A stretch of 64,000 nt of DNA from positions 21,459,389 through 21,523,388 of the forward strand of contig OZ029916.1 of the NCBI GenBank assembly GCA_964023275.1. The letters are read 5' to 3'. The notes under the pieces were generated by a model. That model did no database searches. It was not told the origin of the DNA and saw only the letters and a list, made by a program, of their open reading frames with translations. Made by a program: the position numbers and the translations under genes. Below, piece after piece: positions 1 through 64,000 of the stretch (position 1 is the stretch's first letter; each line of letters starts with the position of its first letter). The stretch is from Norana najaformis. Its lineage: Eukaryota; Annelida; Clitellata; Crassiclitellata; Hormogastridae.

Positions 1-13010: not shown

Positions 13011-15682
13011 CAAACTATGTAGGTCCTACATACTAAAACTGGTGGACTAATGTTTTCCCTAACTATTATTCTCATTACACTCAAAACTTCACTATCACTG
13101 TCCACCTCTCTTTATTATCAACATTTTAGAAGACAATTATGTTTGAGCATTCTAGGAACATTTAACTTAATTGAAGACCACCTCTGCTGTGGCCCCATCA
13201 CAAAATTTCTAAATGAGCCAATGTTTTTACATTACATTACCCTAAAAAGAATACCCCATAGGCAAGGCATGTGTCTCCTTGTTCTTTCAATCAAATCATA
13301 ATCTTCAACTTTGACAGAATATTAAATGACACTACACAAATGCATTGAATAGTAATTGCAAAATGGAAATTACATTACTGGGCTTTGTATCATGCATGCA
13401 TTATTAAACATTGCGCGTTATCTTAAGGAGTTTGCTCAGGGCGAAGGAATTGTGGCCTTCAACTGGGTTGTTCTACCACCCACAAATACCCCGAGGGCAA
13501 ACGGCTGAAGAGGGCAGCGACTGTCGTAACCGAGAGGAGAAGCTTGACAAAAGGCCACTTCATTGAGAAGAGAAGCAACGACAGGTATTCACACCCGACA
13601 TGGGCTGACAATACGGAGAAATGCCTGCAAAGAGCCAGCAACAGACGAGAGAAGAGAGCGATCATTAGCAGACATTAAAAGTCATTCCACATCTATACGA
13701 ATCACTCGTCTCCCGGTCGGCTCTTAAGAACTGCCTTACGAAACACTCATTACATCCACCTGTGCTTACCATTACAGCTAAGGGTTAATAAATTTAAGCC
13801 AGTGATTTAGATCTTATCAGACCACCTGTCAATCGCGAACACTTGCCAAGTCCCAGATTCTCCCCGTCACTGCGTAAAGGAAAATTTAACAACTGTTTTG
13901 TTTCGTTCCACAGCCTTTCATATGTTATATGCAATAAATCATTTTAATTACCAGACAGTTTCAAATTATAGTTAAAGTCCTTGTTTAACGGACTACTGGA
14001 ATGCACAAATTCAACAGATGTATGTTTGATTTATGTTTGATTCATTCATTCAAACTTTATTATTACTGTTATTGATATCATATAATTATAACATGTTACA
14101 CCAGTTACTGAATGCAGAAAAAAGTGGGTACAGCTGCAAGAAACATGGACCTCTGTGTAATAAAGCATCAGTTTAATAAAACAGCTCATGAAATATACGA
14201 GTTTTCAATGGCTAAACTATAACCTTGGTTGTTTCAATTGATTGACTGATGCCATGGGCATTATTATAACGGCGCTATTGAAGTCTTTAGATTAGGTTAG
14301 AATGTTATTATTAATATTATTCTGCTCCGAGGTACATATGATCCCAAATTATTATTATTGTTGTTGTTGGTGTTGTTGTTGTTGTTATTATACTACGACT
14401 ACTACAAGCCTATAAGTCACAGCTCTTTAGGTCTATGAGATAGCCACGCTTCAGTATCTCTGAGGTCCTTAATAGATGTGACAGCAATATCTACACATGC
14501 ATAAGTAATGATGAAGATGATGGTAATGATGATGATGATAGTGACATTAGCTGTTAAAGGAAATAGCATTCGTGTTAGCAACTATTACGATATGTAATCC
14601 AGTGGATGATGAAAGCAACGTAAAAACTCCAAATGCTTTTTTCCTAAATACTGTGCTGAGGAAAGCAAATGATGAGAAGGGCATTGCTGCGCTATATAAA
14701 TTTTCATTTCCAACAGCTAATACTTTAGCTCTTCACAACCACAGTGCTTTAAACCTTTACAAAAATGGTTGAGATTGACACTCAATCAAATTATTATTTT
14801 CCATATGAAATTTTCTGTGTTCTGTAATAGTAAATATATGTTAATAATCCTAACTAATTGTAATATACCAATGAAAAGTCAAAACCAGTCGTCATTGGGC
14901 TGTCAAGACCTTGTAAGTGGCATTACTGCCAAAAGTATTTTATTGCATCAAAAAAGTACTTGCATCATTTTGCCTGGTATTATTTCAAAAGTACATATGG
15001 TGTATACAGGCAAAAGACCTCTTTCAGCGTATTTATAACACTATTCAGATATATGTGTAATCCTTGGTTATTGCTGTCAGTCATGCAAAATCTTATAATA
15101 TTCCCACTTGGTTTTCTGCTGATGTTTGAAACGATGCAAAACCTCATATGCAACTATGCGTGGTTTTGCATTTCCTTTTTGTTTAGTCTCATACATTTTT
15201 GGTCTTTTGCAACAATTTCAATCTGATAAAATTCATTTCATTTGCCATGATGTAAGTATAATACAGTAATATATTAGTAATAAGTGTTCTTGCTTCTGTA
15301 ATTTCTTGCAATAACGTTTTCAGTTCTGCAATAAGGTGCACATTTACATATATCAATTTTAAAATAATTCTTCTTTTTGAGCTTGAATGCGGATTTTTAT
15401 GGATTTTAGCTCACTTACTGTCTGGATTTGTACAGCTGAATCAATATCTGAACTACTCAAATATTATGATACAGGACCTGTAATGTTATGAGGTTTAAAT
15501 AATTGAAATTTTGTAAAATTACTGAGTCTTCTATTTTGTAGGTTATACAGAAAAGTGACGGTGATTAGAACTCGGGGTCAACTACTTGGCCCTGAACAAC
15601 TGAAACAGCCCAACTGAACCTCACCGAACCATATACAATCTTCCCACATGGGCCATGGCCTTAGCTGTTATTTAATCTTTTA
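13011..15682. other. Non-coding stretch, no gene seen
   Basis: Mostly AT-rich. A short CpG-retaining segment lies at 13430-13720, with a GTT tract near 14355 and GAT tracts near 14510. No family resemblance in any frame. Confidence 0.5.
14230..14305 (+). repeat. SINE 3' body fragment
   Basis: gattgactgatgccatgggc, then attataacggcgctattgaa and tttagattaggtta. Same body as the 47.3-kb copy. Confidence 0.5.
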
Positions 15683-16025
15683 GTGGCCAAGTAAAATTTC
15701 CAACATTCCATTTGCTGTGACTCTGCCTACTGATGGGCAAGTCAAGTCAAGCACAAATATGTATCAATTTCCACTATGCCTAGCGTTGGCCAAGTTCACT
15801 TCCTAGGCATTCAATCAATTGCTACTTTGCCTAACATTGGCCTGGTTGAAACTTCCGGCATTTCATAATCCTCACTGATTGCTACTATGCCTACCAATGC
15901 CAAGTTGAAGCTTTGGGATTAAAATTTGTTGCTACTATGTGCAACATTAGCCAGTTTTACTCCCAAGCATTCCATAGATTGCTACAGTGTACTATGCCTA
16001 CCACAAGCCTAGTTAAATCTTGTGG
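15683..16025. repeat. Diverged tandem array, about six units of 50-60 bp
   Basis: Units begin near 15711, 15771, 15821, 15881, 15931 and 15981 with a theme 'ttgctactatgcctaacat' + 'tggccaagttgaa' + 'ggcattccat'. Units differ strongly, so the array is old. Confidence 0.6.
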
Positions 16026-16711
16026 TGCTCTGTTGGATGGCATTTCAACTGCTGCAGATACTGCCAGTATATTCAGAAGATGGCCAAATCATGTTTATTT
16101 TGCAAAACTGGTGACATCATAATTTGTTTAGCCTGATTAGCTTGGCATATCTAGTGTCTCATGATAAGAATTTTTATTTATTTACTTTTAAATTGACATT
16201 TTTATTATTTTCAACTTTGTCCATTGTATTGGTTTACATTGTAGCACTTTAATTCTGGCCTAATATTACCAAAGACACAAAAATAAGTAACAAAGTGCAG
16301 TATATTGTCATTGCAACAACGAGTAACTGTGAAATTTTATCTAGACTACAATAAACCGGTGCAGAACAAAAACTCTTATCTGTGTTTTTGCCTTTGCCTT
16401 TTCCTTCCTGTTTTGAAGAATTTAATTTAATTATAAGCCTAATTTCAGCAAAGCAAAAACTCATTTGATGATAATTTATTTTCCATTTTCGTCTAGCTGT
16501 TAATGAAGTTTTCCTCTTCTGTAAAACAGGTTACCCCAGCGCCATCCGTTTAGGTGGCTCTGGGTTTCGCTAGCCCACCGACGAAGCAGATACTTCTTAC
16601 AGAGTCCGTTGTAAATTTGACATAGTAGGACTGCCACCTTGCGAACAATCTACAATTGACACTCTGGCGAAAGAAATATTAATCTAAGCGCACGATTCCT
16701 ATTACATTTGC

Positions 16712-16885
16712 TAAATGTATATGTACACAGTTTTCTACAGCGACCGTATGACTTCGACTCTGCTCATTTTTCAAACGAATCTGTCAGGTAAGATCCTTCA
16801 CCACCGCTCCTGTTTGAATGGGCGCTACGCCATTTAAGGTCCCCATGTACGGACCGTGATAACCCAAGATTAAAATCTCTGAAAC
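16712..16885 (+). repeat. Dispersed repeat family R3 ('gcgaccgtatg'), copy 1
   Basis: Contains ttctacagcgaccgtatga, ctctgctcatttt, agatccttcaccaccgct and acgccatttaaggtcccc. It is followed head to tail by copy 2 about 300 bp away. Confidence 0.7.
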
Positions 16886-17028
16886 ATAGCTACTGTCGGT
16901 ATGCGAACCGGCATCCTCATGCCAGAGACGCTTTGACGTACGCTTTAACAAATGCTATAACGATTACGAAGTCAAATGTAATTTTACACGTTTTTCTGTA
17001 TATGTAAATGTATACGTTTTTCTATAAA

Positions 17029-17200
17029 TGTAAATGTACACGGTTTTATATAACGACCGTGTGGCCTCGACTCTGCTCATTTTGCAATAAATTTATCGGT
17101 TGAAATCCTTCACCATCGCTGCCTGTGTGAATGGGTGTCACGCCATTTAAGGCCTCCCTAAACGGGCTAAGCTAGCCTGAGAATCAAATCTCTGAAATAG
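17029..17200 (+). repeat. Dispersed repeat family R3, copy 2
   Basis: tgtaaatgtacacggtttta, aacgaccgtgtggcctcga, aaatccttcaccatcgctg, cacgccatttaaggcc and aaatctctgaaat, in the same order as copy 1. Confidence 0.7.
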
Positions 17201-19499
17201 AGCCAAAAGATCGTTTCATATGCAGTAGAGGCGAAAAATGGGAATTTGTCGTTTAGTAGTCTATCCCAAGTTCATTACGCGACAACCGATATCGTTTGCG
17301 TGTCCCAAATTCATTGCATCAGTGAAGGACACAGTCTCGGTGGATCCGAGAATAAGATTCTGTGTGTTTCTAGTAGATCTTTCCGATCGACGAGTAGCAA
17401 CTCTCGCGAAGCTCTTTCAGCACATGAGTCCAATGGTTGGACCCCCTTCTCAAAAATATTCCGTGGACCCCAGGAGCCTGCTTATGATCGACACCTCTGG
17501 TTATGAACACTTCTTTCCAAAGTTGGTTTGTCAGCCTTGAACTTTCCTTGTCTGTGACTTTCCCAGCTGTGGATCACTCTGACTAGACTTTATTGCCTGG
17601 TGTTGGCATTTCCTGAACGTTAACTTTTCTCGTCATGCTATATTGCATTTGCTTTGAGCTTTCTTGCTGATTTTAGTGCTTAGCAGAAAGACTTTGCCCA
17701 CAGAAAATACCTAATAGTCATAGTGCAGCGCTTATGGGATGCACAGTGATCCCTTGGTCCTTAGTCCAAGCCTGTGAGAACAAGCCATTCAGAATGCAGC
17801 ATTTATGGAACCTTCGGTGACCATTTTGGTTGTCGGTCGGGGAAGCCTGTGGGAACTGTGGGAACTGGGCAAGCAGAACGTGCCATTTACTGGACGATCA
17901 GTGACCTTCTACCCCTTACTAGCGATGTAGTTGATTCTTATTATGTGCCAGGTTCATGTATGTGGTCATAGATTTACCAATTAATTACAGATTATCTTCT
18001 GATCTTTGCACTTTTATTATTTTTTTGTTAATCAGATACTTATATCGCGCTAATTCATGAATTCATCTCAGAGGCTTCATTAGCTGGAAAATGACAAGTC
18101 TTCAATTGTTTGCAAAATGCGATAAGAGAAATAGCAGTCCCTCAAAGTAGGTGGTAGTGAATTTCTGGTGCATAGATGAGGACTAGTGTGTGTAAAGGCT
18201 TGGAAACCACAGGTCTGGTAATTAAATGGCGTTTTCTTAAGAATTACATCATTACACGATGGTACATATTTTTTGTGCCATATGAAATTGACAATTTCTT
18301 GCGAAGACCAGTAGAACTGCAGGTGTTATGATTGTGCTTCAGCTAACTGACAATTCCTGGGGGTCTATACCTGATGCAAACATTAAATAATGAGCGTTAT
18401 ACTTTAGTTTAGCTTACCTTAGTTTACCTCATCTTGCCTTACCTCCTTATTTATTCAGGCTGTTAGACCTGAAGGCTGCACCTTGACCTTTTTGAAAACA
18501 AAGACAAACTTAAATTCCAAATACTTGGATCTGTTAATCAGTATGTAGTATTTCCAGTGTTTAATGACATCTTATGGTATCAAAGGCCGTTTACGTCGCC
18601 CTCCTCCTTTATCCAGGCTTGGGACTGACACTACCCCATTAAAGGCAGTGGCGGAGTTTAATCAGCAGCTCATAAGCAACCGGTAGATAAAGCTTTATGA
18701 TGATGATGAAAGTTCCTTGTGTTGAATGGCATGGAGGTGACCTGGCACTGAATGACATCCAAGAATCTCCACGTAATTCCAATGCCAGTGCCAAAGATTT
18801 GGATGAAACAGGGTGACTTGTAAGTAACAGAAATAATTAGAATATTGTAGTTAATTATTTATCATTTCAACTTATTCTTTTGGCAACTTTATGATCACAC
18901 GCATCTCACACGTTGAGTTTTGGCTAAAATTCAATAAAACCACCATTAGCAGTTTAAACAGTGGATCGGTTTTGTTCTGCACAATTTGATGATCTCTGTT
19001 TCTGTCCATTGGGAATTGAGAATTAATCTTTAATTGCTACATTCCAATTCAGGGAGCCTGGTTCCGAGACGATAAGCAATTGGCCGTAGTCGACGACTGC
19101 TCGACTAGCGCCGCAGGGAAAGGAAAAGACTCTGGGCAATCAACCGGTATCACAATCCATCAATCGTTGGTCTTGTTGCTTGAACGATGATGAGCGTCGT
19201 CTATTCCAAGCGAAATAATCGCCTGACGAAGACAAAGAAGACGACGACGTTACATCAGACGAGTCCAAGTTCTTTGAAGGCGCTGGCAACTTACACGCCT
19301 AATCTCACTTAAGATGGCACACAACTGATGCGATCCCTCTAATCGTTTGTGAAGTGCAGGTGGTTTCTAAGACGGCTTGGCTTTGCTGTTGAGGTATTAC
19401 AGATGGTAAGTGAATGGCCCATTTATTGTGCTTGGAAGTTCTTCCTTAAACAACATATGGTAATGTTTGTTAATCACTCCTAGGTGGCTACAATAAGAA
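17201..19499. other. Non-coding stretch, no gene seen
   Basis: Unique sequence with a moderately CpG-rich part at 17220-17470 and another at 19060-19300. No splice-bounded coding segment was recognised. Confidence 0.5.
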
Positions 19500-19760
19500 C
19501 AAGACAGAGAACACATATTGTGAGATGATTCTCTTCTGAAAAATATCATAGAGGGAAGAATGAAAGGAAAGGAAAGAAGAGGAATACCTAGATAAATGCT
19601 ACTAGACTGGATGAAGGTGGACGGATACGGTAAACTAAAGGAGGGGCCCAACAACGCTGACGTTGAATGGCACCATTGGACGTTTGAACCTGCCTGGGGT
19701 AGAGAACTTGAAAAGCTAGGTGTAATAGAAATCAGAAGCATGGCCCTATAGGAGTTGAAG
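19500..19760 (+). mobile_element. LINE 3' ORF remnant, plus strand
   Basis: Reads IIEGRMKGKERRGIPR, an in-frame stop, MLLDWMKVDGYGKLKEG, then WTFEPAWGREL. It is the same C-terminal 'EGR..GK.GRGRPR.MLLDWM' tail as the copy near 59.9 kb. 5'-truncated and old. Confidence 0.6.
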
Positions 19761-20067
19761 GAGCTTTCGAATGAAGGTAACAGATTTCTCCATCGTGCAA
19801 CCTGTGGTACCAAGCCATCAACACTTTCATTATTTTTGAAATATAAACAGTTAGTTAATTAGTTATCTAAACACTTTATGTGGCACCTGTTATGCACCTC
19901 ACAAAAGCGCCGCCTATGCTGACCAAAATGATGTTAAAGTCATTAAGAACAAAAATGTTGTCAATAAGCAAACAGTGCTGAGATAAGTAGAAGAAGCACT
20001 GCTGGCAGTTTCCCACACAGATGCAGAGTCCAGCAGGAGGATTCCCATCCAAAACTGACTGTTGACA

Positions 20068-20170
20068 ATAATGATAATAATGATCATGATAATGATAATG
20101 ATAATAGTAGTAGTGGTAGTGGTAATAGTAGTGGTAGTAATAGTTGTTGTTGTTATTGTTGTTGTTGTTT
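20068..20170. repeat. GAT/GTA/GTT trinucleotide tract
   Basis: aatgataataatgatcatga through tagtagtggtagtggtaa to gttgttgttgttt. Confidence 0.9.
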
Positions 20171-20194
20171 CTTATGTTTCCGTAGTGCAACTAT

Positions 20195-20340
20195 TTGATG
20201 GCAGGGCATCAGCCAATGGTGCCAAGTAGCTGTTTTTTGAAGGACTTGCTCAGAGTCCCTTCACGTTGACCGTTTGAGAAGGCTTGAACCTGCATACTTC
20301 TGGTTACAGTGTAAATGCTTAACCACAATCAGCCACAATC
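20195..20340 (-). mobile_element. tRNA-headed SINE copy, reverse orientation
   Basis: The minus strand reads a head with gcaggttcaagcc and then gactctgagcaagtccttc and 'tggcaccattggctgatgcc'. Order and motifs match the copy at 530-690. Confidence 0.55.
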
Positions 20341-23300
20341 AACTACAGGCCACAATGATGCATTCATTTCTGAAGGAAAGTTTGTAAAATCGATCATTGT
20401 TTTTTATAACAATTGCTAATAACTAAGTTGTAGCCTAACTGAAATCAAAGCCAAAAACTAATGTGCCGTTTGATCATTCATCCCGTAGCAGGCTTATCTG
20501 TTAATTAGGTATAACTTTACCTGTATTTAGTTTTTATTTCCACTTATTTCGTTTGCTCTTTCTTGTGTCAGAATTGCAGCAGTTCTTCTAAATCTTCTAT
20601 ACAATGTACTGGTAATGTGTTTGTCAAAGGCAAGTACTGTATGGGCCTTAACATCGGGTTGAGAATAAATGATACTGCTACTCCAATACATCCATCTCTG
20701 TCAAACCTTGGTGCCTGCGGATGGCAGTTTTCTAATAAGCTCCACTGAGATTTTTGGCATCATCACCTCCTCTGCCATTGGGTTTTAAAGGTAATTTGTA
20801 ACTGGGATGACTGAGGATTTCAAGGGATGAGAAACTGAGACACTTGCATGAGCCTTGCAATCAAAAGTGGGTGATTGACTTTTGACCATGTGGTTTTAAA
20901 AATGACCAGGATGCTATACTGGTAACTTTCTATCAGGCGCCAATTAATAATTATTAATGGGACTGAAGTTCACAGGACTCAGAGGTTGCCAGAGGTTAAA
21001 GCCCCCAATTCCTCTGGCAAATCCAGCCCTGTTTATATAATGCCACTGTTTACAGTTGATGGCATCGTATTATGACTAGTATAGTTGCTTTTCGGTCAGA
21101 GGCCTGTCGCATATGTGGAGTCAGATCGATTAATAAATGTTGGGTGAATCTCGGCCTGGGTTAACTCGTGCAGAAGTTGCAGAACTATCGGTAGGGCTTT
21201 TGGTGATGATGGGTCGGTCTTTCTGCTCGGGTTTCGACGGCGCATCGTGTCTTTTGGTCCCAGCGGAGACTTGTGTTTCACGGAACCTATCGAGCGGCCG
21301 ACCAACCGATCCTACTCCAGTGGGTGGAGGGAAGTGGGTGGAAAGGATGTGGCATAATTTCGAAGAAGTGTCAGTGAAGCAATACAATGCTTTCATCAGC
21401 AAGCCATTAGTGTAGGGTATTACTGCCTTCAGTTTATGGTGTCTCGGGAAATGCGGACAAATCTGTTACTTGGCTTGCAAGCCGTGTAGCCAGTTGAGCG
21501 CATGATTGATTGTTCTCCCTTCACCCTTTTTCTTGGTCGTCTCCCAGCCGAGCCTGATTTCTCCACGTTGTCCTTCTCGTCCGGGCCATTTAGGGATTCG
21601 ATTTTGCAGCTGCTTATTTCTTTTGGGAAATGGAACTTTTGTGTGTGACTATTTTCTCTGCAGTTTTTCTCCTACGAATGTTTTTATTACCTGATTTACT
21701 GGCTGTTCACAAGGCACTTTGATGTTCTGGAAAAACCTTGGAATGGCCGCCAGAACTATCGTAACATACTGATTTTTTCCAGGCTTTGTGGGAAATGTGG
21801 AGCTTCTATATATCGTATTGATGAAAGTTAAACAATAACAAAAGGTGGAAGTATTTACGCCAAATGTGAGCAATGTTTTGCTGTTCTTATCTGATTCAGG
21901 CGATAGACATATGGTGCGTTAACAAATGCGTTACTTACTTACTCTTCCAGTTGAGATAATAATGAATTCTGCTTACCTTTATTCTGTGAAACCTTGAAAA
22001 GACTAAGGGGTTTAAGAGTTATTTCTCTATCCTGTTGCTGTTGTGTTATCATTTTCTTTGTATTTTTGTAAACTGTTGTAGGAGCACAATTCTGCCTGTG
22101 TGATCTTGCCCTCACCTGTGACCTTCGTTCTTGCTTAATTAGGCGTGAAGAATTAGGGACATAATTCTCCTCTGAGACTTATTACAGTAGGAAATCTAAG
22201 ATATATACTTATTTACAACATGCCTAGGCCTATATAATGACAACAGTCCAGTGAGCTGTCAAATTAATTGTGTAATCCTGTTATGTAAGTGTTTTTTAAT
22301 TATGATACTCTGCTGTTGTTATATCACATTTGTAAGGCCATGTTTTAAGGCCATGTTATTTAATTTCAACTTTAGTTTTTCATGCCATTTAAAGCCGGGG
22401 TAAGATTTGGTAAGAAGTTTTGGTATACTGTCCTCAGGGCTGGTTTTCCTGGGGTTAAAGAGTAAAAGTCCTTGAGTGGAATTAAATGAACATGGTCAGT
22501 TTCTTACTTTTGAGCTGTGGATTCTTAAACAGATAGACCTAAGGAACTCTTTTCTAGGTCATGCTTTCTGTGACATAACTCGGGATGAAAAACTGCTTCA
22601 TTGTTTGCTGCTGCTTCATTCGCTGCTGATAACCTTTTTGATCTCCTTCCGTAGCTGTGACACATGCTTCGCCTATTTCACTGAATCACTGACTGCTGCC
22701 AGGCTTTCCTGGATTCTGTTTTCACGACACTTGACCTGCAGTTTTTCATAAGCCAGACATGATCGTAAATTCCCCATGATTAAACCTACTAGAATTTAAT
22801 CAGCTTTTAACCTGGTTACTGTTAACCACGCTGTCTCTGCCTCTGTGTCTCTGCCTTAGCATGTCTGTCTGTGTGGCATGGCTTTGTCTGTGTACCTGTG
22901 TTTACCATGGTGCTTCTGCTGAGAAAATCAGTTAAGGATCTGAACTGCAAGATGCTCAGGTTCCGTGTGAAATTTTGTTCCTCAGATCTGTAGCGATGTG
23001 TGATGCCACCAACGATTGTCATGTGGCATGAAAGCAGTTGCTTGCACTTCAGCCAATGTTCACCATTGAGCTGTGGAACTGCTATTCAGTCAGTCTGACC
23101 GAGTCTGTGCTGCGTCGAGGCCGCCGCTGTCCAGGCTTCTGTCTGGTCGTTGCTGGCACTTCCTTCCCGGTTCTGCTGGCATTTATTGGCTTTTATGTTT
23201 CGGAGACGTTGCTTCTCATCTGACAGCATCTTCTGCTGAAATGTGTGCTGGCTTTCAGGTAGGCTGAGTGACTTTTTTGGTCTCCTGAGTGGCAGTGGCC

Positions 23301-23789
23301 GAGTGTCTGGTGGTTATGTGTCTGGAACGTCAACCGGGAGACCGAGAGATTTAATCACAAGCAGAGGGATGTTTAATTTTCCTTTTCACTTGTGATGAAC
23401 AGTGAACTCAGCTATAAAATAATCACTATGATAGCATACTGTTGCTAGGAAGATCAGACAGCAAGGGAAAGCTGTAGCCACCCACCTATGGCTAAGAAAA
23501 TGAAGTAGCTAACACTTCATAACCCTGGCTGTCTCTTGGAGTTAGCTTAATATCTAGACAATTCTTCCTCTTATGTATTAGAAATACCCCACAAATGTTT
23601 AAAAGAAAAGCTAAATTAAGTCTGATAAATTTTACATTCATTTGACTTGTTTTTATGGTACCAGCATGCAATCACTGGTTGAATTTCAGTATCTCATCAG
23701 TCTAATATGATGGTTTTTGATGTGCATAATCATCATTATCTCCATATAAGTAAAGTGAAGTATCCCATATCCCTCAAGTAAGATGTAGA
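20341..23789. other. Non-coding stretch with one CpG-retaining block
   Basis: 21120-21330 retains CpG (gggtttcgacggcgcatcgt) and is open on both strands without family resemblance. A (ttac)-tail repeat is at 21897-21945. Nothing else is recognisable. Confidence 0.45.
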
Positions 23790-24030
23790 GGAGGCACTCA
23801 TTTCCTTTTCTTTAGGTCCTTGAGCAGGCAGTGGACGAATCCCAAGGTCCTGGACATGGGCCAGTGCATCTCAGGACTCGCTGTTTACTTTCTAGCTTAC
23901 ACCAGTACCAACTTCTGCTTGGTGACAGAGGCACGGTGTGTGCAAACAACTTGCCCAGGGTCGTCATACAGAGTTGAACCCACAAACGCATGATCTTGAC
24001 CAGACGTGGTACCGACAGACCCCTGTGCCC
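23790..24030 (-). mobile_element. SINE-like repeat, family R2, copy 1
   Basis: Shares tgaatcccaaggtcctggac-like, ggtgacagaggcacg and gtgtgcaaaca segments with 32842-33080 over about 240 bp. A reversed B-box (gagttgaacccacaa) lies near the right end, so the element appears to be in minus orientation. Confidence 0.65.
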
Positions 24031-24247
24031 TACGCTGGATATGTAAACAGCATCTCTTGAGGTGCTATTATCTTGAGATAATAATTAATTTCGTATTCAC
24101 TTTTGCTTGATGATATGTAAGTTGATCATGAATTTTCAAGTGTTTTGAACCCATCATCTCTTTTTATGGTCTTCTGTTCCATGACTACTGTAGGTGTTAC
24201 TGTTTTAACTGACTGAGCTCAACACACGTTTTCTGTCATCTTAAGTC

Positions 24248-24345
24248 ACACTTGTTTAGATCACTCAGATAGCCAAGTCAGCAGTGCTTTTGTGAGGTGC
24301 TTGAAGAATGCTATATAAATGTTTTGTTACATTACATTACATGGA
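24248..24345 (+). repeat. Dispersed repeat family R6, copy 1
   Basis: cacttgtttagatcactcag, gcttttgtgaggtgcttga and gctatataaatg match 51149-51245. Confidence 0.5.
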
Positions 24346-25269
24346 TGAATATTTATCCTATGTCATTGAGGTTCTTAAAAAGTGCTATATAAATGTTCAG
24401 ATACACACGTACATACATCTTCTTGTTCTTATCCCACACACCTTTCATCTCTCTGTATCTCTGTTCCCAGTATTTTGAATTCCTGTCTTGATTCTGAACT
24501 TCTGTCCATGTCTTTGTCCCATGGCCCATTTCCTCCATTTCTTTTAATTCTCATGTTTTGGTCAATTTATATAACACTTTCCATACAAAAAACTACTTCT
24601 GGCATTTCTCCATCATGGATCCACATACTGTTTCTTTGTCTCTGTCCTCAATTTCTCCAGTAATTCTGATCCGTGCATCCAGTCTTCCATTATTCTTCTT
24701 GTCTGTAAGCTCCAAACTTAGTGACCGCATGATATTTGGCTATTGCTTCAACATTTGAAAGATTACTTTTTGGATAAAAGGGATGCAGAAGAAGAGGAGT
24801 ATGAAGATGAGTTCTGTTCAAATACAGAAATGTTTAGGGATAGGCTGTTAGATCTCACTATTTGGTCAAACATTACCAAAGTAAATGACACTTCAAGTAT
24901 GGCCTAATGACGAGTGATGATGGTAACGATGAAGATGATGATGATAATGATGATGGTGATGATGGTGATGACAGTTGTTGTTATTATGATCATGACAATG
25001 ATGTTGACAATGAACAACATTTCTGTTTTGAACTTATTTAAACTAAATCATTAAATAAGTTTAATGTTTAAATCATGTAGATGATTATAATTTTGATGGC
25101 AGTAGTGTTGTTGCTGTTGCTGCTATGTCAAATATGTTGATGGTGGTGATGATGATGATCACAACAATAGTAAATTGATCAGCTGATTGTGTTGATGTGA
25201 TGACATGATGTTTTCATAACACGGGCATGGCAACATGGTGAAAAACTGGTTAGCAATTGCCAGCCCTAA

Positions 25270-25960
25270 GTCTTAAGAGTTTTATGAGTGTTGTATGACT
25301 TCACGTTTGCATTCCTCGGCCGACCGTTTATTAAGACTTTACAATGCTTCAGGTAGATTGTCATGCGAGATCGTGATTGCAGCTTTAGGGTTTGGTATTT
25401 GTGCTCTTGATAATGCAATTCGTTCTTCATATCAACGGTCTTTGATTTTTATGTACTCCATTAGACGACACTGTGTCCAGTACATCAACAAGTCTTGCAC
25501 TGCGTAATCAAAATGCAATTATGTTTTATGAGCAAATTCATACCAGAACAGCTTCGATTGCTACAGTAATAATCTGTCGCATGCCTGAAAATGTCATCGC
25601 CTTTGAATGGATTTTTCCAAATAACACCATCTCAATTTTACATGGCCGGCAGAAGCAATAACACCGCTGCGCTTGCATTCAATTCATTCTGTTTACGTAA
25701 TCGCCCTGGGATTGGATGGCTTGATCTCCCAGATTGTTACGCCAGAGTATAACCGTGACAGATATAATAAAGCCTTCACAAACTTCTTTGTGGCTGTTAG
25801 CCGACGCTCTGACACCGTTCTGCAGCTCTGGTAACAGGGCCGAGAAATACATGCGCAGTGAACACAATATGTCTGCCATAGACTGCTGGCCTTTCGAAGA
25901 ATAAGCAGCGTTGGATGATGTATCATAGACGTTTGCTTAGAATTGAGATTTTTCATTTAA
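25270..25960. promoter_or_regulatory. Unique segment with homeodomain-like ATTA motifs, possible enhancer
   Basis: Balanced base composition without simple repeats. Several octamer- or homeobox-like words occur (gataatgcaattcg, aaaatgcaattatg). It looks like the kind of sequence conserved as non-coding regulatory DNA, but conservation cannot be tested here. Confidence 0.2.
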
Positions 25961-28900
25961 TACATGGACAGGCACATAAACAAACTTAGTGTCTTTGCTC
26001 GTCAGGAAACAATAGTGGCATCCAATTGTGTTTGTGCTCTGTTTAGTAGCAGCATGATATCTTGTCGTCTTTAAGATCTGTGGTATCTTTGTGGCTATGC
26101 TGAGTGTGAGGTAAGTTGTTTTATCGACTGTTCAAGTTTTTTACATTGTCATATCCTAGATTTCCAATATTTTCAGTGGGTTTGAGTTAGGTTAAAATTA
26201 CGAAGTTGATGTTTAAGAGTTTGACTATTTCCTTAAGTTTTTTCTATTTTCTTTTCAATTTTGAATCAGAAACAGGCTAGTAAAACATCACCTTTAAATG
26301 ACCTGCTGATGCTGAGCATTAAAGTAGTTTATCACGTAAACTCTTCTTCTGCTTAATTATTCTTTAGGGTATGCTTGAATATTGCTTGAATGCTTGTTTA
26401 TTTGAGAGCTGAAATGACCTTATTTAGTAATGTGTGTTTTATTCTTGTATATGGTAAATTTTGCCAGTGATGACTCTGGAGATCTTGATTCCAGTTCATG
26501 GCATGCAATACATTTGCATCCAACAGCTGTGGCAATATGTTGTATAGCCTACATTTCCTGAAACCTAAGGCCAGTGGTGCATTGATGTGTGCTTTATTAA
26601 TCCCATAAGCATCTTAGAATTCATAAGAATTTGCTGCCAGTAATGCGCTGTTACCGGCATAGAAATGTATTTAATAGATCTTATGTAATGCTTTTATTTT
26701 TATTTCAGTGTAATGTAACGTGTAACATAACGTGATATTTTAGCAGCCAGTGACAGTATAGTCAAGAAAAATTCTTGTTAATGGCAAGAGGTGAAGTAAC
26801 AGTAAAGAGATGACAGTTTTTAAGCTGAGCATTGCAAATGGGATGGTAACCCATTAACAAAACTCCATGTATAGCCAGTGCCAATTTTGTAAATACAGTA
26901 ACTGGTTATATTTATTGCCTTGTGAAAGATTTAAATTTGTTGCATTTGAACATTTTATTCGAGAATTTGTAGTGTACAATGATCCCGACATAAAGATGTC
27001 GGTTTGGTTTTGTAATTTGTGTCTTGATGGGGCTGTCGTTTGCGCATATTGCAGTTCACAGGGATTCAGCTGGGAATTAAGTTCTACTAGGAATAGTGTT
27101 TATCTAGAAGGAGTAAGCCTATTTATAGTGATTATTAAAGCAATTCAGAATAGTTTTTTGTTCTTCATTATGAATTCTGTGCATGATCAGGCTTTTGTCA
27201 CAGCGTGGTAAATGAGACAAGTTTTTCTCGTTATAAACTTGTTAAAGACAAGATATGGATTGCTGTTGCGCCGTGATCTTGTCGGAGCATGATGTATGGC
27301 AAACGGTCGTGTTATTCCTCTGTCAGTATCGATCTCCTAATCGGCAGCAATCTGTTGCGGCTGTTCTGGCAGTCCTCCTGATCACGGTCGGAGCACGACC
27401 CATCCCGATCTCATGCCGTGTAGATTCGGCCCTTCTCGGAACACTTGGCTTGTATTGAATCCTTTGGTCTTTGACTCTGAACCGATATTAACGTATCAGC
27501 AGCAGCGGCCGAAATGCCAAATGCATCGTACCATCCGGACTTGGCAGGTCTGGTAGATAGACCAAGGACATTGATGGCTGGTTTTAGAATGCAGAGGTTG
27601 GACCGGAGACAAACGCAGCAGGGTCGATCTACGGACAAGTTCCAATCCAATCACTTGTGGGTCGGTGAGTTGCGGCCCACAGGCGATGAACGAATTTGCT
27701 TTTCAAGAAATTGGATTCGGCAAGGGGGGGGGGAAGACCGGATGAAATCCTTCCGGGAACATGCACAGATTTATCAATAAATAATCGAATTTCGAGAAAA
27801 TAAATCAGTGTTTCTTAAGTTTGCAAGTTGTCCTGAGTGTTGTGGGCAAATAGAATTTGCTTTTATTGGAATGATTACATGACAGTGCAGTAGGCTGCTG
27901 ATATTAATTAGGCTGTATCACATGGGGTTTGAAAATTTTTCAGATGGCCATTGTCCTGTTGTCTTTTGTTTACATTTAAGCCACTTGAAGGAAAAAAGGC
28001 CATTTCTGTTGAACCACAAACTTGTCATCTTTAGCGCTGTTTGTTACCTTTCTGTGTGAAAATGCTAAAAGCTGTTGGCATTGGTGAGTCGTTGCCTTAT
28101 TCTGTTTGCTGTTATAGTTGTTGTCACTATTCTGTTTCCGACTGTTTAGTCTTTGTTGTCTTTCTTTTGTTGTTGTTGTTGTTTCTCGTTAGAGAGACCA
28201 AAAGGCGGTCACTAGGGTTGCAAAATGCCACAGTTAAATAGTAGGCTATCCGTCTTGTGTTTTACGATGATAGCACGCCCGAAAGATGGATGGAGAGCAA
28301 CCCGAGATAAAAAGAGAAAGAGAGAGATAAAGAATATGCAGCAGCAATCCATTAGGAATTTGTGTTGTGATGTTTTTACTGGATGCAGTTATAACCGTAA
28401 TTGCCAAATTTCGTTGTCGTTGATGTCATCGAACGGTGGCCTAAGGATGTGACTTAATGTCAACGGCGACAGCGGAGGCGGTGGCGGCATCTCGACGCAA
28501 AGGATGCAATAGGGAAGCAGCCGCCGCCGCCGACTATGTAATCCTTTGCTAAGGTCTCGTTGTTGCTTTGTAAATATTGCATTAGGTTGGGATGGTTTGT
28601 TTAGACTCCGTAGCTGATCATAAAGCTTAGTCTTCCGACGATGAATAATGCAGGTGTCAGAGGAGGAGGGAGGAGGAGGACTAGTTGGAGGAGGACACTT
28701 CCTTCGACGGTTAAGTTTGTTATGTGACATTAAAAGAGTTGTTGCTCCGATGGCTGAGTGGTAATGTCAAGACCTTCAACCATTCTTGTCTGGGTTTGGG
28801 TCTGTGCTTTATGAGGCGAAATCGACAATTTGTTCAAAAGTCAGGAAACTTGTTTTCAATGATGATGAGCCGAAGAGGAAATCTTCAGAATGATGATTAG

Positions 28901-29084
28901 GTCTGTGTGAAGCCCCTGTGGAGGAGAGTAGGAAAAGGAGAGGAAACTGGAACAAATGATGTCAGTTGTGCAAGAAAGGAGCTGAGATGGAAGAAGGGAA
29001 TAAGATATCAATACAGAATCATTAAAAAATGATTGCGATTACTATTTAGCACCAGAAAAAATCTCAAGAGCATGTTAAGCACAG
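25961..29084. other. Non-coding stretch, no gene seen
   Basis: AT-rich to 27240, then a CpG-retaining block at 27250-27740 with a run of ten G at about 27724. A GGC/GAC-rich patch lies at 28460-28530, and a SINE head at 28738. Frames up to about 114 codons show no recognisable domain. Confidence 0.45.
28738..28865 (+). mobile_element. tRNA-like SINE head
   Basis: gctccgatggctgagtggta is an A-box-type start and gtctgggtttgggtctgtgc sits at B-box distance. It lacks a clean cloverleaf, so a tRNA gene is unlikely. Confidence 0.4.
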
Positions 29085-30418
29085 ATAACACTGTGTAACA
29101 AATTTTTATTCTTGTTTGTTCTTGGGTAGTAAGTGTTAGTTCCTAATTGCTTATGCCTCAGAAGTGTAGAAAATGGCTATTATTCCCCATAAACAATGTG
29201 ATCGGTCTGTTCGAGGCAGTTGGAATTGACTGTAATCCAAATGGCTGACAGCTCTTCGTTGCAGTTCATCCATGAGCCTGAAAGCTGTGCTACTACATAA
29301 CGGTAACAATTAGGCCTACCCGTCTCTTCCTCTGGCTTACTCAGTGCACTACAAAGAGGATTACATCAGCATTAGTAACTTTCTAGACGCCTTGAAGTAT
29401 GATGAATACAGCTGGGAGGTCATCGGAGACTTCAAAATGGTAGCATTCCTGATGGGTCTCCAAGCGGTTTTACCAAGTTTCCCTGCTATCTTTGCCCTTT
29501 GGGACAGCAGGGACAACAAGATGCACTACCACAGGCGTGTCTGGCCACAGCGGACCGAGTCCTCTATGGGGAGGAACAACGTCAAGTGGGAGCCACTGGT
29601 GGACCCCCAGAAGGTGCTGATGCCACCACTGCACATCAGATTGGGCTTTGTGAAGTAATTTGTCACAGCTTTAGATAAGGAGTCGGCAGCCTTTAAGTAC
29701 ATTCAAGAGTTCTTCCCTAAGCTGTCTGAGGCAAAGGTCAAAGCCGATGTCTTCATCAGACTACAGATAAAGAAGATCCTGGAGTGCAAAAAATTTCCCA
29801 AGAAGCTCACTAGGAAGGAGAAAGCAACTTGGAACAGCTTTGTCGCAGTGGGCAATCACCAGGTCGAAAATTGTGTGGAGCTGGTTAAGACTCTGGTGAA
29901 GAACTAGGGCAAAGTGGGCCGCAGGACTCAAAGTTCATATCATTGATGTTTATCTTGATAACTTCAAGGAGAGCACGGGAGCATATGGTACTCGGAGGAG
30001 CAAGGCGAGCACTTCCACCAGGATACACTGGACTTTGAACATAGCTACCAAGGACATTACAGAGAACATGATGGGAGACTACATTTGGAGGCTAATTCGT
30101 GAAAGTGATTTACAGTATAACCATAAATCTTGAAAAACCACTCACTTCTAAATCTTCTGTGGTCATTTTTGTATAACTGTAGTGTAAATACATATTAATA
30201 TTGATTCATATGTTGTTTTTCTGACTTAATTTGCACGAAAACACGCAAAATTCCCCCGTTTCTTCATTGGAAATAGGTAAATTTCAAAATGTCATTGTCC
30301 TGGTCACAAAAGGAAAGTCTGAAGTGAATAACTGCCATTTTCTAAACTTTTGAGGCATAAGCAAGTAAGAAATAACACTTACTACCCAGGCGCAAAAATT
30401 GTGTTACTTAGTGTAATA
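29085..30418 (+). mobile_element. TIR-bounded DNA element with decayed internal ORF, family unassigned
   Basis: The left end (29088-29183) and right end (30328-30417) are inverted repeats of about 90 bp, sharing gggtagtaagtgtta and gcttatgcctca and ending in cact/agtg. No clear target duplication is visible. Inside lies the decayed C-terminal part of a protein family that I recall as multi-copy and uncharacterised in many invertebrates. The element is short and internally deleted, so it is a non-autonomous or dead copy. Confidence 0.75.
29332..30133 (+). pseudogene. Decayed ORF of the TIR element (HFHQD-type uncharacterised protein)
   Basis: Recognisable blocks include SWEVIGDFKMVAFLMGLQ, PPLHIRLGFVK, AAFKYIQEFFPKLSEAK, EEQGEHFHQD and ENMMGDYIWRLIRES, in the order known from intact family members. 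The family has no function I can name. The copy is interrupted in a few places and lacks its N-terminal part. It lies wholly between the terminal inverted repeats, which suggests that it travelled with the element. Confidence 0.65.
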
Positions 30419-30706
30419 AGACAAGGACTTCTGCTGTGACACTTATTGTTTGCAAGGTATGAATCTGTGGTCAATAACATTGGTCAGAATCCTGTAAGAA
30501 ATGCAACCTGGAAAATTAGATAAATGGATAAATGTATAATTGGAAGCTTTACAACATTTATGAAAATGATGACCAAGATCATTATTAGAGTTTTAAAGAT
30601 AGATAGAAGAAATGAGCATTCACTGGGATAGTGATGATGATAACAGAGATAATTCAAATTATGAAGATAGTATTAGTGCATCTTAGGAATTATGAAGATA
30701 GTATTA

Positions 30707-31273
30707 CAGTGCGGACTCGTTAACGCGAAGTAGTTGGGGGACACGCCCTTTGAAACCGCGTGTAAACCAATTCGCGCGTTACCCGGGACAGTGTTGAAAT
30801 ATATCGCCTCTGCTACTTGGTCGCCCGCACTCCCCTATCCCACGCTGTTCCCTCCAGCCAAGCTACTCTTCGCACGGCAGGCAGGTCTGTACTCAGCTGG
30901 CCGTCCAGCCAGCCAACCTCTCTGCGGTCGCGCCTTGTTCTGCCGATTCCCCCTCCTAACCGGTTAAAACCGGTTCCAGCCAGGCTTCCTTGTCCATCCC
31001 TCCTGCCCTAATTAGCTCCCTCCCGCGGTTGAGTCACATGCCCATTTATTTAGAAGACACCTTCCCGCTTGTACGACTAATGCCAAGTTCGGGAATGAGT
31101 GGAATGTTACAGCTGCCAGAGTACGTCTCTGCTGTTTTAAGTAGCCTTATTCCCGGTAGTAAAACGCGTTAACCGTTACGGCGTGTTAATTCAATAGCTT
31201 TGGGGGACATACAACCACTTCGCTTTATGCGGAATCGCGGGTAAATCGAGTGCGCGTTAACGCGTCCGCACTG
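30707..31273. mobile_element. MITE with TA target duplication, Tc1/mariner-pogo style ends
   Basis: 567 bp with inverted ends (cagtgcggactcgttaacgc at the left, its near complement at the right) and a TA dinucleotide on each side. The sub-terminal parts also resemble one another ('gggggacac' against 'gggggacat' and 'ccaattcgcg' style segments). It contains no transposase, and the open frames inside are not protein-like. CAGT-type ends with a TA duplication suggest mobilisation by a pogo/Tigger-like transposase; that assignment is inference. Confidence 0.8.
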
Positions 31274-31283
31274 TAGTACATAT

Positions 31284-31385
31284 TAATGCATGATAATGAT
31301 GTTGTTGATGATGATGATGCTGCTGATGATGTTGCTGATGATGTTGCTGATGATGTTGCTGATGATGATGCTGTGTATGAGCAGC
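31284..31385. repeat. GAT/GCT trinucleotide tract
   Basis: gatgatgttgctgatgatg repeats next to the right end of the MITE. Confidence 0.9.
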
Positions 31386-34349
31386 AGTTGAAGCAGAAGA
31401 AAGAAATAGGTCAGTGAGAGCGTGGTAAAGAGGAGAGTGATTGTTTAATGCCAATGTGTTTGGGATATGAGTACAGATGGGGCTGGATGTGTGTGTACAA
31501 GATTTATGATGCAATATCGCATGTTTTCACACCCAAAGTTTATGCAGCCGATGACAGTGCATTGGCATTTTCATATTTCGTATTCACATCATCTTCCTGT
31601 TTTCGCTGAGCACCAGATTATATTGGCATTTCATGGTGTGCCGAGACCTTGGTTTGATGGAGGTTGTAGGGGACATAGGTCTTCTCAACAATAATGGTCT
31701 GTAGTCATGTTATCTCTGGTCGATTTCGATCCTAACTGTGCCTGTAACAATAATAATTCCGAAGCAGTCTTGTGGGAGCAATCTGATTACTCCGTGTCCC
31801 GAACCTCCTTGTGTAATAAAGCGCCGGCTGTGTGCTCGAGGCCGCACATAAATGAACTCCTGTGTGGCACAGGATTCGAGTCAAACTCGTACTAGGAGCT
31901 GCACTGCATAATTATCCAAAGCCATTTGGATCACATATTCACGACTTCATAAGAATACGTACAGCTCTTGATTTGGTTGGGAGCAGGTGTGTATACGGCG
32001 GCTTCTCAGTCTTGTGACAGCGATAAAAAACCCGTGTTTTAACATTACTTTACGTTACTTAAAACAGAACAATTTCCTACTGAAACAACTGTGTGTCTCC
32101 CTGTGTGACTGTCTGCGTGTCTGCCCGGGTTTCTTTCTGGGAAATGGTCCTTCCAAGTTTCGACAAGAAATTGCTTGTTGTTAAACTACTCAAAACACGA
32201 TAATTTAATTGGTATATGTGTCCCTGCCAGAGAAACTGAAAGAGAAAAAGAGATCTTGACTGTGGAAAAGAAAGATGGACATACGGCAGGACAGGCAGAC
32301 AGCCATGCAGACCGATACACAGGTGTCTCAGCAGGGAAATGCTATTATAAATAATGTAAAATTATGTTAAGAACAAGTAAGAAAGACTGACAGACAAATG
32401 GACAGAGAGACGCAACGATAGAGATCAGGAGAGAGTGAGGGGATAGACAGTGAGGTGTGGCGTCTGACTGAAGTGTCTATTATAAATGGCTAATCATTGG
32501 TATGCCGAGTTTGTTGTGCCTGTCTGTTTGGCCTGCATATTTTTTCCTTGGCCTTCTCTGCTACACGTTATCGTCCTTTCCTTCTCATTCTGTTTTGACT
32601 TGCATAATGGCCTGCATAATCCGCTGCTTTTGTACTGCGATTTCCTGTTATGATTACTGTCGACTTAAGTGAGAACCTTCATAATTCAATTTATTACTGA
32701 ACATGACTGCACGAAAATAGAAACTTAGTGCTTCATATTTTTATTGCTGTTTTGATGACCTGTTTGTTGGCACACTGCAGTTAACTTCATAATGGGTTAA
32801 GTACATGTAAAGGAAGGCGGTCATGTATCCAGTGGAACACAAGAGAGGCACTTGTTTACTGCTCTACTGCCAGTAAGTTGGCAATGACTGAATCCCAAGG
32901 TCCTGGACTTGCCATTTACTTCCCAGCTTGTGCTGGTACCAAGTGTCTGTATGGTATCTGTGTGGACAGAGGCATGTGTGTGTGCAAACAAAATGCCCAG
33001 GTTGTTACCGAGTCCATTCAGCTAGTTTGAACCCGCAATCGTTAGACAACTGGCCAAGTGTGCTACTGACAGACCACTACAGTGAGTCCCCTACGGTATT
33101 GTGCTTTTGTATCTCATCTGGTTCTGAGTGCTTATTTGGTCCCAGTTGTCTGCAGGGGTGGATTCGGAGGAGGGCATATTGGACATGCATTCCATTCCAA
33201 ACTTGGTTGACCAACCAAGTTATTTTACGTACATGCCAAATTCCACTCTAGTTCTTCCCATTCTACATTCAGAACCGTCCGTGCTCTTCAGGGAGCGGGC
33301 TGACAGTCATACCTCTGGAAAAATCATTTGTTACTATATCAGTTGTGAGTTCAACTCCCGGGTGCTCGTACTTATGCAGTGATTTGAGCAAGATGTGAAC
33401 CTGCCAATACATATAGGACAAGAGCTGATCGTGATGAGGCTGAAGTATTCTTACTGACTAAGAAAAGTGTGACAAAATAGCAGAGAATACAGTACAGAAG
33501 TAGGCTTACTCATTCCATTAATCTAAAAATGACAATTTTTGATGAGTGTTATGGACTGGAGGGTTTGTCTGAATGAAATAATGATTGAATGGATTTGTGA
33601 TTATCTCCTAGTGACTAGTGAATTGAGTATTGGAGTTTTACCCAACCGATTCATGGACTTTTGCTTGTCTTTTCAACTTCGCTCGTTAGCGGCCATCGTG
33701 TATTACCTTAGACATCATGATCTGAATATCACATCATCATTAGATTAGGGATAAGAAAATCAGAATCGACATACGGGTTGGTGAGTGAATAGATGAGTCG
33801 GTCATTCATGTATGTAATATCAATTCTGGCTATCAGTGCTGATGTATAAATTACTCCTTGGCCTGATTGGGTCTCGGGTGGTGGCAGATCCAAGCGTGGT
33901 TTATTTGTGCGCATATTTCGACTTGATTATGTATCAAGAAAAGAACGTGTGTCAGGGAATCTGGATTCCGTTATGCGCACTCGACAGGACTTACGCAATC
34001 GACGACCAGAATCTTTATATTACTGCGACGCCTCTTTGTCGGAATGCGCAGTTTTATAGGACTGCCGACCGGACCAAGCTATTAACGACGGCAGCAGGGA
34101 TTTCAGTCGACCAGCGCCTGCAGGGCCATTGCTCGCACCCTCCAGTTTGGGTTATTGACTCGGTCGCCAAGATTCGCTCTAGGCATGCAATGCAGACGTT
34201 TCGTCATCGTTCCTCTGGTTAGCAAACCAGCTTCAGGACAGCGTTAATTTGGAAGCGGACGGCTGCTTTTTGAAATTGACAAAAAAATTTCTTCATGGAA
34301 ACCTGAAATTGTATTGCTTTATTCATAAAATAATGACAGTAATCGTAAT
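31386..34349. other. Non-coding stretch, no gene seen
   Basis: Contains R2 copy 2, a tRNA-like piece near 33290-33360 (gagttcaactcccgggtgc) and a CpG-retaining block at 33880-34230 open for 128 codons without resemblance to any family. Confidence 0.45.
32842..33080 (-). mobile_element. SINE-like repeat, family R2, copy 2
   Basis: Aligns along its length with 23790-24030: aatcccaaggtcctggac, ggacagaggcatgtgtgtg, aaaatgcccagg, tttgaacccgcaatcg and ctactgacagaccac recur in the same order. Confidence 0.65.
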
Positions 34350-34640
34350 TGTAATTTTGAGAATTTCTAAAGTGCTACTGAAAGGCTAAGCGCAGGGCAT
34401 CAGCTTGTTCACGATTACTGCTTCTAGTCAGAGGGGTTGTCCCAAGAGGTCATGGGAGAAACAAAATCTGGTTGCCAGAAGACCAGAGAGAGAAGAGGGC
34501 AGAAGAGCCATTACGATGGAATGTGTTTAGGTTGAGAGAAATGGGAAAGTGGCAGATTGGATGAATCGGGGTAAGATATCTTGAAAAGGTGTGACTTCAG
34601 TTTTGAATGGAATGCCTGAAGATTAATAGATAGGAGATTT
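34350..34640 (+). repeat. Dispersed repeat family RA, diverged copy
   Basis: Begins gagaatttctaaagtgctac and has gggttgtcccaagagg. Its right part (acttcagttttgaatggaat) matches the end of 35241-35530. Confidence 0.5.
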
Positions 34641-35019
34641 GAGACAGATGATGATGTTGGTGGTCGTCGTCGTTGTAGTACAGTAGTAACACTAATAGTA
34701 CAAGTAGTACCAGGTATTACTGGTAGTAGCACAAGCAGTATGAGTGGGAATAGGAGTAGTAGTAGTAATGGCACCTTAATCAAGCCAGACATAAGTGAAG
34801 GCAGATTTGCAATTCCAATTCAAACAAGTCTCTCAAACATAAGTTTCTCACTTTGCTCTTGGGATATAATCCTTTGGGTGTAAATAATGATGATGATGAT
34901 AATAGTAGCAGCAATAATAATAATAATAATACTTGTTTTCATGATATGAGTTGTTGGTGCAGACCATTTCACCATGATTGGTGCAAATGATTGATCTCCA
35001 TTGTTCATCAAATCGATGG

Positions 35020-35185
35020 TTCATCAAATCCAATGCCTTTCTCGTATTTATTCTCGAGTCTTGTTATGTCGTAAGTAGTGTTGACTAATCTGTGTAGTCT
35101 TGGTCTTGCTTCTCTGTCGTCTGAATCTTTCATTAAGTGCTGGGTTTGGGTTTCGTTCGTTTTTTCCACATGATCTAATCATGAG
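35020..35185 (-). mobile_element. LINE 3' ORF remnant, strongly decayed
   Basis: The minus strand keeps a short run like ARPRLHRLVNTTYDITRLEN, parallel to the GRPRLPW...DITRL segment at 12.8 kb. The rest is frame-shifted. It probably belongs to the same LINE family as that copy. Confidence 0.4.
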
Positions 35186-35240
35186 TCTTCATCTGTCACT
35201 ATATGTACCAAAGTTCTTATATCTAAAGACTGTTTGGATG

Positions 35241-35530
35241 ATAGTAATCGTAATCCTGAGATTTCTACAGCACCCAAGAAAGCCACGTCAAGGGGACCAG
35301 CTAATTCACCGGCGCTTAGTCAAAACAGAATCGATAGGCAAAGTGTTCGGTTCCAGGTCAAGATCCAAAAGTCAGGCAGAGAGACAGTGTGGCAGCAATG
35401 GTGGGTGATGTTTGGGATTGGAGCGGAAAGAGAGATAAGAGGAAAAAAGGGAATCAGGACAGGATCTGTTAAAGAGGAATGTTTTCAGTTTTGAGAGGAA
35501 GGCCAGTGCAGAAACTGCAAACAGTAGAGC
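35241..35530 (+). repeat. Dispersed repeat family RA, longest copy
   Basis: cctgagatttctacagcacc, cggcgcttagtcaaaac, aagatccaaaagtcaggcag and ttttcagttttgagaggaag. It matches 222-392 on the left half and 34350-34640 on the right. Confidence 0.65.
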
Positions 35531-36320
35531 ATAGATGAGTTTGTATGATGGGTCAGATAACTGTCACAGTTCTGGGGGAGTTTATTGCAGAGTGGTGAAG
35601 CAGCTATTATATACTGATGTTAAAGGTGATGATGATGCTGATTTTGATGATTGTGTTAGTGACGATGAAAATTATCATGATATAGGCTTTCCAGTTGCAC
35701 AACTCTTAGAGATTGGGGTGGCATAGATTCTGATTCATATGGTGATTAATAAATATTAATAAATGTGGTTATAAATATTCAAAATAAGAACAATAACAAT
35801 AATAATAATGTTAATGATAATTATTATATTATATCATCCATGTCATCAGTAGAATAACTGATTATTAGCTGTTAATTCAGTTTTAAGAAGCAGGGTAGGC
35901 ATGAAGTGGAAGAGAAAAGACTTCAGATTACAGACTGTATCAAGCGATTGGTGTGTGTAATAATTATTATCCATTTTGATATTTCAGTCCTATGAAGATG
36001 TTGGTAGCAGATAGTTCTGTGCATAATAATGGTTAAGTGCAGTTAAGGTCAAGGGCGTTACACAGTAGCTGTCTCAGAGGAGGTTCAAACGCATACTGTC
36101 CATGTTACTCGCCATGAGCTCTATCCTTTACTATTCTGAGTATAGTAACACCGATATTGTAAATGAACTGAACTTCAGATATATATTTGCTGCTGTTCAT
36201 TTGGCAGAGATTCACGTTGGTATGGAACCCTGGCGGATGTGTGTGGTTTCCGTCTGTAAGGTGATAGGAGCCAGGTTATGTGGAGACATTTAGTCTGTTT
36301 CTCTTGCGTGTGACTGAAGA

Positions 36321-36366
36321 GAGCAGCTGCAGCAGCAGTAGCAGCAGTAGCAGCAGCAGCAGCAGA
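36321..36366. repeat. (CAG/TAG)n trinucleotide repeat
   Basis: gcagctgcagcagcagtagc and so on to 36366. The serine-rich frame it makes is not otherwise gene-like. Confidence 0.9.
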
Positions 36367-36913
36367 GGCCTTCGTGCCTGGAGTGAACGAGAAGAGGCCC
36401 TAACCGATCGAGCAATTCAGCAGTCCCACCTCGTAACAGACTACAATCGATCATTTACTGTATGCGCTCGATGCTGCGGTTGCTGAGCAGTCGCGCTGCT
36501 GCGGCCTTGTACCATTCTGTCTGGGATTTGAATCTTGGTATCGCATATTGTCACGGATTCGTGAGGGATGGCAAGTTCGGACCACTGTCGAGAGCAGCTA
36601 CCGGCTGGAGCTCAACTCTACGGAACTGTAGTGCCTGTTGACCCTGGAAACTTTCCAGCCTGGATTCCGACATGTCACATCTGGTGTCTGGCAGCGTCCC
36701 TCCGGCTGAAGTTGACCTGCAGTGATTGACTGCTGTCTTGTAGCGTCTTTTCGATAGCAACTGTCTTCTTGAACAACTCGCCTTCTTGAACCAACTGTTC
36801 GTCAAGTAAACCCCGGCAATCCGTCTGAACCCCACAGCCTTCGAACAAGCATCCACCATGTTGTGTCTAGACTATGAGATAACAAAGTATATCAATATCT
36901 AAATTCACGGATC

Positions 36914-36914
36914 C

Positions 36915-36988
<74 letters not shown>
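36914..36988. repeat. (TA)n microsatellite
   Basis: About 75 bp of alternating AT with one atgtat interruption. Confidence 0.97.
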
Positions 36989-36989
<1 letters not shown>

Positions 36990-38411
36990 GGAACCGAAAA
37001 ATATTCCACCCACAAGGGTAATCCATGACACACGCAGTGGACATTCTGGACATTGAATCTATAAGTCATTTCTGTAAGGGTCTTCTATTAAAACCAGAGG
37101 CGTGCTCTACGCTAGCCACTGCAGACAGGACTTGTTTATGTTCAAGAATGTGCTGTGTTGTCCTTAATTCCAGTTATTGGAATTATATTTTATCATATAT
37201 TTAAAAATTTATTATGTGAGAAAAGTCACTAAAACTAAATATGAGGCAAAGAAGTGTTTTAAGTCAAATGTTCTTCACCTTGATAGGAAGTTTTCCACTT
37301 TGGTTGTGCAGAAACTTCTGATGCTTAAGTGTAGATTGAGGCGTTTTGCAAAGCTTGCTTACTCACTCGCCTCATCCAGATCAGTGGATTGTATAAGAGC
37401 TGATTTATCTGTTACAACTGTGCTTTGCAAGCATCAGAATCTGTTCCAATTCATATCGGATATATGCCGCCGCCTGCCAGTTTGGTTTATGTGACCAAGG
37501 GTAGCCTCATCTCGGCCAAATCGCCCTATAGGCCCATAGATAATCAAAATTTTCATTTACATGCATACATATATATTTACACATTTATATGCACACACAT
37601 AATTATTATAATTATACAAATCTATATGCAGACATGTATGAATACGTGGGTAAATGGAGCTACGGATTGGTGTGTGCCGGCATATCAATCGTCTGATGCA
37701 TAAAGTTGAAGGGAGGTGTCCAGCATAGACATATATCCAACTAAAACCGTTTTGGTGACCATGAAACTCTTCCTATTTCCTGCACCGAGTTGAATGTATT
37801 TTATGTTTCAGTCTTTTACTGCCTGTATACAGCACACTGTGGCAATTACATGTGATGTGTTGACTCTGCAACAGGTTTATGTTTCAGGAGCATTGCAGAT
37901 TAAAATTTTAAAATGGCTTGCAGATAATTTATAAGTTTAACCTATTTCAGTCAAAAATTGCTCTGACCATATAAGGTAAGGTAATTTTAAACTAATAGTT
38001 TTAAAAGTTAATTTTAAAAAGCTAAATATATTTGATTAAAAATTGCCGTGATCAAATAAGTGAGGTATGGAAAGGTAAAATAATAATTTAAAGTTAATTT
38101 TAATAGTTAAAGCTATATTTCAGACAAGCATCAGTCTGATGCTTATACCTCTAAAGTCCATTACCGGTGATGCTTAAAGGTAAGATGAGTTCAGGTGTCT
38201 TGTTTATCAGGAATCATCCAGTCCGTCTATCTAGAAAGCCAGTTGTCTCCAGCCTTGTCCAAACTTGAGTTGAATGTGAATTTGTGATTAAATAATAGCA
38301 ATGTAAATAATTTTATACTTAATTTTTATTAGTTACTTAAACTCATAATGCTGCCAATATTTAGTAGCGTTTATATAAGGACACCTAAGCATTTCTTAAC
38401 ATGGTATGTAG

Positions 38412-38898
38412 TTGGTAGTTTGAATCCAGTACTTATGTTCTGATGTGCTTAACAACTGGTAGTTTGAATCCAGTACTTATGTTCTGATGTGCTTAACAAC
38501 TGGTAGTTTGAATCCAGTACTTATGTTCTGATGTGCTTAACAACTGGTAGTTTGAATCCAGTACTTATGTTCTGATGTGCTTAACAACTGGTAGTTTGAA
38601 TCCAGTACTTATGTACTGATGTGCTTAACAACTGGTAGTTTGAATCCAGTACTTATGTTCTGATGTGCTTAACAACTGGTAGTTTGAATCCAGTACTTAT
38701 GTTCTGATGTGCTTAACAACTGGTAGTTTGAATCCAGTACTTATGTTCTGATGTGCTTAACAACTGGTAGTTTGAATCCAGTACTTATGTTCTGATGTGC
38801 TTAACAACTGGTAGTTTGAATCCAGTACTTATGTTCTGATGTGCTTAACAACTGGTAGTTTGAATCCAGTACTTATGTTCTGATGTGCTTAACAACTG
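38412..38898. repeat. 44-bp minisatellite, 11 copies, nearly identical
   Basis: The unit begins aactggtagtttgaatccag and ends gatgtgcttaac, starting every 44 bp from 38414 through 38854. The fifth unit has one substitution (gtactgatg). There are no spacers. Confidence 0.97.
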
Positions 38899-40679
38899 CA
38901 ATTTCGTGTGACATGTATGCTCATTATAGAGACTACATCTGGTGCTCCGGCAAGAGATGGATCAAGAATTTGAAGTCATGGGTAACAAAGTTATATTGGG
39001 GTATGGAGCATATTGAGAAAATCATTTTGAGTTGTTGTCACCTGAAATCATAAAAATTTCAGTTTATGAAGTTTAGAGAAGGTGCATCTTCCTTATGACC
39101 CCCTCAGTCCGCCCCTGACCGTTGCATACGCGTTTGTCTGCGAACCGAGTCCAATCCCATTACTCTGATCTTAGTTCGTAGTGGTCCACTGCGTGGGCTT
39201 CACAAGCAGCTGCTATGTTGGTCTACATTCATCTTATCCAACTTGTTCTTTGATTTCATTTAGTGTGTTTGGTGCTGAATGACAAGTAAAAGGAAGCTTC
39301 TGCGTGAAATTAATGTTCTCTTTATGAAACCATTCGTGGGCAGAGCCAGCATGCAATCTGTACTGTTGCGACTATGAAATATTCGGGCCTTTTGGCCGTC
39401 GCCATTGGAAGGGGAAAGAGCAGGACACTTTAGGACTGATTAGTTGGCTGGTATGGAGACCGAGCTGTGCATTGAGCTCCGGTAAACAGTCATAAAGCAA
39501 CACAGATTATATTAATGTCATTTATGGCACAATAAATATGCAAGCATTGTTGTGTAGTGTTCCTGTTTCTGCAGAAGTCCTATTATTTGTAGATTTTGTG
39601 AGCAAAGAAGTCGATTAAAAGCTCCTTATTGAGCAAATAAATCATTTATGCCCGCAACTTGCATGACCCTCTGTGCACGACAAAGTCCCTAACTAACAAT
39701 TTGGCCAAGTTATACGCCGATTCGCGGATTATCCGGGATGGTCTTCCGCAAGTAGCATGCTGGGACCCGAACGGAGACGCTTGGGATCTGATTAGGGCAA
39801 TGGATCGGACTCTAGACTGGCTCCGCTGAGTCCAGACGTAGGCTACGCCGCGAGAATATAATCCAGTAATAGCCAGTTTCTGTGCAACGGGACCGCTCTG
39901 CGTGGGGTCAGCGCCGTAATAATATTATTCTCCGGAGATCATATCAGTTGGCGTTTTAGGACGCTGCTTGTATTGACGTGAGCTCCCGTTTTAGTAAACC
40001 AGTGTGAAATTTATCGTCCACTATAGTCTTTCGTTATTGCAGACTTCGTTGTTGCAGACTCGTCTTCGTTCTTCTGTTGTGCCTAATTATAAAATTAATG
40101 AGGAAGATGATAGGGCAGTTGTCCGTGAATGATCAATTCATCTCCCGCCGGTCAGTCGGTTCGTCATGGATGGATGGCTAATTCATTTCACGGATGATCA
40201 GTTAATCCACTGCGGGTGATTGGCTATTCTACTGCGGATAATCAGTTACTCCGTTATCAATTTATCTGTTTCTGAACGAAATGCCGAGCAAAAGAGCCTA
40301 TGGGCTAGCTACTCTTACACGCATAGAATATAGCCTACATGTATTTAATTCGATTTCATAATGGCTGGGCTTTCTCTTGTAGCTACCCATTCCTTAAATG
40401 CAGACCTACCTACCATTAATATTTTGTTACCGGGGTCGTATGTAATTGTTTTTGTGATTTGGCTACCAGAGGCTCAGCCTATTCTACACAAAGTTCGGCT
40501 AATACGAAATTTGAGCACATTTTCCGTACCCTCGTCCGTCAAGAGGAAATGTACAGACCTTTGCATCCTGATCGACTGTTTGCTACTTCATACGGTATTC
40601 CAGCCTCTCTCCAGTTGGCCATTCGTGGTGGTTCACTGTATAAGTCGATAGAGCTGTGAATGGAAATCAATAGTTTCGT
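38899..40679. other. Unique non-coding stretch, CpG-retaining from 39640
   Basis: No repeats found. The part at 39640-40330 is richer in CpG (gccgattcgcggattatccg). Together with 40680-40910 it may form the 5' flank of the plexin gene. Confidence 0.3.
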
Positions 40680-40910
40680 CAATTATAAACCTCATGAGAT
40701 GGAAGTGCGAAGGCCGTGCCGACGCCGCCGCCACCGACGGCGTGGGGAGGGGAAGGGGGCCGTAGCCGACCGCAACCGATGATACTGTCGCAAGTCGTCG
40801 GGTTTCGGTGGTTTATTGCTCCGAAACGGAAGACGACCGGCTATCCCCTCGTCGCACATTAGGCCGTTCTTCGGAGATTGCGGACGAACAGTGGATAAGT
40901 TGGAGGTTGT
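40680..40910 (+). promoter_or_regulatory. CpG-rich segment, candidate plexin promoter and non-coding first exon
   Basis: A GC- and CpG-dense block (cgccgccgccaccgacgg and following) stands out from AT-rich surroundings. It ends at a consensus donor (ggttgt then gtaagt at 40911). The plexin start exon has an acceptor at 45618 and a stop just above its ATG, so an upstream untranslated exon is expected. This is the best candidate within 5 kb. No TATA box or transcript evidence supports it. Confidence 0.3.
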
Positions 40911-43900
40911 GTAAGTCTACCAGGGAGTGACCGAAATATCCGTTTCCTTTAGGATGAACGCGATTGTGAAAGGCAGATTTTGCTCATATGTAAAATAATG
41001 ATTTCTTGAAACGAGCATGCTAGTCAAATCCTCCAGAGACAAGCACTGCGTGACATGCAAAATGATTCTGTCTTTTCTTTTTGGTACCGTCACTTATAAG
41101 TCATGATTTTGTCAGCATCTACTTACCACTATGCCTTGAATTCAAGGAGGCAGGTTAGGGCATTACCTATAGTAGCTTAAATTGAAATTCTGGGTCCTCT
41201 CAAGATTAATGAAATAGATCTTGTAGTTATGTGTAACCACAGCAGCTGTCATATGTAGGACATACAAAGCCCATATGGGTACATCGTCATATGGGCTTCA
41301 TATATACATATGGAATCATATGGGCTCGTGTTATATATGAAGTTCATGTGGATATATTGTCACATGGTCATCATCTGTTGTACATATGATGCTCCTATTG
41401 GGAATGCCGGTATAATGCATGGCTCTTGGTAATTGTAAATGTACACGGTTTTATATAGCGACTGTATGGCCTTGACCCTGCAATGAATTTATTGGGTGAG
41501 ATTCTTGGTAATTCACTGTGTCTTATGCATCTGTGATTAGTGAAATGCAGGACTCAATTGTTTTACTAAAATCTAGGTTTTCAAGCAACTGGTTTACAGT
41601 CATGCTTGTTTAGTGGCAAAGCAGTTTGGCCTTATCCTCATTTATTTGTAAATCCAATCTAATAGGGTCAAACTTTATCTCATTTCAGAGAATACTTATT
41701 ATGACTTCAATGACTACTTTTAAAAATTTTAAACTCTTCATTTTCAAATGCAGAATGTAGCAGCATTTTCATTGTTTTTAATACACTTTACAAATTTTAA
41801 AGATTTGTTGACGTCATTGGCATTTAGGCAACCTCTGATGGGTCTTTCAGTTCAGCTGGGTGCTTGATCGAGATCCAATATTAACTTATTTTGCAAAAAT
41901 TAGAAAATATTATGCACGGTGATAAGTTACACGGAAATTCAGATCAGTTATTAAATGCACATAATTTCGATTAGTCCAAGTATTTTGTTTCATTTCATTT
42001 GTTCATTTGTAGACAGGGGGCGGGGTGTCAAATTGATGTTCCAGGCATTCTAATCATTAAGCCCCAAACACCAATAATCCGTCTTGAGTTTTGAGATTGC
42101 CTTTGACAAAACAATTAGGTGAGAAACAATTTGCTTATCCAGCTCTTCATGCAATCTACAGTTAAATCATTGTAGAAGGCAGTATGCAAATTAAATAGTA
42201 CATTTACAGAAGTACCCTGCCTGCTTTTTTGAGGAAATTTGTAGGCCTTTGTGTCGTTCTGTTTCCCTGGCAATCTGTATGCCTGCCTACCTACCGCTCT
42301 CGTTGCCTGTGTCAGTCAGTCTGCCTGCCTGCCTGTTTGCCTACTGCTCTTGTTTTCTGTGTCTGCCTGTCTGCCTATGTAAAAGCTGTTTGACGATTCA
42401 CTCGTATTTAGAATTGAGACTCAAGTGGCGGGATCCGGTGTTCGTCGTTTCGCGTAATTCGCCCAACTATTGGATTTTTTTTCTGCACCGCATCGGCGGG
42501 GGGAGGGTAGGGGTTCCGTGGGTCAACGGCGGGAAAAGAACGTTGGCATCGCTTCGTCGTATTCCTTGGGGTGATGTCCGTGTATGTAGTTGAGAAGGCC
42601 AAGTATAGAATACATTACGGAAATGTCCGATGGAAATGATGAATTGCCGCCGACTTGACACCCAATAACGATGCCGGATGAGCCGGGAATTTCAGATCGT
42701 TTGATCACTCGTGTCAGCGGCAGCGGATATTTCTTGGAATACTGGAACAATTTTACGGATAATTATTCTCCAGCAATGACGGCGGTTCCTGCGTGGTAGC
42801 TGCAGCGTTCCTGGAGTGACCGTAAAAAATCCAGTGGATGCTGATAAACTAGGGATGACGGTGTTAGTTGTTTTAAATGAGACGTGTCCCGTCGACCTCA
42901 GGCTAACGAGAGGAGACACTGAGGAGTGCAGACTCATTATAAATTGATTGGACACATAAAGTGTTGTCAAGGCCAAGAGACGCCAGACGTTTTGCATAGT
43001 ACCGAGACATAAGATGGGGCTGTTTGCGGATCCTTACAAATCATATTTCGGTCATTTTTATTATATAACAATTATAGGATTTTGGTCTATTTTGTTCGTT
43101 AAAATGTGGTTAACTGCTGATATAAAACTAAGTGTACTGCAGTATAATCAATATCAATGGACGTCTGTGTGGTGCAGCAAGTTTAACCGTTTCAGAGAAA
43201 CCTTATCCTATAATGTTTACTCATATAAAAAAGCTGGTAGTCTGTAAAGTTTCCTGTGTATTCGTTTCCAAAGCACTAGTATGCTTCTCAGTTGCACAGC
43301 CGCTGATTAGTTGACCATAAACTTGGGCATTTCCTCCTAATCTTTCCTTGATATGTTTACACAGACTCCTATGGGGACCATCTATATGGGTTTTACTTCG
43401 GTTAGCCTTTGCCCCTCCCTCTTACTCGTTCTTCCTTCATTTAATCTTCCTCCTTTATCTGCTCTTTGGTCCTAAACTTGGACACACTGAACCAAAGTTT
43501 TACTGCCTGATGTTCTTCGTGATGCTGTTTTCCTGTACTCTACCCTCCACAACATAATAAGATTATGGCATTGTGTTATAGCCTCGATAACACATTCTTG
43601 GGCGTTGTTTGCAGATATACTGCAGCCCCCAGGAAACCAATTTAATTGTTTGTGGCCACAAACGAATTCATGCATAATGAAAATGCATAAATCAACCTGA
43701 ACCACCCACTTAAAGTTTCTTTGATGTTTTATTTAGGAGCGTTGAGTTTGCATTTTTCTCGCGGTTAGAAAAATTTTCTGGCTTTCTGTAGGAAATCCTG
43801 TGGCTTACACTGCTACTGAGTTTGGTTCAGTAATTTGTGTTGTGGCTGTAAACTAATAATACATCATGTAGTTGCCTGTTTTGGAGAAGTCTAGTAGAAA

Positions 43901-45618
43901 TTTCTGTCTGCTTTTGTTCTTACCCCTATCTTTGGTTGTCTTTAGTGGATTGGCGTCATCTTGTTTTTCAATGACTGTAGTTTACAGCAGTTTGCAAATT
44001 GTCCACTGGCACAAGGGAATGTTAATGACCTTTTTTCTAGACATACATTGAAATTGCAGATTACTGCAATACTTATTTAAATATTATGCTAATACTTAAA
44101 CCTCTTGTGAAATGTGATAAGATGCTTGAATTCGAGGCAGTAAAGTGTTTAAAGTGTTTATGTATCACATTTTCTGCTCAAGTATATCACTGGTGTCAAA
44201 GCCGACCTCAACAGCCTGGCCATTGCGAACCTAATTTGATATAGTGCCGGTGATTAAACTGGTCTCTTGGGCTCAGATTTTGTGTGGTGTTGAGAAATTT
44301 AGGAGGTTTACATTACATGACATCACATTATGAGAACCTCTCCGTAGTGCTACTGTTTCACATTATCTTAGTGTTCCGTTGAATTATTGTGATCATTTGT
44401 AATCAGGTGGTGATTAGGAGGTAGGAAGCCTGAGCAACATGAAAATCAAATCACATCTTCTTGATGGCTAGATGACATTTGAACCTCTGATAAAAAGGTA
44501 GCTTAGCGTAGCGTCGTATAAATGTTCTCGACAAGAGATGTAGTTTGACTGAGGCATGTCTCATGTGGTCTGCATTGCCCATTTTATGCCATTCATTAAG
44601 TTTTGTTTTGGGCTTAATGTAACCGTTGCACTGAAGGTATTGACTGCAGTTTGACTCGTCCCCTGATGGTGAGGCAGATAGTTCCCTGGGTGGTCACTGA
44701 ATGCTACTGGCACAGTCCAAAACCGAAGTGACATTTATAGGGTAATATTACTGAACTCATCGCTTTGGCTCCTAACTGGATCATGCTGTTGCACGGTGCG
44801 GCTAATGGTTTCCATGGTGACTGCATCTATACTGTGTGGGTCATTAGTGACGAATTTGTACTCGGCTCACTTAGCACAGTTCTTCGAGACCAATCGACTT
44901 TGGCTGTCGCTTGTGGTTTCAGAGCAAACGCGCTGTGCCATTCGGTATCACTGCTCAGGCTTCTTTTGTGAAGTCAATAAAGAAAGAGGCAGCGGGAAAA
45001 GACGAAAACAGATGAAGTAATGGAGAAAGATTTGGAGAGGCAGAGAGATGGAGATATGGAGTTTTCCATGCCTTGTTGTGGATGTTTTCGCAGCATGGCT
45101 GTAGAATGCATTATCCTGAATGGCAGCAAATTATGATCTGTTGTCGGCAACAACTTCCAATGAAACCCTTTACAAGCATCAACACTGCTGGTTGTTTCTG
45201 GGTTGTTAGAAGACTGAAATGTTACGTTATGTTAAGTAATCAGACAGTTGTGGTAACGTAATTTCAGAGTCTCACAAAAACCATATGTACAGTGAGATTA
45301 AATCACTGAGGCTACATTTTTGAGATTAGCTAAGTATTCATGTTTTTCTGAACTAATTATGGCTTCATGTGAATAGTTCTTTGATTCAATAACCGAGTGT
45401 GTGTAGATGAGGTAAAAATCTGTCTGGTGAAACAGTTGTTTTTATTCAAATTGCATGAGGGAAGATCAAGAGGAAAATTTTCATTAGCTGTCAATTCTTT
45501 TTTGAGAAAGTGCAAAATTACTGGTGGGGTTCTATCCTAACTACCATTGTTGTGAATGACCTCACTTATGACTTTATGCATTTCAGCTTAAGACAATTTT
45601 GTGTGGTTTATTTTGCAG
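40911..45618. other. Probable first intron or 5' flank of the plexin gene
   Basis: Contains a cluster of catatggg words at 41258-41400, a truncated R3 repeat, CTGC tetranucleotides near 42270-42370 and a CpG-retaining block at 42410-42930. No coding exon is visible. Intron status depends on the unproven first exon. Confidence 0.35.
41431..41510 (+). repeat. Dispersed repeat family R3, copy 3 (truncated)
   Basis: tgtaaatgtacacggtttta, atagcgactgtatggcctt and atgaatttattgggtgagat. Only the left half of the family is kept. Confidence 0.65.
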
Positions 45619-45668
45619 ACATTTTGTTCACTTGAAAAGATGATAAGTTGACGTTTGCATCCTAAAGA
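45619..45668 (+). other. 5' UTR part of plexin exon (after acceptor)
   Basis: A pyrimidine-rich tract ending in ttttgcag gives a likely acceptor just before 45619. An in-frame TAA at 45663-45665 lies two codons upstream of the ATG, so translation cannot begin further upstream in this exon. This implies at least one non-coding exon upstream, separated by an intron of unknown length. Confidence 0.6.
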
Positions 45669-46826
45669 ATGTGGTGTAACTGTGTGTTTCCCTGTATCCT
45701 GGTTAGTCTGCTGCTACCAGAGTCCTTTGTTGGAAAACTATTGGAGTTTCCACATCCAAACCATTCCAGTCTTGTATTAAACCATCTTCTGCTTGACCAC
45801 AGGACAGGCAGTGTTTATGTGGGGGCAGTCAACAAGCTTTACCAGTTGACAGGAGAACTTGAGGTGGTGGAAGAAGTAACAACTGGACCTCGTCTCGACC
45901 ATACCCGATGTACAACAGCATTTGGCGAAGCCTCTTGCGGCGATGGTGGTACTGTTTGGTACAATGCTGTTGAGACCAACAATGCCAACAAAGTGCTTGT
46001 ACTCGATTACAGGAACAATCAGCTCATAACCTGTGGGACCATATTTCAGGGCACCTGCCAAGCTAGACCAGTGGGCAACCTGTCTTTCACTATAGAGCCA
46101 GAGGGTCGTGGTAACACAGACTACTTTATTGCTGCCAACAGTATCAACCAGTCAACCATAGCATTCATTGGACCGGGTCCAGATGATCAGAATGTTCTCT
46201 ATGTTGCCAGTACTTATACTGGAACAACTCAGTCGACTGTTAGACAGGCAGTCCCGGCTGTAAGTAGCCGTATTATTACCGGATCCAACTTATTCCGCTT
46301 TACCTACTTTGATGGCCTGACTGGTGGTACTGCCATTCACCTGAGGCGGGAAGCTGTGGAAAAATACCTGATATCATACATTGCCGGATTTACTGCTGAC
46401 AATTTTTCCTACTTCCTCACCAATCAGCCTGAATCCTTCTTGCTGGAAAACAGTGGCACGCCACCGCGTATTTCTGAGAATCATGTCTCAAAGCTCATTC
46501 AAGTGTGCAACAATGACAGGAAGTTTTATTCATATGTGGAAATTCCTCTGCTCTGCAGATCAGCCGAAACCGACTATAATCTCGTTCAGTCCGTTGCGCT
46601 TATTCAGCCGAGCGACAGCAGCACATCCCGCAGTGAAAGAGTTCTTGTTGCTGCATTTGCCAAGAGTGAGGATGGAGACACTTTGTCGCCAGCTAAAAAT
46701 TCAGCTGTCTGCCTATACCGGCTTACTGATATTCGAAAAACGTTTGCAGCCAACATCCAGCGATGCTTTTCTGCAGAGCAGAAGTTGGCAGGAATGCAGC
46801 TTAGCAACCGATTTTGTACCCTGTTG
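45669..46826 (+). CDS. Plexin coding exon 1: signal peptide and most of Sema domain
   Basis: Residues 1-386. The ATG follows an in-frame stop and opens a hydrophobic N-terminus ([13 protein letters not shown]) ending near VG at 22, a plausible signal peptide. The Sema propeller starts with the LNHLLLD and [12 protein letters not shown] strands (about 38-60). It carries the plexin-typical disulfide motif [12 protein letters not shown] (119-130), FIAAN (153-157) and the [11 protein letters not shown] segment (286-296). N-glycosylation sequons are visible at N31, N137, N160 and N245. The exon ends phase 0 at a gtgagt donor, after RFCTLL. One uninterrupted 1.16-kb exon codes most of the propeller, whereas the rest of the ectodomain is in small exons. 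Confidence 0.96.
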
Positions 46827-49800
46827 GTGAGTTCACATTACTGAAAATGCAGAGTAGACATGGGATGATGTTTACTAATCAGAAGATATTCTTGTAGCAA
46901 GGATTGAAGAAAAATCATCCTCTTGGAGATTTCCGGCCATTTTCACCTGTCATTTTTATTTTGATATCGCTAATTCCTCATAATTTTATTTTGCTCTTTT
47001 CACAAGAAATGCTTGAATAATGCGCATATTTGAAAAGTTTTATTCGTGATCAGCTGTAGCAAATACTGATGCAAGTGTGCCGGTGTTAGGCCTACCTGCA
47101 TTATGGTGTCTCCTTTCAGTTCTCTTCTTGTGTTGAAACACTAAGCCACAGCAATTTGACTGGAATGAATTACCACATAGTGTTTTCCATTTGATTGGGT
47201 ATTAACCACCACCTGATACCTTTTATATAATTCTCAACTTGCTTGCCCACCATAATCTGGCTTCTGGTTTCTATCAGAATTCGACCCGGCTTTAAAAACA
47301 GATTATGATTTTGACTGCAATTTTGATTTGAAGCAACCATCAACTGATGCCCTGGGCTTTATGGTAATGGCACTACAGAAGTCGGTAAATTAGTTTAGAT
47401 CAGATTCATAAATGTAAAAATCAAGGGTGAATCAAGACCTTATAATTAGAAGTGAGTAGGTTACAGTGGTTTCTGGGATGTGGTTGTAACACAGGTTAAA
47501 TTAGTCTTTCAAGTGTATGCCCTTTACACACTGCTGAGTCCACCACTGACAGTTGCTTGCTTATGTGGCAACTTTTCAAGAAAAGCTGCTCAGGGGTGCT
47601 GCTAATCTTGCAGCACAAAACGTTATTAAAGCAGAATGCTTTCAGCAGTACTGCAGAAGTCATTCAGTCTGTTTTAGTTAAATTCAGCTGTTTTGCAACA
47701 AAACATTCTTGGTGCTGCAAAGAAAGGCAGTTAGTTTTCTAGGTGTGAAAATTATTCTGATGAACTAGGAGAGCTTGTTTCCTCATCACTAAATTGTTCT
47801 TGATTTAAGAGATGTTTGCTACAGAGAAAAGCACAATGAAGCCATGAAATCGGCTTCTATTTCGCCTGTCTTCATTTGTTGTGTATTCACAGAACTTCAA
47901 CATTACCGAGACTTATTGTGGGGAGGCTGAGCAGAATGGTCCACTTGTTGGAACAGTTCCACTGGAATCTTCTCCAGTTATGACCTTTGACCAACTTCTT
48001 GTGACATCTGTTACTGCAACCTACATAAATCATCATGTCGTCATGTTCCTTGGTTCCTCAGACGGCTATCTTACAAAGGTTTCTGTTGTTCGATTTAGCT
48101 TGATTTAACCTGAAAATTTCGTTAAAAAACCGTAAGCATCTGCTGGGTTCACTTTTGTTCAGCACCGCTTAGGGTAAACTGTTGATTGTTTGTGCCTGTT
48201 TCATGGACCACTTTTTAAAATAAACTTCGCAGAGTCAGGAACAAAATGGTTCTGGACAAATCGGTTCCATCGAACAGTTGAGAAAATGAATCCAGCGATC
48301 CCAGCTCTGATGCTTTCAATGTGGATGCCAGCTGATTCTGTTATCAGCCTTCAGCCTTACACTGTTTGGTTGTTGTGCCACGATAAATTCCTACTGCATT
48401 AAATAGCATATTTTTATGGCTAGATCTGTAATTTAATGTAATTGGAAATGTGTAAACGTAAACCTTGATCAATAAAAATGATTTAGAATGGCAGCACTGT
48501 GCCAGGTCAGTGTCATTTGCATGTACTAGTGGCATCTGTACGGAACCAATGGACATTTACTGTATTGCCTGCACTTCTCAGTTATCTCTCACTTTCTGCA
48601 GTGTGCATGAAGCTATGGGGCAAACTAAAAATAAACCCTATGATTTCTTATTGTTTGCTAACACGTTGTATCGTGTAACTTATTAAAATGAAACTTGTAG
48701 GTGGCACTGCAGTCAGAAATGAAGTATCACTTAGTGGATAAAATTCTCATTGATCCGGATTCTGCCATCCACCGAGACCTTTCTTTTGACCCAAGTGGTT
48801 CTTTCCTGTATTCTTTGACAAAAAACAAGGTTTGAGAAGCCACCTTGAATAACTCTGATTCTCTTTATTGGTTTTGAAAGAAGTTCGCCTCACTGACAGT
48901 TTTGTGCAAATACTATTTTCGTCACCATTAATTAATAATAATATTAACTAATAATCTTACAAGTGTATTACTTATGAATGTGTAATATTAACGCAGATTT
49001 TGCAGCAAATGCTAAATTTAGTGAGGTAAGGTAGTATTTTGCATAAAAAGTATCATTTATTTGACAGTGACTGAGTCTTGGTCAGTTTTACAAAGTCTGA
49101 CTAGAGATGGATAGCAGAACAGCAGCCTTAGTTTAGCCTGCCTTAATTTGCCTTTATTTGCCTGTCTGTATTTTTCTCTTCTAGGTTGTGAGAGTGCCAG
49201 TGTCCAACTGTGAGGTATATTCTACGTGTGAATCATGCCGGTCACTGGGAGATCCCTACTGTGGATGGTGTTCTCTTGAGAGACGGTAAGCAGGATTTGC
49301 TCTTCAGTTCTGTCGTGATTTGCTTTCCTTGCAGGAAATTCTAAGTTATTTGCTCTCCTCGTAGTCCACCTGCTGCCTGTTTGCTTGTCTGAACTTTGTC
49401 TATCTCTGTTTTCCTCTATTGATCTGTCTCTGTCTCTTTCTCTCTCTCTATGTCTGTCTCTCTGTGTCTTTGTCTGTCTCATCTCTCTCTGTCTCTGTCT
49501 CTCTGTGTCTCTCTCTGTCTCTGTCTCTCTCTCTCTGTCTCTCTCTCTGTGTCTTTGTCTCTCTCGTCTCTCTGTCTCTGTCTCTCTGTGTCTCTCTCTG
49601 TCTCTGTCTCTCTGTCTCTCTCGCTCTCTCTGTCTCTCTCTCTCTAGATCGCTGTTTGCTTCCATGTCTGGCTGATGGGGTTGAGGTCTGGCTTTCTGTT
49701 TCAATGTCTCCTTGCTTTTCATTGTGTTGCAGCTGTGTTTATGCTTGATCATTTGTACATTACCTCTGAAGTTCTAGTGGCGTACCTGGACAATTGTATA

Positions 49801-50959
49801 GTGCATTTTAAGAACCTTTCAAAAAGCATCAGTGGTTTGACAGAAAGAGGTTTTTCACAGAATTTTTTGAGCAAGTAATCTACACCACATGAGTCAGCAC
49901 TGAGCAACATGTCAAGGGAGAATTATTCCCTGAAGGAAGAATTATTCCCTGCCAGGGGAAAGCAGAAAACCCAACGTATTCCATTGCTGTGTTGAAACAA
50001 GGAAAGACTGCCAATTGCAGGAGCTTTATTGCCATTTACCACATACTTCAGTAAAATTTTAGTTTAACATATTCTGAGTATATGTGTTTGTAAGGCCAAA
50101 TTTATATATGTATGTATATGTATATATCCATGTCGTGCTATGGTTTAGATGTGCACATTGTATATAGTTCAATTAGGTTGGCACTGTTACTGGTTACTAG
50201 TGTATTTGTCTTTCTTCTCTGGGTTCAGATCCTGGTGTGTGTCACATAAAATTAACAATTCACTGTCATGCCATTCAGCCCTTAAAGTCTGTACAGTGGA
50301 AGTCTTCAACAACTGATGTCACAGAAAGTGACCTACTTTGGATCCCTCTGTCTTCATTGTCCACATTTGTCTAAATTTGGTATTACACTCCCTCTCCCCA
50401 TCCCTTTCCCATCCCTTTGCTGGCGTCCACACTCCAGAGAAGTACTAAGGCCTAGGTTAGGCTACCCTGTCTGCAATGGGATGGGGTACTCTGATACTGC
50501 TCCATCCAGCAAAGGGACTCCTTGATTAGCTCCAACTCATTGTATACTGTCTGCTGTCTGATGGAAGGAGGTGCTTACGGCACAGGCTGTACTGAAATAA
50601 CTATACACCAGATTTAGATGCTGGTGTCCCCAGTGTCCCACATTTCCCCATCCACATTTGTCTGCATTTGCGTGACCCCTACCTCCCCTCTTTGCGGAAG
50701 TCCCTAATAGATGATCCCATGTTGGATTGCTATCGTTGTGTTTTTGTTTCAGCAGAGAGTCCTTCAACCTCTAGGTTGATGCCTACATATACATACACAC
50801 ATGCATTTATGCATAAACAAAGAATGATGCTTCTGTTGATGGTTATTTATACACCATTAAGGTGTGATATGTGCAGGAATATGTTCAGAATAAATAAATA
50901 CTATATACAGTATGTTCACATACTATATAATACATAGTATTTATGTTTGTATGTATATG

Positions 50960-51044
<85 letters not shown>

Positions 51045-54000
51045 ATATATATAGTGTATGTATCCACCCTCCTAGAACAGTCTTCATTTGTATTCACACA
51101 CTGTTTCATTTGACTCTGTGCAGTAATCATTTTCAAAGTGTGTTAAAGGTACTTGTTTAGATCAGATAGATGGCATTGTGTGCAGAGCTTTTGCGAGGTA
51201 CTTAAAAGTGATATATTAAGTGTCTTCATACTTACGTACGTACAACTGGTATATATGTTTATATTTACATCCAGTCTGCACAGGTGTAAGGTGTTGCATT
51301 TTGTAGGTGTACGTCTAAGGCATCATGTGCTGACTCACACCTGGACAAGCGATGGCTGGCGTACGACTCCTGGGATTGTATTGGAGTTCCATCACAGTTT
51401 GTCAATCCAACCAAAATTGGGCTCCGTAGAAGTGTTCAGGTCTGACGGATGATATATGTCTTGGAGCCTTAGAATGGACTTACATAGTTCTGATTCCACT
51501 TTGGGATCCGTAGAAGTGTTCAGGTCTGACGGATGATATATGTCTTGGAGCCTTAGAATGGACTTACATAGTTCTGATTCCACTTTGGGATCCGTAGAAG
51601 TGTTCAGGTCTGACGGATGATATATGTCTTGCAGCCTTAGAATGGACTTACATAGTTCTGATTCCACTTTGGGATCCGTAGAAGTGTTCAGGTCTGACGG
51701 ATGATATATGTCTTGCAGCCTTAGAATGGACTTACATAGTTCTGATTCCACTTTGGGATCCGTAGAAGTGTTCAGGTCTGACGGATGATATATGTCTTGG
51801 AGCCTTAGAATGGACTTACGTAGTTCTGATTCCACTTTAACACTATTGTGTTTTCTTACTGATGTCACCTGCAGCTGCTACTGCTGATTATGGTGTTGAC
51901 ATTGATAATGAATATGTTAATGAGTTGATAATTTTGGTAATTTTATCAGTATTTGTTCCTGTATACCGTTTTTGCCATGCCAGAGTTAGTTGTCAGCATC
52001 CAAACGAGTCTTGGCAAATAGTAAAAAGAGTCGCTCATGTGGTTGATTTTTATTGCCCTTTGTTGTGGGCTTTCGTCATCGAGTCACTGGAATGGCACAG
52101 GTCAAAGAAGGCGAATGGAATGCTGTGGCAGTTTGGTGCTTCCCACTGAGGCCTATTTGGCACTTCTGTCAGAGTCAGAAAGCTGCGTTCATAAAACCGC
52201 CTTCTCAGTTCATTCTTATCTGTGTCTGCTTCATTACACTTCTTGGCTGTTGCTGCAGTCAGGCATTTTAATTTATCTTCGGCGCTTCATCTCTCTCGTC
52301 CTCCTGTAAGCAAATAAAGTTGTCTTCCCAATCAATTCTGTCTGGGACAAATCTAGTTGAAGGGATTTGTCCATCTGCAATGATCTGTCTGGATTTTTGC
52401 TGCAGGATTAAAAGAAATCACCACTAGCTGATTGCTCATCGGCCACAGCTATTTTTATGTCTGAGTTGATGGAATTTCATATTTTTCTATTTGCCATTTC
52501 TTCAGTTGATAGCATTCGTGACGTTTGTTTCATTGTTTAAAAGTAAAATAGCTCATGTCCCAAATGGAATGAAGCACGTGTTCATATTGCTTAGATTCTG
52601 AACTGGTAATATAGAAAATCTTATAGTGCCCCTGAATAGTTTGCTTTGTAAAAGACACTATATAAATTGACAAATGCATACATGCAATAATAAGTCCTGA
52701 TACCAGCTGATCTAATGACTTCTGTGACTATGGTATCTAATGCATCAGACATCAGTCGATGGCTCAGCAAGACCAGCCGCAAATTTGGTCAAAATTCAAA
52801 GTCAGGCCATTAGGGCAAAGAGACAGCAGATTGTGAAGATCCTCTGTTCACAAAGTTTCCTGTTTTATATAACAGTTTTATTTTCAGAATTTATAAGCAA
52901 TATGGTAGGCACTGAATTTTCTTCCATGAAGCTACTGTAGAGTTGTGAAATCTTATCTTTGATTGCAGGTGACCATAGGTATAAAGTCGTTACCACCTCT
53001 GCAGTCATTGGATAAATACCTTTGCTTCTTTGGATCTGCCAACGTATCTTCTGTTGGAATTGTGGCGCCGAATGAAGTCCGTTGTCAAACTCCACAGCCA
53101 GCACTGAGAAATACTATAACGTTACCTGGAAGAGCAGGTGCATAGGCAATCTGCTATAGTTTCTTTACAGAATTTTGACAAATTTGGGTTTGTTACCTTT
53201 GCGTTTCTTAAGTTTGTTACCTAAGCGTTTCTTAAGTTTGTTACCTTTGTGTTTCTTAAGTTTATTACCTTTGCGTTTCTTAAGTTTGTTACCTTTGCTT
53301 TTCTTAAGTTTGTTACCTTTGCATTTCTTAAGTTTATTACCTTTGCATTTCTTAAGTTTGTTACCTTTGCATTTCTTAAGTTTGTTACCTTTGCATTTCT
53401 TAAGTTTGTTACCTTTGCATTTCTTAAGTTTGTTACCTTTGCATTTCTTAAGTTTGTTACCTTTGCGTTTCTTAAGTGCTCAGAATGCTAATTTTTAAAA
53501 CCAGCTCATTCACAAGTACAGAACTGTTGCTTTCGTGATTGTTGAAATCAGAGTAATGAAATAATCCGGTTCGTGACTCTGTTTTTAGAGGCTAATAACA
53601 AATGCTTCTGCCAATTTTGTGAATTTTAAACATCCATTGTCTTTTTAGTTTTTGAATTCTTGATCAGACTGATGTCTTTAGTTGATATTCCAATATTTCT
53701 GAATCTCTCTTACCGGCTCATTTTGACATTAACACTTAGAATCACTAAGCTGGCCATTTTGCGTACTGGTTAACTTTTTTATGATCACATTTTTTAAACT
53801 AGATCATGTCAACGTGACATTGTCGATATATTCAACTGCGACCAACATGTCATTTGTGGAAACAGTTATAACCTTCTACAATTGCAGCCAGCACATTTCG
53901 TATGTAAATGATTTTGTTTTATTTAAATAACTGCCTATAAAACTGGAAAAAAAATGAAATTATGCTGATGGAACAGGCCAGCCACTTAAAGGGTGTTGTT

Positions 54001-57000
54001 AAGAATATTTAGATCAGTTGCTTACCTCCGTTGAGTCACTACTATGAAAGCAAGGCATGTTAAACTAGTAACAATAATTAAAATTAAGTGCTTAACTGGT
54101 GATTATATTTTTATAGCAATCAGTAAAATATCAGTTGTTTTATTTGACAAACGGGTGCAGATGAGCAGCCAACAACAAAACTACTGGTTGATTGATTGAT
54201 TTGTTGACTGTTTCATTCATTGATTGTCTTATTGATTAATTCATTGATTGTCTCACTGATGATTTTCATTAATTTTCTTATTGATAGATTCATTGCTTGT
54301 CTCAATGATTATCTCATTAACATCGATTGTCGCATTGGTTTCTTCGTTGATTGTCTCATTGGTTTCTTCGTTGATTGTCTCATTGGTTTCTTCGTTGATT
54401 GTCTCATTGGTTTCTTCGTTGATTGTCTCATTGATTGCACCATTAATGTTGATGCTTTTACATTGATTTTTATTTATGCCTTGATGGTTGGACGAATTTA
54501 ATGATCATTTGAAAAGCTTACCGAGTGCTAGACTGGTTAACTGGACGGTCTGAGAGTCTGATGAATTTATTGGTTGATTGGTCTGCTGATTGATTGGTAG
54601 GTGTACCCTTTGTACAAGTGCTGTGTGGGGATGTCACTGGTGCATCCAGTCCAACATCTGTAGTCAGTCAGATGAATTGACCAAGTGTACTGCAAGCACC
54701 GTCAATAGACTAGAGGTAGGCAGACATAACATTCATTCTCAGTTCCACCATTTATCCCTAACAGAGAATGTAATGTAAGTATGACAATTTATATAGCACC
54801 ATAGGTAGCAAGCTGCTTCTGTGGTGCTTTGTAATGTCAGTTGTCAGTCCAAGTACTATGAGTGTGCTAAGAGTTAGATGACAGAGTTGCAATTGTTTTT
54901 TGAAAACGTGAACACTTTTGGCCTCCTGAAAAGATAAATGTAAATGTACGCTTTTTTCTGTAACGACCGTATGGCCTTGACCCTGCTCATTTTCGATGAA
55001 TTAATCATGTGAGATCCTTCACCACTGCTGTCCATTTGAATGGGTGCCACGCTATTTAAGGTCCCTGTGTAGGCCTACGGAATGGAACGGAATGTGGATT
55101 CCAGAAGGCTGTTCCAAACAAGTGGGTCAGCGACCAAACGACCTTATAACCTTTTTTGTCTTAGTTGTTGGTAGCCTGCCTCCAGCAGTACGTTTTAATT
55201 ATTCGTTTGATTTGACCATTTATTCTGACAACTTGTTGTGTGTTCAAAATCATTAAACCAAATCTGGAAGATGAATGACCTGAGATTGAGCAAAAGCCAG
55301 AGGAAACTAACTGGGCTTGAATTTTGATGCTGATATCACTGCTGCAGCTGCTAGCGATGGCCATAAAGATGATGAAATGATGATGGCAGTGATAAGATAA
55401 AAATTATTTTTAATGATTCGTGTATTTATGTTCCAGTATGCTTATCTATTTAGAATAGTCACAAACTGAAAACAGAAATTTGAGGAACAGTTATTCTCTT
55501 GAAGGGATATTCTTTACCTTGTGGTTGCTAGAATTTTGTTGCTGTCTTTTTCTCTTTTACAGATGTGTCCGCAACTGAGACATGAAGCTGGGGTTTCCAT
55601 GGTTATTGCAGCCAACGTTCCAATGGAAATACGAATACCAGCTATGCACTTACCTGTTCCAATTGTAGGAATTTAATTTTTTTGTATCTCTTGTTTTTTA
55701 TTTAATAGTTATTCAACAGTGTCCTGAGTTATTGCAGAACTGTGATACAGTGATATCATGTGCAAGGTGGACCAATAAATTAGTCAAGTAGCTTGGGAAG
55801 AATTTTAGTATGCAAAATTTTCAGACTGTAATTCCAACCTATAATTACTGTAATTTTTTAAACTAGTACTTTTCAGTAACCTTTATTAGTTGCCATTGAT
55901 CAGGCTTTCAATCATCAACTTGACCTGTTCATAGTGTAGTTTTAACTCGAGTAAAGAAACACAGTCTTTGATTTCTAAATTATAATTAAAACGAACAGTT
56001 CAGTCTCAGCAGTGATTGAATCATCTCAGTTTCTAAATGCAAAAATCTGTCTATGACATTTGTAACTCAGTCTTTCAACGTAGCTCATGCCAGACCAATT
56101 CTTCACGCTCTCTTCCACTGTATTGCCTCTGCTTATATAGGCCATTGGTTGACAGGACAGCAGACCTGTACAAACTGGTTTAGACCAGCTTCTCGATATT
56201 GAGTATTCGAGGGTTTCCAGTAATCCGCCCACTCATCACACCATAGGCCGCATGAACACCCACATGATAAAATACGCTTCGGCAATAATTACTGCTGATG
56301 TCTGTCCACCTACTTGTAGGGCTTTGCCAGCCAGTCACACCAATCCCACAATGCATCTGATGCACGGCAACCGTAAGAACGTTAATAGCACTTACAAAAA
56401 CAAATTAGTAATCAGATGACTCATGGAAATTTCCTACAGCATAATTCCACCTGTGACCAGGATCAAACAACAATTTAAAACTTGCTGATTAAGCAGTGCA
56501 ATATTATGTTCACAGTATTTGTTTTATTTGTTTGTTTCTTATATTCATGTAATACCACTCTCCAATGCACAGCATCAGTTGATGGTGCTAAACATTTTAT
56601 GATTGAGAACAGTGACCATATGAGGAGAGCCTTGAACCTGCTTTGCATTACAAGTTGAATGCTCAATCAGGTGGATGCCTTGTGAGATGTATTCATTCTA
56701 TAAACAATTACTTTGCTGTTAAGGCACAGGTTTATGCTCAAATGACAAAAGATACTGCTCTGAAAATCTATTGCCATTAGTAAAATTTATCCACTGCGTT
56801 TATTTCATAGATGGCTGAAAAACTTCTGTATGTAGCAAACACTTCTGTCTGTAGCAAACACTTCTGTCTGTAGCAGTTTGTCAAAAAATGTAACTCATTT
56901 TAAGTAAAACTTTGTCTTTTTTGGGTGTTAGAAAGCTGTACTTCAGTCTTAGGATTTCTCTACTGAGTTGAAATATTTTTAGAATCCTCTTCGTGGCTAC

Positions 57001-60000
57001 CAGTGCATCATACATCTCACTGCTCCACCTGTAGTGGTTTCTGCAAAGCGCAGTTCATCTGAAGAAGTCATCTGTGAAGCTTTTGAGGTTAAAAGTTGTA
57101 TAATATGGTCTGAGAACCGTATTTCTATCGATAAGTGCAATTTAACTGACGGGACCAGTCTTTTTCCACAAGTTGTACAACTTGACAAGGAATTCTCAGT
57201 TTTACTTTATCATTCAGGAGTCAGATGTAGGCGTATTGGTGGAGAGTGAGACAGTAAGAGAATTCGGATGTGCATTGTGGAAATCTCTGTTCTACAGTTA
57301 AATTTAAATAAAGAATTATCATCTAAACATTATGAATGTATCTGTAAGGTTATACTGAATTACATATGTTGCACTGACAATGTTTTGCATTTAAACATGT
57401 TAAATGTAAATATGCAAAGTTACACTAAATGTGCTGAGACATGATATTAGCTGTATCTTGACCATCTAAAGGAGTTGGAGCGTTGCAACCTGAATCAGGT
57501 CTCGTCTGTGGACTTACTTCTGTTGAGTGATTGCTCAGGTTTTGCTTGGACGATAAACTGGTTCTGTATTTTTCATCCTTTGCAGTACAGCTATGAACCC
57601 CAGGAACCAGAGAAGGTGGCAAGTGTTGAGGTCACTTGGAATAAAGATTTCTACATTGATGACTTCTATGGTGTCTCAGGTAGCTTACCTCCTTCTTTTC
57701 TTGAGAAAAATGTCTTGGTGTTTATACAGAAATGTTCATAGAAATTGCCATCATTCTGTTTCATTATATGTAAAGGCTAAGGTTTCTTGTTTTCTAAATT
57801 AAGTTAGGTCCTAAAATACTATTTTACAGACAGTTGTTTTCTAATCTGGATTATTATGTCACTGTTGCTATTAGTGTATAACACTGTTCTGACAGTGACG
57901 ATATACAAGTGCGAGGTGTTGGCGACAGACTGTAGTACCTGCCTCAGTCTACAGGAAGTGACACATTCTGCCAAGTACAGCTGTCAGTGGTGCAACCATA
58001 GATGTCAGCACAATTCCACATGTGACCAGGATCGAACAACAAGCTGTCCACTGCCGAACATCCATGATGTGAGTTCCTTCTTGCACCTGTTTGTCTGGGA
58101 ATTTCTATAGCGCATTTTAAAACTTCTCAGGAGTGTTTCTTGCTAGCCTAGTTGGTGTTAGAGTTTTATCAGTGTTCGGCAGTGGACAGCTTGTTGTTAG
58201 ATCCTGGTCATAGATTGAATTGTGCTGACATCTATGGTTGCACCACTGAGAGTTGTACTTGGCAATTCAACTTTGTCTTTATACGATGAATAACACTTTT
58301 TTTTGCTGAAAAAGGTCTTCACTGGTGGACGGATGGGTATGGGTGAGTGTATAGGTGGCCGGTTAGCATACAGCTGCATATATATACATCAGGTAATGCT
58401 TGTAATGCATAATGCTTAACGTGCATGTATATATATATATTTATGCTATGGAATTTCAGGTGTATCCACTGAGTGGTCCTTTGGAGGGTGGAACCTTGCT
58501 GACCATCACTGGCACAAATCTAGGAAGAAGCCTTGACCACATTCGTCATTCCATCTTCATTGCTGGCATTCCATGTGAAGTCATACCCAGCGAATACGTT
58601 GTCTCACGTCGGTCAGTTGACACACAGCGACTTCTTGTCAGGAAAAGTTACTTAATAATGAGGGCATCAGTAATTAAGAAAACCTATCAGAAGTTAATTA
58701 GGTAGTCATAAATGTAACTTTATGCTGCAATAAGATGCAACACTGTTCTTGTTCTAAAGAAACTATATGGGACATGTGTGTACATCCAGATGCATACATA
58801 CCTGGTACATACATACATGCTAGTATACGTACAAAGGCATACATATATACATATGTATTTACATATATGCATACATATTGTATGCAACATACTAGATTTT
58901 GCTGCTAATGAAGAAATGATCCTCGGTTAAATTTTCCCTATTTACCAAATGTTTTTTTTTTTAATTATTGCAATCTAGTAATTATACTTTGTGCCAAGAC
59001 ATTTATTATGTAAGAGTCATGTTAAACAGAGGCATGAAATTCTTTTAAGTTGCACAATTTTCTATGTGTCTGATAGGCAAGCAGAGTGTTTTGGAAAGGT
59101 TAGATATTAGTTTATGATAGGTTTTATTAGTTTACACAGCACCATGTCAGTGTCATAATATAAGTAGTTTCTGCAACAGAAATTAAGTTAATTCCAGTAG
59201 GTTGATCATAAGATCGAGGGAAGTTGCGGAACCCCTAGGAATTTAATTTATTTCTAGCCAATAGTCTGTTGTAGAGAGATAACTCTTGCCTTTGTTCAGA
59301 ATTGTTTGTAAGACGGGTCCGGTCGGCAGACGCAAACAGGCAAGAATTGTTGTAACGATTGGTGATGCAACTGTTTCCTGGGAAACGGAATTTAAGTATC
59401 AGGTAACTAATCAGCCGGGACACAAATTTCCGAGTTTTTAGAGCAATTTAAATCATGGTGATGATGATAATAATGATGACAATAGATTGCAGTGGTGGTG
59501 GGGTCAAGTGGTTGCAGCCAAGGTATCTGGTGAAGATGCAGAAGAAATGCTGTACAGAACTTACTAGTAAATGATAATAATATTAATTATATTCTGTAGT
59601 TGGATACCCTGCCCACTGCCAGCTCTGTTTGTTTCCTGTCACATTCTTCTTCTTCAGTGTTCTGCTCTTAGGCAGGTCCAAGAATCCAACGACACCACTC
59701 TTCTCTGTTCTCTGTCCTTTTCTTAACTTCTTTTTAGCCCCATCTTCTTTCTTTATCCTTCTTCCAGTCCAACAGCATATTCCTTGGTCTTCCTGGAACC
59801 TTCTTTGCCTCAATTCTTCCTTCAATCACTGCCCTTTGGAGAGAATTTCCTCGTAGTATGTTACAAGTCCAGTTCTTTTGTCTCCTCATTGTGTTGACCA
59901 ATGTCCTTTCTTCCTGTACCACATGCAATACCTCCTTATTGTTTTATAATTCTTCCAGCTGATTTTGGCCAGTCTTCTTCATATCCACATTTCAAATGCC

Positions 60001-63000
60001 TTGAGTTTCTCAGTTCCTCTCACTGTGTGCAGAGACTTAAACATCTGGACAAAAATCAAAGCTAATCATAAAAATGTGAATTCAGAAATTTAAAATTCTG
60101 CTCTATATTTGTTCCTGCTAGGATAGCTGCTTGAAGAAAGGATCTTGTAATTTTAGATGTTCTTATTTATGTTCTCTTGCGGTATGCAAAGATATAAACA
60201 TCTAGACAGGAATCGTGGCTAAATGTAAAAAATATTAAATGAAATTTTGAAATTTTAATCTGCAGTCGTCTCTGCTTTAATGGCTGCTTAAATGGAGGGC
60301 CATATGATTTAGGTGTTTTATTTTGACTGGAGCTGTTGGGATAGCTTATTTAAATTTGAGATTGAAATTCTTCAACATAAGGGAATGAAGCCTAAAAATT
60401 ATCAGTTAACCAGTTCAAAGATTCGATCTAACAGTGGATATTTAAGATATGGCTGGATGTCATTTGTGTTTGAGAAACCTGATGTGGTCAGTGTGTCACC
60501 AAGGCTGGGCCCAGTGGCAGGTGGAACCACAATTACTTTTCACGGATATGACCTTGACACTGGTGGATTCATTCAGATTCTCTTTGACTTCATTCCTTGT
60601 AAGCTGGACAGGTCAGTGACGGCTTTACTCCTATTCTTCTCTTGATCTTCCACGGAAAATCAGTCTGTACTATGACTTATGTTAATTGACTTCTTTGTTT
60701 ATATTAATTAACTTCTTTGTGTTTATTCATTGTTTTATTGCTGGTCTTGCTTGCTTGAATAACTTCTTTGTTTATTGAAAGTAAATGTAAATGTACATGT
60801 TTTGTATTCTTGCTGGTTTGTGTTGTTCATCTTCGTTATCTGATGCATTCTGTCTCGCATTTCTATGTCCATGTTCTTATGCTCATGCATCATAATTCGT
60901 TTTTATTATCGTTTGTATTATCACTATCATCATGGACACTGTGGTTGCTCTTTGGCAGGCGCTTCGAACAAATGAATGGATGCAAGTCAGGATGGTTTGT
61001 TTCTTTCTTCCTGTATCAGATAAACGAATGATTGATTGAGATTATGAAAGTAAATTCGAGTGATGGATTGACCGGGCGAACAAGAGTAAGCCAGAGTGTA
61101 ACTGATTTATTGGTTGATTGAAGCAAAGATTGTTCAACTTAAGAAGGAGATATTTGCTGTAGTGAAGCACCGTCTCCTCAGTTGCTCTGCCACGTTCAGT
61201 GACTGATGGCCGTTTTGTTGTTTCATTTTCTCCAGATTTCCATTCTGGATTCAGATGTGCTTAGTCAGATTCCTATTTCAGGGACTTACGATGCTGTCTT
61301 TTATTTTTTTAAAGGCAGCGGATTAACAGCACAATGTTTGTCTGTACCACTGCACCCGTTCTCAATGCCATGGTACTACCAATTGCTGTCATCTTTGATG
61401 AAGTCACTAGACGAATTGACCAGACATTTGAATATACAGAAAATCCAACAATTTTCGACATCAACCCACTCATGTCATTTGCCAGGCAGGTCCTTTGCTG
61501 TGAATAAATGCAATTCCTAAATGTTTAGGTCTCTGCACTGAATGCATTCTTGACATTCACAGATGTATTCAGTGGTAATATTTTAAAGCACACTGATGTC
61601 GTATATTGGTATATTGGTATAAGAAAAAAGCAGTTTCTAGGCAACATGAAGGCAGGTTGATAAAATGAGAATGTACCTTTCATCTAGTGCAAATTAAGAG
61701 TTGATTAAGTTACAGTTTACAAGACTTTCCTATTATTTCAGTAGTTAAAATTCTTTCATTAACTTGAGAGTTTTCAGCTCTTTATTTAACAGGTCTGGTA
61801 TTATTAATGTATTTATGTATAGTTTGTAAATGGTATTAGCAGTATATTTTATCTTTACTGACTTATTTTTGGCTTAAAATTCTTTAGTGGTGGACGAATC
61901 ATCACCATTACCGGTACGTCATTTGGTTCCATTGGACAGGCTTTCTTTCATCTCTCCAGTGGATTTTCTACTTTCAACTCCTCCGTAAGCATATAAATAG
62001 AGTATGTCCTGTGACATGAAGACGTTGTTTTAATTAAATTATAAGCATAATTAATTGGCTTACCTGCTAGATTTGGTTATTCAATTGTTTAAATGTCATT
62101 GTTTTCTTTAATTTTGAGTTTATGCTAACCCATGAGTTGAATTGAGAGAGTAGCCTAATCGAATTGAAGTATGTTTGCATCAACATGGACTTCAGGTGTT
62201 ATGCTTGCCTGTGGTTGCTCAAAACATTAGTTGCTCAAAACATTAGTTGCTCAAAACATTAATTGCTCCAAACTTTAGTTACTCAAAACATTAGTTGCTC
62301 AAAATATGTTGATAATTTTTCTTCTAATAATGCAATAGGTGATAACTTGTATGGACAAACTGTTCAACCGGTTGTGACCATTAATTCTCTATTGATGCAT
62401 TTTTAATGAACTGATTGAATTTATGATTTAAAAAAGCAATGTGGAGGTGAAATTCGTTGTTAAAAATATACCTTGCACTGGTATATTATGTGCTGGTGGT
62501 GCTATTAAAGTTGTTTAATAGAATTAAGTAAAGTGTTTGCTTGTATGTGTTTTCATTTGGCCACACATGTGAAGGTGGCTTTCCTTTTAGCCATACCTAA
62601 GGTTTGGTTCATAACATGTCATGTGGAAATAATATCTCATTGGTTGGAATGCGGTTGTAACTTTTGCTGGCATATCCTTCAATCCAAAGAAGTTGGATGT
62701 GAGGAACATAAGCTACAGGGGCACTTATTAAATTTCTTTTTATCATATGTAATCACCTGTGTCTGCATAAATTGGATGTTTTTAGTGTTCTTTTGTCAAC
62801 AACTCCACCCTTACCTGCCCCTCTCCGAAAATAAGAAACGAAACTCTGTCGGCCAACCATCCAAGGCTTGATGTTTTCCAAGAGTTTGGTGACTGTGAAG
62901 TGTGGTTTACGATGGATGGTGTGACATCTGTCCACAACCTGTCCCTTCATTTTCCTGATGTAAAGTCAACCTTTACAATCGTTCCTGATCCGGAGTTCAT

Positions 63001-63445
63001 ACTTTTTGATGATGGCCAGAGAGTCTACAGGGGAGAGGCACTGATTCTTGGGGTAAGAGAACAAGGCATGCCTCCTGAAGTCTGTTGATGATATAGACAA
63101 TTACCTAACCTTTCTGTACCTTACCTTATTATCTCACCTTACATTACCTTACCTTACTTTACCTTATCTTAATTTCCTTGTCTTATTCACATTCTGTCAT
63201 TTAAAATTGAATATTTGTACATTTCTGAAACTATTTAAAATAAATCTGTTTTGGTGTTTTCAATATTTTAGGGTGAGAATTTAAATCTTGCCTGCACTCC
63301 TTCTGAAGTTATGGTATTTATTGGTGAAGAGTTGTGCCGAGTAAACTCACTTGATGCCAACACCCTTTACTGTACACCCCCAGTTAACCAGCCACCAGCC
63401 TTAGACTCCTCTGGCTTGAGGAGTGGAGGTCGACCAATTGTTAAG
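45669..63445 (+). CDS. Plexin-B-type semaphorin receptor, extracellular part (19 exons, 3' end beyond window)
   Basis: Plexins are single-pass cell-surface receptors for semaphorins. Ligand binds the Sema propeller outside the cell and the cytoplasmic GAP acts on small GTPases in axon guidance and cell migration. Nineteen exons join in one reading frame (1,189 codons). In order: signal peptide (about 1-22), Sema (about 30-495), PSI1 (about 500-537), IPT1 (538-625), PSI2 (about 626-664), IPT2 (665-765), PSI3 (about 766-822), IPT3 (823-907), IPT4 (908-995), IPT5 (about 996-1105) and the start of IPT6. Diagnostic strings include [31 protein letters not shown] and [19 protein letters not shown]1, PSI2 (WGCHWC), the IPT5 start (SFASGGR) and IPT6 (GENLNL, LYCTPP) resemble vertebrate B plexins, with some likeness to D, more than A plexins. 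That is from memory, not an alignment. The transmembrane and GAP regions are missing because the window ends. Exon joins are inferred from phase, splice sites and homology. Confidence 0.95.
47330..47412 (+). repeat. SINE 3' body fragment in plexin intron 1
   Basis: caaccatcaactgatgccct, then tatggtaatggcactacaga and a ttagtttagatcaga tail. Similar bodies lie at 9812-9875 and 14230-14305. Confidence 0.55.
47893..48078 (+). CDS. Plexin coding exon 2: Sema domain
   Basis: Residues 387-448, phase 0 at both ends. The acceptor is gtgtattcacag and the donor gtttct. Encodes [20 protein letters not shown] and [14 protein letters not shown], matching the plexin 'yCG ... FlGt.dG.L.KV' strand pair. The preceding intron is 1,066 bp. 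Confidence 0.95.
48701..48829 (+). CDS. Plexin coding exon 3: Sema domain, last blade
   Basis: Residues 449-491, phase 0 at both ends. The acceptor is aaacttgtag and the donor gtttga. Encodes [12 protein letters not shown] and the strand [17 protein letters not shown], which in plexins leads straight into the first PSI domain. Confidence 0.95.
49185..49285 (+). CDS. Plexin coding exon 4: end of Sema and first half of PSI1
   Basis: Residues 492 to about 525, with two bases left over (donor gtaagc). Encodes [18 protein letters not shown] followed by [12 protein letters not shown]. The spacing of the five cysteines and the DPYCGWC core are the plexin PSI signature. A 2,698-bp intron follows, full of CT repeats, (TA)n and an 84-bp minisatellite. 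Confidence 0.96.
49421..49645. repeat. CT-rich microsatellite, plexin intron 4
   Basis: Long (tctctgtctc)n tract. It generates spurious Ser/Leu or Arg/Glu-rich frames on both strands. Confidence 0.95.
50165..50292 (+). mobile_element. tRNA-like SINE fragment in plexin intron 4
   Basis: ggcactgttactggttacta followed at B-box distance by gggttcagatcctggtgtg, then a short body with cactgtcatgccattcagcc. It does not fold as a normal tRNA. Confidence 0.4.
50953..51054. repeat. (TA)n microsatellite, plexin intron 4
   Basis: About 100 bp of alternating TA with taatataa interruptions. Confidence 0.97.
51149..51245 (+). repeat. Dispersed repeat family R6, copy 2, in plexin intron 4
   Basis: gtacttgtttagatcagata, gagcttttgcgaggtactta and a decayed atatatta tail, as in 24248-24345. 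Confidence 0.5.
51423..51842. repeat. 84-bp minisatellite, five copies, plexin intron 4
   Basis: The period is exactly 84 bp, starting tccgtagaagtgttcaggtc. Units differ at one or two sites (cttggagcc against cttgcagcc). The minus strand stays open throughout because 84 is a multiple of three. Confidence 0.95.
51984..52020 (+). CDS. Plexin coding exon 5: probable 37-nt microexon, rest of PSI1
   Basis: A pyrimidine tract ending in tgccatgccag precedes one base that completes the split Arg codon of exon 4, then [12 protein letters not shown], then a gtaaaa donor. It enters and leaves in exactly the phases that exons 4 and 6 require. The Trp fits the W of plexin PSI domains, and the join to exon 6 gives SWQI then [11 protein letters not shown], as expected. 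It supplies only one cysteine where B plexins usually have about three, so a different or additional small exon in the large intron remains possible. Confidence 0.55.
52969..53137 (+). CDS. Plexin coding exon 6: IPT1, first part
   Basis: Begins phase 0 after gattgcag and ends with one base left over before gtgcat. Encodes [23 protein letters not shown] and [12 protein letters not shown]. This matches the B-plexin pattern 'LPPL ... C.FG ... V.C..P' of the first IPT domain. Confidence 0.92.
53189..53476. repeat. 24-bp minisatellite, 12 copies, plexin intron 6
   Basis: The unit gtttgttacctttgcatttc plus ttaa, with g/a and minor variants, runs for exactly 288 bp and leaves all plus-strand frames open by periodicity. 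Confidence 0.95.
53803..53899 (+). CDS. Plexin coding exon 7: end of IPT1
   Basis: Completes the split codon of exon 6 to read [14 protein letters not shown], then [13 protein letters not shown]. The 'F.F/YNC' motif closes IPT1 and opens PSI2 in plexins. The acceptor is tttaaactag and the donor gtatgt, with two bases left over. Confidence 0.93.
54325..54435. repeat. 24-bp minisatellite, four and a half copies, plexin intron 7
   Basis: The unit gattgtctcattggtttctt plus cgtt repeats at 54325, 54349, 54373 and 54397, inside a longer gattgatt-rich tract starting about 54190. Confidence 0.9.
54601..54715 (+). CDS. Plexin coding exon 8: PSI2
   Basis: Completes a split Ser codon and encodes [20 protein letters not shown] followed by SQSDELTKC. 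The C..C, W.C.WC and C....C spacing is that of plexin PSI2. The WGCHWC core is close to the vertebrate plexin-B1 form. The acceptor is gattggtag and the donor gtaggc, ending in phase 0. Confidence 0.95.
54769..54865 (+). repeat. Dispersed repeat family R5, copy 2, in plexin intron 8
   Basis: gacaatttatatagcaccat, tagcaagctgcttctg and ctttgtaatgtcagt, directly upstream of an R3 copy. Confidence 0.55.
54937..55078 (+). repeat. Dispersed repeat family R3, copy 4, in plexin intron 8
   Basis: aatgtaaatgtacgc, taacgaccgtatggccttga, gagatccttcaccactgct and cacgctatttaaggtccc, in the family order. Confidence 0.7.
55563..55664 (+). CDS. Plexin coding exon 9: start of IPT2
   Basis: 34 codons, phase 0 at both ends. 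The acceptor is tctcttttacag and the donor gtagga. Encodes [15 protein letters not shown] and [13 protein letters not shown]. The CPQL and downstream 'I.L.....LP' pattern is the A strand of plexin IPT2. Confidence 0.9.
56437..56473 (+). pseudogene. 37-nt direct fragment of the PSI3 exon in intron 9
   Basis: Matches exon 12 positions 58006-58042 with three substitutions and reads [12 protein letters not shown] in the same frame as the real exon ([12 protein letters not shown]). Flanking sequence does not match and a stop follows shortly. Part of the match resembles a tRNA B-box in reverse orientation, so descent from a repeat is an alternative. The length and frame agreement favour an exon-derived fragment. 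Confidence 0.6.
56565..56690 (-). mobile_element. SINE-like copy in plexin intron 9, reverse orientation
   Basis: On the minus strand, gcaggttcaaggctctcc is followed after about 40 bases by agcaccatcaactgatgc. This is the head-to-body layout of the 20.2-kb SINE, more diverged. Confidence 0.45.
56822..56876. repeat. Short tandem repeat of 18-19 bp, three copies, plexin intron 9
   Basis: acttctgtctgtagcaaac is repeated almost exactly. Confidence 0.85.
56983..57087 (+). CDS. Plexin coding exon 10: IPT2, middle
   Basis: 35 codons, phase 0 at both ends. The acceptor is atatttttag; the donor gttaaa is weaker than usual but is needed for the frame. Encodes [12 protein letters not shown] and [12 protein letters not shown], matching the plexin 'GY.C......V.C' IPT2 pattern. 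Confidence 0.88.
57586..57679 (+). CDS. Plexin coding exon 11: IPT2, last strands
   Basis: Starts phase 0 after tcctttgcag and leaves one base before gtagct. Encodes [20 protein letters not shown] then [11 protein letters not shown]. In plexins this segment reads 'YSYE ... V.V.W.g.f.iD' before the YKC of PSI3. Confidence 0.92.
57896..58068 (+). CDS. Plexin coding exon 12: PSI3
   Basis: Begins after gttctgacag, completes a Val codon and encodes [31 protein letters not shown] and [10 protein letters not shown]. The cysteine spacing and WC core identify the third PSI domain. The donor is gtgagt, phase 0. The 3' half (57970-58060) is duplicated in inverted orientation inside the next intron (58173-58263), and a 37-nt piece also occurs at 56437-56473. 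Confidence 0.95.
58173..58263 (-). pseudogene. Inverted partial copy of the plexin PSI3 exon inside intron 12
   Basis: The reverse complement matches exon 12 positions 57970-58060 over 91 bp with no indels and seven substitutions (about 92 percent). Boundaries are sharp on both sides. Read on the minus strand, the copy still has an open frame, but five residues change, including two of the PSI cysteines (Cys to Ser and Cys to Tyr), and only one substitution is silent. It therefore looks like an unconstrained copy. No splice acceptor is evident around it on the minus strand. A 112-nt spacer, containing the exon 12 donor, separates the two arms. Confidence 0.92.
58460..58611 (+). CDS. Plexin coding exon 13: IPT3, first part
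   Basis: Starts phase 0 after gaatttcag and leaves two bases before gtcagt. Encodes [20 protein letters not shown] (the classical IPT/TIG 'P..Gp..GGT..ti.G.nLG' opening), then [17 protein letters not shown]. This is the best-conserved IPT start in the gene. Confidence 0.95.
59300..59402 (+). CDS. Plexin coding exon 14: IPT3, last part
   Basis: Found by phase: one base completes the split Arg codon, then [23 protein letters not shown] and ETEFKYQ follow before gtaact. This fits the plexin pattern 'IVC.tgp ... v.v ... F.YQ' and leads in phase 0 to KPDVVSV of exon 15. The acceptor is ctttgttcag. Confidence 0.9.
59600..60060 (-). mobile_element. LINE 3' ORF remnant in plexin intron 14
   Basis: The minus strand reads KAFEMWI, LAKISW and [14 protein letters not shown]-like pieces, then [20 protein letters not shown] and [20 protein letters not shown]. 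This is the C-terminal tail of a non-LTR retrotransposon ORF2. It is carried antisense within the plexin intron and has frame breaks and stops. Confidence 0.7.
60475..60611 (+). CDS. Plexin coding exon 15: IPT4, first part
   Basis: Encodes [20 protein letters not shown], then [11 protein letters not shown] and FDFIPCKLD. The GP.AGGT and G..L.TGG elements match B-plexin IPT4. I place the acceptor at ttgtgtttgag. The open frame runs further upstream, so the 5' edge is the least certain part. The donor is gtcagt with two bases left over. Confidence 0.88.
61315..61485 (+). CDS. Plexin coding exon 16: IPT4 end and IPT5 start
   Basis: After a strong tract (cttttatttttttaaag), one base completes an Arg codon. 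Then come [12 protein letters not shown] (the 'I.C.T.P' strand), [12 protein letters not shown] and [19 protein letters not shown]. The 'F.Y..nP.i....P..SF.sGG' link to IPT5 is strongly plexin-like. The frame into exon 17 needs the donor at gccag followed by gcaggt, which makes this a GC-AG intron. Confidence 0.9.
61888..61984 (+). CDS. Plexin coding exon 17: IPT5, first strands
   Basis: The first base completes AGT (Ser) with the two bases left from exon 16, giving SFA then [14 protein letters not shown], as in B and D plexins. It continues [16 protein letters not shown] and ends phase 0 at gtaagc. The acceptor is aattctttag. Confidence 0.92.
62214..62308. repeat. 16-bp minisatellite, about six copies, plexin intron 17
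   Basis: The unit gttgctcaaaacatta recurs with a few substitutions (gctccaaacttta, ttactcaaaac). Confidence 0.9.
62786..63052 (+). CDS. Plexin coding exon 18: IPT5 end and IPT6 start
   Basis: 89 codons, phase 0 at both ends. The acceptor is gatgtttttag and the donor gtaaga. Encodes [24 protein letters not shown] and [15 protein letters not shown], ending with EALILG. This matches the plexin 'C.vnsstLtC.sP ... v.f.lD.v ... y.pdP.f' run between IPT5 and IPT6. Confidence 0.94.
63272..63445 (+). CDS. Plexin coding exon 19: IPT6, first part
   Basis: 58 codons, phase 0 at both ends. The acceptor is caatattttag and the donor gttggt. Continues ILG with [36 protein letters not shown] and GRPIVK. The 'GENL.L....EV...IG...C.V..L....LYC.PP' run is close to vertebrate B plexins. 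The next expected strands (V.vGn..y.lG) are not found before 64000, so the next exon lies outside. Confidence 0.93.
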
Positions 63446-64000
63446 GTTGGTATCTTATATTTCTAGTTTCTTCTGTGCACTTAACTGCAAATGTTTAAGA
63501 TTTTGACTGGTTTATTGCAATTCACATTCTTAAATTATTTTTATTACAAGCATTAGTTGGTGCAAAACAGATATTTGGTTAAACATATGAATAATTTGTA
63601 TAATGAAATCTTTTTTATTGTGCATTTTAAGAGGTTTTCAGCCAGCAAGCTTTGTGTTCCTGCCTTGAGTCATTCCACTGACTGTGTTGATCTCCTTGTT
63701 CCTCATTTCAACTGCATTCTGTTCAGCTGCAATTACTTTAAATATACTTGCAGTTCAGGTCAACTGATTGCCTACCTCTGATCATGACAAAAATAAACAC
63801 TGTTCTGGTAAAGAAAGTAGTTATAAGACTCGATTAGATTAGTCCTGTGAGCTGTGTATACAGATATGTACATTATACCTCCGTCATACGTTAGGGACTT
63901 CTGAACTTTAGTTTCTTCGGTCCAAGGCCGTGGTTCTCTCCGGTCAGCTGTCCATGGTTGCCTCACTGTCCCTCGTTTGTGTACTTCTACTTAGCACAGA
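63446..64000 (+). other. Plexin intron 19, open at window end
   Basis: Starts at a gttggt donor. No continuation of the IPT6 strands, transmembrane segment or acceptor followed by plexin-like sequence was found before the edge. Confidence 0.7.

Follow-up and report, generated by a model that had tools for sequence, protein, structure and literature searches.

The window analyzed here, a 64,000-nt stretch of the 608-Mb Norana najaformis genome (17 contigs; C4:21459389-21523388), contains a plexin A gene, identified by its large Sema exon (Plexin A 6fkm, E = 1.2e-59). The exon of interest, called exon 12 in the initial annotation, encodes the PSI3 domain and occupies positions 57896-58068 of the forward strand. 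It is 173 nt long, enters in phase 1 and leaves in phase 0, and is bounded by an AG acceptor at 57894-57895 (CAG) and a GTGAGT donor at 58069. The reading frame is continuous from the exon ending at 57679, through the PSI3 exon, to the exon starting at 58460. Alone, the PSI3 exon finds nothing significant in PDB or Pfam (PSI_Plexin-B, E = 0.05, is below the cut-off). With the adjoining exons attached, it aligns collinearly to plexin A2 across PSI3 and the TIG domain after it (E = 7.9e-19), and to the PDB chains of plexin A1 and A4 as well. A search of viral contigs for a plexin relative gave four pattern matches, none of them confirmed.

Two partial copies of the PSI3 exon

The inverted repeat pairs an exonic source arm (57970-58060, forward strand), which ends 8 nt before the donor, with an inverted copy, I (58173-58263, reverse strand), in the following 391-nt intron (58069-58459). 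The arms are reverse complements over 91 nt, with 84 of 91 positions alike, seven differences and no indels. The 112-nt loop between them (58061-58172, forward strand) comprises the last 8 exon bases, the splice donor and the start of the intron. This is the arrangement reported in the initial annotation, and its coordinates, differences, lack of indels and spacing are all confirmed. The differences fall at exon positions 57980, 57983, 58017, 58019, 58020, 58022, and 58034, four of them clustered within 6 nt. Two of these changes have cost I cysteines; the exon retains them, and they line up with cysteines of PDB plexin A chains, so the annotated loss of two PSI cysteines from the copy stands as well. 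A repeat finder gives the arms one further base each (92 nt), making this the longest pair among the 25 listed of 149. In an ungapped inverted-match scan (+1/-2, partners within 600 nt), the PSI3 exon scores 71. The best of 105 other 173-nt segments, taken at 600-nt steps, reaches 46 and overlaps copy I itself; the next scores 36 (an AT repeat), and the median is 10.

The loop bears on the left boundary of I. Its stretch 58088-58168 (forward strand) has a single relative elsewhere in the genome, C12:6873511-6873591 (75% alike), and this resemblance breaks off 4 nt short of I, which may mark the left junction of the copy. On the right, the only listed relative (C5, 80%) corresponds to 58375-58446 and starts 111 nt beyond I, and the bases adjoining I have no match in the DNA search of the genome. 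The sequence to the right of I scores 39 in alignment with the C12 relative, and shuffled sequences average 36.8.

Self-comparison of the window located a third copy, T, upstream of the PSI3 exon and absent from the initial annotation. T (56437-56473, forward strand) reproduces 37 bp of the exon (58006-58042) in direct orientation with three differences. No plexin exon is assigned at T, which appears to be intronic; a weak TIG_2 domain match lies downstream near 57000 (E = 0.0034, below the cut-off). T sits inside an older interspersed repeat (56157-56515, forward strand), where it replaces 12-15 bp. A search with 56390-56520 returned at least 47 matches, the window itself included (best 40 of 64 candidates scored). 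Among the matches listed, those on the left end at 56435-56441, mostly at 56436, and those on the right begin at 56472-56478, apart from two, which start at 56464 and 56465; the interval 56442-56463 is left uncovered by all 46 non-self matches. All eight fetched relatives with both flanks (L013 and L027-L033) carry 12-15 nt of ordinary repeat at this point and no exon sequence, which demonstrates the pre-insertion, empty site. Because these eight are relatives of an already existing repeat and lack the exon piece, the comparison shows that T was copied from exon to intron, into the repeat, and establishes this direction independently of any argument from coding constraint. T thus bears the signature of a deletion plus a templated insertion, with 12-15 bp lost, and offers the strongest clue to how the exon copies arose.

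At position 58020, both I and T carry C and the exon carries A. The simplest account, from this one site, is that the exon itself changed after copying, silently (ACC to ACA). A 10-base match, TTTAAAACTT, also links the loop at 58116 to the sequence right of T. We considered and rejected this as a trace of chained template jumps or of a shared repeat; the T flank belongs to the host repeat, and when 295,297 bases were searched with a profile built from eight members of that repeat, the loop was not among the hits. A tandem exon duplication or alternative exon was likewise rejected, T being a 37-bp fragment only and I lying on the wrong strand.

Copy number and other inverted repeats

A 31-base degenerate pattern fitting all three variants, allowed up to three mismatches, matches three places in 608 Mb: the exon, I, and T, all within 2 kb. 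As a control, the same pattern read backwards matches once genome-wide. When the 91-nt arm served as a DNA query, only the exon and I were listed and T was missed; that search is not exhaustive, and absence of a match in it does not show rarity. Further copies, shorter or more diverged than I and T, could exist. Miniature inverted-repeat transposons are present in many copies, and the exon copies are found at one locus only. The pattern search upholds the earlier proposal that I derives from the exon rather than from a genome-wide repeat.

Inverted pairs are ordinary in the Norana najaformis genome. Our sample comprised twenty 10-kb stretches of contig C4 (196,681 non-N bases, no exon annotation), from which we dropped low-complexity rows and rows more than 2 kb apart. 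Of the 17 rows kept, six are short self-palindromes of 35-66 nt, and 11 are separated inverted pairs less than 2 kb apart, the best at 86% identity. No coding-exon pair at 92% identity occurs in this small, single-contig sample. Relatives were sought for 12 arms, one from each of nine background pairs and three other pairs of the window. Seven have relatives in another of the loci compared and two more (L015 and window 29115) have relatives genome-wide, which places at least nine of the 12 in repeats. The arms of L020, window 32035, and window 8045 have no relative among the loci compared, and those three pairs may be single-copy.

How common such pairs are bears on the idea that I and T stem from a transposable element or dispersed repeat that overlaps the exon by chance. 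The frequency of nearby inverted repeats and the failure of the arm search to list T lend this idea some plausibility, yet the three-place result of the pattern search, and the relatives of most other arms set against none for the exon arm, leave it hardly credible. An assembly or library artefact is scarcely more attractive. Fold-back chimeras produce inverted copies, and such a chimera would account for the orientation of I. It would not readily account for the seven differences with their cluster, the 112-nt loop, the unrelated flanks, or a direct third copy elsewhere, and judged on these features a palindromic assembly artefact is very unlikely.

Several of the other inverted pairs deserve a brief description. 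The element at L015:6322-6598, with 71-nt arms 135 nt apart, resembles a miniature inverted-repeat transposon and has at least 131 matches genome-wide (best 40 of 64 candidates scored). At window 29115-30396, an interrupted ORF region (29314-30133) with no Pfam match above the cut-off lies between inverted arms of 71 nt (86%). The adjoining repeat is high-copy (best 40 of 524 candidates scored), the arm matches two other places, and the whole looks like a decayed transposon. The pair at window 32035-32375 has arms of about 91 nt (75%) separated by 159 nt.

Predicted folding of the exon-intron hairpin

As RNA, the arms of the PSI3 repeat can form 84 Watson-Crick and two G-U pairs with five mismatches (86 of 91 positions pairable), including unbroken runs of 33 and 26. 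Region 57899-58460 is predicted to fold at -250 kcal/mol, compared with -161 ± 6.6 kcal/mol for 100 shuffles (z = -13.6), and the mean probability of in-register pairing is 0.93. The long exon-intron duplex proposed in the initial annotation, with the donor inside its loop, is therefore supported as a prediction. The accompanying suggestion that the duplex masks the donor fares poorly: the donor has a predicted unpaired probability of 0.33 when the copy is intact, and shuffling the intron arm (30 controls) gives 0.28 ± 0.05, so its accessibility is like that of the controls. Values for the upstream acceptor are 0.25 against 0.26, and for the downstream acceptor 0.35 against 0.27. It is the exon arm that is affected, with an unpaired probability of 0.07 versus 0.32; the hairpin is predicted to sequester exon sequence rather than splice sites. 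Circular RNA is not expected, because no exon is enclosed by the arms. No Rfam family reaches its gathering score in window 44000-64000.

Two functional readings follow from this geometry. The hairpin might lower recognition of the exon, giving partial skipping, a frameshift, and a reduced dose of plexin A. The mostly paired exon arm could hide splicing enhancers, and the available text of PMC2533698 offers a precedent in inverted intronic Alu pairs that can make a constitutive exon alternative. Skipping of the PSI3 exon is computed to shift the frame and reach a stop after 25 codons, so it would mostly amount to loss of function. However, the donor and both acceptors are no less accessible than in the controls, and we regard this reading as unlikely. 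The other possibility, also improbable in our estimate, is that I serves as an editing complementary sequence for ADAR, so that PSI3 is recoded in a fraction of transcripts. Among the 29 exonic adenosines of the arm, 28 face U and 23 would be recoding if edited; eight of the paired recoding adenosines follow A or U and do not precede U. ADAR acts on duplexes of this kind, as far as the consulted part of PMC2533698 describes them. Against this, the pairing shows no excess conservation, although the test is weak, and promiscuous editing, toward which long near-perfect duplexes tend, should harm a disulphide-rich domain.

The conservation test draws on the divergence of the two copies. T is direct and unable to pair with the exon, and thus provides a built-in comparison for the paired copy I. 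The copies differ from the exon at 7 of 91 and 3 of 37 positions, respectively (Fisher p = 1, from few sites and with little power). Over the shared 37 nt alone, I has five differences and T three (p = 0.71, also a weak test). Of the seven changes in I, two keep a G-U pair; 13% would be expected if all substitutions were alike, and the probability of two or more is 0.23. These tests, weak as they are, give no sign that pairing is maintained by selection.

Origin of the copies and related systems

We consider it probable that I and T are two templated-insertion scars of the PSI3 exon and that the hairpin has no selected function. In ancestors of this animal, part of the exon would have been copied at least twice, as the template for short DNA synthesis in the course of error-prone germ-line repair or replication. 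One event would have placed the 91-nt reverse-complement copy in the next intron, through either a fold-back template switch or a templated insertion made during end joining. The other would have left the 37-nt direct copy inside the upstream repeat at the expense of 12-15 bp there, and both copies would then have drifted. In the pre-mRNA, I would pair with the exon; splicing is expected to proceed because the donor lies in the loop, and the hairpin would be tolerated. The support for an origin by templated insertion is good in the case of T, and for I such an origin is likely. The mechanism was presumably template switching or polymerase-theta-like end joining, and the hairpin is probably incidental to it and not an evolved device, with no function for which it would have been selected.

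Two considerations count against this reading. Copying of the same 37 bp twice is poorly explained by independent random events, and templated insertions would not normally be expected to reach 91 nt. I and T may also stem from one complex event or from an RNA template. A more elaborate proposal makes the exon a recurrent donor, by one complex event or through an RNA or cDNA template, and makes I a cis control of editing or splicing that alters neuronal plexin A guidance signalling; we think this doubtful.

The two-scar origin can be compared with known mutational processes. In the gold-standard set of great-ape template switches, copied lengths have a median of 12 and a maximum of 128, as given in the consulted part of Walker et al. 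2021 (PMC7954356), and Monttinen and Loytynoja 2022 (PMC8794818) describe, in the text available, template-switch events that can create RNA hairpins. Copy I resembles these short-range switches in being a local reverse-complement copy with the potential to form an RNA hairpin, and its 91 nt fall within that reported maximum. It differs in that the source is a coding exon and the target the next intron, and in a length far above that median. The accessible part of PMC7407515 treats templated insertions, direct or inverted, as a mark of synthesis-dependent or alternative end joining. The polymerase theta products described there resemble T in combining a small deletion with a nearby insertion in direct orientation, whereas the template of T is 1.5 kb away and no clear microhomology is seen by eye at the junctions. 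As is characteristic of template switches and templated insertions, the copies match nearby unique sequence and not a repeat family. The exon-intron copy is a further example of a known mutation class, restricted to one locus as far as our searches reach.

The arrangement also recalls two kinds of functional RNA duplex. At ADAR recoding sites, an exon pairs with an intronic editing complementary sequence. The pairing predicted here is likewise with the following intron, but the intronic partner duplicates the exon itself and is long and nearly perfect. Hairpin RNAs and young microRNA genes arise by inverted duplication of their target. They share with this locus an inverted coding duplicate on one transcript; here, both arms lie inside the gene and one is an exon. 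Our literature search found no exon-derived inverted intronic copy, which does not prove its absence from print. The exon-derived hairpin is of interest as an example from nature of a coding exon beside which one mutation, if the preferred reading holds, set a nearly perfect 91-nt complement. Whether such a hairpin is edited, harmlessly spliced out, or lowers expression represents an early step in models for the origin of editing sites and hairpin RNAs.

Finally, the window contains three tandem arrays. Two lie within the plexin gene span, at 51417-51838 (84-bp unit, 5 copies, 98%) and 53188-53477 (24-bp unit, 12 copies, 95%), and another at 38413-38898 is composed of 11 copies of a 44-bp unit (99%).
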